From the NCBI GenBank assembly GCA_027488865.1, contig JAIYAU010000044.1, positions 62,001-126,000 on the forward strand: 64,000 nt of DNA, in the 5' to 3' direction. Of this stretch, positions 1 through 64,000 are shown in pieces. Made by a program: the position numbers and the translations under genes. Numbering within the stretch: the first letter of the stretch is position 1; each line of letters begins with the position of its first letter. The notes below the pieces were generated by a model. The model saw nothing but the letters and a program-made list of their open reading frames with translations. It searched no databases and was not told where the DNA came from. This DNA is from Cytophagaceae bacterium. GTDB lineage: Bacteria > Bacteroidota > Bacteroidia > Cytophagales > UBA9547.

Positions 1-31
1 CACAAGTTTAGCATTTTTTTAATACTATCTA

Positions 32-697
32 TTACTTCCAATTGCCCTCTATTTTAAGTACTTCAAAACGGGCAAAAAGCTCTTCTTCATACCAACCTAA
101 TTCTCTGGTTTTTTTTATTACCTCAAGGTGTTGTTTGCTGTGGTAGGCATATTTGGTCATTAGTTCGGTGCTTTCCCATATACTAAAAGTGGCCTGTTGA
201 ATAAGAGGTAACTCGCCCACACCAATACAAAAAATCATCCCTTCTTTTCCTTGCATATCGTTACTTGCCGGACTTACAAACTGCCAGAATGTCCAAAGTT
301 TACTTAATTTGATTTTTCCGCGGGTAATTACGGCTATTTTTCCATCAGATTTGTGTTTGGAGGTTTCAAAAGGTTGCTGTCCGTCCCACGTACCATGAGC
401 GCTAATGGATTGAAGAAAAATGTTTTGATGAGCAATAGATCTTTTAATAAAGCCTAAAAAAAAAAGATTTTTGTTAAAGAAATTTTCTTGTGCCTCTTGA
501 CTTTCCCACACACATAAAAGGCTGTATACCGTCCAGTTAGGCCAACTACCAAAACCTGTTAAACCACCACTACCGAGAAGTTTTACAAATCGAAGACCCT
601 TTATTTCCTTGGTAGATAATCTTGCAATACCCATTTGAGTAAATGCCCACCATTTGTCGAGAAAACCGCTGAAGCGAAAAAAAGAAATTGTAACCAT
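32..697 (-). CDS. CrtA-like (spheroidene monooxygenase family) protein
   Basis: The 221-residue protein resembles the spheroidene monooxygenase CrtA family throughout. It has an early tryptophan-rich stretch followed by MGIARL, then a GLRFVKLLGSGG segment, a PNWTVYSLLCVW strand and a late region rich in aromatics ending in an EELFARFEVL strand. CrtA proteins are heme-containing enzymes that add keto groups to acyclic carotenoids, but many Bacteroidota homologues occur without a photosynthetic carotenoid pathway, and none of the flanking genes is a carotenoid gene. The substrate is therefore unknown. The ATG at 697 is the natural start, since the N-terminus aligns with the family. Family assignment is fairly sure; enzymatic role is not. 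Confidence 0.7.
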   Translation of the reverse strand: MVTISFFRFSGFLDKWWAFTQMGIARLSTKEIKGLRFVKLLGSGGLTGFGSWPNWTVYSLLCVWESQEAQENFFNKNLFFLGFIKRSIAHQNIFLQSISAHGTWDGQQPFETSKHKSDGKIAVITRGKIKLSKLWTFWQFVSPASNDMQGKEGMIFCIGVGELPLIQQATFSIWESTELMTKYAYHSKQHLEVIKKTRELGWYEEELFARFEVLKIEGNWK

Positions 698-961
698 AAG
701 CCAAGATTAAGAATGAGACTTATAAATGAGGTTACATAGGATAAACCTAACAATAAATAAATTGATAGGTTTAAATATACACAAGTATTATTGGTTTATT
801 TTTTAAAAGCTTTTCATGCGATTGGGCAATCGCTAAAAAAATCCATTCATTAAAATCTCAAAATAAAACCTAATGTATTATACATCTTTAGGGCTAAAAG
901 GTGAAAAAGGTAAACTGCAAAGGACAAATGTTGAACTTAACCTGTAAACAACCCTTGCTCA

Positions 962-2131
962 CTAAGCTCTTTTAGCTCTTTCCCATAAAACAGATTGCCG
1001 CCCACGAAGATATCTAACAAAGCCTAGATAAACTGATAAGTTCATAATGAAGAAATAATAAGGCACAAAAAGCGCCTTTACTTTTATTCTTTTATGTTGC
1101 AAATACCATCCTAATAGTGCAGCAACATAAAAAGCAACCTGGCCAAACAGTAGAACAGAATATAGTATGGATTGGGAAACACCAACTAAGTAAATATTGA
1201 TTGGGAAAGCCAACAATAAAAATAAGGGGATAAGTGACCAACGCAACACACGGTGGGATACATATTGAAAAGTAAGTGTTCCGTATTTAAAGGGATTTAA
1301 TAAATCTTTTAACCAAACAATGGATTGAATACCACCAGCACAAATCCTGACCTTTCTTTTTAACTCTTCTTTTACATTAGCACTTGACGTTTCTAATGCA
1401 CAAGCTTCTGGCTCGTACACCACCCTAAATCCTTTTTGTGCTATTCTCAAAGACATCACAAAATCTTCAATGATGGCGTTGCTTTCCATTTGTTCAAACA
1501 ACTTGGTACGCACGGCAAACAACTCACCAGCTGCCCCTACTACGGTGTATAATTCACTGTCTAATTTTTTAAGAAAAGATTCATATTTCCAATAAAGGCC
1601 TTCGCCAGCACCACTAGCTGCTTCTTTTTCAGACAATAAAATCTTTTTTTCTCCTGCGACACATCCAACACCTTCATCTGCAAAGTGACGCACAATATTC
1701 TTGATGGCTTCTTTATTTAATAGTGTATTAGCATCGCAAAAAATAGTAACTGGGGTGGTTATCAAAGGCATCACGCGATTAACCGCTGCAATTTTTCCCT
1801 TTCTTTCTGGCTGATGATGTAGTTCAATAGTAGCAAACTGCCTAATTTTGTCAGGAGTGCCATCATCAGATCCATCGGTTACAAACACTATTTTTAACTT
1901 TTCTTTAGGGTAATCTAGCGCTAAACAATTTTTAATTTTGTCTTCAATAAATTCTATCTCGTTATAAGCGGCTATTAAAAGTGTAACTTCTGGTTGAAAA
2001 TCTGGATCTACTAATTTTCTAGTATAGCCTAAGGACCTCCTTATCAAAATAATAAAAGCCAATAGAATACCATAACCCACATATCCATAAAAAATAATAA
2101 ATAATAAAACCCAGAATAAAATTTCAATCAT
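962..2131 (-). CDS. Membrane-bound family 2 glycosyltransferase
   Basis: This 389-residue protein has an N-terminal membrane segment (about residues 5-30), a GT-A nucleotide-sugar binding domain (about 45-270) and two to three C-terminal membrane segments (about 290-370). Visible GT2 motifs are the TLLIAAYNE start strand, TDGSDDGT, a DAN in the DxD position (FCDANT), and an ED pair in IIEDFVM as catalytic-base region, followed by a basic KRKVR stretch in the position of the QxxRW motif. This layout is that of inverting synthases or transferases that build polysaccharide at the inner face of the cytoplasmic membrane. It lies 12 bases downstream of a second GT2 on the same strand, so both are probably one operon for a surface or exopolysaccharide. 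The sugar donor cannot be predicted. Confidence 0.85.
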   Translation of the reverse strand: MIEILFWVLLFIIFYGYVGYGILLAFIILIRRSLGYTRKLVDPDFQPEVTLLIAAYNEIEFIEDKIKNCLALDYPKEKLKIVFVTDGSDDGTPDKIRQFATIELHHQPERKGKIAAVNRVMPLITTPVTIFCDANTLLNKEAIKNIVRHFADEGVGCVAGEKKILLSEKEAASGAGEGLYWKYESFLKKLDSELYTVVGAAGELFAVRTKLFEQMESNAIIEDFVMSLRIAQKGFRVVYEPEACALETSSANVKEELKRKVRICAGGIQSIVWLKDLLNPFKYGTLTFQYVSHRVLRWSLIPLFLLLAFPINIYLVGVSQSILYSVLLFGQVAFYVAALLGWYLQHKRIKVKALFVPYYFFIMNLSVYLGFVRYLRGRQSVLWERAKRA

Positions 2132-2143
2132 CTTTTAAGTTCG

Positions 2144-3358
2144 TTAGTGATTATTGGTATTGTTCAATAGTTCCTCAATACCTACATTTTTGGTTTTTTC
2201 TGTTACCAAAAAATCTTTGTTAGACTGTTTTAAACCCAACATTGCCGACAGTTGTCTAAACACAAAAAGGTGTATTTTGCTCAAAGCTTCAAATACTGCC
2301 TTAGGCGCACCAGCGGCTTTTAAAGAACCAAAGTAGGTAATAATAAACATTCCCACAATAAGTACTGCCAAACCTACCGCTTTTAAAGAAACAAAAACGG
2401 ATATAAATAACATGAGACAGGTGGATAGTCCCAGAATAAACATGGGTGGAATACTTATTATATAGCCAAAAAAGGTTTGATTCCAATTAAGTTTCACAAT
2501 TCCTCTAAACATAAGCTTAATGGCCTGCACATAATGTAGAAAAAATGAATTAAGCCATCTTTTTCTTTGCCTTGTTACTTGTTCACCAGTAGCCACCTTC
2601 TCGTCAAAGACGATTGCTTTATCTGCATAGGCTATTATTTTGCCATTGTTAACTAAATGAATTTGTAACATTTTATCTTCGGCAACTATTACCTCTCCTT
2701 TACTCAATTCTAATTCATGCTGTAAAAAATCCTGGTAGAATGTAGCCTCTATAGCCATACCTGACCCAGCTATGGTAGCTGAAGAGCCTAAAACGAAAGG
2801 AACAAAACGCTGCGTGTGATTGTAATAAAACTCGCCAGCAGCATCCAAACAGGCATAAACTGTGTCTAAGTTTTTGGCAGTACGCTTGCCTTGTACTGCT
2901 ATGTATCCAGCTCGTAAATAGTTATCAATTTCATTTAAGAAATCAGGAACTGCTAGATTATCAGGATCAAACACTACTACAGTATCGTGTTTACGCACAA
3001 AATGACTATAACCATACAAAATTGCTTTTACTTTGGAGGATAAAGAGGTGGCTGGTTTAAGCACAGTCAAACGACTGTCGTCAATGGGATAAGTATCAAA
3101 ATCACATTGATCAGCCACTAAATAGATATGAAATTTGTCATAATGTTGTTCAAGTAAAGACTTTACAAGGTTTGTAGTGATTTCTATATTTTTATATGCT
3201 GTAATAACACAAGCAAAGTCAGAAGTTTGTTGGGTAAAAAGTTTAAAACTTCTTCGTTGGTATGAGGCTATAATCATAGCCAAAAAAGGAGGTATAAAAT
3301 AAAAACTTAAAACCCACACCAAAGACATGAAAACAACTTTTAACAAAAAATATATCAT
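2144..3358 (-). CDS. Membrane-bound family 2 glycosyltransferase (processive type)
   Basis: A 404-residue GT2 protein with one N-terminal membrane helix (about 5-30), a GT-A domain, and two C-terminal helices around residues 300-350. It shows VITAYKN, VVFDPDN (DxD-type metal site), QGKRTAKN, VAEDKML (catalytic acidic pair) and TRQRKRW, the QxxRW signature associated with processive glycan synthases. It starts the two-gene unit with the GT2 at 962-2131. The 249-base gap upstream separates it from a divergent plus-strand gene and should hold its promoter. The product is probably a membrane polysaccharide synthase or a hyaluronan/chitin-synthase-like enzyme; the polymer is unknown. Confidence 0.85.
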   Translation of the reverse strand: MIYFLLKVVFMSLVWVLSFYFIPPFLAMIIASYQRRSFKLFTQQTSDFACVITAYKNIEITTNLVKSLLEQHYDKFHIYLVADQCDFDTYPIDDSRLTVLKPATSLSSKVKAILYGYSHFVRKHDTVVVFDPDNLAVPDFLNEIDNYLRAGYIAVQGKRTAKNLDTVYACLDAAGEFYYNHTQRFVPFVLGSSATIAGSGMAIEATFYQDFLQHELELSKGEVIVAEDKMLQIHLVNNGKIIAYADKAIVFDEKVATGEQVTRQRKRWLNSFFLHYVQAIKLMFRGIVKLNWNQTFFGYIISIPPMFILGLSTCLMLFISVFVSLKAVGLAVLIVGMFIITYFGSLKAAGAPKAVFEALSKIHLFVFRQLSAMLGLKQSNKDFLVTEKTKNVGIEELLNNTNNH

Positions 3359-3562
3359 AATGGGGAATTAGTAAAAACAATAAAAACCTAAAGAGAATAT
3401 CAAAGATAAAATATTTGTACTTGAATAAGAAACAATAGCAAAACTAAAAAAATTAAAAATTATAAAAGAACTGTTAATATAAATATTCCATTACTCTATT
3501 TAAATATTTAAAGTATATAATAAGTGATCAATCAATAATTAATACAATTTAAAAAATAAGTA

Positions 3563-3570
3563 TACCTTTG
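3563..3570 (+). promoter_or_regulatory. Putative -7 promoter box for the TolC-like gene
   Basis: TACCTTTG fits the Bacteroidota -7 consensus TAnnTTTG and lies 37 bases before the ATG at 3608. No convincing TTTG -33 element is seen at the usual distance, so this is a single-box call. Confidence 0.4.
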
Positions 3571-3607
3571 TAAAACTTAAAATTAGCAAAAAATAAATAA
3601 AACATAA

Positions 3608-4270
3608 ATGAAAATTTATATCCTAATATTTTTGATATCCACTATCACTCTTGCACAAAACAATGAGCAACCTTATGAATATATGGAGGAAAAATTGGTA
3701 AAACTTGCTCTGGAAAATTACCCAAAAATTAAAGCCTTGGAGCATAATACCGAGGCGGCCATTGCCAATTTTAAGCTTACCAGATTAAGTTGGTCTGAAC
3801 AAATAATTGGGCAATTCAATATTAATGAAGCAACAATCAATCCAAGTTCTACACAAGGTGAATCCAATTTTTACCCTAGATACCTTTTTGGGTTGAGACT
3901 TACCTTAGGCAATTTTATACGAATACCATTACAAAGCAAAATGGCCAAAGAACAAGTAAAAACCTCCTTGTCGGAGTATGATATGCAAGTACAATTTATT
4001 AAAAACGAAACAAAGAGACGCTATAGCATGTACGTGAGCAAGTACGAAAACTTCAAACTAAGAGCACAAGCACTTGCTGACATGCAAACCATTTACAAAA
4101 TAAGCACCACCAAATTTGAAAAAGGGGATATAAAATATGATGAATTCAGCAAAATTAAAAGTGACTTTCTTCAAATGCAGGAAACAAAAAATATTGCAGA
4201 AGCAGAATATAGAATTTCCAAATATAATGTAGAAGAAATGGTGGGAGTAGCACTTGAAACAATAGACTAG
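3608..4270 (+). CDS. Short TolC-family outer membrane efflux-like protein
   Basis: The 220-residue protein begins with a clear signal peptide (MKIYILIFLISTITLAQ). The remainder looks like one half of an outer membrane efflux protein: a helix with ALENYPKIKALEHNTEAA, a short stretch of beta-strand type (about residues 65-110, ending in GLRLTLGN), then long helices with IPLQSKMAKEQVK and KFEKGDIKYDEFSKIK, as in the repeated half-barrel of TolC. TolC protomers normally have two such repeats and over 400 residues, so this is a half-size version, a type common in Bacteroidota beside polysaccharide or glycan genes. It stands alone on the plus strand, divergent from the two glycosyltransferases. It may help export the polymer they make; that is inference. 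Confidence 0.7.
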   Translation: MKIYILIFLISTITLAQNNEQPYEYMEEKLVKLALENYPKIKALEHNTEAAIANFKLTRLSWSEQIIGQFNINEATINPSSTQGESNFYPRYLFGLRLTLGNFIRIPLQSKMAKEQVKTSLSEYDMQVQFIKNETKRRYSMYVSKYENFKLRAQALADMQTIYKISTTKFEKGDIKYDEFSKIKSDFLQMQETKNIAEAEYRISKYNVEEMVGVALETID

Positions 4271-4364
4271 ATTTGGTTGGTTGAACCCCAGTTAAGAAAG
4301 TGAAAACTTTACGTAACTATAAATCCATTTCCTAAATAATTTTAAACTACTTCATAATCAGGAT

Positions 4365-6566
4365 TTAATAGGTATAAAACACAATTTCTCCTAGTTTAGA
4401 TGTGTTCGTTTTATGTGTTATTATTATTTTGTCAACGGTCATTCCCACCTTTAATGATTTCCATTTTTTGTAAAGCGAAGTCTTTCCTTCAAAAATAAGT
4501 TTCGTAACTCCCTCATACACACCTTCAATTAATACCTCAGATTGACCTTGGTCATCAAACAAACTTAAATGTGATATAAACTTAGGCTCTTTTAAAATGA
4601 TATCAGTTGTTTTTAGTTCATGCAAACTAACCATCCCTTTTGTTGGCTGATACAGCGGATCAATACTAGTGTTTTCGTCTAATAATACAGCGTTGTCATT
4701 GGTAACCAAAATACTATTAATATCTAGTTTTTTGGCAATTCTTTCTTCAATCAATGTATCTAAAATCAAAATAGGTTTATCTGAAATATTAAATTCTAGA
4801 TCTTTTGTATAATCCAAGCTTGTCTTTTGTGATGGACCTAGGTTGCTAAAAGCATAAGTAACTAAGTTTTGCTTATTTATAAAATTTAAAGGGAGTTTGG
4901 TAGATATATTACTCTTTACATCAGTTCCTAGCCAAACTGCATATGCAACACGTTGGTTATTAACAAATTCTAAAATGTATAAATCTTCATTATTTGTATT
5001 TATTCTTTTGGTAAATTTATAATCACCCATAACATCCTTTAATGTTTTTAGAAAATACCAAGAAGGCAAGTATACGTTCTTATTGTTTTCTGTTTTATAC
5101 AAACCACTGCTTGCATAGGTACCTTTTCCTTTGGTATCTCTTAACATATATTGATAGGCCTTGTCCAGTCCTGTTGAAGACAATAATAAAAATGAACGAA
5201 TCAACAACAAGGCCTGTACCTCCTCTGCGTTATATCCATCAATATTTGGTACATGCTGCGGAGAATCATCACGCCGGTCATAGCCAAATTCTGACAACCA
5301 CACCTGTGTTTTGGGGGCAGTTGTTTTTGAAGCACGCACAAAAGAAGAAACCTTTTGTTGTAGATTAAACTTTTCAGGTGTGATGCCAGATTTAATTAAT
5401 GGATCATTAGCATAGACGTGTGCATTCACAACACCCCAAGGGAAACTCCCCCTTCTATTATTATTACACCAAAACGACAAGGCATTTACATAATCTGTTC
5501 GCAAATCGGTAAGCCCTGCCATAACTAGAGTGGTGGTGGAATCACCATTTTGTATTGAGGATAACGTCGGATCAAGATGTCCATCATAATCCATACTAGA
5601 AAAAGAGGCATATTCATAAGGTGAAACGTAGGCCTCCTTTCCATGCCAAGATTTATCTGGTTCATTCCAATTTTCAATAAACCTTATTGGTGTATTTTTT
5701 AGCTTATAGTTTTTTACAATCTCGTGCAAAAGTTTAGCATGAGACGTATAATCAGATGGGTTGGTGGTAATGCCATCTTTTGGACATGGAATTGCCTCCC
5801 CATTATCCAATCCGGTAACCCATTTGCCAGAATGTTGAATAACTGGTGTAATTGAACGGCCTGCTAAGCTAAAGTTTTTATAAAATGGTTCAAATTCAAA
5901 CCCAGAAAATGAAGGAGAAAAATTAAAATTATTTTCTCCCATTTGGTGCCACACAGTTTCATGATATTCTCTTATATGGTTTGCAACATCCATTGCACCT
6001 AATGGATCATCCACTAAAGCATTAATTCCTATAAATTCATTAAAGGTTGGATAGGTAGCTTGATATCGTTTTTCAACAGGCTTTGACAGGTAAGTGCCTT
6101 CAATCACCAATGCTCCAAGTTTAACATTAGACAACGATTTTAGAAATAAATAATCAGATGAAAAACCCAAGGATAGTTTATTCCAACCGTAAAAAAGGTT
6201 ATAAGAAATAGCTTTAGTTGAATTTTTTCCACTACCTATTAAAATCTCTCCAAAACCATTGCTAAAAATAAAAACATAATCACATTTAACCTTGGCCTCA
6301 AAATTTATAACCAAACTAAATTGCTCACCATGACATACCTTATGTTCTGAAGGATCCCAAAAAGTAATTGGAGTAAATCCTGTTTGCGTGTATTCATCAA
6401 ACAGGAATAAACTGTTTCCACAACCAGATTCATTAATTACCTGCCAATCACATACTTGAATGATATTCCTTTTGGTGAAATCTATCTGGTTGAATAGTAT
6501 AAAACCTAACGAAAAAACAAGAAACAATAAAATAATTAGACCAACAATTTTTAAAGTTTTCTTCAT
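4365..6566 (-). CDS. Membrane-anchored clan GH-A glycoside hydrolase
   Basis: The 733-residue protein has an N-terminal membrane anchor (about residues 5-27) followed by a domain of beta-sandwich type (about 35-165) and a (beta/alpha)8-like catalytic domain (about 170-560). Two glutamates stand where clan GH-A enzymes have them: Glu302 in NWNEPDKSW (acid/base) and Glu426 in WLSEFGYD (nucleophile). The C-terminal 150 residues form another beta-rich region. The protein should hydrolyse a polysaccharide or oligosaccharide outside the cytoplasm by a retaining mechanism. The exact GH family is not certain; GH39 or a GH5/GH51-like group are possible. It is the last gene of a minus-strand run with a PID-CTERM-like protein and a giant T9SS esterase, which supports a shared glycan substrate. 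Confidence 0.75.
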   Translation of the reverse strand: MKKTLKIVGLIILLFLVFSLGFILFNQIDFTKRNIIQVCDWQVINESGCGNSLFLFDEYTQTGFTPITFWDPSEHKVCHGEQFSLVINFEAKVKCDYVFIFSNGFGEILIGSGKNSTKAISYNLFYGWNKLSLGFSSDYLFLKSLSNVKLGALVIEGTYLSKPVEKRYQATYPTFNEFIGINALVDDPLGAMDVANHIREYHETVWHQMGENNFNFSPSFSGFEFEPFYKNFSLAGRSITPVIQHSGKWVTGLDNGEAIPCPKDGITTNPSDYTSHAKLLHEIVKNYKLKNTPIRFIENWNEPDKSWHGKEAYVSPYEYASFSSMDYDGHLDPTLSSIQNGDSTTTLVMAGLTDLRTDYVNALSFWCNNNRRGSFPWGVVNAHVYANDPLIKSGITPEKFNLQQKVSSFVRASKTTAPKTQVWLSEFGYDRRDDSPQHVPNIDGYNAEEVQALLLIRSFLLLSSTGLDKAYQYMLRDTKGKGTYASSGLYKTENNKNVYLPSWYFLKTLKDVMGDYKFTKRINTNNEDLYILEFVNNQRVAYAVWLGTDVKSNISTKLPLNFINKQNLVTYAFSNLGPSQKTSLDYTKDLEFNISDKPILILDTLIEERIAKKLDINSILVTNDNAVLLDENTSIDPLYQPTKGMVSLHELKTTDIILKEPKFISHLSLFDDQGQSEVLIEGVYEGVTKLIFEGKTSLYKKWKSLKVGMTVDKIIITHKTNTSKLGEIVFYTY

Positions 6567-6586
6567 GAAATAAAAAGATGCAATAA

Positions 6587-6886
6587 TTACTTAAAAAATA
6601 GGTTTCCAATCCTCGAAGCAGCCATAACATATGTGCCGTAAAACAAGCCCGCTAGTAACAAAAATATTACACCAATATCAATAGGAATGTTAGCATCTGG
6701 AATGCAGCTATTTTCTAAGCATTCAGGATCACAAGGATCACAAGATGCAGAAGGATCAAGTACAAATCCGGAACTACACTCACAGGGGCCTGGTGGCCCT
6801 TGTGCCTGTGAATTGAAATCAACTATAAGAAGAAAAAACAATAATATCTTAACAAAATTGTTCCTTTTAGAATTGAAAATAATCAT
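6587..6886 (-). CDS. Small cysteine-rich secreted protein with PID-CTERM-like tail
   Basis: The 99-residue protein has a signal peptide (about residues 10-29, ending AQA-Q type), a short linker with seven cysteines (CEC, CDPCDPEC, NSC), and a C-terminal tail made of PIDIG, a hydrophobic helix of about 18 residues and a basic residue near the end. This tripartite tail matches the PID-CTERM sorting signal of Bacteroidota, which is thought to be recognised by an exosortase-family peptidase. The gene is directly downstream of the giant T9SS exoprotein (adjacent, no gap) and upstream of the GH-A hydrolase. The cysteine cluster suggests disulfides or a metal site. Function is unknown. Confidence 0.65.
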   Translation of the reverse strand: MIIFNSKRNNFVKILLFFLLIVDFNSQAQGPPGPCECSSGFVLDPSASCDPCDPECLENSCIPDANIPIDIGVIFLLLAGLFYGTYVMAASRIGNLFFK

Positions 6887-9800
6887 CTATTGACGAATAA
6901 TTTTAAAAGTTTGAGTATAACTTTTTGAACTTAATGTTAAAAGATATACACCGCTTGAAACATGTTTAAATTCTATATCCTCCTCCAAATTGATTTTGTT
7001 TGGTCCTTTTTGAACATTAATTGTACGTTCAAAAACAGGTATTCCTGATGCAGATACAAATTTTATTTGGATCGCTTCATCAGCTGTTGCCTCTACATAA
7101 AGGTTCAATTCATTTGTTGAAGGATTCGGATAAACCTCAACACGAGAATAATTAGCAGCTTCTAGTCCGGTAACCTCTTCAGATTTGAATGTATAATTTA
7201 GTACAAATCGCTCTGCGCCAACTGATTTAAGATCAGAACTAATTTCAAAATCGTATCTATTGTTTTCCATCAAATTTGTTGTGGTACCCAAGTGAGCATC
7301 AAACAGAGTAAGACTTGTTAACCGAACAAATAAATTATCGTCTTCAAATGTAAGAATATATTTGCCAGCTTTCGCAGTTATGTTTAATGGAATTACTGAC
7401 GATAAACTTGCCTCTCTGCATTGTAAAACGAAGTCCGTAGTTCCCATAGTAGAAGAGACATTTAATACTTGTCCAATATTTTTCTCGTGGTCATAATCAT
7501 CTACCTCATTAGAGAATGAGCTACCAAATACCAAGGCAGACTGATCAGTATCGGTTGAGCCATCTGTAAAGTTAATGTACAATTTCGACAATTTTTCTGA
7601 ACGATAAAACGTACGTTCTGGAGTGCCTCCTATTTTAGCATTCTCATTAACAAACAACGAGCCGTTGCCTACATTTGTCTTCTTTACAAAAAATCCTTGA
7701 CCTGGTGGTATGATTGACCCAGCCCCGTTTAACGAAGTTTGTGTTACCCCGTCATAACTCATGTATTTTCTAGAATAGCCATCCCAATAATAAATCATAT
7801 TTTGAATTTGAGATTTATCCCAGCCCGAGGCATTGTTCCAGTCAAGCTCACAAGGATAAGGATTACCTACTAAATTCCATCCTTTAGAATTTTCTGAATC
7901 TTTGAATATGGGAATAGCAAAATTTCCAGTATTAGAGCTACCATTTCCAACAATTGGAATACCCTTGTTATAGAAAATCGCACCCTTATAATCTCCAATC
8001 AAAAATGAATCTCTCACATAAACACTATACCCGGTACCTGGCTTAAGGATTGTATCGAAATTCATAATATAATTCCATCTATTGGTGGCTTCCTGATAAT
8101 ACCTAAGATCTGAAAAGGTTGGACGTAATCGAGTTTTTAACGTACTATTCCACTCCTTATAAGTTCTATCTTTCACAGAAGTTGACAAATAATAATTTCC
8201 AGTTTTCTTAAATGGCCCCAAATAATTCTCATAAACTATGGAATCCCTTAAAGAGGCACTAGCCTCCACTTTTAAGATTCTAGAAACTTTCTCATCCGAA
8301 GCGACTAAAGAAACCACATTATTTGTTTCAAAAATACCAGAGGTAAGCTTAAGGTTATTATTTATGGTTAAAGGACTTTTTACATCTAGTTTTCTGGTAC
8401 TTGCACCCAATCCCACATATAAATCGTTAAGAATATTGCTTTGCGGTTGTTCGGACATATAAAGATTAGAGGAATCAGCTGAAGTGGTATTAAAATAAAT
8501 GCTTCCTCCATTAGAAGCGATTACCCCACCTTGTGTACCCTTGTTCAAGGAAATATTTCCATTTAAAAACAATTTTCCATTGGCTAAATTAAACACGGCA
8601 CCATCATTTACTAGCACTAAATCGGTGGATGCAATACCTGTAACCGAAACCTTACTAGAGTTCAACATATTCACCTTTGTGGAGGCAGCCAGTTCCAAAC
8701 CTCTAATATTTAACGTACCACTTTTATAATCTAAGTTTTGATCAATGCCATTAAGCAACAAAGAAGTACTTTGGAAAATTGAGGTTGTATCATTTACAGA
8801 CAAATTCCCTTTAAGTGCGATTTTGCTATTATTGCCAATAATATCGCTTCCATTTGATAACTGTAAATTAGCCAAAATGGTAGTAGTTTGTCCAGTTGGT
8901 ATAGTCAAATTGCTACTAGATCCTACTTCTACATTACCCCACTTTTTACCAGACGGTAAAGTGTAAGAGTTGTTAAAGACTACACTAGATAAAGAATCTA
9001 ACACTGAAAAGGTTGGTAGCGAAGTTGATGCAATATCCAATTTTCCGTTTGCTTCAATTTCAAGGGAAGCATTTAAAGAACCAGCAGAACCTATTTTCAA
9101 AGATTGCCCTGACGGTATTATTACCTTCGAAAAGCCTCCTGAGACATTCATTGCTGAATTAATGGTGGTCATTCCACTTCTATTAGCAATAATATACGTT
9201 TGTCCTGCCGCTGTAAAATTAACAGGTGCATTGCCAGACCCATCTGTTGACCTACCCCAAGACGACAATAAAGTTGGATCTCCTGTTGGTTTAAGATAAT
9301 AAGTAACTGAAGGCCTAATTTTTGTAATGTTAGTAATACCAGATCTAAAGCTACCATTAATGGCTCTTACATAATAGCTATATTCGTTCACTGCGTTAAG
9401 ACCAGCATCCACATAAGAAATACTGTTGGCTGGTCTAGTAACTAATAATGAGAATGCTCCACCATTAAGCGACCTAAATATTTGATAACCAGACTCTACA
9501 GAAGACAAATCTAGCCAGTTTAAAGTGATAGATGTATTGTCTATAGCAGAAGAGGTCAAATCTGTAGGATTAGCAGGACTTCTAAAATCACGTAAGGAAT
9601 CTAGCTGTAACACATATGGAACGCGTATATTTTTGTCCCCAATTTGTTCTACCAAAATACGAGCTTCCCATATGTCATTAGCCAGTTTTGTATCCTGTGC
9701 TAATTTAACCGCAGCAGCGGTGAGATTCAGTAAATCAGGTTTATTAGATGGCGTTTTACCACAATCAACAGTAACGGCGACACCGTTAGATAAATTTGTA

Positions 9801-12800
9801 GCAGCTGGATTATAAACCAATGGGGCAGAAAAGCTTCCTGTATAGACGTGTCTAATCCAATAGTTAATCCAATAGTTGCATATCACATCAAACGGCGCGT
9901 CAGTTGAAGCCTGTGGGTGCACACCATCTCCACCCAAAATATTTATGTTATTAAGCGATATTGGATAAAAATTTGCACCACTCCGCTTTTCTGATTGTAT
10001 ATAAGCATGAGGTGCTAAACGCGCAGTTATACTATCTATCAATAGGTTAATCGGTAAAGATCCATTTTCTTGATTTCTACCAACTGAAGCTGCAGGAGCA
10101 TCGTTTGTATTACCACATGTACCAGTTAAGTCTACGCGATAATCTCTATAATGCATTCTAGAAAGATAAGGGATTTTTCCATAAGCATACGTTGTGTTAA
10201 TAATTGACTCGAATGATTGAATTAGGCTTGTAGCATAAGGATTATTTACTAATCTATCATAGGTAAGCTTTCGCATATTGTTAAATGATGAATTTATATT
10301 ATTTCCACCTTGATGAGTCGCCACATAACTAGCATAAGGATGTCTTGCTAAGTAGGCAGGTAAACTGTCCCTTAAGAATTGAGCATTTGTTCCAGCTTCT
10401 GCCAAATTAAAAATTACCATATTTTTGCCCAAACCAGCCAGATCTGGATTAGCTCGGATTAGTTTTCGAAACCTGATCAAACCCATAGGTCGCCCTTGTA
10501 CTTCAATTGAAGCACCGGTAAGGATAAAATAATTATGCCTAACATTAGCACCCAAAAATTTATATAAACCAACTTCCGACAAAAATATGGGTCGGCCTCC
10601 ATTTGACTGACCCTTTGTAATTTCAATTCTAATAAATTTACCACCCCAAGAAGTTGGGATATCAATTTTTTGCAAGGCGTACAATAAATTAAACGTATGT
10701 GGTCTAATTGTATCGTTTATACTAAAATCATTAGTATTACAAACATATACTCGTACTCTAAAAAAGCCATCAGCCCGGCCTTGACCAAAAAAAGTAGTAT
10801 CATTCGCGTTAATTGGATTACTTACCCCATCTGATTGACTTACAGAATAAGTAATCATACCTCCATTTGGAAATTCTGAAGCGTTTGGCAATTGAAACTG
10901 AATATATCGACTATCATTTAAGGCATTTCCTATAAATAAATAGTTGAGCAAATCACGTTTAGCCTCTAGCGAATCTTTCAACTTGGCAATATTTCTTGCA
11001 TTTGAATATTTTGTCAAATCAAAATTATGCCCAAAAGTTCCTGGAACTATTGGTAGCCTCCAGTCGGCTGTAGAAACAGTAGGGCTAAGTGTAGTAGTGG
11101 CAGAAGCTATGGTAGAAAAGCCAGAAACACCTGCATTAAAGGCACGAATACGATAATAATAGGTGGTATTTGCATTGGCAGTTCTATCTTGATAAAAAAC
11201 TAATCCTGGATTGATCACCGAATCTATTCGTACGAAGCCAGAGTTGGGTAGGGTACTTCTATAAATGCTAAAACCAAAAGCAACATCATCAGTAATTGTC
11301 CAAGATAGATTTATAGAAGAATAACCCAAGGCATTGGCCACCAAGTTTATAGGTGTGTTTGGTATATTAAGTGTAGTAGCCGAAACCACAGAACTATATG
11401 CTGAATATCCTTTATAATTAAGAGTGCGTAATCTATAGTAGTAAGTATTATCCAAAATACCAGTTGTATCAGTATAAGCTACGGCATTTCTGTTGGCACG
11501 ACCAACCACAAAAAATGGCCCAGCAGCATAACTACTTCGTTCAATTTCTGTCAGGGATTCTACAGCATTATTATCCGTCCAATTTAATCTTACTGAGGTA
11601 TTAGAGATTGGTGTTGCTAATAAATTTATAGGTGTTACAACTTCTGGCAAACTATATGCATCAGTTGATAGCAACAGAGGGGAGGTATTCTGCTGTGTAC
11701 CTAGTGTATTAATACCAATTGCCCTTATTCCGTAAGAATACCAGTAGTTCGGTTCAAGATAGCCATTTGTACCAATTCCGACACTATCCACAAAACTTCT
11801 TGCACTAGGATTGTTTATATCCGCAATTTTAACCCAAACTCGGTTAGTTGAATTATCACTTCTTTGAGCTCGGTAAATCTCATAGCCCGTTAAGGCGTTG
11901 ATATTAGATTGCACCCAATTGACCACAATTTTAGGCTTATCATAAGTCACTTTTAAGTTAAAAATATGCCCAGAGTTTTGATCACTAAAACCACTTACTT
12001 GGACCGCCAAAATTGCATTAATGCCTTCAGAAGAAAGCTCTGGAGTATTTGCTGAATTCCAAAGAGGGTAAGGTAAGCCTGCGTAGTTACGTCCTGGATT
12101 ATTATTTATTGGTGTTACCCCTGTATTGGTTGAGTTAACCCTTATCCAATAAACTCCTGGGTTTAAAGTGTAACCTGTAACTGCTCCTTTTTTAAGCGGT
12201 ATTACTCGCTGCGTTTTTGCATTAGTTTTCCTGTATCCTATAGTGTCAGAAATGTACAACTGTGTCCCTGGGCCATATTTAGAATTAGCATTTGCTGTAG
12301 GACAATTTTGACACGTAAACGGGCCAGTTCCTGTTGTATTAGATAAAATTTCAACACTATATATACATCTCACAGTGGTCCCCAAAGCTGGTTGATAAAT
12401 ACTAACTTCGTTTATGGTAACAGGTCTAATAACCTGAAACAACATAGGTGTATTTTGTCCTTCGGCAGGAGAGCCATTTCCGCCATTCACATTAAAAACT
12501 GCTGTTGGATTGGTCGGCCTAAACACATTTTGACCCACATTTAAATTTGAAGGATTGCTAACAGTTGCCACCCCAGCAATGGGAACAAAACCAGTTGGCA
12601 AATAAGACAAAAATGTATTACTATTTGAAGGAAATCCAACATTCCAGTTAGTTAAAGTACGCTTGCTAAATGTCCCACTACCAGTAGTTTTTTCCCAAGC
12701 AACTCTTAAGGCACCTCTGGCTCCAGTTTTGTTAAAAAAGGAAACCTCAATAGGATACCAACCGGGTGTGGCAAAGGCCACATCTTTAAAAAGGTCTGTT

Positions 12801-15034
12801 GAAGCTGTACCGTGAAGTCCATCAAAATCTATTTGTAAACCGTTGTTAATCCATAACCTTGATCCATCATCTGAATTAAGAAAAAATCTATATGTACCGG
12901 AATTAGCTATTCTTACATAACCCTTAATGTTTATTCCATATCTTTCGTCCAGCCGAGCAATGTTAGTAAAATTCGTTGAATCAGTAGAAACACCAGTAAG
13001 GTAATTGCTTTGATTCCTAAACTTATTGCCAGAGCTGCTCATATCAAACCTACTTACGATACCGATCGAGTCAGGAATTAAGGTGTTAAAATTCGGCAGG
13101 TTATTATAGGTATCGTCAAAATAGGTAATTAACAATCCTGCACCATTATACCTAAAGGGCATGGGTGTGGTAGGAACAGACTGATTATTCGAATAATCCA
13201 CAGCAATCACTTGGAACATAAAGTTTACACCAGCTGGTGGTTTTATGTAGGCAGTGGTGTCTCCAACTGTGGCCAAAAGTGTACCGTTACTCATTACTCG
13301 ATATTCTTTTATTCTGATATTGTCAGTAGATCTTCTCCAGTTAAGTCGAATACCGCCGATTACATCTACAGAATGTAGTCGCAACCTTGTAGGGGTAGTT
13401 GGCGCTTGAAAATCGCCATAAGTACTTGCGTAAGTTAATTCAGAAGACAAATTGCCTCCAAATGAATTGACGGCTCTGATTTTATAAAAGTACCTAGTAT
13501 TGGGAGCTAAAAATGTATCTATGGCGCTTTCAAGATTCGCTCCAACTAGTCGGCTAAAGCGGTATGGACCGGCGGCCGCGTTTGATCTGTAAATTTCGTA
13601 GCCTGTTTCAGAATTGGCCAAATCTTCCCAAGTCAACAAGATAGAAGTTGCAGATCTAGGTTTAGCATCGAGTGTAGAGGGTGCAGCTGGTGAACCTGCC
13701 ACGTTTCCGCCGGTTCTTACCGCAAAAACATCAGATGGCAAACTCCAACAGCCATTCAAATTTCTAACTCTCAATGTATAATTACCACTAGAAGAAACTA
13801 CTAAACTATCCCTAGTAGTACCATTGGACCATTCATATAAATCAAACCCTTTTGGACCTTTTAATCGTACATTATTAGCATCAGGTGAAGGTAATAACAA
13901 ACTTCCTGATGGTACAACTGTAGGTTTGGCAGCCCCTAAACTTTGGGTTACGGTGATTGTATCTGAATTTACCCAAGGGCTATTTGATTTCCACTTATAA
14001 GCTACAAAATACTTGCCAGAAGTATTAATATTTGTAAGCTGAAAGCGAGTTGAATCTTGAATGGGTAGATTATCTTTATACCATTGATAAACTTCCATAT
14101 TGTCAGAGAATCCAAGTTTTAAAGACTCGCCTTGGCAAAAAGGATTTACACCCAATACTCTGATTTTTCTCTTACTAGCCCTTAAAAAAAAAGGAAAAAA
14201 ATCAGGATCGACATAAGCTTTGGTCCACACGTTATGGCCAGTATTGGCATACTCCGTGTATTTAAGTTGGCTGTCAACAGCGCCAGCGGCCTTTAATGCT
14301 TCAAGCATGATATAGGAATAATATGGGATAGGATTAGTATCTACTCCTCCCTGATGAATCCAAAGTGGAATGTTGGAAATAAATTTTGCTCTACTAGTAT
14401 CTCCAGGAGCAGACATAGGTTGTGCAGCCGCAAACAAATCTGGTCGGTTGTAAACAGAAGCCCAAGTACCAGTGCCACCCGCAGATAGCCCCCAAGCATA
14501 AATTCTGTTTTGGTCTATTTTGTGCTTAAAAATTAATGAATCAATCAACTCCCAAGACATCGCTAATGCGGTGGTGGCTTGACCTCCAGGTACATTGTAA
14601 AGCGGATTGGTCGCCCATGAGCCAAAAGGCTCTTGCGGAAATAAAACAAATCCATCAATTTGTGGTGAGTTAGCCCTTACGCCATTTCTGGCATCTAAGT
14701 GCATTTTACCTCCCCAAATAAGGTGATAATTATTATCGGTCCCAGCCTCTCCCCTACCATGATACATTACAAAAAGCGGGTACTGGGTAGCTGCATTTGG
14801 ATTATAGTTTTTAGGAAAAAGCAAACGAAATGGCAATCGATCCTCCCCAAATTGTGGCCTTTTTCTTACGTAAATATAGGCTGCATAATCTGTGGTGGTA
14901 AAGCCTGGATTTCTTGAGTAATTAGGTACATGTGAATAAATACCCGTAGTCGGATAGGTTTGAGAATACAAGGAAGATGCAATCAAACTAAAAAATAAGA
15001 TAAGCACTTTAACTGATTTCATAAACATAGCCAA
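6887..15034 (-). CDS. Giant T9SS-secreted multi-domain esterase (alpha/beta hydrolase + SGNH hydrolase)
   Basis: A 2715-residue exoprotein. Visible order: signal peptide (1-26); an alpha/beta-hydrolase domain (about 35-295) with the oxyanion segment MYHGRGEAG, nucleophile elbow GLSAGG at Ser184 and a late GHN histidine; Ig-like region to about 440; two FN3 domains (about 450-625); a PA14 domain (about 632-785, with FLNSDDGSRLW); a further beta domain; three FN3 domains (about 1020-1315); an SGNH/GDSL-type hydrolase region (about 1500-1720) with TGAS, HQGGNN and GDGVHP blocks; FN3 (about 1820-1911); repetitive beta-helix-like stretch; and a type IX sorting domain (about 2630-2715, VEVYPNPS start). 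The first domain resembles feruloyl or polyhydroxybutyrate-type esterases. Together with the GH-A gene downstream it suggests deacylation and cleavage of a decorated polysaccharide at the cell surface. Confidence 0.85.
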   Translation of the reverse strand: MAMFMKSVKVLILFFSLIASSLYSQTYPTTGIYSHVPNYSRNPGFTTTDYAAYIYVRKRPQFGEDRLPFRLLFPKNYNPNAATQYPLFVMYHGRGEAGTDNNYHLIWGGKMHLDARNGVRANSPQIDGFVLFPQEPFGSWATNPLYNVPGGQATTALAMSWELIDSLIFKHKIDQNRIYAWGLSAGGTGTWASVYNRPDLFAAAQPMSAPGDTSRAKFISNIPLWIHQGGVDTNPIPYYSYIMLEALKAAGAVDSQLKYTEYANTGHNVWTKAYVDPDFFPFFLRASKRKIRVLGVNPFCQGESLKLGFSDNMEVYQWYKDNLPIQDSTRFQLTNINTSGKYFVAYKWKSNSPWVNSDTITVTQSLGAAKPTVVPSGSLLLPSPDANNVRLKGPKGFDLYEWSNGTTRDSLVVSSSGNYTLRVRNLNGCWSLPSDVFAVRTGGNVAGSPAAPSTLDAKPRSATSILLTWEDLANSETGYEIYRSNAAAGPYRFSRLVGANLESAIDTFLAPNTRYFYKIRAVNSFGGNLSSELTYASTYGDFQAPTTPTRLRLHSVDVIGGIRLNWRRSTDNIRIKEYRVMSNGTLLATVGDTTAYIKPPAGVNFMFQVIAVDYSNNQSVPTTPMPFRYNGAGLLITYFDDTYNNLPNFNTLIPDSIGIVSRFDMSSSGNKFRNQSNYLTGVSTDSTNFTNIARLDERYGINIKGYVRIANSGTYRFFLNSDDGSRLWINNGLQIDFDGLHGTASTDLFKDVAFATPGWYPIEVSFFNKTGARGALRVAWEKTTGSGTFSKRTLTNWNVGFPSNSNTFLSYLPTGFVPIAGVATVSNPSNLNVGQNVFRPTNPTAVFNVNGGNGSPAEGQNTPMLFQVIRPVTINEVSIYQPALGTTVRCIYSVEILSNTTGTGPFTCQNCPTANANSKYGPGTQLYISDTIGYRKTNAKTQRVIPLKKGAVTGYTLNPGVYWIRVNSTNTGVTPINNNPGRNYAGLPYPLWNSANTPELSSEGINAILAVQVSGFSDQNSGHIFNLKVTYDKPKIVVNWVQSNINALTGYEIYRAQRSDNSTNRVWVKIADINNPSARSFVDSVGIGTNGYLEPNYWYSYGIRAIGINTLGTQQNTSPLLLSTDAYSLPEVVTPINLLATPISNTSVRLNWTDNNAVESLTEIERSSYAAGPFFVVGRANRNAVAYTDTTGILDNTYYYRLRTLNYKGYSAYSSVVSATTLNIPNTPINLVANALGYSSINLSWTITDDVAFGFSIYRSTLPNSGFVRIDSVINPGLVFYQDRTANANTTYYYRIRAFNAGVSGFSTIASATTTLSPTVSTADWRLPIVPGTFGHNFDLTKYSNARNIAKLKDSLEAKRDLLNYLFIGNALNDSRYIQFQLPNASEFPNGGMITYSVSQSDGVSNPINANDTTFFGQGRADGFFRVRVYVCNTNDFSINDTIRPHTFNLLYALQKIDIPTSWGGKFIRIEITKGQSNGGRPIFLSEVGLYKFLGANVRHNYFILTGASIEVQGRPMGLIRFRKLIRANPDLAGLGKNMVIFNLAEAGTNAQFLRDSLPAYLARHPYASYVATHQGGNNINSSFNNMRKLTYDRLVNNPYATSLIQSFESIINTTYAYGKIPYLSRMHYRDYRVDLTGTCGNTNDAPAASVGRNQENGSLPINLLIDSITARLAPHAYIQSEKRSGANFYPISLNNINILGGDGVHPQASTDAPFDVICNYWINYWIRHVYTGSFSAPLVYNPAATNLSNGVAVTVDCGKTPSNKPDLLNLTAAAVKLAQDTKLANDIWEARILVEQIGDKNIRVPYVLQLDSLRDFRSPANPTDLTSSAIDNTSITLNWLDLSSVESGYQIFRSLNGGAFSLLVTRPANSISYVDAGLNAVNEYSYYVRAINGSFRSGITNITKIRPSVTYYLKPTGDPTLLSSWGRSTDGSGNAPVNFTAAGQTYIIANRSGMTTINSAMNVSGGFSKVIIPSGQSLKIGSAGSLNASLEIEANGKLDIASTSLPTFSVLDSLSSVVFNNSYTLPSGKKWGNVEVGSSSNLTIPTGQTTTILANLQLSNGSDIIGNNSKIALKGNLSVNDTTSIFQSTSLLLNGIDQNLDYKSGTLNIRGLELAASTKVNMLNSSKVSVTGIASTDLVLVNDGAVFNLANGKLFLNGNISLNKGTQGGVIASNGGSIYFNTTSADSSNLYMSEQPQSNILNDLYVGLGASTRKLDVKSPLTINNNLKLTSGIFETNNVVSLVASDEKVSRILKVEASASLRDSIVYENYLGPFKKTGNYYLSTSVKDRTYKEWNSTLKTRLRPTFSDLRYYQEATNRWNYIMNFDTILKPGTGYSVYVRDSFLIGDYKGAIFYNKGIPIVGNGSSNTGNFAIPIFKDSENSKGWNLVGNPYPCELDWNNASGWDKSQIQNMIYYWDGYSRKYMSYDGVTQTSLNGAGSIIPPGQGFFVKKTNVGNGSLFVNENAKIGGTPERTFYRSEKLSKLYINFTDGSTDTDQSALVFGSSFSNEVDDYDHEKNIGQVLNVSSTMGTTDFVLQCREASLSSVIPLNITAKAGKYILTFEDDNLFVRLTSLTLFDAHLGTTTNLMENNRYDFEISSDLKSVGAERFVLNYTFKSEEVTGLEAANYSRVEVYPNPSTNELNLYVEATADEAIQIKFVSASGIPVFERTINVQKGPNKINLEEDIEFKHVSSGVYLLTLSSKSYTQTFKIIRQ

Positions 15035-15226
15035 TTATATATCCAACAAAGTTAATGATAATTGGATTATGTTAATAAAAAATCTTGGAATTAATTATTA
15101 ATCAACCTTTTAATAGGATTATTATTATTTGAAATTTTAAAATTATAACATTAACACAATTTATCATTTAAATAATTATAAAAGACTAAGCATAGAAATA
15201 ATAATAAACTTCAAAATAAAAAAATA

Positions 15227-16888
15227 TTAATATTTAGCCTTATCTAAAAGTTCTTGGGCAATAGCTAAGGTAGCCAATGAAGGATTTTTCCCACCCATCA
15301 TTTCGGCCAGTTCGGCGACTCTCTCTTCTGTGGACAATTGTCTAATACTACTGAGTGTTCTTTCTCCTGTATCGTCTTTATACACGTAAAAATGATTTAG
15401 GCCTGATGCGGCAATTTGAGGCAAATGGGTAATGGTAATAACCTGATGTTTTAGAGCCATTTTTTTCATCATAGTGGCCATTTTAATAGCTACCTCACCT
15501 GATACACCTGTGTCAATTTCATCAAAAATAATTGTAGGTAAAGAGGTTTTGTCTGCTAAAATATACTTAATACACATCATCAAACGTGAAAATTCTCCAC
15601 CTGAAGCCACATTTTTAAGTTCTTGAGGTAAAATTCCTTTATTGGCAGAAAACAGTATTGAAATTTGATCAATACCATTAAGCTCAAATTGCTTTCTAGC
15701 ATGTTTAATTTGGATAGCAGCATTAGGTATAGATAAATCGACCAAAAGTTCTTTTAGTTCAAATTCAATTGTTTCAAAAACAGCTCTCCTTTTTTGACTT
15801 AGTTGTATCGCTTGCGTTTCAAGCAATTCAGAGGTATTATCTAGTTTAGCTTTCGCTACATTTATTTCATTTTCAAAGTTCATTACTCGCTCAAGTTTAG
15901 CAGCGAGTTGCACTTGCCATTGGAGTAGCGAATCTATTGAATCTGTTTTATATTTTTTTTGAAGTGCATATAACAAATCCAATCTTTCTCTAAGTTGCAC
16001 TGTTCTTTCTGGATCATATTCTGTATTTTCCAGCTTATCCTCCAAATCTAACGCGATATCCTTTAATTCTATCAACGACGCTTGCGCCCTTTCCTTGATT
16101 TTATTATAATCCGAACTATATAAATTGAGCTTTTCAAAATGAACAATGCAATGATGCAACTGAGTATTGATGGCAAATTCATGAGCAGTTAATAAATTTA
16201 CACATTGTGAAAGTCGTAATTTTATATCCTCGGTATTTTCAAGTATATTTAAAACATGTTCAATAGCAGCCTGTTCTCCAATTTTCAGTTGAGCACGTGA
16301 TAGTTCCTCATAAACAAATCGGTCATATTCAGCCTCTTTGGTCATTTGATTAGCAGCTGCTTCAATGGCATTCAATTCGCTAAGAGCAGCCTTATAATTT
16401 CCATAAGCTTCTAGATAATTGGCTTGTTCCAGTTGGGTTTGTGCGTAAGCATCCACCAGACCCAGTTGAAAATCCGATTCACTCAACAACAAGGTATCAT
16501 GCTGGGAGTGTATATCCAATAGTTTATTACCTATTTGTTTTAAAATATCCAGAGATATTGGGGTGTCATTAATAAAAGCCCTTGACTTACCATTTGGAGC
16601 AATCTCCCTCCTTAATATACACTCATTTTCTTGCTCTAATTGATTATCTAAAAAAAACGAACTTAAATTATAAGCAGATATATCAAAAACTGCCTCAACC
16701 AGACATTTCTCACCATCGTCAAATAGAACTTTGGTGTCTGCCCTGTTTCCTAATAATAAACCTAGTGCCCCCAGCATGATGGACTTCCCAGCACCTGTTT
16801 CACCGGTAATAGTACTTAATGTGGCAGCTGGATATATTTCCAGATGTCTGATTAGTGCATAATTTTTAATGGTGAGCTGCTTAATCAT
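15227..16888 (-). CDS. recN: DNA repair protein RecN
   Basis: The 553-residue SMC-like ATPase has its Walker A at the N-terminus (GETGAGKS, about residues 29-36), a long coiled-coil middle (about 150-390) and the C-terminal half of the ATPase with the ABC signature ASGGEFSR, Walker B PTIIFDEIDTGVSG and the switch histidine in ITHLPQIAA. RecN holds broken DNA ends and sister chromatids together during double-strand break repair. It is the last gene of a four-gene minus-strand operon, six bases after the Sm-like gene. Length is normal for the family. Confidence 0.97.
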   Translation of the reverse strand: MIKQLTIKNYALIRHLEIYPAATLSTITGETGAGKSIMLGALGLLLGNRADTKVLFDDGEKCLVEAVFDISAYNLSSFFLDNQLEQENECILRREIAPNGKSRAFINDTPISLDILKQIGNKLLDIHSQHDTLLLSESDFQLGLVDAYAQTQLEQANYLEAYGNYKAALSELNAIEAAANQMTKEAEYDRFVYEELSRAQLKIGEQAAIEHVLNILENTEDIKLRLSQCVNLLTAHEFAINTQLHHCIVHFEKLNLYSSDYNKIKERAQASLIELKDIALDLEDKLENTEYDPERTVQLRERLDLLYALQKKYKTDSIDSLLQWQVQLAAKLERVMNFENEINVAKAKLDNTSELLETQAIQLSQKRRAVFETIEFELKELLVDLSIPNAAIQIKHARKQFELNGIDQISILFSANKGILPQELKNVASGGEFSRLMMCIKYILADKTSLPTIIFDEIDTGVSGEVAIKMATMMKKMALKHQVITITHLPQIAASGLNHFYVYKDDTGERTLSSIRQLSTEERVAELAEMMGGKNPSLATLAIAQELLDKAKY

Positions 16889-16894
16889 GTCTTT

Positions 16895-17119
16895 TTAAGA
16901 AGAAAGCTTGTCATAAATAATTTCTGAAATCGAATTTAGGGTAAATTCAATTTTTTTTCCAAAAATTAACTCAAAAGTAACATTGTTTGATTTAATATTA
17001 ATTATTTTTCCAACGAAGGTGGTTCTGTTTTTTAAAACTATGGATATTTGACGGTCGCTAATATCTTGAATTGACTCTACCAACTTCAAGGGGGAAATTC
17101 TAAACAATCTTTTACTCAT
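16895..17119 (-). CDS. Small Sm/Hfq-like fold protein (predicted)
   Basis: The 74-residue protein is short, basic and beta-rich. Residues about 20-70 read like an Sm fold: a strand of the type ISIVLKN, then a bent strand VGKIINIKSNNVTFEL, then a basic turn FGKKIEF and a final LNSISEII strand, the same rhythm as the Sm1 and Sm2 motifs of Hfq and LSm proteins. Hfq has a KHAIS-type end where this protein has LNSIS. I do not recognise a named family. The gene lies between nth and recN with gaps of 13 and 6 bases, so it is translated in a repair operon. An RNA- or DNA-binding ring is a guess from the pattern. Confidence 0.55.
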   Translation of the reverse strand: MSKRLFRISPLKLVESIQDISDRQISIVLKNRTTFVGKIINIKSNNVTFELIFGKKIEFTLNSISEIIYDKLSS

Positions 17120-17132
17120 TTCCTAATAATTT

Positions 17133-17786
17133 TTAGTTGGTGGTTTTTGTAGACTTTTCAAAAAATTTACAAAAACCTGTTATACCACATTCACCACATT
17201 TAGGTGTTCGCGCTAAACAGGTATATCTTCCATGCAAAATCAACCAATGATGTGCCTTAGGCATGTATTTCTGAGCAATATTTTTTACAAGTTCATTTTC
17301 AACAGCTAAGGGCGTCTTAGCGCTAGAGGTTACCAACCCAAGGCGTTTTGATACTCGATAAACGTGTGTGTCTACGGCCATGGTGGGTTTGTCATAAATA
17401 ACAGACGCTATTACATTGGCTGTTTTTCTGCCAACTCCTGGCAATTTTTGTAAATCATCCACCGATGCTGGAACCACCGAATCAAAATCTTGCACCAACA
17501 TCCTTGCCATTCCTGCCAAATGTTTAGCCTTGTTGTTTGGATAAGATATACTTTTAATCAATTCGAAAATTTCATCCACCGATGCAAAAGAAAGTGTGTA
17601 TGCAGTAGGATACTTTTCAAATATCCTTGGTGTAACCATATTTACACGCTTGTCAGTACATTGAGCACTTAAAATTACCGCCACCAATAGTTCATAAGGG
17701 TTGGTATAAAATAATTCTGTTTCCACTTCTGGCTGATGTACAGAAAAATATTCAATAAAGGCAGTATATCTTTCCCTTTTGGTCAT
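17133..17786 (-). CDS. nth: Endonuclease III (DNA glycosylase/AP lyase)
   Basis: The 217-residue protein has the helix-hairpin-helix motif LPGVGRKTA carrying the catalytic lysine, the catalytic aspartate in VDTHVYR, and a C-terminal 4Fe-4S loop with the C-x6-C-x2-C-x5-C spacing. It removes oxidised pyrimidines from DNA and nicks the abasic site in base excision repair. Three bases separate it from the epimerase upstream and 13 from the Sm-like gene downstream, so it belongs to the epimerase-nth-Sm-recN operon. Length and motifs are complete. Confidence 0.97.
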   Translation of the reverse strand: MTKRERYTAFIEYFSVHQPEVETELFYTNPYELLVAVILSAQCTDKRVNMVTPRIFEKYPTAYTLSFASVDEIFELIKSISYPNNKAKHLAGMARMLVQDFDSVVPASVDDLQKLPGVGRKTANVIASVIYDKPTMAVDTHVYRVSKRLGLVTSSAKTPLAVENELVKNIAQKYMPKAHHWLILHGRYTCLARTPKCGECGITGFCKFFEKSTKTTN

Positions 17787-17789
17787 AAG

Positions 17790-18794
17790 CTACTGGATAT
17801 CAAATTGATTTTTAAACCAATCAAACGTAAGCGCAAGTCCTTCTTTTACTTGAACCGTAGGTTTATAATCTATTAAATTAATTGCTTTTTGAATATCCGC
17901 CATACTATCTTTAATATCGCCAAGTCGTGGAGCTTGATAGGTTGGCAAGATATCTGATTGGGAGATATCTTTTAACATTAGAAACAATTGGTTCACACTG
18001 GTATTGGTACCCACGGCCACGTTGTACACTTGATTTATGCTTTCTCGTTTTTCAACAAAAAGTGCCTTAATGTTTGCCTGTACCGCATTTTCAACAAATG
18101 TAAAATCCCTTGCTTGTTCCCCATCACCATATATGTTGGGTGACGTATTGGTTAAGATAGACTCTATAAAACGCGGTATGAGTGCGGCATACTCCCCAAC
18201 AGGACTTTGGTTTGGTCCAAAAATGTTAAAATACCTGAGTCCAATACAATCCAATCCATATACTTTATTAAATACGTCGGCATACAATTCATTTATCTTT
18301 TTACTTACTGCATACGGAGAAAGTGGCTTTCCTATCAATTGTTCCCTTTTGGGCATGTTTATATCATCTCCATAAACAGACGAAGACGAGGCATAGATAA
18401 ATCGTTTTACTTTAGCGTCTTTGGCAGCAGTTAGTATTTGTAAAAACCCATCCACATTAACAGAATTAGTAAGTACCGGAGTTTTTATACTACGTGGCAC
18501 CGAGCCTAAAGCTGCTTGATGGAGTACATAATCCGTGCCTTTACAAACTTCAATGCAAATGTGTTCATCTCTAATATCACCATTTACAAATTCAATTTTA
18601 TTACTATCAATGTGTTTTTGAATGTTCTTCAAATAACCATTGCTCAAATTATCCAAAACTTTTATTTTACCAGCATTATATTTAACTAGGTAATCTATTA
18701 TGTTAGAACCAATAAATCCAGCACCTCCTGTTACAAGAAAAGAGGATTGAGAAAGGTCGATATGGTGAAAGGGTGTTAGATACATAGGGTACAA
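17790..18794 (-). CDS. NAD-dependent sugar epimerase (UDP-GlcNAc/GalNAc 4-epimerase-like)
   Basis: A 334-residue extended short-chain dehydrogenase. The Rossmann glycine motif is VTGGAGFIGSN (about residues 21-31), the catalytic serine region is ASSSSVYG, and the YxxxK pair is in YAVSK. The sequence most resembles the WbpP/Gne branch that interconverts UDP-N-acetylhexosamines for surface polysaccharide synthesis, for example in the GLRYFNIFGPNQ and DGEQARDFTFVENAV segments. It heads the operon with nth and recN, although its role fits the glycosyltransferases at the left of the window better. The substrate assignment is tentative. Confidence 0.85.
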   Translation of the reverse strand: MYPMYLTPFHHIDLSQSSFLVTGGAGFIGSNIIDYLVKYNAGKIKVLDNLSNGYLKNIQKHIDSNKIEFVNGDIRDEHICIEVCKGTDYVLHQAALGSVPRSIKTPVLTNSVNVDGFLQILTAAKDAKVKRFIYASSSSVYGDDINMPKREQLIGKPLSPYAVSKKINELYADVFNKVYGLDCIGLRYFNIFGPNQSPVGEYAALIPRFIESILTNTSPNIYGDGEQARDFTFVENAVQANIKALFVEKRESINQVYNVAVGTNTSVNQLFLMLKDISQSDILPTYQAPRLGDIKDSMADIQKAINLIDYKPTVQVKEGLALTFDWFKNQFDIQ

Positions 18795-18887
18795 ACATAC
18801 GGCAAAGTGGGCGTTTTGCCAATTTTTATAATAAAGTGATAAAATAATTAATAATAAAAAACTAAATTGGCATAAAATTAAAAATTA

Positions 18888-19313
18888 ATGTTATCAAAAA
18901 AGGCCAAATATGCTTTAAAAGCGCTTTTGTTTTTAGCTAAACAAGAAAGAAAACTATTCATGATTTCTGAAATTGCCGACCATGAAAAAATTCCACAGAA
19001 GTTTTTGGAATCTATTATGTTAGAACTAAAAAACAATCAGCTACTTTTTAGTGTACGTGGCAAAAATGGCGGTTATAAATTAGCCAAAGAACCAGTTGAA
19101 ATTTCGGTTGGAAATGTCATTAGAATGATAGATGGCCCATTGGCCCAAATTCCTTGTGTAAGTAAATTATACTACCAAAAATGTGACGAATGCATTGATG
19201 AAGTAACATGTGAAATTAGATTGGTGATGAAAAAAGTACGTGACGCAACTGCCGAAATTTTAGATGGTACTAATTTAGAAATGTTAATACTTAAACCTGA
19301 TATACTTATTTAG
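18888..19313 (+). CDS. Rrf2-family transcriptional regulator with cysteine cluster
   Basis: The 141-residue protein has an N-terminal winged helix (YALKALLFLAKQ, then a recognition helix IPQKFLESIMLELK and wing RGKNGGYKLAK) typical of Rrf2 regulators, and four cysteines at about 90, 99, 102 and 108. Rrf2 members such as IscR, NsrR and RsrR bind iron-sulfur clusters through C-terminal cysteines and sense iron, sulfur, NO or redox state. Here the cluster-binding segment looks intact. The gene is 42 bases upstream of a TonB-dependent receptor on the same strand, so it may control it. The exact signal is unknown. Confidence 0.85.
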   Translation: MLSKKAKYALKALLFLAKQERKLFMISEIADHEKIPQKFLESIMLELKNNQLLFSVRGKNGGYKLAKEPVEISVGNVIRMIDGPLAQIPCVSKLYYQKCDECIDEVTCEIRLVMKKVRDATAEILDGTNLEMLILKPDILI

Positions 19314-19355
19314 TTACATTTACCCTATTTTCATACAGCGTACAAACCAACCAAC

Positions 19356-21656
19356 GTGGGTAAGATTATTATATTGTTAACCTTATTAATCTCAATCCAT
19401 GTGTGGGCTCAGGATAATATTACCCTTACTGGATTAGTTAAAGACAGAAAAACAAAGCTTCCATTAGAAGGCGTTAGGGTAGTTGTTAAAGGTTTTAATT
19501 TGGTAACTGCAACCGATTCTTTGGGTCAATTTTCGCTAAAATTAACAACTCTTGATGATACCATCCAAATAACATTTTTATTTGAAGGTTACAAGCAGAG
19601 CTTTAGAAAAATTACCGCTAAAAGCCCATATCTTGAGGTGGAAATTGAAGAGATTAGTTTAGAACTACAGGAGGTTTTTATTACCGACAACAAAAGCCAA
19701 AGTATCTACAGCAGCCAAATGAGCGTGAACACAATCACCGCTAAAGAAATTAAAAATATTCCAGCTTTTTTTGGTGAACCAGATATTTTAAAAATATTAC
19801 AATTAAAACCTGGTATTCAATCATCTGGTGAAGGAAGTAATGGTATTTTTGTTAGAGGTGGCGGTGCAGATCAAAATCTGGTTTTACTAGATGAAGCTCC
19901 TATATATAACGCCAATCACTTATTTGGCTTTTTTAGTGTATTTAATGCAGATATAGTTCGGTCGGTAGATATTTATAAGGGTGGATTTGGAGCCAATTAC
20001 GGCGGAAGGCTCTCGTCAATAATCGACATCAAACTAAAAGATGGGAATAAGAAAAAATTTTCCGCGTCTGGAGGCATCGGATTAATTTCATCAAGATTAA
20101 CCTTGGAAGCACCTCTACAAAAAAACAAATCTTCACTCTTTGTTTCTGCTAGACGAACATATGCTGAAATATTCACAAAAGCTTTAAATAGACGTAATGA
20201 AGGCAATAGTAACTACGACCCAATCCCTGATTACTATTTCTATGATTTAAACATAAGAGCCGATTATTTTATTAATGCCAATAACAAGGTTTTTGTAAAT
20301 TTTTATCATGGTCGTGACTTGTTTCAGTTTGGTAGAAGAGGTTTTAATTTTATGTTAGATTGGGGAAATACAGCATTAACCACTAAATGGAATCATATTT
20401 TTAACAAAAGGCTTTCGATGAATAATAGTCTTGTGTATTCGTCCTACGATTATAAAATTCAAAACAAAATACTTGATTTTGGTTTTGTAATCCAGTCGAA
20501 AGTTAATGATGTCCAATATAAATCCGACTTTGAGTACGAAATAAATTCACGAAACAGAATGTTTTTTGGAGGTGCTTTTATCAATCGTGATTACACCATT
20601 GGCCGATTAAGGGGAGGCAGTAATGATGACAGCGTTAGCATAAATGCTGGCACAATAAAAAGAGCCAATGAATATGCCATTTACTTAGGCACAGAACACG
20701 ACATCGCTGCTAGGTGGCGGTTAACAAACGGGATTAGGTTAAGTGGAACTAATAACGGTAACATAAATTACAACAGGCTTGAGCCACGTTTTTCAGTACG
20801 CTACATTATAAATGAAAATTTATCAGGAAAGGCCAGTTTTGCCTCGATGACTCAATACATTCACCTTGCAACCAATACAGGTGCAAGTCTACCTACAGAC
20901 ATTTGGTATCCTACTAGCAAATTGGTAAAACCTGAAAAAGCAAACCAATGGGCTACAGGGATAAGTTATCTATTCTTCAAACAAAAATATGTACTCAGCT
21001 ATGAATTCTATTACAAAACACTAACCAACCAAATAGACTTTAAAGATGGCGCGCAACTACTCGTTAACCCAAACTTGGAAGACGAGTTTGTCTTTGGAAG
21101 AGGCTGGGCCTATGGAAATGAGCTATATCTCGAAAAAAAGAAAGGTAAAACTACTGGGTGGATAAGTTACACACTTGCATGGGCTTGGAGGCAATTTGAC
21201 CAGATTAATTATGGGCGAAGATTTCGTCCTAAAAACGACAGGAGGCACGACATTTCAGTAGTAATCATGCATCAACTAAACCGAAGAATTAGTATTAGCG
21301 CCACTTGGGTATTTGGTTCTGGGTCGTTAATAACTTTGCCTGTTGGTAAAATGGTATTTCAAGGCATAGAAGGTACTAGTTATCAAGTTGTACCCGATTA
21401 TAGAGAACGAAACAATTATCGTATGGCACCTTATCATCGATTAGATTTGGGAATGGTTTATAAGTTTTCCCACAAAAGTGGCGAATCTGACCTTACTTTC
21501 AGTATTTTTAATGCCTATAATCGCAGGAATCCCTATTTTGTGTTTTTTGAAGATGTACGAAGCCCTTCAAATAATGATATTATAGTAGGCTTCAAAGGTA
21601 GTCAAGTATCTTTATTTCCAATTCTTCCATCGATAACCTACAACTTTAAATTCTGA
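19356..21656 (+). CDS. TonB-dependent outer membrane receptor with carboxypeptidase-regulatory-like domain
   Basis: The 766-residue protein starts with GTG (signal peptide through about residue 19, HVWAQ), then a CarboxypepD_reg-like domain (about 22-100, LTGLVKDRKTKLPLEGVRV), the plug (about 120-230, with GIFVRGGGADQNLVLLDEAP) and a 22-strand-type beta-barrel ending in FKF, the aromatic C-terminus needed for barrel assembly. It imports a large ligand, often a siderophore or glycan, using TonB energy. There is no SusD-like gene nearby, so a polysaccharide utilisation locus is not evident. The neighbouring Rrf2 regulator favours a metal- or redox-related ligand, as inference. Confidence 0.9.
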   Translation: MGKIIILLTLLISIHVWAQDNITLTGLVKDRKTKLPLEGVRVVVKGFNLVTATDSLGQFSLKLTTLDDTIQITFLFEGYKQSFRKITAKSPYLEVEIEEISLELQEVFITDNKSQSIYSSQMSVNTITAKEIKNIPAFFGEPDILKILQLKPGIQSSGEGSNGIFVRGGGADQNLVLLDEAPIYNANHLFGFFSVFNADIVRSVDIYKGGFGANYGGRLSSIIDIKLKDGNKKKFSASGGIGLISSRLTLEAPLQKNKSSLFVSARRTYAEIFTKALNRRNEGNSNYDPIPDYYFYDLNIRADYFINANNKVFVNFYHGRDLFQFGRRGFNFMLDWGNTALTTKWNHIFNKRLSMNNSLVYSSYDYKIQNKILDFGFVIQSKVNDVQYKSDFEYEINSRNRMFFGGAFINRDYTIGRLRGGSNDDSVSINAGTIKRANEYAIYLGTEHDIAARWRLTNGIRLSGTNNGNINYNRLEPRFSVRYIINENLSGKASFASMTQYIHLATNTGASLPTDIWYPTSKLVKPEKANQWATGISYLFFKQKYVLSYEFYYKTLTNQIDFKDGAQLLVNPNLEDEFVFGRGWAYGNELYLEKKKGKTTGWISYTLAWAWRQFDQINYGRRFRPKNDRRHDISVVIMHQLNRRISISATWVFGSGSLITLPVGKMVFQGIEGTSYQVVPDYRERNNYRMAPYHRLDLGMVYKFSHKSGESDLTFSIFNAYNRRNPYFVFFEDVRSPSNNDIIVGFKGSQVSLFPILPSITYNFKF

Positions 21657-22360
21657 GCTAATGGACAAAAAAGTTGGTAAAATATTTGTAATGTACTAAA
21701 TTTTAAGTCTTTACAACAAGCCATTTTTAATATAAATGTAAGATCGGACTTCCGTCAAAGGTTTGTTGAAAAATATTTATGCGCTTTTGATTTAATATTG
21801 TATAATTTAAATTCCATTGTAGTAAATATTAGAACCTAATATACTTACGTGTAATCAAACAATAAAATTCCATTTTGATATTATCATCAACACATTTTAA
21901 TGGTAACCTCCATCAGACAAGGTAAAATCAATGGATAAAGTCGGGTTATACCAGAATCATTTTTTGCAAGTAGTACTGAACCTCAAAAATCAATTTATCA
22001 AGCACCAAATGTTATTTGTGGGTAAAAAGTCAGAAGCTTTAAGAGTAAAGTGATCGCATAATTTTGACCCAGTTAGGCACAAAACTAATTTATAGAAATC
22101 AATTAAAGCTTTACGAATTAAACAACCTTGACCAATTTATTGTGTGAATAAATATTTTTGACCTAGCACCTTTAAAAAATGATGGTTATGTTACTCATTT
22201 CTCGCTATATTTTTATTAATATTGTAGTTGAATTGCCAATATGCGTAAGAGTAATCATTTATCAACCAAATTGCGTTATTGGTCTTTCAAAAGTTAAATA
22301 TGTGTTATTGTGAAACAATAGTGCTCGCCCAGGCATTATGTAATTGAAATTCTATTTATT
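21657..22360. other. Gene-less AT-rich spacer of 704 bases
   Basis: I see no plausible ORF, structured RNA or long repeat here. It ends just before the ATG of the DUF349 gene, so its right part should hold that promoter, but no clear TAnnTTTG with -33 partner was found. Confidence 0.5.
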
Positions 22361-23632
22361 ATGGCTACAGAGCCCCATTTAAAACTATCTGAATACGGCT
22401 ACGTCAATGACGGCAAGGTGTATCTAAAAGGTTATCTATCTTATAACGACAGAGCAATTGGTGAAGTTAAAATTAGTGATGAAGTCTCCATTAAGTACTT
22501 TGAAGAACGCTTCAAACTTGCTGAAAAGAAAGTAGCAGACTTAATTGAAGCTATCTCCAAGGCAGAAAACAAGGGCTCATACCTCATGAAGCTCATTCAT
22601 ATGCGTCAATATTTATTAGAATTTGACGGCCTCGGAGATTTTATTCCTTTGTTAGAACAGCTAGACAATCTTGAAAAAGAACTTTATCAGCTTATTAACT
22701 TTAACAGAGAGCGCAATTATCAAATCAAATCGGAAATTCTAGATGAGCTGGATGAGGTAAAAAACAGTTTTGATTGGAAAGACGCTAGCCTGCACATTAA
22801 AGAAATTAAAGACCGATGGATAAAAACAGGTGCTTCTACTAAAGAAACAGAGGAAGCTCTCGACTTACGATATGCCGAGGCATTGGCTCATTTTTATGAA
22901 AGAAGACGCAAGTTTTTTGAAGATCGTGAAATTCTATTTGACACCCGCATGGAGAAATACGCTTCGTTGCTAGTTCGGATTCAAGAATTGCACAAAGATA
23001 TCAACGAAGGCACTATGCTTAAACTTAAACCCATTATTGACGAATGGAAAAAAGTTGGTACAGTACCTGCAAGTAGAATCAAAGAAACCTTTGATGAATA
23101 TAAACGCATTAAAAAGGATATTCAAGAAAAATCAAAATCCTTTAGAAAACCAAGGCCTAAAGCAGACCTCAATAGTTGGATTAGATTATGTGAACAAGCA
23201 GAAGCGCTGTTGGACGAACATCCAGCACAAACTGAGTTTAAGCTAAAAAAACTACAGGAATCTTGGAAAAAGTTAGGACTATTGCCTACTTTCAAAAAAG
23301 ATGAGCTTATTGAAAGATTTAAAAGTGCATGCGAAAAGGTAAATGAATATGGACACCTCTATGCGTCCATCTTGCGAAGATTTCCTAATTTTGACGAGAA
23401 ACCTATTATAGAAAGATACAAAATCCAAATATCTCAAATGCGATATCTATTGGGGAGAGATCAAGAGGAATTTAAAAAACTTCAACAATTGGCCGGTAGT
23501 TTCTCAGTTTCTTCAAGCGACGACACCGCAGATAAAATGGCAGTTTCCAAAATGCAAATGTTGAAACGTCGTACAAATATGAAACAAAATGTTCTAAAAG
23601 AGCTTGAAAAAGCACTGCAGGACATAACATAA
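22361..23632 (+). CDS. DUF349 domain-containing coiled-coil protein
   Basis: The 423-residue protein is nearly all helical and shows several DUF349 repeats, each recognisable by a W-K-x-x-G-type segment: IKDRWIKTGAST (about 155), IIDEWKKVGTVPASRIKE (about 225) and LQESWKKLGLLPTFKKDEL (about 310). The N-terminus (about 1-30) is distinct and charged, including YGYVNDGKVYLKGY. DUF349 proteins are widespread in Bacteroidota and of unclear function; some bacterial relatives have been linked to RNA or ribosome metabolism. A hairpin terminator follows at 23656. No unusual features. Confidence 0.85.
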   Translation: MATEPHLKLSEYGYVNDGKVYLKGYLSYNDRAIGEVKISDEVSIKYFEERFKLAEKKVADLIEAISKAENKGSYLMKLIHMRQYLLEFDGLGDFIPLLEQLDNLEKELYQLINFNRERNYQIKSEILDELDEVKNSFDWKDASLHIKEIKDRWIKTGASTKETEEALDLRYAEALAHFYERRRKFFEDREILFDTRMEKYASLLVRIQELHKDINEGTMLKLKPIIDEWKKVGTVPASRIKETFDEYKRIKKDIQEKSKSFRKPRPKADLNSWIRLCEQAEALLDEHPAQTEFKLKKLQESWKKLGLLPTFKKDELIERFKSACEKVNEYGHLYASILRRFPNFDEKPIIERYKIQISQMRYLLGRDQEEFKKLQQLAGSFSVSSSDDTADKMAVSKMQMLKRRTNMKQNVLKELEKALQDIT

Positions 23633-23655
23633 TGTAGTTAGAAAAAGTTAAGTAC

Positions 23656-23685
23656 AGCCAAGGAATAACTTTCTTGGCTTTTTTT
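23656..23685 (+). terminator. Rho-independent terminator after the DUF349 gene
   Basis: A seven-base stem (AGCCAAG and CTTGGCT) with a ten-base loop is followed by a run of seven T. It sits 24 bases after the DUF349 stop and just before the next small gene, which argues against a TTG start for that gene inside the stem. Confidence 0.85.
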
Positions 23686-23697
23686 ATTCATACGAAT

Positions 23698-23901
23698 ATG
23701 TCGATTGGTTTTACAAGCTTAAGAGTAGGCAAAACATATTACCTTATCAATGAGGGAGAAAGGCATGATTTTAAGGTAATTGAAAGACTCTCCGACACTA
23801 ACTTTAAACTCAAGGATCTACTAACACTTGAAGTATACGAACTAGAAGACCTTGTAAGATATGGAAAAAACAAAGACTATCAACTTTGGGAATTGACCTA
23901 G
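23698..23901 (+). CDS. Small conserved-looking protein of unknown function
   Basis: I do not recognise the family. The 67-residue protein begins at ATG 23698; an in-frame TTG further upstream lies inside a terminator stem and is unlikely. The sequence is balanced in charge, with strands of the type GKTYYLINEG, HDFKVIERL and NFKLKDLLTLEVYEL, which suggests a small beta-barrel of the SH3 or KOW type. It is alone between two transcription units on the same strand. Confidence 0.55.
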   Translation: MSIGFTSLRVGKTYYLINEGERHDFKVIERLSDTNFKLKDLLTLEVYELEDLVRYGKNKDYQLWELT

Positions 23902-23983
23902 TCTTAAAATGAGCTGAATAACAAATATTTTAAAGTACATTCAATTATTAAACTTATTTATTTCAAAAATGATTGTGGGTATT

Positions 23984-24015
23984 TTTGAAAAATGTTATTT
24001 TAAGAACTATTTTTG
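23984..24015 (+). promoter_or_regulatory. Bacteroidota-type promoter for the E2 gene
   Basis: TTTG at 23984-23987 and TATTTTTG at 24008-24015 match the -33 TTTG and -7 TAnnTTTG elements with a 20-base spacer. The downstream ATG is at 24119, leaving about 95 bases of leader. Confidence 0.55.
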
Positions 24016-24118
24016 CTTTGTTGTTTGGCCTTCAAAGTCATTTGAAAATTAAATTAACAAAACAAACTATTAGAAACAGGTATATTACGCGACCAATAAT
24101 AACTTTTGATTAAATAAC

Positions 24119-25720
24119 ATGGCAGAGATAATCCGAATGCCCAAAATGAGCGACACAATGACTGAAGGTGTGATTGCTGCTTGGCACAAAAAGGTAGGTG
24201 ATAAAGTAAAATCTGGAGATTTGCTTGCAGAAGTAGAAACCGACAAGGCTACTATGGAGCTGGAATCATACGATGATGGCACCCTTCTATATATTGGTGT
24301 CCAAGAAAAACAAGCAGTAGCAATAGACGGCATGATCGCAATTATAGGCAAAGAAGGTGAAGATATTTCTGCTTTGTTAAACGGAGCTAGTGGAGGCTCC
24401 ACTGCAACCAAGACCGATGAGCCAGCTATAATTACAAAAACAGAAGAAACTCCAAAAATAGATACGTCAGCCATACAGGCAACCATTGTAAAAATGCCAA
24501 AAATGAGTGATACGATGACCGAAGGGAACATAGTAGCTTGGCATAAAAAAGTGGGTGACAAAGTAAAATCAGGTGAACTCCTCGCAGAGGTGGAAACTGA
24601 TAAAGCAACGATGGAATTAGAGTCTTATGAAGACGGAGTTTTATTATACATAGGTGTAGAAGCTGGTAACTCCGTTAAAATTGACGGTGTTATTGCCGTT
24701 ATTGGCAAGGCCGATGCAGACTGGAAAACACTTTTAGCGGCTTCAGAAAATGTTAGTTCAACTGCCATTAAAGTAGAGTCAACAACCAAAATAGCTGAAA
24801 CAACAGCAGAACCCAAAACAATAGCAGAACAAAATACCACTGGAAGAGTGTATGCTTCTCCTCTTGCTAAAAACATGGCAAAAGATAAGGGTATAGACAT
24901 CACCCAAGTAAAAGGATCTGGAGAAAACGGACGGGTGGTAAGAAAAGATATAGAGCAGTTTAAATCAACTGAAAAAGCAATAATAAAAGAAAAAGCATCT
25001 GGAGTAGAGGCTACTTCTTATGCTACCACACTAGGTGTTGAAAAATTTGAGGAGCTTGGAGTATCTCAAATGAGAAAAGTGATTGCCAAGCGATTAGCAG
25101 AAAGTTTATTCACAGCGCCACATTTTTATCTCACTATGGAGATAGATATGGATAAAGCTATAGAGGCTCGCGCAAGCTTAAACGAAGTTGCTAGTGTAAA
25201 AATTTCATTTAACGATATTGTAATAAAAGCAGTGGCAGCAGCCATTCGCAAACATCCTATGGTAAATGCCTCTTGGCAAGGTGATAAAATTAGAGTTAAT
25301 CATCACATTCATATTGGGGTGGCTATGGCAGTAGAGGATGGACTTCTTGTACCAGTAGTGAGATTTGCTGATGGTAAGTCCTTATCACAAATATCTGTTG
25401 AAGTTAAAGAATTTGGCGCTAAAGCTAAATCTAAAAAACTTCAACCTTCGGACTGGGAAGGCAATACCTTTACCATATCCAATTTGGGCATGTTTGGTAT
25501 AGATGAATTTACCTCTATTTTAAATAGCCCCGAAGCTTGTATTTTATCAGTAGGTGGTATCAAACAAACACCAGTTGTAAAAAATGGTCAGATAGTACCA
25601 GGCAATATTATGAAAATCACCTTGGGTTGCGACCATAGGGTGGTAGATGGAGCAGTAGGTTCCGCATTTTTACAAACATTGAAAGGTTTGTTGGAAGATC
25701 CAATTAGAATTTTAGCTTAA
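24119..25720 (+). CDS. Dihydrolipoyl acyltransferase (E2) of a 2-oxoacid dehydrogenase complex, two lipoyl domains
   Basis: The 533-residue protein has two N-terminal lipoyl domains (about 2-78 and 124-200), each with the lipoylated lysine in ETDKATME; a peripheral subunit-binding domain (about 242-280, YASPLAKNMAKDKGID); and the C-terminal catalytic acetyltransferase domain with the DHRVVDG active-site motif (about residues 502-508). It transfers the acyl group from the E1 enzyme to CoA, most likely acetyl in the pyruvate dehydrogenase complex, as in other Bacteroidota E2 proteins with two lipoyl domains. The two lipoyl repeats are very similar at the DNA level, a recent-looking internal duplication. 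E1 and E3 genes are not in this window. A terminator follows at 25807. Confidence 0.92.
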   Translation: MAEIIRMPKMSDTMTEGVIAAWHKKVGDKVKSGDLLAEVETDKATMELESYDDGTLLYIGVQEKQAVAIDGMIAIIGKEGEDISALLNGASGGSTATKTDEPAIITKTEETPKIDTSAIQATIVKMPKMSDTMTEGNIVAWHKKVGDKVKSGELLAEVETDKATMELESYEDGVLLYIGVEAGNSVKIDGVIAVIGKADADWKTLLAASENVSSTAIKVESTTKIAETTAEPKTIAEQNTTGRVYASPLAKNMAKDKGIDITQVKGSGENGRVVRKDIEQFKSTEKAIIKEKASGVEATSYATTLGVEKFEELGVSQMRKVIAKRLAESLFTAPHFYLTMEIDMDKAIEARASLNEVASVKISFNDIVIKAVAAAIRKHPMVNASWQGDKIRVNHHIHIGVAMAVEDGLLVPVVRFADGKSLSQISVEVKEFGAKAKSKKLQPSDWEGNTFTISNLGMFGIDEFTSILNSPEACILSVGGIKQTPVVKNGQIVPGNIMKITLGCDHRVVDGAVGSAFLQTLKGLLEDPIRILA

Positions 25721-25806
25721 TTGAAAAAGAATCATTTTCAATAAAAGTAGCACAACAAACGTTACTAGCACTTCTAATCTTAAGAAAGTAATAGTGATAA
25801 GCAATT

Positions 25807-25866
25807 AAAAGCAGGTACAAAATAAACCTTATGGGCTGTTATTTTTGTATCTGCTTTTTTATTTTA
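25807..25866 (+). terminator. Terminator after the E2 gene
   Basis: An interrupted hairpin pairs AAAAGCAG...TACAAAAT with ATTTTTGTA...CTGCTTTT and ends in a T run. It lies about 90 bases past the E2 stop. Confidence 0.7.
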
Positions 25867-26047
25867 GGTGTTATTAATAAAAAAGACAATCAAACTGAAT
25901 TAATATAATTTTTAGATATAGGTTTCAATCTAGTTGCATTCTTTTGATAATTATTTTTATTTTTTTTATAAATTTTTTTTTAAAAGTGGGTTAGTAATTC
26001 CTAAAATTGCTAATTTTGGCAAGGTCAATTCATTAATCCCCTTTGTT

Positions 26048-26926
26048 ATGTACATCTTAAATAAGATAAGTAGCCTCATCGTTTTCACTTCAATTTCATT
26101 GTCCATTTTTGCCCAAGAAACCAAAGTGTCTACCAAAGATATTCCTGCTGATAAGGTAAATATCGTGGTGCACGGTAGCGAAGCATTCATGCCAGCATTT
26201 AAAGCCGTGTTAGAAGAATTTGGCAAAGAAATGCATCATAAGCACGTTTTTGTTGAAACCATGGCTAATGGAAGTACTTATGGCATTATGTCCTTAAAAG
26301 AAGGCCAGTGTGATTTTACTATTTCTTCAAGGCAGTTAAGCAAAGAAGAGGAAGATGAAATAAAAGGCGCAGGATTAGAAATAACCGAAAACTATATTGC
26401 CAAAGAGGCCTTTGTAATAGCCGTAAACAAATCAAATCCGGTTACCAAACTTACCAAAAAACAAGTTGGAGATATTTTTTCTGGCAAAATCACCAATTGG
26501 AAAGAAGTGGGAGGCAATGTTGAAAGTATTCGTATGTTTATTCGTTCCAATACCTCGGGTTGTTACAAAGGTTTTAAAGATATTTTTCTTGAGAAAGGAG
26601 ACTACTCGCCTAAGGCACTCATGATGGCCAGCAATAAGGAGTTAAAAGCCAATGTATTGAAAAATAAAAATGCGACCTGTTATTTGGGTTTTGCGAGTTT
26701 AACAAAGGAAGTAAAAGCTGTTAAAATATCTACAAATGACATAGATTATGTATCTCCTACATATGAAACTATCAAAAATGGTACCTACCCGATCTTTAGA
26801 AAATTTTATGTTTATTATAAAAAATCTAACCATGGTAAAATTCAAATCTTACTAGATTATTTAAAATCGCAAAAGGGATCAGATATTTTGGGCAAACATG
26901 ACTTTATAGTAGCACCCCATAACTAA
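26048..26926 (+). CDS. PstS-like phosphate-binding periplasmic protein
   Basis: The 292-residue protein uses ATG 26048, which gives a clean signal peptide (YILNKISSLIVFTSISLSIFAQ). It is a type II periplasmic binding protein of the phosphate family: an initial strand VNIVVHGSEAFMPAFKAVLEEF, FTISSRQLSKEE, a conserved LTKKQVGDIFSGKITNWKEVGG and RSNTSGCYKGF. The GKITNW signature is typical of PstS. No PstCAB permease genes are adjacent, so it may act with a transporter elsewhere or as a solitary binding protein. Its ligand is presumed to be phosphate. Confidence 0.85.
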   Translation: MYILNKISSLIVFTSISLSIFAQETKVSTKDIPADKVNIVVHGSEAFMPAFKAVLEEFGKEMHHKHVFVETMANGSTYGIMSLKEGQCDFTISSRQLSKEEEDEIKGAGLEITENYIAKEAFVIAVNKSNPVTKLTKKQVGDIFSGKITNWKEVGGNVESIRMFIRSNTSGCYKGFKDIFLEKGDYSPKALMMASNKELKANVLKNKNATCYLGFASLTKEVKAVKISTNDIDYVSPTYETIKNGTYPIFRKFYVYYKKSNHGKIQILLDYLKSQKGSDILGKHDFIVAPHN

Positions 26927-26935
26927 TTATTTAAT

Positions 26936-26958
26936 GGACGGAACTATCAGTTCTGTCC
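26936..26958 (+). terminator. Possible hairpin after the PstS-like gene
   Basis: GGACGGAACT and AGTTCTGTCC pair with one G-T mismatch around a three-base loop. There is no T run, so it may be only a weak terminator or an RNA-stabilising stem. Confidence 0.35.
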
Positions 26959-26979
26959 TTATCCTTAATACCCTATTTT

Positions 26980-27798
26980 ATGGATTTTATAGGCATCATA
27001 CTCACATTTGCGAGTACCTCACTTATTACGATTAGCCGCCTCATTAGTGATAAGCTGCGTTTTATGCGTAATTTATTGGTATATTTAGGCATTGCGGTAT
27101 CTGGTGGAGCAGTTTATTTTACCTATCAAAACATTCAGGCTTCTAAACACAGGCTTCAAGTGTCAGAATCTCACAACATTAAGCTTACCAACGACATAGA
27201 AAATCTGAATATGAAAATGTATGGCTTAAGCGGGCAAATACAAATGGCAGCAGATTCTCTTTTTTTAAAAAATGATTCTGCCAGTTTAAAAATAGCCGAG
27301 AGATTAAGAGCTTCTACTGGTGTTATTATGAACTCCCACCAATCATCAAACATGGTCATTAACACCATGTTACGACAACAAAACGATTCACTTGTGCGTG
27401 TGCTGAACCTTATGGCAAATCAAATTAACTCCCAATTAAACAACACAGAACTTCATGTAAAAGAACAATTAAGTACCACTGAAAGATTATATCTAGATAA
27501 ACTCGCCGAGTCGGAAGCAAAGTTTAATGAATATGTGGTCAATTCAGAAACTAGAATAAAAGAAGCCATGGATGCCTCAGAAGAGCGACTCAAAACTTCA
27601 ATGTCGGAATCAGAGGATGGAATGATAGAAAAACTGGAAGAAACAGAATCAAAGCTACATACCAAAATACAAAAGGTAGAAGAAAATGTAAAAACTAGTT
27701 TAAGTGCCACCCAAAACTCAATGAACGCGCAGTTAAATAAAATCAATATTAAATTGGCAGAACACAAAGCCACTGAGCCTGCAATGCGCCAGCCCTAA
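26980..27798 (+). CDS. Membrane-anchored coiled-coil protein of unknown function
   Basis: I do not recognise a family. The protein has one or two N-terminal membrane segments (about residues 5-20 and 30-50) followed by about 200 residues of almost uninterrupted heptad-type helix rich in Glu, Lys and Ser, such as LTNDIENLNMKMYGLSGQ and the repeating SESEDGMIEKLEETESKLHTKIQ. An alternative ATG at 27064 would leave a single anchor. The gene is seven bases before a truncated hemoglobin on the same strand, probably cotranscribed, and follows the PstS-like gene. A structural or scaffolding role is possible. Confidence 0.6.
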   Translation: MDFIGIILTFASTSLITISRLISDKLRFMRNLLVYLGIAVSGGAVYFTYQNIQASKHRLQVSESHNIKLTNDIENLNMKMYGLSGQIQMAADSLFLKNDSASLKIAERLRASTGVIMNSHQSSNMVINTMLRQQNDSLVRVLNLMANQINSQLNNTELHVKEQLSTTERLYLDKLAESEAKFNEYVVNSETRIKEAMDASEERLKTSMSESEDGMIEKLEETESKLHTKIQKVEENVKTSLSATQNSMNAQLNKINIKLAEHKATEPAMRQP

Positions 27799-27804
27799 AT
27801 ATTT

Positions 27805-28197
27805 ATGACAAAAAAAGATATCGAAAACAGGCAGGATATTGAGAAACTGGTAAATCACTTTTATGGTAAGGTAATTAACGACTCAACAATTTCTGATTTT
27901 TTTGGCAAGGTAGTACCTATTGACTGGTCTCATCATTTGCCGATTATGGTGGGGTTTTGGGACTTTATTCTATTTTCTACTCCCAACAGTTACATGGGTA
28001 ACGTAATGAACCCACACTTTGAGGTTAATGCACTTAAAAAGATGGAACCTATTCATTTTGAAACGTGGCTTTCACTTTTTAATACATCTGTGGACGAGCT
28101 ATATGAAGGTGTGAAAGCTGAAGATGCTAAGAATGCCGCACATTCTATAGGTGCTACCATGAAATACAAAATGAAAAAGTTGAATGAACCACTATAA
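27805..28197 (+). CDS. Group III truncated hemoglobin
   Basis: The 130-residue protein has the group III trHb layout: an N-terminal helix with DIEKLVNHFYGKV, DFFGKVVPIDWSHHLPIMVGFW, and the proximal heme histidine in HFETWLSLF (His84). The family binds heme and is linked to nitric oxide or oxygen handling in microaerobic bacteria. It follows the coiled-coil membrane protein by seven bases. The gene is convergent with the receiver protein at 28231. Confidence 0.9.
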   Translation: MTKKDIENRQDIEKLVNHFYGKVINDSTISDFFGKVVPIDWSHHLPIMVGFWDFILFSTPNSYMGNVMNPHFEVNALKKMEPIHFETWLSLFNTSVDELYEGVKAEDAKNAAHSIGATMKYKMKKLNEPL

Positions 28198-28230
28198 TTT
28201 TTATGATATGGGAAACTAAACACCTACCTT

Positions 28231-28698
28231 TTAACTCAACAATTGCTGACGAAGCATGAACTCCAATTGCTCATTCACCCGCAACAGTTCTTTGGTAAGT
28301 ACTCTATTTTCTTCTCGTAGTTGATACACCTCGAACGATTTATCCAATAAGTTTTTAAGATGTTGTTCTTCCCATGGTTTGGTTACATAAAAATAAATAT
28401 GCCCAAGATTTACAGCATCTACTACAGCGGCTAGATCGGCATATCCCGTTAACAAGATCCTGATTGGTTCTGGATGTTTTTCAAGCACTTTTACTAAAAA
28501 TTGTACCCCAGTAGTATCAGGCATCCGCTGGTCTGTAATGATAATATTAATGTGTTCTGTATCGAGTATTCGCATTCCTTCTTCAGCAGAAAGTGCGGTA
28601 AATACCTGATAATGTCTTCGCATAGCAGCCTTGAATGAAGTTAAATTATTAGCTTCGTCATCCACATATAGTACAGATGCTACAATATTATCTTCCAT
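28231..28698 (-). CDS. Single-domain response regulator with C-terminal coiled coil
   Basis: The 155-residue protein is a receiver domain (about 7-125) followed by a short coiled-coil tail (about 130-150, REENRVLTKELLRVNEQLEF). The acidic pair is YVDDEAN, the phosphoacceptor is Asp56 in TDQRMPD, the conserved threonine is in LLTGYAD and the lysine in VTKPW. There is no output domain, so it may pass a signal to a partner or act by dimerisation through the tail. No histidine kinase is adjacent. The KPWE segment is common in receiver domains joined to HD-GYP or phosphatase outputs, which this protein lacks. Confidence 0.85.
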   Translation of the reverse strand: MEDNIVASVLYVDDEANNLTSFKAAMRRHYQVFTALSAEEGMRILDTEHINIIITDQRMPDTTGVQFLVKVLEKHPEPIRILLTGYADLAAVVDAVNLGHIYFYVTKPWEEQHLKNLLDKSFEVYQLREENRVLTKELLRVNEQLEFMLRQQLLS

Positions 28699-28805
28699 TG
28701 ATTTCTAGTTTAATAACCTAAAGTACGAATACCGTTTTATTTTTCCTTAATTTTTTTAGATAAATTAAATTATCTAAAATCATTCTGCAACTTAAGTATT
28801 ACGAA

Positions 28806-29300
28806 CTATACTTCTTTACTATCCAAATTTACCAGTTGGTCTTGATTATCCTCAACAGCTGTAGGAACTGATTTTTCTAAATAAAATGGGAATATCTCTA
28901 TAATAGGTGTACTCACAATTTCTAGTATTTCATGGTCGCTAATGGAGCCACTAAACAGATCGGTAACTGAATCATAAGCTTCTCGTAGGTTTTCAGCAGA
29001 GGTAAGAATAATCTGGTTGCTTTTCATTTCTTTACCCGATTTTTCGTCATACGTAATCAACGACACCTTAACTTTATACCACTTTTCAGCTTCTTCATTA
29101 TGCACCAGCTCAGTAATTCTGGCTTTTTTTACTGTTTTTAAACTGAAATCTCCAATTAACTCGGCTAGTTCTTTGTATATTCTCGTTTCTGCTTCTGTAA
29201 AGCTAACCGCATCGACCAAATAAACTTCGTTCATTTTAGCTGATTTACCATTTTCCAACACTTTTTGATATGCTACTTTACATTCGTACCACGCCGACAT
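28806..29300 (-). CDS. DUF4494 family protein
   Basis: The 164-residue protein matches the DUF4494 family by its start WYECKVAYQKVLENGK, a VYLVDAVSFTEAE segment and KWYKVKVSLITYDEKSGKEMKSNQ. The family is mostly restricted to Bacteroidota, cytosolic and of unknown function. It carries an acidic, Val/Gln-rich tail of about 20 residues. The gene sits alone between the receiver protein and the dehydrogenase. Confidence 0.75.
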   Translation of the reverse strand: MSAWYECKVAYQKVLENGKSAKMNEVYLVDAVSFTEAETRIYKELAELIGDFSLKTVKKARITELVHNEEAEKWYKVKVSLITYDEKSGKEMKSNQIILTSAENLREAYDSVTDLFSGSISDHEILEIVSTPIIEIFPFYLEKSVPTAVEDNQDQLVNLDSKEV

Positions 29301-29533
29301 ATTGCTTTACTTTAATTATGAATAAACTTGATTATAAAAAATTTCTCAAGGCGATTAAACCATAGCTATTCTTCTAACCACCAGCTAGCAAAATTAGGTG
29401 TTACTTTATCATAAAAAAACGGATTTCATAACATTTTACAAAAAACTAATATTCTTGGCAATATTTTTTGTTTTGTGGCATTTATTGAATAACATAGCAG
29501 AAGATTAAACCATAAAATAAAACTAAAAAACTA

Positions 29534-30631
29534 ATGAAAGCAATTTCAACTGTTCCTGGAAGCCAGGTACTAAACATTGTAGAAAGAGAAGAACCACAGA
29601 TAACTGCCCCTGACCATGTGAAGATAAAAATCACACAAATAGGAATATGTGGAACGGATCGTGAAATCGCACACGGTGGTCGCGCTCAAGCTGAAGATGG
29701 ACTTACCGATCTTGTACTAGGGCATGAAATGCTAGGGCTAGTAACTGAAGTAGGCAGTGCGGTAACCGCCGTAAAGCCTGGTGACCATGCAGTATTTATT
29801 GTAAGAAGAGACTGCGGATTGGGTTATCCTTGTTGCGAAAACAGAAGCGACATGTGTGCCTCTGGTCACTATAAAGAGCGTGGAATACATAAACTAGATG
29901 GCTACATGGCCGAATATGTAGTGGATAATGAAAGATATTGCCTTAGAGTACCTGAAAGCATTTTAGACATTGCGGTGTTAACAGAACCTATGTCAGTTTC
30001 GGTAAAAGCTGTAGATGAGGCGGTAAAAATACAAGCTGCGCGAATCCCTGGTGCTAACTATGAAACCTATTTACAAGGTAAAAAAGCACTTGTAGTAGGC
30101 CTTGGGCCTATAGGATTATTAGGAGCGTTTGCATTAAGGTTAAGAGGTGCTGAAATAATAGGGATGGATATTGTAGACGCATTTAGTCCTAGACCGATGC
30201 TACTTAAAGAAATTGGTGGCAGTTATATTAATGGCAAAGAAATAGCCACTAATATGATTGATGATATCTATGGTCACATCGATATGATTTTTGAGGCTTC
30301 TGGGGTAGCCAAGTTAGGATTTGATTTGATAGATGCTTTAGGAGTGAATGGCGTATATGTACTTACAGGTATACCTGGTGTGGGCCGTCCGGTAGATATA
30401 TCTGGTGGGGAGTTAATGCAACAAATGGTATTAATGAACCAAGTAATGGTAGGGAGTGTAAATGCAAGTAAAAAACACAACGAAATGGCGATTCAAGCAT
30501 TAGTGGATAGCAGAACCAAATGGGGCAACGCAATCGACAAAATAATAACTGAAATAATGCCATTTACGGATATAAATGCGGCTATTGCCAATACTTCATC
30601 TGATGAGATTAAAACGGTAATTACGTTTTAG
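29534..30631 (+). CDS. Zinc-dependent glucose 1-dehydrogenase-like MDR enzyme
   Basis: The 365-residue protein is a medium-chain dehydrogenase. Zinc and substrate features are GICGTDREIAHG and GHEMLG near residues 37-70, a lobe with CGLGYPCCENRSDMC carrying several cysteines, and the NAD(P)-binding Rossmann segment GLGPIGLLGAFALRLRG (about 190-206). The organisation and the C-terminal region are those of the archaeal glucose dehydrogenase family, in which NAD(P) reduces sugar to a lactone. The actual substrate in this species is unknown. A strong hairpin follows at 30661. Confidence 0.8.
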   Translation: MKAISTVPGSQVLNIVEREEPQITAPDHVKIKITQIGICGTDREIAHGGRAQAEDGLTDLVLGHEMLGLVTEVGSAVTAVKPGDHAVFIVRRDCGLGYPCCENRSDMCASGHYKERGIHKLDGYMAEYVVDNERYCLRVPESILDIAVLTEPMSVSVKAVDEAVKIQAARIPGANYETYLQGKKALVVGLGPIGLLGAFALRLRGAEIIGMDIVDAFSPRPMLLKEIGGSYINGKEIATNMIDDIYGHIDMIFEASGVAKLGFDLIDALGVNGVYVLTGIPGVGRPVDISGGELMQQMVLMNQVMVGSVNASKKHNEMAIQALVDSRTKWGNAIDKIITEIMPFTDINAAIANTSSDEIKTVITF

Positions 30632-30660
30632 GCATATTGCCAATAGGATGAGTTCTTTAT

Positions 30661-30725
30661 AAACCCTTTAAAGGTTAGATACAATTTAATGTAAAGAAAA
30701 TTGTATTGAATCCTTTAAAGGGTTT
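30661..30725 (+). terminator. Long hairpin after the dehydrogenase gene
   Basis: A perfect 14-base outer stem (AAACCCTTTAAAGG at 30661-30674 with CCTTTAAAGGGTTT at 30712-30725) encloses an eight-base inner stem (ATACAATT with AATTGTAT). It lies about 30 bases after the stop and is likely a transcription end or a processed 3' stem-loop. Confidence 0.6.
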
Positions 30726-30735
30726 GTAGTTTTAT

Positions 30736-30865
30736 CCCATTTTATGCATTAGCGAATTATATTTTGTATGTCTTGAAAATTACAATTTTAACAATCGTAA
30801 TTCCTGCACAAGTTTTCATACTTTTCGTCTTGAAACAAATAGTAACCAAAAATTCAAGGCTGCGA
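30736..30865. repeat. Dispersed intergenic repeat, copy 1
   Basis: About 130 bases that match a second copy at 37404-37531 at most positions, for example CCCATTTTATGCAT, CGAATTATA, TTAACAATCGT, ATTCCTGCA and AAAATTCAAGGCTG. Copy 1 is embedded in the 579-base gap 30632-31210; the rest of that gap shows no gene. The two copies occupy intergenic spots only. Confidence 0.7.
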
Positions 30866-31210
30866 ATAAAATGCTAAATTTCATTGCGTTACGCTAGAAA
30901 TGTTTAAAACATCATGCTTCATTCCTCGGACTCAAACAACAAATATTCCTTAACCGCTCCAATTTTCTTCAGGGCCAATCCTTCCTTAAAACAAGCCTAT
31001 TTAATCTAAATAGTGCACTTATAAGTTATTTTACACAACAAATTGATATAAAAGTGTTAAATACCTTAGTGCATATAATGGGTCTGTCATAAAATCAAAC
31101 TTTGGTAAGCAAACAAGCTTTAATTTGGTGAAAAAAGCTATTTAAACCTGATAGGTCTGATATAAATGGATTTAGCCTTTGGCCGTAATTTCCTTCGTAT
31201 TCAACAAAAG

Positions 31211-32770
31211 TTACCTTATAAACTCCTCTTTTTTAGGTGTTTCTTTTATTCTCCATCTAAAGCCCTTTAGCTCTTTGTCAGGTTCAGCTATTTCGTGAGG
31301 TGGTATAAAATTAGCGTCAGGCTTGGTAAGAAAGCTAAAAGTATTGAGGGTATTATCTTTAAACCTAATAACCATATTGCTACAAATAATTTTATTGAGG
31401 CCTATCAGCAAAGAATCTTTTTCTAAAGCAAAATAGATACTTTCTCCATTACCGTTTACATCTACCCTTTGGATTTTGTTTTGTTTAAATTGTGCCAACA
31501 TGGCGCGACCTTTTACTTGATTGTGGTTCTGGATACTATCTTCTGATATAATAAAAGCGTTTACTTTCATAAACATTTTATCCACTTGATTATTTTTCAT
31601 TTTTATTCTTATGGAATCGGCGGATAGCTGACTATTGTTGCTCCATAACACAGGTTTTTGATAAAAATAAATGGTGCTGTCGATCATATTATAAACCAAT
31701 GAGTCACATTTTCCTTGAAGGTCAGATTTAAAAATACGTACATGCCTGTAAGCCAATAATTGTTTTTTATTTTTTATAGAATCGTTAATAGAAATTAAGG
31801 TATCTGCTTTTAATAATAAAGTGTCTTTGCCTGTTTTCATACGCATAAGTGCATGACCATGTACCCTCGTAAATCCATTATAACCATCATAATAGCCGTG
31901 GTCGCCATACACTAATATGCTGTCCTTTTTAGAGGTGATTATTACATTGCCTTCTGCATGACCTATTTTTGCTTTTTCATTATAATTGAGTTTGTTCCCT
32001 TCTAATACATAATCTCCTTGTTCTATTCTGGCCCTACCTTTAAAAATTGCGCTACCTTTTATAGTATTATACTCTCCATCTTCAGCATAAAGATTGCCAT
32101 CTTTGGTTTTAATATGGGTAGGCCCTTTAAAATAAGCTGTTTTGTTTATGGTGTTATAAATGAGGGTATCGGAATAGGTTTGATATTTAGGATTAATCAA
32201 AACTACATTTTTTTTAAAGGAGATTTGTTTGTTCACTGTGTTATAGCTCCCAATTTCGCTAGTAAGGGTGTTTTCTTTGTCTTTAACTACCCCTCCATTG
32301 ATGTAATGAGCGGATTTGTTACTAAAATCATAATCAAGAAATTTTGTTTTGAGGGTCATGCCTTGGTTGTCTTTAAGAAACACATCTCCAAGTATGGTAG
32401 CCTTACGTGTGGCTCCTGAATATAAAAGTTTGTCTCCTGTTACTTCTACACTATCTCCTTTGTTAATAAGGATTTTACCAAAAGCTTCGATGTTATTTTC
32501 TGCCACATACATATAAGCTGAATCACAATACAAGGTGGTATTGCCTTGTTTAAAAATCACATTATTTTTAAGTCGACGTACTTCTTTACCATTAATCACC
32601 AAGCCTTCTAATTCGCCAGCTTGTGTGAGTTGCACTTGTTCAGACGATTGTGCAAAGGCATGATTAAAGGCACCTAACAAAAAAAACGCTGTTAAAAGAA
32701 TTAAATTTAATAAAAAGTAACGACTTGAAATTTCTCTTTGCATGAATTCAAAACCCATAATGAAAGACAA
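31211..32770 (-). CDS. OstA/LptA-like periplasmic protein (lipopolysaccharide transport type)
   Basis: The 519-residue protein has a signal peptide (about residues 18-40) and then repeated LptA/OstA beta-jellyroll units: NNVIFKQGNTTLYCDSAYMY, NIEAFGKILINKGDSVEVTGDKL, ATILGDVFLKDNQGMTL and further strands. The family carries lipopolysaccharide from the inner to the outer membrane as a periplasmic bridge. Bacteroidota encode long OstA-like proteins of this type. The second ATG (32743) could be the true start; the first ten residues lie only 18 bases from the divergent tilS start. The C-terminus is rich in charged residues. Confidence 0.85.
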   Translation of the reverse strand: MSFIMGFEFMQREISSRYFLLNLILLTAFFLLGAFNHAFAQSSEQVQLTQAGELEGLVINGKEVRRLKNNVIFKQGNTTLYCDSAYMYVAENNIEAFGKILINKGDSVEVTGDKLLYSGATRKATILGDVFLKDNQGMTLKTKFLDYDFSNKSAHYINGGVVKDKENTLTSEIGSYNTVNKQISFKKNVVLINPKYQTYSDTLIYNTINKTAYFKGPTHIKTKDGNLYAEDGEYNTIKGSAIFKGRARIEQGDYVLEGNKLNYNEKAKIGHAEGNVIITSKKDSILVYGDHGYYDGYNGFTRVHGHALMRMKTGKDTLLLKADTLISINDSIKNKKQLLAYRHVRIFKSDLQGKCDSLVYNMIDSTIYFYQKPVLWSNNSQLSADSIRIKMKNNQVDKMFMKVNAFIISEDSIQNHNQVKGRAMLAQFKQNKIQRVDVNGNGESIYFALEKDSLLIGLNKIICSNMVIRFKDNTLNTFSFLTKPDANFIPPHEIAEPDKELKGFRWRIKETPKKEEFIR

Positions 32771-32788
32771 AATTACTAAATTCGCTTT

Positions 32789-34123
32789 ATGGTCAAGCGT
32801 TTTTTAGATTTTATTCGATTGCACAAATTATACCACAAAGATGATAAAATTCTGTTGGCAGTAAGTGGTGGGGTAGATTCTGTGGTTATGTGCCATCTTT
32901 TCAACGCAGCAAAGCTATCATTTGCCATAGCACATGTAAATTTTGGATTAAGAGGGCAAGACTCAGATGATGATGCCAATTTTGTAGAAACACTTGCACA
33001 TCAATACCAAATTGCGTTTTATAGTACCACCATGGCCACTGCAGAAGTAGCACAAGAAAATGGTTGGTCTATACAAATGGCTGCACGGGAGCTCAGATAT
33101 GCTTGGTTTTACCAATTATTACAAGAACATAATTATACCTATATAGCAACTGCACATCACCATAACGACAGCATTGAAACAGTAATTTTAAACCTTACCA
33201 AAGGAACGGGAATAGCTGGTTTGCATGGAATATTACCTCGAAACGAAAAAATTACCAGACCCTTGCTATTTGCCACCAAAGACGAAATAATGGCTTATGC
33301 TCTCCAATGCAATCTGCCATGGCGAGAGGATATTTCCAATGTTTCTAATAAATACCAACGAAATTTGATACGAAACGAGGTGATACCCTTGTTAAAAAAA
33401 ATAAATCCCTCGTTGGAAGCTACGTTTAAAACAACTTTAGAAAAACTGAATTACATCGAGCAACTTTACCACCAAGAAGTTGAAAAGTTTACCAAACGGT
33501 TGTTTGTTGTCTCCAAGGATGAGATCCACATATACTTTACAGAATTAAAAAGTACCCCCAATCATCAAATATTGTTGGCTGGTGCCTTGGCCCCTTTTGG
33601 TTATTCTTTCACTTCTGTTAAAAATATATTTGAACCAGAATTACAACAAGGCAAAACTTATTTATCAAAAACACATCAAATCGTAAGCGATCACGAAAAG
33701 CTGATTTTATTTACCCGTAAGAACCCACAGCACATTTATGAGGAAATTTATGATTGGACCGAATTGATTCAAACTCCCTTGGAAACAATTGAATTTCGTA
33801 TATTAGAACATCTAGATTTAAATGTGATTAAATTGGAAAGATCCATCGCTTGTCTTGATTATAAAAAACTTACATTTCCTTTGGTCTTAAGAAATTGGCA
33901 ACATGGAGATAGAATTGATCCATTTGGCTTAAATGGTTTGCAAAAAAATGTAAGTGATTTATTAAATGATTACAAAGTGCCAAGTCATAAAAAGCAAGAA
34001 GTATTGGTGTTGGAGTCTAATGGAAATATTGCATGGGTTGTTGGGTATAGAATAGCGGAAAAGTTTAAGGTGGACACAACTACCCAAAGGTATTTCTTTG
34101 GTAAGGCACATGAGAATGATTAG
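32789..34123 (+). CDS. tilS: tRNA(Ile)-lysidine synthetase TilS
   Basis: The 444-residue protein has the PP-loop SGGVDS (about residues 26-31), the MAARELRYAWF and ATAHHHND segments of the N-terminal ATP-binding domain, and the TilS C-terminal domain with WQHGDRIDPFGLNG and VVGYRIAEKFK. It modifies the wobble cytidine of tRNA-Ile(CAU) so that it reads AUA. It is divergent from the OstA-like gene with a short shared promoter region. Complete, normal length. Confidence 0.96.
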   Translation: MVKRFLDFIRLHKLYHKDDKILLAVSGGVDSVVMCHLFNAAKLSFAIAHVNFGLRGQDSDDDANFVETLAHQYQIAFYSTTMATAEVAQENGWSIQMAARELRYAWFYQLLQEHNYTYIATAHHHNDSIETVILNLTKGTGIAGLHGILPRNEKITRPLLFATKDEIMAYALQCNLPWREDISNVSNKYQRNLIRNEVIPLLKKINPSLEATFKTTLEKLNYIEQLYHQEVEKFTKRLFVVSKDEIHIYFTELKSTPNHQILLAGALAPFGYSFTSVKNIFEPELQQGKTYLSKTHQIVSDHEKLILFTRKNPQHIYEEIYDWTELIQTPLETIEFRILEHLDLNVIKLERSIACLDYKKLTFPLVLRNWQHGDRIDPFGLNGLQKNVSDLLNDYKVPSHKKQEVLVLESNGNIAWVVGYRIAEKFKVDTTTQRYFFGKAHEND

Positions 34124-34186
34124 AAATAATTTCGAAAAGGAACTTTATATGGTGAATTAATTTTAGGTAGATTTAGGTTAATAATA

Positions 34187-34816
34187 ATGTATATGTCAAC
34201 AAATTATGTAATTCTATTTACATGGGCGGCTGTAGTGAGTTTTGTAGGTTCGTTGCAGCCAGGTATCATTAATATTAACACATTTCGGATTGCATGTCAG
34301 TTTGGAAGGGGTAAAGCGATTCTTTTTTGTCTAGGGGCCACTTTGGCAGAAATATTATACGCCTTTGTTGCAGTAAGTTTTTTTAAATTCATTGTTGTTT
34401 CCAGCCAGCTTAACATGATAATTAATGTGTTAGCGATTGCAGTGTTTTTGGTATTAGGATTTAATTTGATTTTGAAAAATAAGCCCTTGGAGCCATCTAC
34501 TGTGGTTTTTAATGGTAAAATGGCTTTTTTGCAATCTTTGTCCTTATCATTGTTAAATCCTGGTTTGATTTGTTTTTGGTTAGCAGCCACCGGCATAGCC
34601 AAAGGTCTTGGTTATCAATTGGATAATATTTTCAACATACTTTCGTTTGTATTAGGTGCAGGAATTGGCGCACTCCTTTTATTGTTAATGGTTGTGGCTG
34701 TTTCGCTTAGACTAAAACATAGGATTGGCGTGTTAAACTTAGCAGTTGTTAATAAAATAACCGCTTGCATTTTTTTTGGATTGGCAACAATTGCGCTCAT
34801 AAAATTAATAATATGA
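34187..34816 (+). CDS. LysE-family amino acid exporter
   Basis: The 209-residue protein has six predicted hydrophobic segments and the LysE/RhtB pattern: an initial GSLQPGIININTFRIACQFGRG helix pair, a SLLNPGLICFWLAATG segment and C-terminal helices. LysE proteins export amino acids or similar metabolites. Its stop overlaps the start of the Crp-type regulator by four bases (ATGA), so the two are translationally coupled, which suggests the regulator may control this exporter or they share a stress response. The substrate is unknown. Confidence 0.85.
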   Translation: MYMSTNYVILFTWAAVVSFVGSLQPGIININTFRIACQFGRGKAILFCLGATLAEILYAFVAVSFFKFIVVSSQLNMIINVLAIAVFLVLGFNLILKNKPLEPSTVVFNGKMAFLQSLSLSLLNPGLICFWLAATGIAKGLGYQLDNIFNILSFVLGAGIGALLLLLMVVAVSLRLKHRIGVLNLAVVNKITACIFFGLATIALIKLII

Positions 34817-35499
34817 ATGAAGAAATAAAGTACTGGATATTAAGAGATCATAAACTATTTAACACGTTAAATAGGAGCCAAATAAAGGAACTTTGCATAA
34901 TAAAGAAGTTTAGAAAAGGGCATAAAGGGGAGATTATTTATTTTGCCAATGACGAGGTTAAAAAAATATATATTCTTACGAAAGGAATGATTAAAATTAC
35001 TCACACAGACGCCAACGGAAACGAGATTATTAAAGATATTATTCATAAAGGTGATATTTTTGGAGAAATTGCACTTGATAGTACAGAAGACCAAGAGACT
35101 GAATACGCCCAAGCTTTGTCTTCAGAAATTATTATTTGTAGCTTTAGACTAGAGGAGTTTGAAAATTTAATGCAAAAAAATCCATCCTTGGCTCTTTCTT
35201 ATACCAAATTGGTAGGACTTAAATTAAAACGATTAGAAAATAAGTATTCTAATTTAGTATTTAAAGATGTAAAAACACGATTGATTACCTTTTTAAAAGA
35301 TTGGGCATTGAGAGAGGGCGTAGCACTTGAAAATGGAGGCTATAAAATTAACAATTATCTAACCCAAGATGAGATGTCAAAAATAGTGTGCGCAACAAGA
35401 CAAACAGTGACAGAACTTTTAAACCAATTGCAAGAAGCTGGAAAAATAGCCTATAATCGTAAAGAAATACTTATTACTAATATTAATAACCTTAAGTAA
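34813..35499 (+). CDS. Crp/Fnr-family transcriptional regulator
   Basis: The true start is the ATG at 34813, overlapping the LysE stop by four bases, giving 228 residues. The N-terminal cyclic-nucleotide-binding-like barrel (about 15-125) shows GEIIYFANDEVKKIYILTKGMIKI and GDIFGEIAL; the C-terminal winged helix (about 150-225) has YLTQDEMSKIVCATRQTVTELLNQLQ. The cysteine in the recognition region (VCATR) is not a redox set by itself, and there are no N-terminal Fnr-type cysteines, so it is more likely Crp-like or ligand-sensing. The next gene is a secreted thioredoxin. Confidence 0.9.
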   Translation: MNEEIKYWILRDHKLFNTLNRSQIKELCIIKKFRKGHKGEIIYFANDEVKKIYILTKGMIKITHTDANGNEIIKDIIHKGDIFGEIALDSTEDQETEYAQALSSEIIICSFRLEEFENLMQKNPSLALSYTKLVGLKLKRLENKYSNLVFKDVKTRLITFLKDWALREGVALENGGYKINNYLTQDEMSKIVCATRQTVTELLNQLQEAGKIAYNRKEILITNINNLK

Positions 35500-35504
35500 A
35501 ACAA

Positions 35505-35978
35505 ATGAAAAATTTTACATTCTTAATATTGGTTGTTTTTTATACGGGTTGTTTAGCACAAGCTAAAATTATAAAAATAGCAGACTTACAAGCCATTACC
35601 AAAAATAAGTCAGATACATTATATGTAATTAATTTTTGGGCCACTTGGTGCAAGCCCTGTGTACAGGAGTTGCCAGCTTTTGAAAAATTAAATGTGCAAT
35701 ATCAAAATCAGAAGGTAAAAGTGCTTCTAATAAGCTTAGATTTTAAAAAGGAGCTTCCCAAATTAAATAAATTTATAAATGATAAGCATTTGATTTCTAG
35801 TGTTATGTTGCTAGATGAACCCAATTATAACAATTGGATTCCTATGATAGATAAAGATTGGTCGGGCAGTATACCTGCTACCTTATTGATACTAGGTGGT
35901 AAACAAATACATCAGTTTTATGAGCAGGCCTTCGAATACGAGGAACTTAACACTTTAATCTTAAAAATTATAAATTAA
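35505..35978 (+). CDS. TlpA-like secreted thioredoxin (lipoprotein-like)
   Basis: The 157-residue protein has a signal sequence with a lipobox-like YTGC at residues 13-16 and a thioredoxin fold with the WATWCKPC active site (Cys49 and Cys52) followed by VQELPAFEKL. TlpA-type proteins reduce disulfides or help cytochrome c maturation in the periplasm. It starts five bases after the Crp-type gene, which suggests an operon of lysE, crp and tlpA. The cysteine at residue 16 may be lipidated. Confidence 0.85.
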   Translation: MKNFTFLILVVFYTGCLAQAKIIKIADLQAITKNKSDTLYVINFWATWCKPCVQELPAFEKLNVQYQNQKVKVLLISLDFKKELPKLNKFINDKHLISSVMLLDEPNYNNWIPMIDKDWSGSIPATLLILGGKQIHQFYEQAFEYEELNTLILKIIN

Positions 35979-36165
35979 CCAATTTATCACTTTATCCCCA
36001 ATATTTATTCCAAATTGCGTTTTGATTGGTTTCGTAAACAAAAAACTTCCATGGTTTGCAAAAAACTATAGTAGATTTGATAAAATGATTATCAAACTTA
36101 TAAGGTTTCCGAAAAGTAATTTGGGTAGATTGATACTATTTAATTGAATTAGCATTTATTTTATT

Positions 36166-37326
36166 ATGGCCAAAATATTGATTATCGATGACGAAAAAAG
36201 TATAAGAGCTACTTTAAAAGAAATTTTAGAGTATGAAAAACATAGTGTGGATGAAGCAAAAGACGGTGAAGAAGGGTTTAAAATGTTTTGTGACGGTGAT
36301 TATGACATAGTTCTATGCGACATTAAGATGCCAAAAATGGACGGATTAGAGGTATTGTCTAAGGCAGCAGAAATAGAAAAAGAAACTCAATTTATAATGA
36401 TATCAGCCCATGGCAACATAGAAACTGCTGTGGAAGCCACAAAAAAGGGAGCATATGATTTTATTCAAAAACCTTTAGATTTAAATCGGTTACTTGTGAC
36501 GCTTAGAAATGCTTTGGATAAGTCACATTTGGTAACGGAAACCAAAACATTGAAACAAAAGGTAAATGGCAGTTTTGATATAATTGGCGAGTCTAACGCT
36601 ATTAATCACGTAAAAGAGACCATCGAAAAAGTGGCACCCACAGAAGCACGGGTGATGATAACAGGGCCCAATGGATCGGGCAAGGAATTGGTTGCTAAAT
36701 GGATTCATGCCAAAAGCTTAAGAAATAAAGGACCTTTGGTAGAAGTTAACTGTGCAGCCATACCCTCTGAACTTATCGAAAGTGAGTTGTTTGGTCATGA
36801 AAAAGGTTCTTTTACCTCGGCCATAAAACAAAGAATTGGAAAGTTTGAGCTTGCCCATGGCGGCACATTGTTTTTGGACGAAATAGGAGACATGAGTTTA
36901 TCGGCACAAGCAAAAGTCCTTCGTGCACTTCAAGATAAAAAAATTACAAGGGTAGGTGGCGAAAAGGAAATCTCTATTGACGTAAGGGTGTTGGCTGCTA
37001 CCAATAAAGATCTTAAAAAAGAGATAGCAGAAGGAAGATTTAGAGAAGATTTGTTTCATCGCTTAAGTGTGATATTGATACAGGTACCGTCGCTTAATGA
37101 ACGCAAAGATGATATCCCACTTTTGGTAGATAAATTCTTACAAGATATTGCTAATGACTATCGTAGTAAGCCCAAAACTATCGATGTTAAAGCTGTGGAA
37201 AGACTAAAAACATATGATTGGAGTGGTAATATACGTGAATTACGCAACGTAATTGAGCGATTGATTATCTTAAGTGGAGACAAAATAACCATTGATGACG
37301 TAGAACGTTATGTCTTTACATCTTGA
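36166..37326 (+). CDS. Sigma-54-type response regulator without HTH
   Basis: The 386-residue protein has a receiver domain (about 3-115, with IIDDEKS, CDIKMPK and ISAHGN), an AAA+ domain (about 145-370) with Walker A GPNGSGKE, ESELFGHEKGSFTSA and Walker B GGTLFLDEIGD, and then stops directly after the DWSGNIRELRN and ITIDDVERYVF segment. Typical NtrC-type activators carry about 60 more residues with a Fis-like HTH. The FTSA version of the GAFTGA loop suggests it may not work as a normal sigma-54 activator, although FTSA forms are frequent in Bacteroidota. No sensor kinase is adjacent. Confidence 0.85.
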   Translation: MAKILIIDDEKSIRATLKEILEYEKHSVDEAKDGEEGFKMFCDGDYDIVLCDIKMPKMDGLEVLSKAAEIEKETQFIMISAHGNIETAVEATKKGAYDFIQKPLDLNRLLVTLRNALDKSHLVTETKTLKQKVNGSFDIIGESNAINHVKETIEKVAPTEARVMITGPNGSGKELVAKWIHAKSLRNKGPLVEVNCAAIPSELIESELFGHEKGSFTSAIKQRIGKFELAHGGTLFLDEIGDMSLSAQAKVLRALQDKKITRVGGEKEISIDVRVLAATNKDLKKEIAEGRFREDLFHRLSVILIQVPSLNERKDDIPLLVDKFLQDIANDYRSKPKTIDVKAVERLKTYDWSGNIRELRNVIERLIILSGDKITIDDVERYVFTS

Positions 37327-37403
37327 TGAATTAATTGGGCTTAATGCTATTTAGATTCACGTAGGATAAGGCTTTTTGATTGTTAATTCGTTAAAACTAT
37401 TAA

Positions 37404-37531
37404 CCCATTTTATGCATGAACGAATTATACATTTTGTATTTCTTGAAAATTTACAATATTAACAATCGTGATTCCTGCAAAATTTTTCTTACTTTCTTAA
37501 AACAAGAAGTAAGAAAAATTCAAGGCTGTGA
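37404..37531. repeat. Dispersed intergenic repeat, copy 2
   Basis: Second copy of the roughly 130-base repeat at 30736-30865. In this copy TTTTTCTTACTT and AAGTAAGAAAAA form a hairpin-capable pair near the right end, which copy 1 keeps only in degraded form. Confidence 0.7.
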
Positions 37532-37590
37532 GCCTTACCTCTCAAAAGAATCAGACTATTATCTAATTGCCTCTTAAAATTCCAATCTAT

Positions 37591-38730
37591 CTATTTCAAA
37601 ATATGTCTTGAAATCACCACTTTTTGAATTTCTGAGGTCCCCTCGCCAATGGTGCAGAGCTTGGCATCTCTATAAAATTTTTCCACAGGATAATCTTTGG
37701 TAAATCCATATCCTCCAAATATTTGAACTGCTTCATTGGCACAACGAACAGCAACTTCAGATGCATAATACTTGGCCATAGCCGATTCTTTAGCTACTGG
37801 CAAGTGATTATTTTTTAATTCAGCGGCTCTAAATATAAGTAATTTGGATGCCTCTATTTCAGTGGCCATGTCAGCTAGTTTAAATGCTATCGCTTGATGC
37901 TGAGAAATTGGCTTATCAAATTGTTGTCTTTCTTTGGCATAAGCAACAGATGCCTCGTAAGCACCCTCAGCTATACCTAAACTTAAAGCTGCAATTGATA
38001 TTCTACCTCCATCCAATATTTTTAATGCTTGCACAAATCCATCTCCAATTTCTCCTAAAATATTCTCTTTAGGCACTCTACAATTATCAAAAATAAGCTC
38101 AGTAGTTTCTGATGCACGCATTCCCATCTTGTTTTCTTTTCGGCCATGTGTAAAACCAGGAGTTCCTTTTTCTATTACAAAGGCAGTCATGGCGTGAGAA
38201 TCGCCAGGTTCCCCAGTTCTTGCCATTATTACAGCTATTTTAGAAGATTTTCCATGGGTTATAAAATTCTTTGCACCGTTAATCACCCATTCGTCTCCAT
38301 CTTGTACAGCCACAGTTTTCATATTTCCAGCATCAGAACCTGTGTTTGGCTCTGTAAGCCCCCACGCTCCTATCCATTCTCCAGAGGCAAGTTGAGGAAG
38401 CCACTTTTGTTTTTGAACTTCGTTACCAAAGTTTAAAATATGACCTGTGCACAAGGAGTTATGAGCAGCGACCGATAACCCAATCGAACCACATACTTTT
38501 GAAATCTCTCTTATCACCGCCACGTACTCAAAATAACCCAAACCCGCACCGCCGTATTCTGTGGGCACTAACACGCCCAACAAACCTAATTCTCCAAGTT
38601 TCTTGAATAAATCTAAGGGAAATTCTTGACTTTCGTCCCATTCCATTACGTGGGGTAAAATATATTTTGCAGTAAAATCTTTTACTGTTGCTGCAATCAT
38701 ATTCTGGTTTTCACTGTATTCAAAATCCAT
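37591..38730 (-). CDS. Acyl-CoA dehydrogenase
   Basis: The 379-residue flavoprotein has the typical signatures: VPTEYGGAGLGYFEYV, WGLTEPNTGSDAGN (FAD-binding), GARASETTE-type GMRASETTELIFDNCRVP, YAKERQQFDKPISQHQAI and the active-site glutamate region IGEGTSEIQKVVISRHIL at the C-terminus. It oxidises acyl-CoA to enoyl-CoA and passes electrons to ETF in fatty acid or amino acid breakdown. It is on the minus strand, converging with the sigma-54-type gene and divergent from the aldo/keto reductase. Length and motifs are normal. Confidence 0.95.
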   Translation of the reverse strand: MDFEYSENQNMIAATVKDFTAKYILPHVMEWDESQEFPLDLFKKLGELGLLGVLVPTEYGGAGLGYFEYVAVIREISKVCGSIGLSVAAHNSLCTGHILNFGNEVQKQKWLPQLASGEWIGAWGLTEPNTGSDAGNMKTVAVQDGDEWVINGAKNFITHGKSSKIAVIMARTGEPGDSHAMTAFVIEKGTPGFTHGRKENKMGMRASETTELIFDNCRVPKENILGEIGDGFVQALKILDGGRISIAALSLGIAEGAYEASVAYAKERQQFDKPISQHQAIAFKLADMATEIEASKLLIFRAAELKNNHLPVAKESAMAKYYASEVAVRCANEAVQIFGGYGFTKDYPVEKFYRDAKLCTIGEGTSEIQKVVISRHILK

Positions 38731-38933
38731 TTTGCTAGTTTTTTTACATGCGATTGTACGATTTGGGTAGTTTTAAGTTTTACTATAAAAATTTTTTATA
38801 CGCCATATTAGTCAAGATAAATTTCAATAAATAAAACAACCTACTCAAAAGGTTAATGCTGCCTCTTGTTGTGATGAATAAAAAACTAAACTATTTGAAC
38901 TATTTCTTAATATCCATTTTTAAAAATTACAGC

Positions 38934-38941
38934 TATCTTTG
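38934..38941 (+). promoter_or_regulatory. Putative -7 box for the aldo/keto reductase
   Basis: TATCTTTG fits TAnnTTTG and lies 71 bases before the ATG at 39013. A TTTG 37 bases upstream is too far to be its normal -33 partner. Confidence 0.35.
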
Positions 38942-39012
38942 AAATCTTAATGTCGGATTATTTAAAAGGGTTTTCTTCCACATTAAATGTTTATTGGAAA
39001 TAATTTATAATT

Positions 39013-39984
39013 ATGATTTATAGAAGATTTGGCCGCACTAACTGGCAAGTGAGTGAAGTAGGGTATGGCATGTGGGGCTTGGCAGGTTGGTCTGGTTCAC
39101 AAGAAGAACAATATAACCAAGCATTGGACTTGTCTGTTGAGTTAGGCTGCAACTTTTTTGATTCAGCTTGGGGCTATGGCGAAGGTCTTAGCGAGCAAGT
39201 TTTGGGCAATTTGGTTAAACGCCACCCACAAAAAAGAATCTATAGTGCAACCAAAATACCACCAAAAAATTGGCAATGGCCTTCCAAACCGGAATATAAG
39301 CTATCGGAGTGTTTTCCTTTTGACCACATTATAGAATATACAGAAAAAAGTCTTAAAAATCTACAAGTCGACTGCATTGATTTACAGCAGTTTCACGTGT
39401 GGGAAGATAGCTGGGCAGCGCAGGATGAATGGAAAAAAGCAATAGAAAAACTCAAGCAAGATGGCAAAGTACAGCACTTTGGTGTGAGCGTAAATAGATG
39501 GGAGCCAAATAATTGTCTTAAAACTTTAGAGACTGGCTTCATTGACTCTGTACAAGTAATTTACAATATTTTTGACCAAGCCCCTGAAGATAAATTATTC
39601 CCACTTTGTGAAAAACTTGACATAGCCATTATAGCTCGCGTGCCTTTTGACGAAGGTACCTTAACTGGTACTTTAACAAAAGATACTGTTTTCCCAAAAG
39701 ACGATTGGCGCTCTTCTTATTTTGTACCAGAAAACCTTATTTCAAGTGTAGAACATGCGGAAAAGCTAAGACCACTTATACCAACAGGCATGACCATGGC
39801 CGAAATGGCCTTAAGATTTATTCTTGAAAATAAGGTAGTTGGTACTACCATTCCTGGTATGAGGTCTACTAAAAATGTACAGCTAAATATGGCAGCTAGT
39901 GATGGTGTAAAACTAGAAAGTTCTTTGCTAGCACAATTAAAAGAACAACGTTGGGATCGAGAGCCAACTGCTTGGTCTCAATAA
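39013..39984 (+). CDS. Aldo/keto reductase
   Basis: The 323-residue protein is a TIM-barrel oxidoreductase of the YajO/YghZ-like branch. It shows RRFGRTNWQVSEVGYGMWGL at the start, FDSAWGYGEGLSEQVLGN with catalytic Asp and Tyr, the lysine in YSATKIPP and HFGVSVNRWEPN. The family reduces aldehydes and ketones with NADPH; the substrate is unknown. The C-terminus carries the usual VGTTIPGMRSTKNVQLN cofactor segment. It is the last intact gene before the IS110 remnant and the accessory region. Confidence 0.92.
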   Translation: MIYRRFGRTNWQVSEVGYGMWGLAGWSGSQEEQYNQALDLSVELGCNFFDSAWGYGEGLSEQVLGNLVKRHPQKRIYSATKIPPKNWQWPSKPEYKLSECFPFDHIIEYTEKSLKNLQVDCIDLQQFHVWEDSWAAQDEWKKAIEKLKQDGKVQHFGVSVNRWEPNNCLKTLETGFIDSVQVIYNIFDQAPEDKLFPLCEKLDIAIIARVPFDEGTLTGTLTKDTVFPKDDWRSSYFVPENLISSVEHAEKLRPLIPTGMTMAEMALRFILENKVVGTTIPGMRSTKNVQLNMAASDGVKLESSLLAQLKEQRWDREPTAWSQ

Positions 39985-40088
39985 AAATCTAATTTTTAAA
40001 ACAATTATTTTCATAAACTGATGCATCCTTGCATCTGATAAAAAAAAGGTGAGCGGATCAAGATCGAAGTTATTTCTTGGTCTACTAA

Positions 40089-40886
40089 CTACGTAATCTT
40101 CTGGTTTATTTAGATAAAAAGAAAGGTAACATTTGTTTGGAAACAGCCTTACAAATCAAAAATTCTCAAGGAAATATTAGAGGTAAAAATGATAAAATTG
40201 ATTCTATCAGAATAGCCGAATATGCATACACTTTCAGAGAAAAAATTATGCTTTGGACTCCAAAAAGAGAAGTAATTCAGCGACTTGCTGCATTAGCTAC
40301 TAATAGAGACAGAATAATTAATGTTAAGAAATCACTCTTAGTTCCAATTAACGAAGGTATAGGGTATGTGTTAAAAGACATTCAAAAAGAAACAGAAAAG
40401 CATTTTGCTGGAACACTAAAAGCACTCGAAGATGGCTTAGAAAAAATAGAAAAAGCCATTATGGAGGTGATAAAATCTGATCAAGAGCTATGCAGATTAT
40501 TCGGTATCGTCACCTCAGTACAAGGAGTTGGCCCAATAACAGCTATTGGTATTATTGTGACAACCAATGAGTTTAAAGACATCAATGATGCTAAAAAATA
40601 TGCCTGTTATGCAGGGATTGCACCTTTTGTAAAAGAATCAGGCATTTTCAAAGGGAAAGCACGAGTCTCAACCATGGCTAACAAAAGCATAAAAACATTG
40701 TTACACATGGCATCATTATCTGCAGTGAGAGTAAATGAAGATTTAAAAAATTATTATCAAAGAAAAACCCAAGAAGAAAAGAAAAACAAAATGTCAGTCT
40801 TAAATGCCGTTCGCAATAAACTAATTCAACGCGTTTTTGCTTGCGTTCATCAAAATAGAAAATATAACAAAATTTATACGACTTAG
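40089..40886 (+). pseudogene. 5'-truncated IS110-family transposase
   Basis: The open frame from about 40089 carries only the second part of an IS110 transposase: the linker ETALQIKNSQGNIRGKNDKID, a helical region, and the C-terminal Transposase_20 domain with QGVGPITAIGII, YACYAGIAPFVKESG and NKSIKTLLHMAS. The N-terminal DEDD catalytic domain, about 100 residues, is absent, and the frame meets an in-frame stop just before position 40089. It cannot be active. The unmatched upstream 100 bases suggest that the 5' end was lost by a deletion or by insertion of the accessory region. Confidence 0.85.
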
Positions 40887-41050
40887 CTTGATTTTGTCAT
40901 AGAAATCCACGGGGGGAGCAGAACAAAATTTAAGTCTAGAACCTAAAATTATTTAGTATAATTCTGTCCATTCTTTTATAACCAATCCTCTGGTTTTTAT
41001 ACAAAACCAGCAACCACAGAGTTCAGATGTATGTCAACTTTTTCCTTTCA

Positions 41051-43375
41051 TTATGCCGCTTTCAGTTTGTATAAATGCTGTTGAAATTCAATAAACAAAC
41101 GGCTAATGCTTTTAACGTCTCCTAAAATTTCTTTCGCATCTTCAAGCGATTGATATTTATTTGTCAGCAAGATTGGCAATTTCTCTTGGTCAAGTTCTTC
41201 TACACCTGTTTCAATGTATTTGCTCAACACAAATTCTATAAACTCTTTTTGTTTGTTGTCAAGTAATGCGAAAATGGTTGCTTGTGCTGCTGCAACTCTT
41301 GCTTCTCTTGTCATTGGTTTTATGTCGCTGTTAAACACATATTCCAAAACATCAAACAAGTCGCTTTTTTCAGCGTCAATCAATTTTTGCAAAGTGGTTA
41401 ATTCATCTTTACCAAAACCCGCCTCCGCTAATTTTTCAAGTAAAGTTCTTCTTGTTATTGGATTACTCCAGAGTGTCCGCAATTCTTCTTCACTTTTGAA
41501 AAGATTTGGCAATTCGCCAAACAGATTATTCAAAAATTCTTCTGCTGTAATTATTTTACCATCAGCTGTCCAAAAAGAGGTAGAAGACATTGATTGAATT
41601 TCTCTTTCTTTTCCGTCACGCAATTTTATTTTTATTTTCTTCCGCTTTTCTCCGTCTTGATCTTTCGGCTCTTTTGGTTCTTTGGGTAAGTAAGGTTCTT
41701 TCGGTTCATTTACAATATTTGGTTCAGGCTCTAATGGTTCTCCATCCCATTCAGGGTCGGCAAAGTGATGATAAGCATCTACAAAGTCATAAATTGTAAA
41801 AAAGTCTTTGCCATCAAACAAACGAGTTCCTCGTCCTATAATTTGCTTAAACTCTATCATTGAGTTTACTGGTCGCATCAAAACGATGTTGCGAATGTTT
41901 CTTGCATCAACACCAGTTGAAAGTTTTTGCGAGGTAGTTAAAATGGTGGGGATTGTTTTTTCGTTGTCCTGAAATTCTCTTAAAAACTGTTCGCCTATTT
42001 CTCCATCGTTTGCTGTTACACGAACACAATAATTTGGAAGGTTGCTTTTCTTGTATTGGTTTACCAAATCTCTAACCAATGCCGCATGTGGCTGATTGGC
42101 ACAAAAAATTATAGCCTTTTCCTTTTGATTGGCTTCATCTAAATATATGTTGACCCGCTTTGCCTCCCTTGCTACTATTTCAATACTTCGGTTAAAGTCT
42201 TTTTCTTCATACAGTTTGCCTTCTTCAATTTCTCCTTCAACTATTTGGTCATCGCTGGTGTAGATGTAATCGTCAAGGGTTGTCTTGATGCGTTTTACTT
42301 TGAATGGCGTAAGGAAACCATCGTTGATACCTTCTTTCAAAGAATAAACATAAACGGGTTCACCAAAATATTTGTAAGTATCTACATTGTCTTTGCGTTT
42401 TGGTGTGGCCGTTAAGCCCAACTGAACTGCTGGTGAAAAATATTCTAAAATGCCTCTCCAGTTCCCTTCATCGTTTGCTCCGCCACGGTGGCACTCGTCA
42501 ATAATGATGAAATCAAAATAGTCGGCTGGATATTCGCCAAAATAGGGAACAGGATTGCCTTCCTTGTCTTTGCCACTCATAAAGGTTTGAAAGATTGTAA
42601 AGAAGATGCTGCCGTTTGTAGGCACTCGCCCGCCTTTTCGAATTTCTTTTGGGTTTATCCGCACCAAAGCATCTTCGGGAAATGCTGAAAAAGCATTGTA
42701 GGCTTGGTCGGCTAATATGTTTCTATCGGCTAAAAATAAAATGCGTGGTCTGCGGCTTCCGTCACGTTTTAAGTTCCAACGGGTTTGAAATAGTTTCCAG
42801 GCAATTTGAAAAGCGATAAATGTTTTTCCTGTGCCTGTGGCAAGGGTTAATAAAATTCGTGGCTCATTATTGGCAACAGCTTCTAAAGTGTTATTTACCG
42901 CAATTTCTTGATAGTATCTTGCTCCTTTTGTTCCACCAACATCTTCAAACAGAATGGTAGAAAATTTCTCTCTCCACTCGTTTTGAGCAGCAAAAGTTTT
43001 ATTCCAAAGTTGTTCGGGTGTTAAAAAATCTGCAACCAAACCCTCCACACCTGTTTTCATACAGATGCTGTAAATTTCTTTTCCGTTGGTGCTGTAAGTG
43101 GTTTCTAATTTGAGTTTATCTGCATATTGCTTGGCTTGTGCCACACCTTCCCCTACTTCCAAATCATCACTTTTGGCTTCTACTATTGCTAGTTTTATGC
43201 CTTTGTAAACCAACACATAATCGGCAGTAAGTTTTTTGGCTCTTACGCCACCTGTTTGAATTTTACCTGCGGTAAGGTTGTGTTCACGAAGGATTTTAGA
43301 ACCTTCCACAACGCCCCAACCACAAGCCTTTAACTTCGGGTCTATGAGTTCTGCTCTTGTTTCTGCTTCGTTCAT
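41051..43375 (-). CDS. hsdR: Type I restriction enzyme R subunit
   Basis: The 774-residue protein starts with a type I R-subunit nuclease domain (about 10-130; TADYVLVYKGIKLAIVEAKS gives the D and ExK catalytic pattern), then a superfamily 2 helicase with Walker A TLATGTGKT and DECH box (IIDECHRGG), a second RecA fold with IIGRGTRL, and a C-terminal EcoEI-type coiled region. It translocates and cuts foreign DNA when complexed with HsdM and HsdS. It follows a 264-base small gene and lies downstream of an hsdR 5' remnant, so it appears to have replaced or been added after the original hsdR. Confidence 0.93.
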   Translation of the reverse strand: MNEAETRAELIDPKLKACGWGVVEGSKILREHNLTAGKIQTGGVRAKKLTADYVLVYKGIKLAIVEAKSDDLEVGEGVAQAKQYADKLKLETTYSTNGKEIYSICMKTGVEGLVADFLTPEQLWNKTFAAQNEWREKFSTILFEDVGGTKGARYYQEIAVNNTLEAVANNEPRILLTLATGTGKTFIAFQIAWKLFQTRWNLKRDGSRRPRILFLADRNILADQAYNAFSAFPEDALVRINPKEIRKGGRVPTNGSIFFTIFQTFMSGKDKEGNPVPYFGEYPADYFDFIIIDECHRGGANDEGNWRGILEYFSPAVQLGLTATPKRKDNVDTYKYFGEPVYVYSLKEGINDGFLTPFKVKRIKTTLDDYIYTSDDQIVEGEIEEGKLYEEKDFNRSIEIVAREAKRVNIYLDEANQKEKAIIFCANQPHAALVRDLVNQYKKSNLPNYCVRVTANDGEIGEQFLREFQDNEKTIPTILTTSQKLSTGVDARNIRNIVLMRPVNSMIEFKQIIGRGTRLFDGKDFFTIYDFVDAYHHFADPEWDGEPLEPEPNIVNEPKEPYLPKEPKEPKDQDGEKRKKIKIKLRDGKEREIQSMSSTSFWTADGKIITAEEFLNNLFGELPNLFKSEEELRTLWSNPITRRTLLEKLAEAGFGKDELTTLQKLIDAEKSDLFDVLEYVFNSDIKPMTREARVAAAQATIFALLDNKQKEFIEFVLSKYIETGVEELDQEKLPILLTNKYQSLEDAKEILGDVKSISRLFIEFQQHLYKLKAA

Positions 43376-43409
43376 GTATTTTGTTTTGTCTGTGCGTCAG
43401 AGCATCTAA

Positions 43410-43673
43410 TCAAGAAGGCAATTTATTTTCCTTCTTCGCTTCGATTAATTCTAAAGCAATTTTACAAACCTCATATTTTTCTGATTTTTGACACTCCTCC
43501 TCTATTATTTCTAATGCTTCGGGAATAAGTTGATTCAAAATCCTTTTAATCTCAGCTTGTGGCAAGTTGGCTATCTGATCAATATCCTCAATGATTTTAT
43601 CAGTTAAATATCTATTAATTCTTCCATCAAATTGTTCACCTGACTCCTTATCACCTTTTTTAAATTTTTTCAT
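43410..43673 (-). CDS. Small charged helical protein, unknown
   Basis: I do not recognise it. The 87-residue protein is rich in Glu, Lys and Ile, predicted mostly helical, with EDIDQIANLPQAEIKRIL and LIPEALEIIEEECQKSEK. It lies between the truncated and the intact hsdR copies on the same strand, 34 bases before the intact hsdR, so it may have arrived with that copy. A small regulator or an antirestriction-like partner is possible, without evidence. Confidence 0.5.
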   Translation of the reverse strand: MKKFKKGDKESGEQFDGRINRYLTDKIIEDIDQIANLPQAEIKRILNQLIPEALEIIEEECQKSEKYEVCKIALELIEAKKENKLPS

Positions 43674-43711
43674 TTTATAATTTTTTTAAAACCATTTAAT
43701 TATTACTTATA

Positions 43712-43867
43712 TCAATATAATATTATGTCATTTTCAGATGTTTTGCCAATCAAACAGATTAGCCATATTTTGCATTCAAGCAGGATTTTAGAACCTTCTA
43801 CAACTCCCCAATCACAAGCCTTTAGCTTTGGGTCAATTAGTTCTACTCTTGTATCTGCTTCGTTCAT
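43712..43867 (-). pseudogene. Remnant of a second hsdR 5' end
   Basis: A 51-codon frame whose first 29 residues match the N-terminus of the intact HsdR at 26 of 29 positions (for example ELIDPKLKAC and WGVVEGSKIL), then diverges and stops. The ATG overlaps the stop of the AlbA_2 gene by four bases (ATGA), exactly as a coupled downstream operon gene would. It is therefore the scar of the original hsdR, lost after a recombination or insertion. Confidence 0.8.
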
Positions 43868-45354
43868 TTTTGGGCCTTTATTTTCTTTAGAATCTGATTT
43901 GTCAAGTAGTATTTTCCTGTTTTTGCAGCTCCTTTAAACTCTATTAAGTTTATTTCTCTAAGTACCTGTAAATATCTTTTGACTGTTGCATTTGATTTCC
44001 CTGTAGCATCCATTATGTCTTTTATTGCAGCTCCATCACTTAGTTTTATAATTGTATTTACAGTATCAATTAGAGCATCATTTACAGCATCACTTACAGC
44101 ATCAATAGTTCCTTTTCTTACAGCATCATTTACAGCATCATTTACAGCATCATTTAAAGCATCATTTAAAGCATCAGCTTTTGCAGTAACTGTAACTCCA
44201 GTAAATACAACAGTAGTAGAACCAGCATTACTAATCCATTTTGGGCTTACATATCCTTTGCTTTTACAATCTTCAATCATAAGCACAGTTCCTCTTCCAA
44301 TCTTTTCTATCATTTGTCGTAAGAAGCAAATGTGAGCAATATCGGGGTTGCGGGGAACAGACAAATGACTTTTGGCTAAATCAGTTGGTGAGTAGCCTCC
44401 ATACAATGAGCCTGAATTTATTATTTCTAAATGAGTTGGGTAAAAAGCAATATGAACAGTACCTGAAACGCTGGAAAAATCTCTATGAATTAACGCATTC
44501 ATCAAGCCCTCACGCAAAGCAAATTTTGGATAGGTAACATCTTCACGCAACCATTTTTTTTCTAAAAACTTGCTTTTTGTGGCAATGTTGACTTCAAAAA
44601 ACTGTAGTATCTCCTCGATATTTCTGAATAGGTTGCCCTCAAATACTTTATCGTAACTGTAGCTATTTGACGTTTTACTTTCATTGAAAACCGTTAATCG
44701 TACACGGCATTGTGGCAAATATCGTGAGGGTTCTTTAGCGAATAGAACCACCGCAGCATTGGTCAAATGCCCATCCCTGTATAAGCTGTAATACAATAAA
44801 AAGTCTTCTATATCCTTTTCACCGAAAAGCTTTCCTCTACCGAATTTTGTTAAGTCTTGGATCGTTTTACGGATTTCCAATTCATCTAAATCGACAATAT
44901 CAAGCCCCAAAGCTGGTTGACGCTCCCAGTGTAATTCTGTTTTTTGCCGTTCGGTAATGAGTTTTGAAATGTCGGCGGAGGTCGCTTTTACTGTTCTGGT
45001 TCCACGTCTGTAAAAAATCTCTCCGTTGAAAATGTAGGGTGGCTTCGAACCATTCCAGACCTTAACTGATATTATTTCTTTTGCTCCGATTTTTTCAATA
45101 GAAACAGTAACTGGTGCTTCCGGGATAATGGATTGAAAAAGATACTGTTTTAACTCGTTTTCGTGCTTCTCTGCACTATCAACACCAATAATCTTTCCAT
45201 CTTCCTGAACGCCTAGCAACAAAGTGCCACCTTCTGCATTTAAAAAAGCACATAAGGTTTTTGCAATATCTTCTTTACGAACAACTTCTTTAAATTCAAG
45301 CTGTTCGCTTTCTCCTTTTTTAATCAGGTTTTTTATAAGTTGTTCATCTTTCAT
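43864..45354 (-). CDS. AlbA_2/Schlafen-type ATP-binding protein with winged helix
   Basis: The 496-residue protein begins with an AlbA_2 (Schlafen-like) domain (about 15-130: EQLEFKEVVRKEDIAKTLCAFLNAEGGTLLLGV), continues with a HATPase_c_4-type region (about 180-400) with FALREGLMNALIHRDFS and GRGTVLMIEDCKSKG, then a 40-residue linker made of a repeated NDAV-type unit, and ends with a winged helix (about 440-490: AIKDIMDATGKSNATVKRYLQVLREINLIE). Such proteins are common transcription regulators or accessory factors in defence islands. It is embedded in a type I RM operon between the DUF4062 gene and hsdR. Its DNA contains a 12-base tandem repeat, listed separately. Confidence 0.8.
   Translation of the reverse strand: MKDEQLIKNLIKKGESEQLEFKEVVRKEDIAKTLCAFLNAEGGTLLLGVQEDGKIIGVDSAEKHENELKQYLFQSIIPEAPVTVSIEKIGAKEIISVKVWNGSKPPYIFNGEIFYRRGTRTVKATSADISKLITERQKTELHWERQPALGLDIVDLDELEIRKTIQDLTKFGRGKLFGEKDIEDFLLYYSLYRDGHLTNAAVVLFAKEPSRYLPQCRVRLTVFNESKTSNSYSYDKVFEGNLFRNIEEILQFFEVNIATKSKFLEKKWLREDVTYPKFALREGLMNALIHRDFSSVSGTVHIAFYPTHLEIINSGSLYGGYSPTDLAKSHLSVPRNPDIAHICFLRQMIEKIGRGTVLMIEDCKSKGYVSPKWISNAGSTTVVFTGVTVTAKADALNDALNDAVNDAVNDAVRKGTIDAVSDAVNDALIDTVNTIIKLSDGAAIKDIMDATGKSNATVKRYLQVLREINLIEFKGAAKTGKYYLTNQILKKIKAQK
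44057..44176. repeat. 12-base tandem repeat inside the AlbA_2 gene
   Basis: Ten in-register 12-base units (consensus TTTACAGCATCA on the plus strand), with units 44057-44104 and 44117-44176 separated by one degenerate unit. They encode a four-residue period, such as VNDAVNDA, in a linker. Because the unit is a multiple of three, copy number changes would lengthen or shorten the linker without changing frame. Confidence 0.9.
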
Positions 45355-45896
45355 TATTGTAATTCTTTTAAGCGTTTGTTATGGTCTTTAAACTGCTGTT
45401 CAATAAAAAACAACAATTCTCCCGGATTTGTAAATGATTGAACCCAATTATGCCGAACATCATTATACATATCCACCACCTTTATACTATCTAAAACAGA
45501 ATTCCTTTTTAATTCAAAATCAGTTCTACACTTGACTTCATCGTATAAATAGGGTTCAAACAATTTTCTTAAATATTCAATCTTTTCGTGTGCTACAAAC
45601 CATCTAGGTTTTCCAATTCTTACAGCTTCTTTAAATTCTTTATGTGTAATTCCTGAACCATAGCGAGGAAAGATTATACCTAAAAATAAATCACAATCGT
45701 TTACTGCTTGCAAACAAGCTCCTTCAGGATTATTGATAAATTGTACAGGAACGTAAACACTCCCTTCTTTAGACATAATAACTTCATAACCAAACTGCTG
45801 ACGCAAAACTACAGCAATTTGTTCCAGTATATCTTGACTGCCATATACCGTGGATGAAATCATTATTTTTAGTTTACGCTTTTTAGCCATAATCAC
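45354..45896 (-). CDS. DUF4062 domain protein
   Basis: The 180-residue protein begins with a Rossmann-type DUF4062 fold: LKIMISSTVYGSQDILEQI, then DCDLFLGIIFPRYGSGITHKEFKEAVRIGKPRWFV. This domain resembles nucleoside deoxyribosyltransferase and TIR-like folds and is frequent in bacterial immune proteins, where it often precedes a STAND or other module. Here it stands alone with only a 60-residue helical tail. Its ATG overlaps the hsdS stop by four bases, and its stop overlaps the AlbA_2 start by one base, so it is cotranslated within the type I operon. A role as a NAD-processing or ligand-binding accessory protein is inference. Confidence 0.75.
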   Translation of the reverse strand: MIMAKKRKLKIMISSTVYGSQDILEQIAVVLRQQFGYEVIMSKEGSVYVPVQFINNPEGACLQAVNDCDLFLGIIFPRYGSGITHKEFKEAVRIGKPRWFVAHEKIEYLRKLFEPYLYDEVKCRTDFELKRNSVLDSIKVVDMYNDVRHNWVQSFTNPGELLFFIEQQFKDHNKRLKELQ

Positions 45897-47233
45897 ATAT
45901 TTTCTACTTTTTCAGTTTTCAATTCCCCCCTAAACGCCTTCTCCAACAAACTCTTCTTCAACTCCTCCAAATCTTTGATCTTTTGCTCATAAATGGATTC
46001 CAGTTTTATGGTTTCGGTGGATAGGGCATCGAGTTTTTGAACGATGGTTTGTTGTTCTTTTAATGTCATATTCGGCAGAACAAAGTTTCTCAAAGCAGTT
46101 AATGAAACTGTTTTTTGTGCAGTTCCAGTTGCAGTATCATTTGCTTGAAAAAATGCCTGTGGAGATAAAATCCAGTAAAATAGCCATTTGCTACTTACAT
46201 TTTCTTTTGGCCTGATTAATCCAATGTGTCGCTGAAAACAAAATTGAAATTCATCTTCAATTAAAACTGGAATTCCATATGAACCTGTTACAGTATATAA
46301 AACATCCCCCTTTTTCGGTTTTCTATTTTCTTTTAATTTCTCAAAATATTCCTTTGGAACTTTGAATGTATCTGAGAAATCTATTTTGCGATTTTGTTTA
46401 TTGATGTTAGAAATAGTAATAAAAGGATAACCTTCTTCCGATTTTGGTGGTGGCATATGGTCTCCATCGGTAATATCTTTTGCCAATTCAGATAATTTAA
46501 CCTTTTCCCAATTCCCATTCTCAAACACCCCTTGCAAATAACTTTCAAAAAGTTCCTTGGCGTTTTTGAGGTTTTGTTCGGCATTGGCTTTTGCCTTATC
46601 TATGGCGGCAAAGCACTCGTCTAAAATGGAAACAATGCGTTGTTGTTCGGGGAGGGGTGGAAGAGGGATTTCAACTTCTCTAATTTCTTCTAAATGAAGA
46701 TTTGGAACACCAATCCCTTTAAGTCTTCCATTAAATTGATTTTTAGCTAAAGGTGAATTTAAAAAATGAAGTAGATAATCTGACAACAAACCATCTAAGG
46801 GTCTTAATAAAGCAAGACTTACATAAATATCAAAAATTACATCCCTATTCACTTTTGCGGCAACCCCAGTTGTACCATTTTTTGCTAAAAGTATATCTCC
46901 AACTTTTGGAGCAACTCGCTTATGCATTTCTAAATGCTGCTTTTCATCAATATATTTAATGTTATCCCAATCAATTTTTCCACTAGTAACATTTTTAGAC
47001 GATAGAAAAATTACACCTTCACTAAAATATTGCGGTGTTTGGTGTGTACCATCAGTTATTTTAGCACAAACATCACTTAACTTTTTTATTTCCCAACCTT
47101 TCTTCAAATTGTCTGCATTAAGATTTTTAGGATTTGAAGATTTTAGGATTCGTTTGTTCTCATTGAGATTTTCTATAATCATATCATCCTCTAATCCATC
47201 CAATCCTAATTCTGACACTTTTCCTTCCCTCAT
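45893..47233 (-). CDS. hsdS: Type I restriction-modification specificity subunit HsdS
   Basis: The 446-residue protein has two target recognition domains (about 46-200 and 240-390), each followed by a conserved helical region that starts with the EIPLPPLPEQQRIV and NMTLKEQQTIVQKLDAL segments and continues as coiled coil. HsdS binds the bipartite DNA target and bridges HsdM and HsdR. The first 45 residues are an atypical polar extension before the first domain (KKGWEIKKLSDV). Its ATG overlaps the hsdM stop by four bases. Confidence 0.9.
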   Translation of the reverse strand: MREGKVSELGLDGLEDDMIIENLNENKRILKSSNPKNLNADNLKKGWEIKKLSDVCAKITDGTHQTPQYFSEGVIFLSSKNVTSGKIDWDNIKYIDEKQHLEMHKRVAPKVGDILLAKNGTTGVAAKVNRDVIFDIYVSLALLRPLDGLLSDYLLHFLNSPLAKNQFNGRLKGIGVPNLHLEEIREVEIPLPPLPEQQRIVSILDECFAAIDKAKANAEQNLKNAKELFESYLQGVFENGNWEKVKLSELAKDITDGDHMPPPKSEEGYPFITISNINKQNRKIDFSDTFKVPKEYFEKLKENRKPKKGDVLYTVTGSYGIPVLIEDEFQFCFQRHIGLIRPKENVSSKWLFYWILSPQAFFQANDTATGTAQKTVSLTALRNFVLPNMTLKEQQTIVQKLDALSTETIKLESIYEQKIKDLEELKKSLLEKAFRGELKTEKVENM

Positions 47234-48705
47234 AACAATTCCAAAATTGAGTTCAAAATCTCCGCACTTTCTTCGTCCAAGGCTCTCATTTCTTCCAATA
47301 TTTCCTGGGGTTGGCGAAGTCTGGTTTCTTCCTTTTTGTTCGGATTTTTGGCACTGAGGTCAAAAGTGGTTTGGTCTATGTCTTTAATGTTAACGCTCCA
47401 AGATTTTTCGCTCTCAGGCTTCGATAAACTCAGCCGGACAAATTCTTCCAAATCTTTTTCACTCAAAGGATTCCCCTTTCCCAAGTTTCTGCCCAAATTC
47501 AATTGGTAAAACCAAACCTTTTGGGTGGCACTTCCCTTTTCAAAAAACAACACCACCGTTTTCACCCCAGCCCCCGTAAACGTTCCGCCTGGCAAATCCA
47601 ACACCGTATGCAAATTGCAGCTTTCCAACAGTTGTTTGCGCAAGGCCACCGATGCATTGTCCGTATTGCTCAAAAAGGTGTTTTTAATCACCACACCTGC
47701 CTTGCCGCCAGCTTTGAGTATTTTTATAAAATGTTGAAGGAATAGCGAAGCAGTTTCACCTGTTTTGATCGGGAAGTTTTGCTGCACTTCGGCACGTTCC
47801 TTCCCACCAAAAGGCGGATTGGCCAAAACTATATCATAACGGTCTTTCTCTTGGATGTCAGCCAAGTTTTCGGCAAGCGTGTTTGTATGGATGATGTTGG
47901 GAGCTTCGACCCCATGCAAAATCATGTTCATGATACCGATGATATAGGCCAAAGACTTTTTCTCCTTGCCATAAAAAGTTTGTTTTTGCAAGATTTCAGT
48001 TTCTTTCGAAGAAAGGGTTCTTTGTTTTCCATCGACAGGCTGAGGGTTGCGCAAATAATTGAAAGCTTCGCACAAGAAACCCGCACTCCCACAAGCCCCG
48101 TCATAAATTTTCTGGCCTATTTCAGGAGCGATTACTTTTATGATGGTCGTAATGAGCGGACGAGGCGTGTAGTATTCGCCCCCGTTGCGCCCTGCGTTGC
48201 CCATGTTTTGGATTTTGGCCTCATAGAGATGGCTCATTTCGTGTTTCTCCGCGTGGGTTCGGAAACGCAGTTCATCTATCCGATTGATCACTTCCCGCAA
48301 ATTGTAGCCACTTTGGATGCGGTTTTTCAATTCACTAAAAATCTCACCAATTTTATACTCAATGGTATCCGCACTCTCCGCATCGGCTTTGAATTGCTTC
48401 AGGTAAGGAAAAAGTTTGATGTTAACAAAGTCAGTCAAATCATCACCCGTCAAAGCCCTATGGTGATCCAGTTTGCCGTCCTTGTCCTTAGGCGCAGCCC
48501 ACACCGTCCATTTGTAGTCTGGGGCTATGATATTGGTATACGTCTTCCCGCTCAACTCCGCAGCCGTAGCCTTATCCCGCTCCAAATCATCCAAATATTT
48601 CAAAAACAACACCCAAGAAGTCTGCTCCACATAATCCAGCTCACTCCCACACCCAGCGTCCTTGTGAAGTATGTCATCTATATTTTTAAAGGTTTGTTCA
48701 AACAT
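47230..48705 (-). CDS. hsdM: Type I restriction-modification methyltransferase HsdM
   Basis: The 491-residue N6-adenine methyltransferase has the HsdM N-terminal helical domain (about 5-130), the SAM motif DGACGSAGFL (about 199-208) and the catalytic NPPF motif (VLANPPFGG, about 300). It methylates the host target and forms the modification core with HsdS. The gene's base composition appears less AT-rich than its neighbours, suggesting a different transfer history. It is the first gene of the minus-strand operon. Confidence 0.93.
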   Translation of the reverse strand: MFEQTFKNIDDILHKDAGCGSELDYVEQTSWVLFLKYLDDLERDKATAAELSGKTYTNIIAPDYKWTVWAAPKDKDGKLDHHRALTGDDLTDFVNIKLFPYLKQFKADAESADTIEYKIGEIFSELKNRIQSGYNLREVINRIDELRFRTHAEKHEMSHLYEAKIQNMGNAGRNGGEYYTPRPLITTIIKVIAPEIGQKIYDGACGSAGFLCEAFNYLRNPQPVDGKQRTLSSKETEILQKQTFYGKEKKSLAYIIGIMNMILHGVEAPNIIHTNTLAENLADIQEKDRYDIVLANPPFGGKERAEVQQNFPIKTGETASLFLQHFIKILKAGGKAGVVIKNTFLSNTDNASVALRKQLLESCNLHTVLDLPGGTFTGAGVKTVVLFFEKGSATQKVWFYQLNLGRNLGKGNPLSEKDLEEFVRLSLSKPESEKSWSVNIKDIDQTTFDLSAKNPNKKEETRLRQPQEILEEMRALDEESAEILNSILELL

Positions 48706-48780
48706 TATTTATTCTCTTTTTTATCAATTTGTAAAGTTATCATTCTTGTCGGTGTGTTAGCAACCCTTGGCTCTTTTGGT

Positions 48781-49062
48781 TTAGCGCAGGTCTCCCTCCT
48801 TAATCTGTGTATATTCTTCTTTTCTAATAATCATTTGCGGTTTTCCTTTGTATATTGTTATTCTTCCTGTTACACATACTTCTTTGTCTTTTAAATAGTC
48901 CACAGGGATGTATTTAAAAATTTTTACATCATTCCCGAATATTACCGTGGTGAAAGTGCTATTTGGGTATGGCTTTCCAAAATTGAGGTAAGTAGTTTTA
49001 TTTTTTCCTTTTGTTTCATAGGTCTCTAGCACTTTTGAGCAAATAGTAATTGTCTTACCCCT
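48781..49062 (-). pseudogene. OB-fold domain remnant
   Basis: The frame lacks an ATG; a GTG at 49032 could give 83 residues, but the same frame stays open, and with recognisable domain sequence (GKTITICSKVLETYETKG), back to a stop codon just before 49062. The domain KTTYLNFGKPYPNSTFTTVIF ... VCVTGRITIYKGKPQMII is an OB-fold type found at the end of larger Bacteroidota nucleases and lipoproteins. This is most likely the 3' end of a gene whose 5' part is lost. Confidence 0.6.
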
Positions 49063-50037
49063 CTATAGCGCAAGGGTCGCCCTTGTACTTTTTAACCTAA
49101 AAGCGTCTCGCTTTTTTCTAATTAATTCAACTACCCAATAATACCCAACCCCATCAACATTTCCAATCCTTTCATCTCTTTTATTTTACCACCTACGACG
49201 TAAATTCCTACCACCTGCAATTTTTTTCAAGGTGTGTGAGTTTTATTGTGGGAGAAAAACTTTACGCATCAAACCAAAAAAATTTTCATCAACGCATCAA
49301 AAGGGACTTCCAGCCAGATGGTGTAAAATGTGTTAAGTTGTGATAATTCCTAAAATTGGCATATATACTTTCTTTCTGTATCCTACGGTGTAGGTTTCTA
49401 CTTCCTTTCTATTAGGTTTCTATGAGGTATCTATTCTGTCATTTCCAAAAGGCGATGGAAATTTACAGAACCCGATGGCAATCTAGGTGATGTAAGATTT
49501 AGGTAGAGTACCTTGATTACTCTAATAATGAAACCTCATATACTTCTTTAGTGGAAACCTCGGTTTAGCTGAGACCTTCGGTATCAACCGTAAAAGCATT
49601 GTATTTCGGAGAAATTTTCATAGTTGACCTAAATTTAGAAATCTCGGTTTAATACATCAATTTTGCACTTATTTATACACCTTTCCGATAGTGTGCTGCG
49701 GCCGCTACACCTTTTTAGCTTAAAATACACCCCACCATACAACCGGCTCGTGGGAGGAGGGAAGGGGGTACGTTTTTTGCGACCACTAAAAAGGGATACC
49801 ACAAAAAATGTAGGGAGAAACAACGGAGGGGATGTGACCATCCCTTCCCTGTTCCCCTTATGGCACTGCCAATTCGAGCAGCAAATGGGAAGAATGAGAG
49901 TTTTAGGACTAATACACCTTTGTTATCGATTCTAGGAGTTTTGTACTCCAATGCCACTAGAGAAACCTCGTTTTATTACACACCATTTTTTACGATATAT
50001 ATTTTCTATAAAATCAGTACCTTTAACGTAAACACTA
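49063..50037. other. Gene-less stretch of about 1 kb
   Basis: No plausible ORF is seen. It contains one copy of the 21-base direct repeat (49661-49681), three further TACACCTTT words (49675-49915), a GC-richer patch at about 49690-49870 and a perfect six-base stem with a four-base loop at 49829-49844. The left part (49063-49660) has no recognised features beyond short repeated TAGGTTTCTA words near 49390-49420. Confidence 0.5.
49661..49681. repeat. 21-base direct repeat, copy 1
   Basis: TTTTGCACTTATTTATACAC plus one C, identical to bases 50366-50386. It brackets the lone plus-strand gene at 50044-50355 on the left. Confidence 0.85.
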
Positions 50038-50043
50038 TTGAAA

Positions 50044-50355
50044 ATGATAATAACACCACCTGGCGAGGTTTTGAGCCCAAGAGATTTTGTTGAAGATGTT
50101 CAAGTTATCCTCAATACCGGTGAGGATGGTTTTTCTATCGCTAGGATTGTTTGGGACGGTAACCCTTGCGTAGGAATTAGATGGAATATAGCAAGGAGGG
50201 AATGGGATCAGCCAGATAAGATAAACGATATTGTACGATGCGTCGGTATGCCATCTTCTCGTGGACATCCTGTATGGTTTATTTTGCCCGACGAACTTTT
50301 GGATAGAGATTCCAAGATTTGGGACAGAATAAATGCGTTTCTTAATCAAGCCTAG
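50044..50355 (+). CDS. Small protein on the opposite strand, cassette-like
   Basis: The 103-residue protein starts at ATG 50044 (an in-frame TTG is six bases upstream). I do not recognise a named family, but its composition is that of a real protein: WDGNPCVGIRWN, SRGHPVWFILPDELL. The GIRWN ... SRG.P.WF.LP.EL pattern recalls small proteins in integron cassettes and other mobile segments. It is the only plus-strand gene in the accessory region and lies between the two copies of a perfect 21-base repeat. No regulator or toxin motif is evident. Confidence 0.55.
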   Translation: MIITPPGEVLSPRDFVEDVQVILNTGEDGFSIARIVWDGNPCVGIRWNIARREWDQPDKINDIVRCVGMPSSRGHPVWFILPDELLDRDSKIWDRINAFLNQA

Positions 50356-50365
50356 GATGAAAATT

Positions 50366-50386
50366 TTTTGCACTTATTTATACACC
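50366..50386. repeat. 21-base direct repeat, copy 2
   Basis: Second identical copy, 10 bases after the stop of the small plus-strand gene. The two copies are 705 bases apart, as expected for a segment inserted or excised by site-specific or homologous recombination. Confidence 0.85.
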
Positions 50387-50441
50387 ATGGTGAATGAAGG
50401 GAGTCTTTGCATACCTTAATAAGTTGAATTAAATACTAATT

Positions 50442-51224
50442 TTAGCATTCCATTATTTGGGAAGCGTATTGTCTATCTATTTCAAATATTGAAGTAAAAT
50501 CATGAAAATGACTTGAAAGTGATATTAAATAAGGTCTCCATAGCCTATGTTGTGCATTTTGAACGCACTTTTTATAGGTACTGGACGATGTAAGCTTTTT
50601 ATGATCCTGATATTTATAAAAATTTTTCAAAATAAAATCAATGGACAACACAATATCCAATGGCGGATGCATTATTCTTGGGGTATCCAATAATATAAAA
50701 TCACCAAAATGGAATCCATCTGTTTTAGTTATCTCAGACCCACCAAATTCATAGTGATAGAGAGGATGTATTGAAGAGACAGTTTTGCTTGAATCATGCT
50801 TATCTAGGTGCCAAGAACTTTGTAAAGTTTTAATTTCACAATTAGTATCAAGATGGTCAAATTGAACTACGAATTTAACCCCTAAATCAATTATTGGATC
50901 TTTAATAATTTCAAGCCTTGCACTATTTTCATTCCTAACATGGGTAGACTTACAAACAATAGAAAGTAGAAGTCTTGAGGTATAATTGTTGTCTTTTATT
51001 AAGTCAGCTATTGTGGATGGTCTAACATGTCTATCTAGGCAGATATTCTTAAACTCCAATTTTTTCAAATTATAGTCCCAAGCTTCATTTTTATTCTTTG
51101 GGAAAGAAAAATTTACTTTTTCTAACGTTTGATATTCACAAATACGACAAAACCAAGAGTCCTTTTTAAGAAGGATTAAAAAATTCCTAAATTCGGTTCT
51201 TGGGTCAAGTATTTCTTCTTCCAT
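50442..51224 (-). CDS. Unknown protein of the GHKL/receiver module
   Basis: I do not recognise the family. The 260-residue protein has a CxxC near the start (FCRICEY, about residues 24-30), a polar middle and a beta-rich C-terminal half with SWHLDKHDS, LYHYEFGGSE and GDFILLDTPRIMHPPLDIVLSIDFILKNFY. It has no signal peptide or membrane helix. It starts five bases after the receiver gene and is the last gene of the operon, as expected for an output or effector protein of the module. Possible roles are a nucleotide- or DNA-binding effector; no catalytic residues can be assigned. Confidence 0.6.
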   Translation of the reverse strand: MEEEILDPRTEFRNFLILLKKDSWFCRICEYQTLEKVNFSFPKNKNEAWDYNLKKLEFKNICLDRHVRPSTIADLIKDNNYTSRLLLSIVCKSTHVRNENSARLEIIKDPIIDLGVKFVVQFDHLDTNCEIKTLQSSWHLDKHDSSKTVSSIHPLYHYEFGGSEITKTDGFHFGDFILLDTPRIMHPPLDIVLSIDFILKNFYKYQDHKKLTSSSTYKKCVQNAQHRLWRPYLISLSSHFHDFTSIFEIDRQYASQIMEC

Positions 51225-51229
51225 TTAAT

Positions 51230-52381
51230 TTAACTCTTAGCTTTTGTGATAAGGGATTTAAAATGATTATACCGTTCCCTGTCCATCACATTTATCTTCC
51301 ATTTATTTTCGGTCTTTTCGAGTTCAGCGTAAGCTGAGACATATTGAACCTCCTGCCAAGGATATAAAAGATGCTCCCCTACTGCAAATCCATTTATGGG
51401 GTCCAATGGACGCTTGGTACCAATACATATTGTCCAGTATTCATCACTTGAACAGAATTTTATTTTTTCGGCAGCTTTAAGTTGGAGTTTTAATTTTTCA
51501 TTTAGTAAAATTACCCTTTGAGTTGCACCAATATATCGAGGGTCTTCATTTGAAATTTCCGTTTTCCACCAAGAGTTAAATTTGAACGCCCAAAAGTTTT
51601 TCCAACCGATATTTAAATAACCACTATATTCAATACCTGCCTCTGTTAGTAAGCCTAACAAATTCCCCCAATCGTTAGACTTGATATCAACACCAAGCCT
51701 AGCGGCCAAAACTTGTTCATTTATCAACAGACCTTCTTTCTCAATAAATTCCCTTAAAAGGAATTGCACCAAATCATGAGTTGTTCTATACTTGGCCATG
51801 GTTTCCAATAAATCAATAAATCTAATATCTAAATGTCTAATATCTGCTTTGGATAACGATAATATTGTCTCTGGATTTTTCTTTAAGGTTGTTGATTGCA
51901 ATTTTTTATAAACTATTGATAAATCATATAGTTGTTTCATTGCCGTATGAGCTGATTCGTCAAAAATATCTTGCTTTATAAAGGCCAAATCGAACAAATC
52001 TAAGCTAGTTAGCTCACGTTCTCGAGCTTTTGTAAATCCTTTGTTTTTATTTGCAGAACAAATTATTATTGGGATGTCCTTCTGCCCTTTTGCCGCGCTG
52101 ATTCTGATGTGTTCAGCTAATGATTCAGCGGAAAAATCAACATTTTCTGCATTATCCGTTCCCTCTTTAGCTTGTGCACTAACATTTGTATACTCCCAAT
52201 CCAAAATAAGGCCATCTATTGAAGCAATTTCTTGTTCTATTTTTAAAGATCTTTGATGCCAACTACAAGGATATTCTGTCCTTATACTTATTAATTCGGA
52301 AATACTATTAATATATTTCACATCCCCGTCACGAGTGGCTTTGTCATTGTCATCAAGATATAGATATGTTTCCTTTCTCAT
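51230..52381 (-). CDS. Divergent receiver-domain protein
   Basis: The 383-residue protein opens with a receiver-like fold (about 5-145): acidic residues LDDND (10-13), a phosphoacceptor-like Asp61 in LILDWEYT, Ser109 in IIICSANKN and Lys136 in LAFIKQD. The sequence between Asp61 and the serine is longer than in normal receivers (about 30 residues inserted). The C-terminal region (about 150-380) is helical and beta mixed and not recognised. The gene is five bases downstream of the double-GHKL gene and five before the 260-residue protein. It is the natural partner of a histidine-kinase-like protein. Confidence 0.7.
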   Translation of the reverse strand: MRKETYLYLDDNDKATRDGDVKYINSISELISIRTEYPCSWHQRSLKIEQEIASIDGLILDWEYTNVSAQAKEGTDNAENVDFSAESLAEHIRISAAKGQKDIPIIICSANKNKGFTKARERELTSLDLFDLAFIKQDIFDESAHTAMKQLYDLSIVYKKLQSTTLKKNPETILSLSKADIRHLDIRFIDLLETMAKYRTTHDLVQFLLREFIEKEGLLINEQVLAARLGVDIKSNDWGNLLGLLTEAGIEYSGYLNIGWKNFWAFKFNSWWKTEISNEDPRYIGATQRVILLNEKLKLQLKAAEKIKFCSSDEYWTICIGTKRPLDPINGFAVGEHLLYPWQEVQYVSAYAELEKTENKWKINVMDRERYNHFKSLITKAKS

Positions 52382-52386
52382 ATGAT

Positions 52387-54708
52387 TTAGTTTTCCAAAA
52401 TTGCGATTTGATCATCTGAAGCTTTCGGTATTTCTATTCTAAAACAAGTGTTATAACCGTTAGGCGGGGCAGCTAAATAAATGTCACCCTTGTATTCTAA
52501 TACTAAGTCTTTAAGAATTTTCAAACCAAGACCTGATCCAACCATTTGGTCATTTAAATTTGCATTTATACCAACAGGTGTGGATGTTGTAAAAAAAGCA
52601 TCAAAAATACGATTTTCATATTCTTTTGGAACACCATCGCCATTGTCCGAAAAGTCTAAAAATACATTTTTATTATCCTTGCTAGCGGTAATTTTTATTT
52701 TTTTTGTTTTTGGTCTTCCCCTTCTCAAAGCTTTTTTAGAGTTGGTATATAAGTTTAAGAGAATCGAATGCCATTCTGAAGGGTGCATTGGCACCGTAAA
52801 TAAGTCATACCCATTTATTTCTACCTCAACCAAGATCCCTTCATGGTCAAAATCCCATTTAGTGGATTCAACAAAAGGTATAATAACACGACGAAGCTCG
52901 ATTAACTCTAAATTTCTCCTTGCATTTTTACTAACTGCATCATTGAAATATGTTACGTAGGTATCAAGATGATGAACCTTATCAAGTACTTGTTCTAAAT
53001 TTATTCTTTTACTTTCATCAGTTTCAAACAAAAGTGCACTTTTTAGTTTGCTATTAAAAAATATTGGGAATTGAATAATTTCGTGAGTAAATTCACCTAT
53101 TGTTATTCCTAGTGATGCCAATATTCTTAGCATTGCCAACTCGTCCAGTATGTCTTTAAAATCGTTGTTTATTTCTGAGAACAATTCATTCAATTCATGG
53201 ACTTTAAAATTGCCATTCTCGTTAGGGTTATTGTTTTTAGTATTATCTAGATTATTGGCTTTTGTTAATTGTTCGATTTTTAATTGAACAGCAGTTAGTT
53301 TTTCCTTTATGTTTTTACTGTTTTCTACTATCGTTTTATCCCTTTTCTGTTTTTCTTGGTAAACATAAGGCGATAATCTCCTTATTCCGGCTATAATCGC
53401 CTTTCTTGTAAAATCTTTTAGTTCACTGATGGCTTCGCTCTCTATTAGACCTTCCCTGCTAGCAGTTTCTTCAAACAACTCCCCTTCTTTGTCAACGATT
53501 TCCACGAACCCAAAAAAATTCTTATTTGTATAGGGGATATTAAATGGGGATTTGCGGTCTTCCAATTCTATATCTATTCTGCTTCTATTCCTGTCTAAGC
53601 TAAGCCAATCGTCACCAAGCTCTCCATAAGGCAACACACGGAAACCATTTCTGTATACCCTTATGCCTGAGCTTGTATTAGCCAAGGACTCAACATTGTT
53701 TAGTTCTAGTTTTGTTATCCCATTGGAGTAATATTGATGACGGTCATAAATAAAATAATAAACCTTAAAATGAATATTTTTTAGTAGTCTATATTGCTGT
53801 ATTGACGAGTCTCCCTTTTCACCAGCACTTATTGGGGTGCTTTTGTCATCAATGTTGAAGCTTGAACATTTAACCCTAAAAAAACCTTTTTGCTCATTGT
53901 TTACGTATCCCTCGATTTCAGCAAGTGCTTTTTCAAATAATATTTTGTTTATATCCGCCAACATCGATTTTATGTTGTTTTGCGTGCGGTAGCATTCAAC
54001 TAAGAAAAAAGTATCTCCTTGTTGAGCAATATTTAGATCCGAGCTTAACTCTGACAAAAAAGTAGGTTGTAACAAATCGGTTACGTACCTAAAAACTCTT
54101 CTGATTTGAGTATCAGTCCATGCATGTCTTAATGTTTCAATATATAGGGTTGTGCCATTTGGTTTTTGCTTTACCACAGTCTCAACACTATTCTCAATAC
54201 TAGAAAGTTCCCTATCGATTATATAAGAATTCCAGTTGATTTCAACTTTTGTGGCATGTTCATCTGCTTCAACTTGAGTTATGATAGTCAACTTTTCTCC
54301 TAAAAACTGAGTTGCAAAACGCCCTATACCTTTTTTTCCCGCCCTGTGGCGATTAAACTTCGGAGATAATGGTTCATGAATTTTTGATGGAGACGATAGG
54401 GTCATAAAGCCTTTTACTAATTCGTTCTTAGTCATACCATGACCATCATCCTCAATTGTGAGCATTCCACCCGTTCCAAGAGATTCTATAAAATCAAGTC
54501 TTACTAATGTAGCATCCGCATCATATGCATTCTTCACCAATTCCGAGACAGCAGTTTCTGCCCTGCCGACCAACTCTCTACCAAGTCTATTAATTATGTT
54601 AGCATCAACTGAAAAAACAACAGTATTAGGACTAATAGCTGCAATTTGTGAGTTAATTAGGTCTCTTTGCTTTATTAAATCTTCTTTTATTTTATCGATC
54701 TCTTCCAT
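52387..54708 (-). CDS. Double GHKL ATPase with histidine-kinase-like core
   Basis: From ATG 54708 the protein has 773 residues; an in-frame start at 54753 would overlap the upstream gene and adds nothing conserved. The N-terminus is an Hsp90/MORC-type ATPase (about 35-220): the N box ELVKNAYDAD (Asn60), G1 IEDDGHGM, G2 KKGIGRFA. A middle coiled region follows, then an H-box-like GEFTHEI with His542, and a C-terminal histidine kinase ATPase (about 630-770) with N box LLNLYTNSKKAL, G1 FSDNGDG and G2 GSGLGLKIL. Each ATPase motif set is intact, so this is an unusual fusion of a MORC-like sensor ATPase with a kinase core. The next gene encodes a receiver. Confidence 0.8.
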   Translation of the reverse strand: MEEIDKIKEDLIKQRDLINSQIAAISPNTVVFSVDANIINRLGRELVGRAETAVSELVKNAYDADATLVRLDFIESLGTGGMLTIEDDGHGMTKNELVKGFMTLSSPSKIHEPLSPKFNRHRAGKKGIGRFATQFLGEKLTIITQVEADEHATKVEINWNSYIIDRELSSIENSVETVVKQKPNGTTLYIETLRHAWTDTQIRRVFRYVTDLLQPTFLSELSSDLNIAQQGDTFFLVECYRTQNNIKSMLADINKILFEKALAEIEGYVNNEQKGFFRVKCSSFNIDDKSTPISAGEKGDSSIQQYRLLKNIHFKVYYFIYDRHQYYSNGITKLELNNVESLANTSSGIRVYRNGFRVLPYGELGDDWLSLDRNRSRIDIELEDRKSPFNIPYTNKNFFGFVEIVDKEGELFEETASREGLIESEAISELKDFTRKAIIAGIRRLSPYVYQEKQKRDKTIVENSKNIKEKLTAVQLKIEQLTKANNLDNTKNNNPNENGNFKVHELNELFSEINNDFKDILDELAMLRILASLGITIGEFTHEIIQFPIFFNSKLKSALLFETDESKRINLEQVLDKVHHLDTYVTYFNDAVSKNARRNLELIELRRVIIPFVESTKWDFDHEGILVEVEINGYDLFTVPMHPSEWHSILLNLYTNSKKALRRGRPKTKKIKITASKDNKNVFLDFSDNGDGVPKEYENRIFDAFFTTSTPVGINANLNDQMVGSGLGLKILKDLVLEYKGDIYLAAPPNGYNTCFRIEIPKASDDQIAILEN

Positions 54709-54715
54709 TCCAGAA

Positions 54716-55819
54716 TTAAATAAAGCAGCTTGCACAACCAATATCATCCTCATCCGAAAGGATATCTAAAAGATATGGTGATTGGTTTTTGGGTTTACGT
54801 TCGGAACGTTTGATGTATTCTTCCTTAACTTGTAATATCCGTTCAGGTTTGATGAAGTCGGCCAAAGATTCCTCTTGCATCCAAGTATACCCATCCTTTT
54901 CATACTCCATTGCCTTCATGAAAAGGTCTTGGTGTTGTTCATATAGCCAAACCCACTCAATTTTTTGCTGGTAAAAGCAAAAGAAGCACCCTGACCTGCT
55001 TCGTGCATAAGCACCTTTTTTGCCATTGACCTCAAAACCTATCTCCTTATAGTACCCAGGGACACCAACACCGCTGGTTTCCAAAATCTTAAAAATGTCA
55101 TCCTTTATCAATACTTCATCGTTTTCCAACAAGGGAAATACCTCTTCTTTTGATAATGGGTAATTGGTCGTTTTAATAAATGAAAACATCAACCTGTTAA
55201 ACTCCTTTACATTCAAGTCCAGTAGTTGATTCAACTTTTGAAGTTGGTTGTAAAAAGGAGTAACTGGTGTCTTTAGCACCTCCCCAAAAAGTTCAGTTTT
55301 CCCATTGATTGAAACAGGATTAAAAAGTCCTACTACCGTATCAATATTGGTGTTGGAGAGTATTTTGGAGGTCACATCCTCACTCCATATATTCCTTCGA
55401 AAAGGAAAAATTGACTGGATGTTGGTTTTTTTTGAAATATAGCCTTCCCTGTTTTCGTCACCCCTGATTCCCACATAGGAAACCACGGGGTCATCGCCTA
55501 CAAATTTCTCGAAAGGATCCAGTTTCAGCTTCTTGGTACACCATCTGGCATTCGATGCAGGCAAATAACCGCCATACATCTTTAAAAAATGGTCAAACGA
55601 AACCTCAGGACTGTTTTCTGCTGCTGCCAACCTCAGTATTTTTTTTCCTAGATATACCTCCAGGTTATTGATAAGTGCATAGGTCTCATCCAACTCTTTT
55701 CCCGTATCTGATGTATAGTATTCGATGTCCAAATGGGGATAGTTATCCTTCATGTAGATAGCCAAGGCTGCGCTATCTTTGCCGCCCGAGATTCCTAAAA
55801 CATGCCTCACTTTATTCAT
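54716..55819 (-). CDS. sspD: SspD-like PAPS-reductase/PP-loop enzyme
   Basis: The 367-residue protein has the PP-loop SGGKDS (residues 11-16), TSDTGKELDET, a CTKKLK segment near residue 94, a SGCFFCFYQQ cysteine pair and a C-terminal CASC. This is the phosphoadenosine phosphosulfate reductase-like family used in Dnd (DndC) and Ssp (SspD) phosphorothioation to activate the DNA backbone before sulfur insertion. Its start overlaps the stop of the ATPase gene by eight bases. It is directly followed, with seven bases, by the double-GHKL gene. It probably cooperates with the cysteine desulfurase upstream. Confidence 0.85.
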   Translation of the reverse strand: MNKVRHVLGISGGKDSAALAIYMKDNYPHLDIEYYTSDTGKELDETYALINNLEVYLGKKILRLAAAENSPEVSFDHFLKMYGGYLPASNARWCTKKLKLDPFEKFVGDDPVVSYVGIRGDENREGYISKKTNIQSIFPFRRNIWSEDVTSKILSNTNIDTVVGLFNPVSINGKTELFGEVLKTPVTPFYNQLQKLNQLLDLNVKEFNRLMFSFIKTTNYPLSKEEVFPLLENDEVLIKDDIFKILETSGVGVPGYYKEIGFEVNGKKGAYARSRSGCFFCFYQQKIEWVWLYEQHQDLFMKAMEYEKDGYTWMQEESLADFIKPERILQVKEEYIKRSERKPKNQSPYLLDILSDEDDIGCASCFI

Positions 55820-58800
55820 TCTTAAGTAACTCTTTTAAAAGATTAGTCAATGCGGCAATATTCAGTGTCCGATCAGCTGAAAAGCCTACCCTTATTGTAT
55901 CTTCTACAGACTTGACCTCCTTGCTTTTGTTTTTAGGTAAGCGAACCAACGACTTGCTGACCCCTCCAGCAAAAGAGTTGATTTCCAAACTAATGACCTC
56001 CTCCCTTTCTTCCGAGAAACCCGATTTGGAGATATCGGTGAGACCATCCAACTCAAAAATCACTGCCTTGAGCCTGTCTAAAACAATAATCTCTTGGCTA
56101 TCATCAAGCTTGTCCAGTGAATTGCCTATTAGTGCTTGCGCCAATGAATTCAACCAAGTCCTTTTATCATCAAGCTGGGAGTTTAAACGCTGAACGAAAG
56201 TGGCTTGGGCATCAAGCAACATGTGCTTACGGATTTCTTTAAACCGTGATTGAAGTCTTTCCCTATACATTTCAAACGGTATGTCCTCACCTATGATCTC
56301 TGACTGTATAAAAAATTCGACCCTATTTATCAATGCATCGAAACAGGTTCTCAAATTACGGATTGCATCTTGTAGCTTGGATGAATAGGTATTAAGTGCT
56401 TCTTTTGAATTTTGTAGCGTTTCCATATTAAAGCCTAATGCCTCAGGAAAGCTCTCGAAGAAGGTTTGTTCTGGATCTGTGGAGTTTGCTATGGCACTTC
56501 GGATGGCCAATGCTTCAGCACTAAGTCTTTTTGTGTTTTTGGAATATTCTGGAAGGCCTCTGTAAAAGATCAGAAACGGTTTTATCGTTTCAATGAATGT
56601 ATCGTTGGACAGCTTTTCCTTTGAGGATTGATTTAAAAACAACCGGTAGCTATTAAAAATATCCAGTTTGACACCTTCAATATCAAATGTCTTGATTTCA
56701 AATTCATGTGGACTTTTGGTGATCAGTTCGATCACATTGTCGTTCAGTGAATGGATATACCCATCTCTTCCGAACAAAGCAAAGTCGTCCCGGTTTATGA
56801 ACAGGAAGCTTGGCACCCAAAAATCTATGAGCCCCTTTTTTAACTTGAAAGGCCTCTTGTTTAGTACACCATACAGTTCTGACACCTTCTTTCTGGACGC
56901 CCGTGCGCCTTGCAAGAACCTTATTGAAGCCTCCCACAGATAGTGAAAATTGTTTTCCTCGACAACATTGATACCGTGGATGACATTATCCGAGTATAAT
57001 TCAATACCATTGTTTTTTAACAGAGATAGGTAGATCGTCTTTTCGGGAGGGAATTTATCTTTGGGGAAATCCAAATCCGGCTTGTCCCAATTGTTTACTA
57101 GCGCTTTATAATAGTTTCTCTTGGCGCTATGAATGGAGGCGGAGATTTTGTGCTTATTGACCAGTTCGTTGTTGAATACGGGAGCCTTGTCATATACATC
57201 GCTACATATCCTGGACAATAGTTTGTTGAAATCCTTTTTGTTTTTTATTGTTTGTATATCTCCTTTAAAAATCCAAACCACCTCATTTTTAGCACTGTAA
57301 AAGTTATTCAGGATTTTGTGTGTCAATAAATTGTGCTGATGGGTAATTATGTTGTTCAATTCCCTTACTGCCACGTTGTCGTCTAGGTTTTCCTCTATTA
57401 CCTTCTTGGTTTTCTCGATCTCAAAAAGCAGGTTCTTAATGGAACTTGCATTGGTATAATACCCGTAAAGGATTGCCTCACGTTCATTCCCAGATTGCTT
57501 CAGTATTTCTTGCAATTGAAGTTTGTCGTTGAAAATCAGATTTATAAAACCGTCAATTTCATTCTTGGGGGCAATGTGTAGAGGTTGTTCCGAGATGCGG
57601 TATTCAAACATTCGAGGAGTCCCCTTTCTATATGTCTCTTCCTTTGCCACAATTGGTGGCAACTGGTAATATTTGTTGAGTAGGGTTGTAATATCTGTTA
57701 CATCGCTGACTTTGTCGCCTGCTTTTAACAATGCTATTTGTATATCAAGGTCTGTACCGCCAAACAAAACAAAGCGTTCGCTGTAATTGCGATATAGGAT
57801 TATTTTCTTTTCCTCCAAGTGTTCGATGAGCTCTTTGGCATTCTCCAAGTTCAGGCAGATCTTTGAGTAAGCAACCAAAAAGTCTCTGTTCAAAACAGAG
57901 CCGCTAGCCGCAGTAATATTGAGCAGCCCTATGACTTTTATTATGCTGCTATAATTGTTAAGTTGTGTATGGAATACCCTTTCCACTTGTTCCAATGCAG
58001 TTTTAATCGATTTCCATTCGTTAAAATCAGGGTTGGATTTTGAATTGACGAACGTATAGAAATTGAAAACTAGATAATCATATACATTCGCAAGACTGTA
58101 GAAGGAATCGTTGGTTTGGGTATGGAAGATCGGTCCGGTAACATCTGTTGAAGTCAGGAAGGAAAACAGGGACCTTTCGTTTTGGCCATATCTCTGAAGG
58201 GATGTTGTGATTATGTTTGCAGAGATGATATCCATTGGATACAGTTTTTCCGCGATTTCCAGAACGTAGTCGGGATTGGTATCAAATACTTTGGATTCAA
58301 GAAACAGGTTCACCACCTCTTCGATCTTTTTTTGTGCTGATCTTGCTGATGTCCTAGTGTTTAAGTGCTCCGAAGCTAAAAATAAGAGTTGTTCAACTGG
58401 TTCGTTGAAAGTTATTTCTTTAAAACGTCCTTTGACTTTGGTCCATTCATGCCTTTGTACAGTACTTAATGTAGTGGAATAAGCATCAAAATTTTGGTGG
58501 ACTGTGGTAAAGAGGACAATGTTGTTGCTCGGATTATTAACAAACTCAGCCAATTGCTGAATGAAGTACAATTCTTTCCCAGGATTGTTTTCTGCGGCGT
58601 ATTCCAAAAACTTGCCAAATTCATCGATTACTAAAAACAGCATCGGGTTTTGTGTCCCCAAATCATGATAACGGTTGAATATCTCAGAAAATATCTTCTC
58701 CGAGGCATTGAGATCTCCCTTTATATCAAAGTGGTTCGCAAATGCTTGCTTAAGGGACATATGCTCACCAACAATGTTTATGAATTCGAGTTGTGGGTCG

Positions 58801-59036
58801 GGTAACAGGTTTATTTTAAAATGTTTCTTGAGGCCTAAGACGTTTTGTTGGAATGCCCAAAGAAAGGTGGACTTGCCAGTTCCATAAGAACCTATTATGT
58901 TGAACGAACGGGTGCCGTTCTTGAAATCACTACAAAATTGAGCTACTATCCTTTTTGCATTGGGTGTCGGAATATAGTGTATGTTACTGTCCACATCCCT
59001 GATGATATTGATGGACGGGGTAAATTTATTTAGCAT
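55812..59036 (-). CDS. sspC: SspC-like large P-loop ATPase
   Basis: The 1074-residue protein has a Walker A GSYGTGKST (residues 49-57) and Walker B LFLVIDEFG (Asp138, Glu139), followed by long helical parts. The N-terminal ATPase is of the STAND/ORC-like P-loop type. In Ssp phosphorothioation, SspC is the ATPase that works with the DUF4007 protein SspB and SspD. Gene order and overlaps support this: its start overlaps the DUF4007 gene and its end overlaps the PP-loop gene. I base the SspC label on this context, since the long C-terminal region is not recognised on its own. Confidence 0.7.
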   Translation of the reverse strand: MLNKFTPSINIIRDVDSNIHYIPTPNAKRIVAQFCSDFKNGTRSFNIIGSYGTGKSTFLWAFQQNVLGLKKHFKINLLPDPQLEFINIVGEHMSLKQAFANHFDIKGDLNASEKIFSEIFNRYHDLGTQNPMLFLVIDEFGKFLEYAAENNPGKELYFIQQLAEFVNNPSNNIVLFTTVHQNFDAYSTTLSTVQRHEWTKVKGRFKEITFNEPVEQLLFLASEHLNTRTSARSAQKKIEEVVNLFLESKVFDTNPDYVLEIAEKLYPMDIISANIITTSLQRYGQNERSLFSFLTSTDVTGPIFHTQTNDSFYSLANVYDYLVFNFYTFVNSKSNPDFNEWKSIKTALEQVERVFHTQLNNYSSIIKVIGLLNITAASGSVLNRDFLVAYSKICLNLENAKELIEHLEEKKIILYRNYSERFVLFGGTDLDIQIALLKAGDKVSDVTDITTLLNKYYQLPPIVAKEETYRKGTPRMFEYRISEQPLHIAPKNEIDGFINLIFNDKLQLQEILKQSGNEREAILYGYYTNASSIKNLLFEIEKTKKVIEENLDDNVAVRELNNIITHQHNLLTHKILNNFYSAKNEVVWIFKGDIQTIKNKKDFNKLLSRICSDVYDKAPVFNNELVNKHKISASIHSAKRNYYKALVNNWDKPDLDFPKDKFPPEKTIYLSLLKNNGIELYSDNVIHGINVVEENNFHYLWEASIRFLQGARASRKKVSELYGVLNKRPFKLKKGLIDFWVPSFLFINRDDFALFGRDGYIHSLNDNVIELITKSPHEFEIKTFDIEGVKLDIFNSYRLFLNQSSKEKLSNDTFIETIKPFLIFYRGLPEYSKNTKRLSAEALAIRSAIANSTDPEQTFFESFPEALGFNMETLQNSKEALNTYSSKLQDAIRNLRTCFDALINRVEFFIQSEIIGEDIPFEMYRERLQSRFKEIRKHMLLDAQATFVQRLNSQLDDKRTWLNSLAQALIGNSLDKLDDSQEIIVLDRLKAVIFELDGLTDISKSGFSEEREEVISLEINSFAGGVSKSLVRLPKNKSKEVKSVEDTIRVGFSADRTLNIAALTNLLKELLKNE

Positions 59037-59922
59037 AATAGTCTTCCAATATTTTAAATGGCTCGTACTTTTCCTTAAACTGCAACTCCTTCACGCCTGC
59101 ATGGTCGTTAAACGTGATGTTTTTGTATTTCCCAATCATGGTCTCGATTTTATTCACGATTCCAGTTCTATTGATTGCAAACACCATGCCTCCGGAATTT
59201 GGTTCTTGTTCTATGGTTAAAAGGCTTATCGATGAGTCGAACTGACCGAAATCCAAAATGGAATAAAGCAAAACCTCGGCGGGTAACTCCTCCCGCTCAT
59301 TGTTCACAATTTCGTAATATTCAACTACTTTGTTATCTATATCCTTCCTCTTATAGTTTTCTACCAAGTCCAATTCCGTTAACAAACCAGAGAAAGTGTC
59401 CTCTATGTCCTTGCTTTGACTGTCAGACCTAATATACATTTTTACCATTACCCCAAAATCTTCTCTCAAGGTTTTGTCATTGGCTTGGAACCCAATACCT
59501 TCTGCCTTCCTTTTTACAAACGAAACAAAGTTTTCTTTGGTAAATTCTATTTTCTCCCTCCTGAACTCATTAAAGATCAAATGGTACGTTGAGGCTAGTC
59601 CTTTTTTTATCAAATGGTAATGTAAAAGCCATAAAGTAGCTTCGTCCTCCAAATATGGATCCCAACCTCCCTCCATCAACAACCTGTTGGCAAATGCTGT
59701 AGGCTTGTCATTGTTGTCGATGATATTAAATGCCCTCATCCAAAATCGGATGGAGGAAACCATGTTTTTCCCTACACCCAATTCCACCCCTGCATCCTCG
59801 CTATTGAACGATTTGCCCGCTACGACAAAGTCATACCCCTTTTTGAGCCAAAGGTGACGGCATTGGAATGTTTCGTGGCCAGAAAACGTATATTTAACAT
59901 GTTGTTTTTCACTAATTAACAT
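59026..59922 (-). CDS. sspB: DUF4007 protein (SspB-like)
   Basis: The 298-residue protein is clearly DUF4007: YTFSGHETFQCRHLWLKKGYDFV, the helix AGVELGVGKNMVSSIRFWMRAF and a WDPYLEDEATLWLLHYHL segment. In the Ssp system the DUF4007 protein SspB is reported to nick or bind DNA during modification. Its 3' end overlaps the ATPase start by 11 bases. It starts 86 bases after the desulfurase stop, so it is probably cotranscribed with it. The nuclease activity itself is not visible as a known motif. Confidence 0.8.
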   Translation of the reverse strand: MLISEKQHVKYTFSGHETFQCRHLWLKKGYDFVVAGKSFNSEDAGVELGVGKNMVSSIRFWMRAFNIIDNNDKPTAFANRLLMEGGWDPYLEDEATLWLLHYHLIKKGLASTYHLIFNEFRREKIEFTKENFVSFVKRKAEGIGFQANDKTLREDFGVMVKMYIRSDSQSKDIEDTFSGLLTELDLVENYKRKDIDNKVVEYYEIVNNEREELPAEVLLYSILDFGQFDSSISLLTIEQEPNSGGMVFAINRTGIVNKIETMIGKYKNITFNDHAGVKELQFKEKYEPFKILEDYYAK

Positions 59923-60008
59923 TATTGGTGTTGCGGCTATTTGTTAGTTATTACTAGATCTAATATATGAATAATTTCGGTCTTTATAAATTAAATCCTG
60001 ACATTAGT

Positions 60009-61196
60009 TTATGACTGGCCAACTTTAGCGTGGAACTCATCTATCAAGTTTTTCATTGCTAATATTAGCGTATTGATTTCATCCATGGTATTTTGCTTGC
60101 CTAAACTGAACCTAATACTGTTGAATGCTTCTGCAGCACTTAAACCTATGGCCATTAACACATGGCTTGGTTCAATGGTTGATGATTTACAAGCACTTCC
60201 GTTGCTTACTGCGATGGAAGGGTGGCCGTTTTTATCACTTCCCAAACCAATTATAATTTCATCACTATCAACACCTCGAAAACAAAGGTTGCTTACATTG
60301 TATAACCTATTGGTTGTACTTCCATTGACAGTTGTATTACTGATTTTCAACAACTCTGTTTCCAAATGGTCACGGAGCTTGGTAATGTAAGTTGAATTCT
60401 CGTGGATTTCGTTTTGTGCCAACTCACATGCTGTTCCCAAAGCAACAATTCCTGGCACATTTAAAGTCCCACTCCGCAAACCGTTTTCATGTCCTCCGCC
60501 ATGTATCTGAGCCGATAAGGCCAATTTATCAGGCATATCCCTTACGTACAATGCACCGATTCCTTTTGGGCCATAAATCTTATGGCCACTAAAACCCATC
60601 AAATCAACCCCAAGCTCATCTACATCAATGGGTATTTTACCCACAGCTTGAGTACCATCGGTCATAAAGAGTGCACCAACTTGATGGACAATTCTGCCAA
60701 TCTCTTTAAGAGGTTGTAGAACACCTATTTCATTATTTACAAACATTACTGATACCAAAATTGTATCTGGTCGCAACGCATCCTTAAGATGGTACAGGTC
60801 AATCAAACCATCTTCTTTTACTGGCAAATATGTAATCTCGAAGCCTTTTGCTTCCAAATTTTTGCAAGTGTCTAAAACTGCGCTGTGTTCCGTTTTGACG
60901 GTGACGATATGCTTTCCCTTACCTATATAATTTTCAGCTACACCCTTTAATGCCAAATTTATGGACTCAGTCGCTCCACTTGTAAAGATGATCTCACTGA
61001 GGTCAGCACCTATTAGGTCGGCTATCTGTTTTCTAGCCTGTCGTACAGCGGTTGCAGCATAACCTCCCAAATAATGAGAACTATTCGCGTTGGCAAAATT
61101 ATCTTTCAAGTAGGGCATCATGCTTTCTAATACCCGAGAGTCGATTGGTGTGCTGGAATTATTGTCCAAATATATAACAGGCCTCAATATTTTCAT
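60009..61196 (-). CDS. sspA: Cysteine desulfurase (SspA/DndA-like)
   Basis: The 395-residue PLP enzyme has the PLP lysine in SGHKIYGPKG (Lys206) and the active-site cysteine in NGSACKSS (Cys336), with the group II IscS-type TSGATESINLALKG and GLRSGTLNVPGIVALG segments. It releases sulfur from cysteine as a persulfide. Its place before DUF4007, P-loop ATPase and PP-loop genes identifies it as the sulfur donor of phosphorothioation rather than of Fe-S assembly, since no iscU or suf genes are near. A promoter with a clear inverted repeat lies upstream. Confidence 0.85.
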   Translation of the reverse strand: MKILRPVIYLDNNSSTPIDSRVLESMMPYLKDNFANANSSHYLGGYAATAVRQARKQIADLIGADLSEIIFTSGATESINLALKGVAENYIGKGKHIVTVKTEHSAVLDTCKNLEAKGFEITYLPVKEDGLIDLYHLKDALRPDTILVSVMFVNNEIGVLQPLKEIGRIVHQVGALFMTDGTQAVGKIPIDVDELGVDLMGFSGHKIYGPKGIGALYVRDMPDKLALSAQIHGGGHENGLRSGTLNVPGIVALGTACELAQNEIHENSTYITKLRDHLETELLKISNTTVNGSTTNRLYNVSNLCFRGVDSDEIIIGLGSDKNGHPSIAVSNGSACKSSTIEPSHVLMAIGLSAAEAFNSIRFSLGKQNTMDEINTLILAMKNLIDEFHAKVGQS

Positions 61197-61247
61197 TCTG
61201 ATTGATGCAAAATTACATCTTAAAGTAGTACTAAATAGTATATATTA

Positions 61248-61306
61248 CAAATATATAATTTATGGTATATAGTTTGTTTGAATACCATCTTCATGTTAAA
61301 TGGTAT
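61248..61306 (-). promoter_or_regulatory. Promoter and operator region of the desulfurase gene
   Basis: The minus-strand box TATATTTG (61248-61255) is a TAnnTTTG-type -7 element. ATGGTAT occurs at 61262-61268 and again at 61300-61306, the last facing ATACCAT at 61282-61288, which gives an inverted repeat with an 11-base spacer. This is a likely repressor site for the operon. Confidence 0.5.
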
Positions 61307-61383
61307 GTAATTGAGAATGAATTTATTAATTTAAAGGTTGTTTGTTTTCAAGCCTATCCCAATTCGGCACACCCACAAGGAGT

Positions 61384-63456
61384 TTAATGATGGTATTCAA
61401 AACGGGGTGCTAAATTGGATGTATTATATACGTTTTTTGAGAAAGTAAAATCGCTAAGTAACATTGTCCAAAGTTTGTTTTGAACAATGCAATTGTTTAG
61501 TTCTTTTAAACTTGTATTTTGTGTATGTCCGTTTATTATTTCTTTTCTAAGTGGTATAAGTCCTTTTATTAAATTGTCAGTCCTTAACAAACACTGCAGC
61601 TCAAAGGTTGTACAAATAGTGGCACATAAATCCCGATCTCGATTGATCCACAAGATTTCGTGGTCTGCTATGAAATTATCGGTCAATAAGAAGTACTCAA
61701 AGGTATATCCAGTTATGTTCAACCCAAGTTCTTGGGAAGCAAATTCTGCGCCCTCTTGTGACATTTCAAAAAATAAATGACCCCTTCGGAGCTGTTCAGT
61801 GGCCTTGTTTAAGTGTGCGCTTTTCCAAAGATGTCGCCCATAGCTGTTGTACGCCCCTGTATTGTTGAGCTTGAGTTCAAAAAGAAGTGCAATCTTCTCC
61901 TCTTCAGAAACAACCAAGATATCAAACTCCCCTTTAGTTAATTTGCATTCTTTTGAAACATATTCATATTTTTTATTCACAATCACCTTGAATCCACTTG
62001 CCTTAAAAAGTTCTTGCACAGAATCACAAACTGCTTTTTCCCTTTTTCTTTGATTTTTATCAGCATCAGCATTCTCTCCCTTTTTGGAATAAAGGTTGGA
62101 AGCAATTACTCTTTGGTAAATAAGCTCAGCGTAGTTGCATTTAAGTAACATTTGGGGCAATAATAAGTAACCTTCACTTGACTTTATTAATCCACCTTCT
62201 TTTTCTTTTACCAACAATTGGTCAAGAATTATTTCGAATCCCTCAATACTCAATATCTTTAAGTCCTCTATATCCTGTATTAACAAATAGAGTTCGTCGA
62301 GAGAGAATTTAAGAAAAGCAAATGATCCATTCAAAACGGGGTGCTCAACAATTTTTTGGACAAAGTAAGCTATGTCATTCATTTCTTTAAAATCTAAATC
62401 ATTAATTGAATTCATAACCCCTTGTTTGAAAAAGCTTATGAAGTATTCCAATAAAATACTATAAGCCGAAAAAACGCTGCAGATTGAAATAACGGTATAT
62501 GAATTAAACTCATGCTTACCTACCTGTATCAACTGGTTGTGTATCTCGTCAAATTCTTTGGGAACATAATATTTTTGCAGTTCCATTCGATAGTAACTAT
62601 AAAACCACTGCGTGTACATCTTTTGAAAGGATTGTTGAGAGAAAAAGCCATCTGTGTCAACCTCCCCATTAATCCATGTAGCGCCATCTGGTGATTTTAG
62701 GATTTCCGCTCCATGAGACACCATGATACCTGCAAAACCTTGATCAGTTTTATATTCTATATCATTAATCTTGAAATGTTCGTTTGCATTTACTTTTTCC
62801 TTGTTCCAGATGTTGTAGAACTGCGTTCTTATTTTCGCTTTTACTTCTGTATTTTTATTCCAAATATCAACGTTGTAAAAAACAGTTCCATTGTCATTAT
62901 GCCTTAAGAAATGAGAGTCGTATAGGATGGCAGACTGTATTTCATTTAAAATCATATCGTCTGAAATCAGCCTCCATAAAATTAGGACATCTAGGTAGTC
63001 TTCTTCAGAAAGGTACTTGGAGTCGTCTTTGAAATGAAATTTCAATATTTTATGAGCTGCCCTAGTCCCAATCAAGTTGAAAGAAGCCGGATTGATTGAT
63101 TTTATGGATTCAATTGGGATGCATTGGGAAAGAATGTTTGCAATAGCAATAACTGCCGCTATCTGATCTTTTCCGAAACTAGTAACATTCTTCTGAAGAG
63201 ATTGGATTTTAATTTTAAGAAGGTTCCGCGCATTCTGTAAACTTATTAAATAAAGCACTTGAGCTTCTAAATAAGAGGGAGGAGCCCCTCCTTTAGTTAC
63301 AAGCCCCTTAAGATGGGAACAGAACTCACTGTTCTGTAAAGGAAACCCGATTGATTTCTCTTTATCCCTTAGGATATCAAGAGCATTTTCTGGATTGCTC
63401 TGAAGTAATCGATAAGCCTTTTCGGCTAATTTAAGAGATTGTTTGTTTTGCTTCAT
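61384..63456 (-). CDS. Large protein with C-terminal PD-(D/E)xK-like nuclease motif
   Basis: I do not recognise the full-length family. The 690-residue protein is mostly helical in its first two thirds. The C-terminal region (about 480-600) has a nuclease-like core: a helix VCDSVQELFKASGFKVIV, GEFDILV with Asp512, a strand LLFELKL with Glu527 and Lys529, and a conserved helix after it. This D ... ExK arrangement fits PD-(D/E)xK restriction-type nucleases. No signal peptide is present. It is 187 bases upstream of the cysteine desulfurase on the same strand and may be a restriction effector of the phosphorothioation system or an independent defence gene. Confidence 0.65.
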   Translation of the reverse strand: MKQNKQSLKLAEKAYRLLQSNPENALDILRDKEKSIGFPLQNSEFCSHLKGLVTKGGAPPSYLEAQVLYLISLQNARNLLKIKIQSLQKNVTSFGKDQIAAVIAIANILSQCIPIESIKSINPASFNLIGTRAAHKILKFHFKDDSKYLSEEDYLDVLILWRLISDDMILNEIQSAILYDSHFLRHNDNGTVFYNVDIWNKNTEVKAKIRTQFYNIWNKEKVNANEHFKINDIEYKTDQGFAGIMVSHGAEILKSPDGATWINGEVDTDGFFSQQSFQKMYTQWFYSYYRMELQKYYVPKEFDEIHNQLIQVGKHEFNSYTVISICSVFSAYSILLEYFISFFKQGVMNSINDLDFKEMNDIAYFVQKIVEHPVLNGSFAFLKFSLDELYLLIQDIEDLKILSIEGFEIILDQLLVKEKEGGLIKSSEGYLLLPQMLLKCNYAELIYQRVIASNLYSKKGENADADKNQRKREKAVCDSVQELFKASGFKVIVNKKYEYVSKECKLTKGEFDILVVSEEEKIALLFELKLNNTGAYNSYGRHLWKSAHLNKATEQLRRGHLFFEMSQEGAEFASQELGLNITGYTFEYFLLTDNFIADHEILWINRDRDLCATICTTFELQCLLRTDNLIKGLIPLRKEIINGHTQNTSLKELNNCIVQNKLWTMLLSDFTFSKNVYNTSNLAPRFEYHH

Positions 63457-63502
63457 GACTATTTAAAATGAGCCTAGATTAAAGGGTCAGTCGTGAAGCA
63501 TT

Positions 63503-63510
63503 CAAAGATA
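63503..63510 (-). promoter_or_regulatory. Putative -7 box for the PD-(D/E)xK gene
   Basis: TATCTTTG on the minus strand, 46 bases upstream of the ATG at 63456, fits TAnnTTTG. A -33 element is not clear. Confidence 0.45.
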
Positions 63511-63585
63511 CTAAATTATAGATATTGTAAAAATATCTGTTGTAAAAATCTTTTGCGGTATTAAGGATAAACAAGATCAATGATT

Positions 63586-63718
63586 GTTCATAAAATAGTC
63601 AAATAACGAAAAAATGGAATTTGAATACATGAACAAGTTCATTGAACCATATTTTGTTCATAAATAGGATTTATCAAAATTAGTTCTGTTGTTCATAAAA
63701 ACGGACGTTTTAATGAAC
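63586..63718. promoter_or_regulatory. Cluster of six GTTCAT/ATGAAC half-sites
   Basis: GTTCAT occurs at 63586, 63637, 63656 and 63691 and its complement ATGAAC at 63629 and 63713. Two pairs face each other: ATGAAC-AA-GTTCAT at 63629-63642 and GTTCAT-N16-ATGAAC at 63691-63718. Three copies share the longer TTGTTCATAAA. The cluster lies upstream of the PD-(D/E)xK gene in a gene-less stretch (63457-63800), as expected for an operator array. Confidence 0.55.
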
Positions 63719-63733
63719 TTTATAATTACTAAT

Positions 63734-63759
63734 CCAAGTGCAACAACCAAGTGCAACAA
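63734..63759. repeat. Short tandem duplication, 13 bases twice
   Basis: CCAAGTGCAACAA is present twice in tandem. It lies just beyond the half-site cluster and has no assigned role. Confidence 0.75.
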
Positions 63760-63800
63760 CAATAAATGTGCAGTTGATGACCAACTGGGGAATTATTCTT

Positions 63801-64000
63801 CTATCTATTTTCCTTACCAAGGATTTTATATTGCCCTTCTTCTATGATCAATAAGTAGGTGCTTTTCCAACTTTTAAGTGGGATGGCGTTAGTTTTGTCC
63901 AGATACTCGTTGATCTTTTTTGCAATCAAGTCTGAGCGCTCTTGGCCACTTAACCCAATCATAGAGAACGCACTACCAAAACCTATGGATTGATCGACAA
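63801..64000 (-). CDS. Partial gene running off the window edge
   Basis: A frame of 66 codons that remains open to the window end and stops at 63801. The C-terminal piece includes IGLSGQERSDLIAKKI and SWKSTYLLIIEEGQYKI. I do not recognise the family; the start is outside the window. It is the upstream neighbour of the defence region on the same strand. Confidence 0.5.
   Translation of the reverse strand, partial: VDQSIGFGSAFSMIGLSGQERSDLIAKKINEYLDKTNAIPLKSWKSTYLLIIEEGQYKILGKENR

Follow-up and report, generated by a model that had tools for sequence, protein, structure and literature searches.

Sulfur marking of DNA is the known function of the SspABCD protein families. Ssp phosphorothioation systems have been described in the forms SspABCD–SspE and SspABCD–SspFGH (PMC9646914, PMC8092258), and a possible new Ssp variant has been suggested by the authors of a 2025 study of Acinetobacter baumannii for a GC2 Ssp region in which, according to the sentence given to it, SspE is missing and a two-component system is present (PMC12421847). 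The paraMORC GHKL ATPases of restriction–modification (R-M) systems were described in 2008 and, in the account given of them there, are proposed to be DNA-looping parts (Iyer et al., PMC2292703). In 2021, proteins with the domain architecture HATPase_c_3+HEF_HK+HATPase_c (174 of 222 sequences) were reported near receiver-like proteins and R-M genes by Bellieny-Rabelo et al. (PMC8011034), who speculated that signalling cascades might control R-M systems; our search of the literature found no tested function for double-GHKL/receiver pairs of this type. HATPase and REC are also among the figure abbreviations that DefensePredictor (PMC13092281) uses for predicted, unvalidated defence systems, a list that does not imply their co-occurrence.

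The window (the whole 64,000-nucleotide stretch of Cytophagaceae DNA analysed here) contains an SspA-B-C-D cluster that is followed, in the place of the usual DNA-cutting part SspE or SspFGH, by a unit of three genes encoding a double-GHKL kinase, a receiver and a third protein (Table 1). The genes are closely spaced, with 7 nt between the sspD stop codon and the kinase ATG, 5 nt between kinase and receiver and 5 nt between receiver and third gene. The open frame of the kinase (54753..52387, minus strand) has 788 codons from its first ATG and 773 from the ATG at 54708; we favour the latter start because it lies just past the sspD stop and because the closest homologues are 774–776 amino acids long. 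PADLOC found neither an SspE nor an SspFGH effector among the Ssp-locus proteins of the window and no other recognised restriction component in its Ssp cluster; elsewhere in the genome, the one SspE model tried (PDLC02783) matched no more than weakly and in part (2.1e-7), on another contig.

Upstream of SspA is a gene for a 690 amino acid protein (61384-63456, minus strand) that has no Pfam or PADLOC match and contains a sequence, GEFDILV...LLFELK, resembling the PD-(D/E)xK nuclease motif; it was considered as the effector and dropped, since other Ssp loci have no conserved copy. Some 1.7 kb from the three genes, on the other side, is a type I R-M system (41051-48705, minus strand) encoding EcoAI-type HsdM, HsdS and HsdR; two additional genes separate those for HsdS and HsdR (45354-45896, 180 amino acids, and 43864-45354, 496 amino acids). 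The 496 amino acid protein has pAgo- and CARF/HTH-like profile matches.

Table 1. Features of the Ssp cluster and of the three genes that follow it, in window coordinates
Feature	Coordinates	Strand	Evidence or remarks
SspA-type cysteine desulfurase, 395 aa	60009..61196	minus	PADLOC SspA 9.6e-162, DndA 1.1e-160
SspB (DUF4007), 298 aa	59026..59922	minus	PADLOC SspB 8.5e-110; Pfam DUF4007 2.6e-77
SspC (BrxC-like ATPase), 1074 aa	55812..59036	minus	PADLOC SspC E=0, 1464 bits
SspD (PAPS-reductase-like, long form), 367 aa	54716..55819	minus	PADLOC SspD 4.5e-92
Double-GHKL sensor kinase, 773 aa	52387..54708	minus	Pfam, alignment, AlphaFold, Foldseek
N-terminal paraMORC/Hsp90-like GHKL ATPase, ~aa 28-212	54073..54627	minus	Pfam HATPase_c_3, NCBIfam, AlphaFold model
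S5-like transducer region, clamp half, ~aa 236-420	53449..54003	minus	AlphaFold strands and Foldseek alignments
DHp helical hairpin, ~aa 501-593	52930..53208	minus	Model, Foldseek; His542 codon 53085-53083
C-terminal histidine-kinase CA domain, ~aa 600-763, GSGLGL lid	52420..52911	minus	HATPase_c, Foldseek
Receiver protein, 383 aa: REC site D11/D61/S109/K136 and C-terminal domain without known fold	51230..52381	minus	Asp61 codon 52201-52199
Third core protein, 260 aa, predicted effector or adaptor	50442..51224	minus	HxDxH, HPxxH and PR motifs conserved; distant DUF2290 kin

We propose that the genes from 54708 to 50442 are the sensing and effector module of a DNA-modification defence system, with SspABCD (phosphorothioate, PT) as its marking half and with the module replacing SspE/SspFGH, a proposal to which we would give an even chance of being correct. 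The most unusual aspect of the locus, the presence of the Ssp phosphorothioation cluster together with a conserved third gene, was absent from the sequence-only reading of this DNA that preceded our analysis.

That reading had assigned the kinase an Hsp90/MORC-type ATPase at the N-terminus, a histidine-kinase ATPase with a GSGLGL lid at the C-terminus and an H-box histidine between the two, and each of these assignments holds. In the 773-residue numbering, Pfam places HATPase_c_3 at residues 51–162 (8.7e-24) and HATPase_c at residues 645–763 (9.6e-23), and both ATPase domains are present in all 62 of the kinase relatives scanned; phmmer searches of the PDB lead from the C-terminal part to HK853 and from the N-terminal part to MutL and Hsp90. 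In an alignment of 73 kinase sequences, the first ATPase has E56, N60, D87, G89, G91 and G127 as invariant residues, and H542, which lies in the sequence EFTHEII, is likewise invariant. The second ATPase retains N652, N656, D688, G690, G692, F702, G724, G726 and G728 in at least 90% of the same sequences; its ATP site is not degenerate.

The AlphaFold model of the kinase monomer (mean pLDDT 81.5, pTM 0.55, with low confidence for most of residues 485–536 in the linker) comprises, from N- to C-terminus, the GHKL domain, the S5-like region, a long helix, the linker, the His542 helix, helix 565–593 and the CA domain. His542 is borne by helix 501–544/546–561, which forms a hairpin with helix 565–593. 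In Foldseek comparisons the C-terminal half superposes on the HK853 DHp and CA domains (E 1e-13), and the N-terminal half is matched across ~440–490 columns by SMCHD1 and Hsp90 (E ~1e-12). Of the four-helix dimerisation domain expected around His542, the hairpin and its likeness to HK853 are borne out by the prediction, whereas the bundle itself is something that we infer, the kinase having been modelled as a monomer only. With a DHp hairpin that carries a phosphorylatable histidine, and with N, G1, F and G2 boxes, the kinase has the make-up of a true histidine kinase. It also has the features by which paraMORCs are recognised, namely a GHKL plus S5 module, intact motifs and linkage to R-M genes. 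The earlier view that the arrangement could not be placed in a known family has to be given up, the same architecture having been published in 2021 (PMC8011034). The window kinase does not match HEF_HK (PF19191) at the gathering score of 24.1 bits; six of 62 kinase relatives match this family at E≤0.1, the best at 0.0011.

In the receiver, Asp61 lies within the sequence LILDWEY. Across 52 receiver sequences D11 and D61 are invariant and S109 and K136 are conserved in at least 90%; the phospho-acceptor site is wholly kept. Eight of the 52 match Pfam iREC (best 8.9e-5), and in a profile–profile comparison the receiver group of the window aligns with the receivers of sister systems over the REC region (E 2.7e-6). 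Response_reg_2 (PF19192) is neither matched by the window receiver nor found among the 25 families listed for the 52 receivers; the protein is a receiver of another subfamily.

The presence of conserved residues on both sides of a potential phosphotransfer bears on an alternative reading, in which the kinase is a MORC/MutL-like restriction ATPase, the clamp is the working part and the kinase-like domain is structural or a second ATPase, with no phosphotransfer taking place. The N-terminal half resembles both paraMORC proteins and HgiDII-type restriction enzymes (NCBIfam BbrUII/HgiDII model, 5.1e-24, over the N-terminal ATPase part only and far under the model's cut-off), the DNA-looping role put forward for paraMORCs (PMC2292703, in its account of these proteins) is in keeping with such a reading, and a paralogue in the same genome indicates that, across the family at large, the H-box is open to drift. 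The paralogue (L002, contig C48, ~17350–21100) is an 844 amino acid double-GHKL protein whose H-box appears as LIHNI, not HE; its gene is directly downstream of one for a C5-type methyltransferase (405 amino acids), and thus a methylation-coupled version is present in the same genome. Within the subfamily, however, the invariance of His542 in 73 kinases and of the aspartate in 52 receivers makes loss of phosphotransfer improbable, and we consider a protein that works by its clamp only to be unlikely.

Homologues of the third protein are found immediately downstream of the receiver (n=57), with H139, D141, H153, P154, H157, P182 and R183 as their conserved residues. AlphaFold predicts the fold with high scores (pLDDT 88.8, pTM 0.90), and fold searches with the model gave no PDB match (best E 0.099) and no viral match. 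One relative of the third protein matches DUF2290 weakly in Pfam, and in a single hhalign comparison a DUF2290 protein aligned across the HPxxH region (probability 74.5). Pfam, PADLOC and PDB-profile searches and two fold searches were empty, and we do not claim the protein as a known nuclease; there being no match to a nuclease fold, the effector role is argued from position and from the conserved histidine and aspartate residues. Four sister loci (L080, L082, L093 and L096) have an HNH-like gene after the receiver (HNH 2.6e-6 in L080), which by position would support an effector role for the third protein.

These observations can be set against the possibility that kinase and receiver are a two-component regulator by which the modification genes, or a stress regulon, are transcriptionally controlled, rather than the direct trigger of restriction. 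The cascades that were the subject of speculation in 2021 (PMC8011034) would be of this kind, and the C-termini of the receivers show weak matches of HTH type (MarR_2 at 0.054 in L015; HTH_NWD1 at 0.01 in one of 52). The C-terminal domain of the receiver could bind DNA, a point that counts against our proposal. Such a regulator would, however, have no obvious need of a conserved third gene that diverges together with kinase and receiver, nor does it sit well with an HNH-like protein at the post-receiver position of the sister loci or with an Ssp cluster otherwise devoid of recognised restriction components; we think it improbable.

The proposal that the three genes sense and act for the Ssp cluster draws on their recurrence. 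Scanning a single genome for each species yielded 80 loci and, with loci fetched earlier, 88 were laid out. Kinase, receiver and third gene occur together in 57, the set used for the tree, where the partner is an N6-type DNA methyltransferase in 41, SspBCD in 13 (the window included) and neither in three. That the same three genes are more often found with an N6-type methyltransferase suggests that the trio is swappable. A further SspBCD locus found later (L141) brings the Ssp loci with the trio to 14, and in 10 of these the kinase gene comes next after sspD, in the same orientation. The window is the only Ssp locus with an N6 methyltransferase nearby, and this is the HsdM of the separate type I R-M operon. 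In a tree of 52 kinases the 13 Ssp-linked proteins, together with L055 and L068, form one clade with support of 100/100; L068 adjoins a DndB-family gene (1.6e-13), which again points to phosphorothioation.

Among the Ssp loci, the distances for the three proteins of the trio are correlated among themselves (r 0.80–0.86, or 0.58–0.74 without L018 and L019), as are those for SspB, SspC and SspD (r 0.64–0.85); between trio and SspBCD r is ~0 when L018 and L019, a close pair, are omitted, all of these values coming from 9–11 loci. The pattern is suggestive only, and would fit two modules that get re-paired. Ssp loci are not bound to the trio, which counts against our proposal: SspD is present in 21 of 395 genomes of the phylum and the trio in only two of the 21 (the window and L141). 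Defence genes cluster, and the trio could be an independent defence-island neighbour unrelated to SspABCD, as the nearby type I R-M system and the failure of trio divergence to track that of SspBCD would allow, but the 14 SspBCD loci, 10 of them with a same-strand kinase gene right behind sspD, the single clade specific to the Ssp setting and the lack of an N6 methyltransferase partner in any Ssp locus render this very unlikely.

The sampled Ssp loci have many different genes downstream, at the effector position. Three (L131, L134 and L135) have a double-GHKL protein of another lineage, with L131 and L134 scoring 22.3 and 23.6 bits against the HEF_HK cut-off of 24.1, so that double-GHKL kinases from two lineages or more have become neighbours of Ssp genes. 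A number of further Ssp loci encode shorter GHKL proteins (628–661 amino acids), whose match to the kinase model is confined to its beginning; in L127, L136, L145 and L146 a GHKL ATPase of this size adjoins a helicase-like protein, which makes it a second GHKL type that recurs in Ssp loci. SspD is of the long form (366–377 amino acids) in 13 cassette loci, compared with 274–324 amino acids in the second Ssp type sampled, the long-form loci being L018–L025, L034, L056, L061, L066, L069 and the window. A related double-GHKL kinase is encoded on Campylobacter plasmids, mostly of 50–60 kb (41 records matched), and in L013 the gene for this kinase precedes those for a response regulator and a convergent C5 methyltransferase.

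In favour of a sensing and effector module we count the close operon spacing, the recurrence, the single Ssp clade, the co-divergence of the trio, the invariant His542, D11 and D61 and the fold matches and, further, the HNH-like gene after the receiver in sister loci, the lack of a linked SspE and the position of L068 beside a DndB-family gene. The course of events that we infer from these domains, their conservation and the layout of the genes would run from DNA clamping to defence as follows. Host DNA would be sulfur-marked by SspABCD. The GHKL-plus-S5 half of the kinase, to judge by its likeness to MORC, Hsp90 and SMCHD1, would dimerise on ATP, clamp DNA and read the state of the mark. The state of the clamp, relayed through the helices of residues 425–561, would then control whether the C-terminal ATPase autophosphorylates the kinase at His542, a step suggested by the conservation of all the residues required. 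That DNA loading governs phosphorylation had also been hypothesised in the sequence-only reading, and goes beyond what sequence data can show. The phosphate would pass from His542 to Asp61 of the adjacent receiver and, in what is the weakest step, the phosphorylated receiver would release or activate the third protein, the likely effector.

The cassette may therefore be looked on as a new kind of trigger for Ssp systems. A bolder version, which we offer tentatively and regard as rather doubtful, is that PT defence is triggered by a His–Asp phosphorelay, in which a MORC-like clamp reads the sulfur mark and the receiver unleashes a new-fold, DUF2290-like effector, and that the cassette is a general epigenetic switch between self and non-self, as its service to methyltransferase-based systems would suggest. 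If true, two-component phosphotransfer would enter restriction-type immunity. As the same cassette is found with methyltransferases and with SspABCD, the function of the kinase–receiver pair and the question of the Ssp effector can be tested in one system.

How, then, does the locus compare with systems already described? With the Ssp systems (PMC9646914, PMC8092258) it shares SspA, B, C and D, complete and in order, and differs in that a linked SspE is missing and the kinase–receiver–third unit is in the effector position. The Acinetobacter GC2 region resembles it by description only, in a single sentence that does not give the architecture of the kinase (PMC12421847). Like the paraMORCs, the kinase has an N-terminal GHKL domain and S5-like transducer and is tied to DNA-modification genes, but here there are also a C-terminal kinase core and a receiver, neither of which is mentioned in the account of paraMORCs that we cite (PMC2292703). 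The likeness to the HEF_HK/Response_reg_2 pairs (PMC8011034) extends to an N-terminal HATPase_c_3, central DHp-like helices in which an acidic residue comes after the histidine, a C-terminal HATPase_c, an adjacent receiver-like gene, a soluble character and DNA-modification neighbours; unlike those pairs, the window has a receiver of 383 rather than 600 amino acids (the 2021 query), a conserved third gene and, as partner, SspABCD instead of a methyltransferase. We found no description of the trio with SspABCD in the literature searched. The kinase architecture has been known since 2021; what is new here is the attachment of a two-component-like sensing and effector cassette to a phosphorothioation operon.
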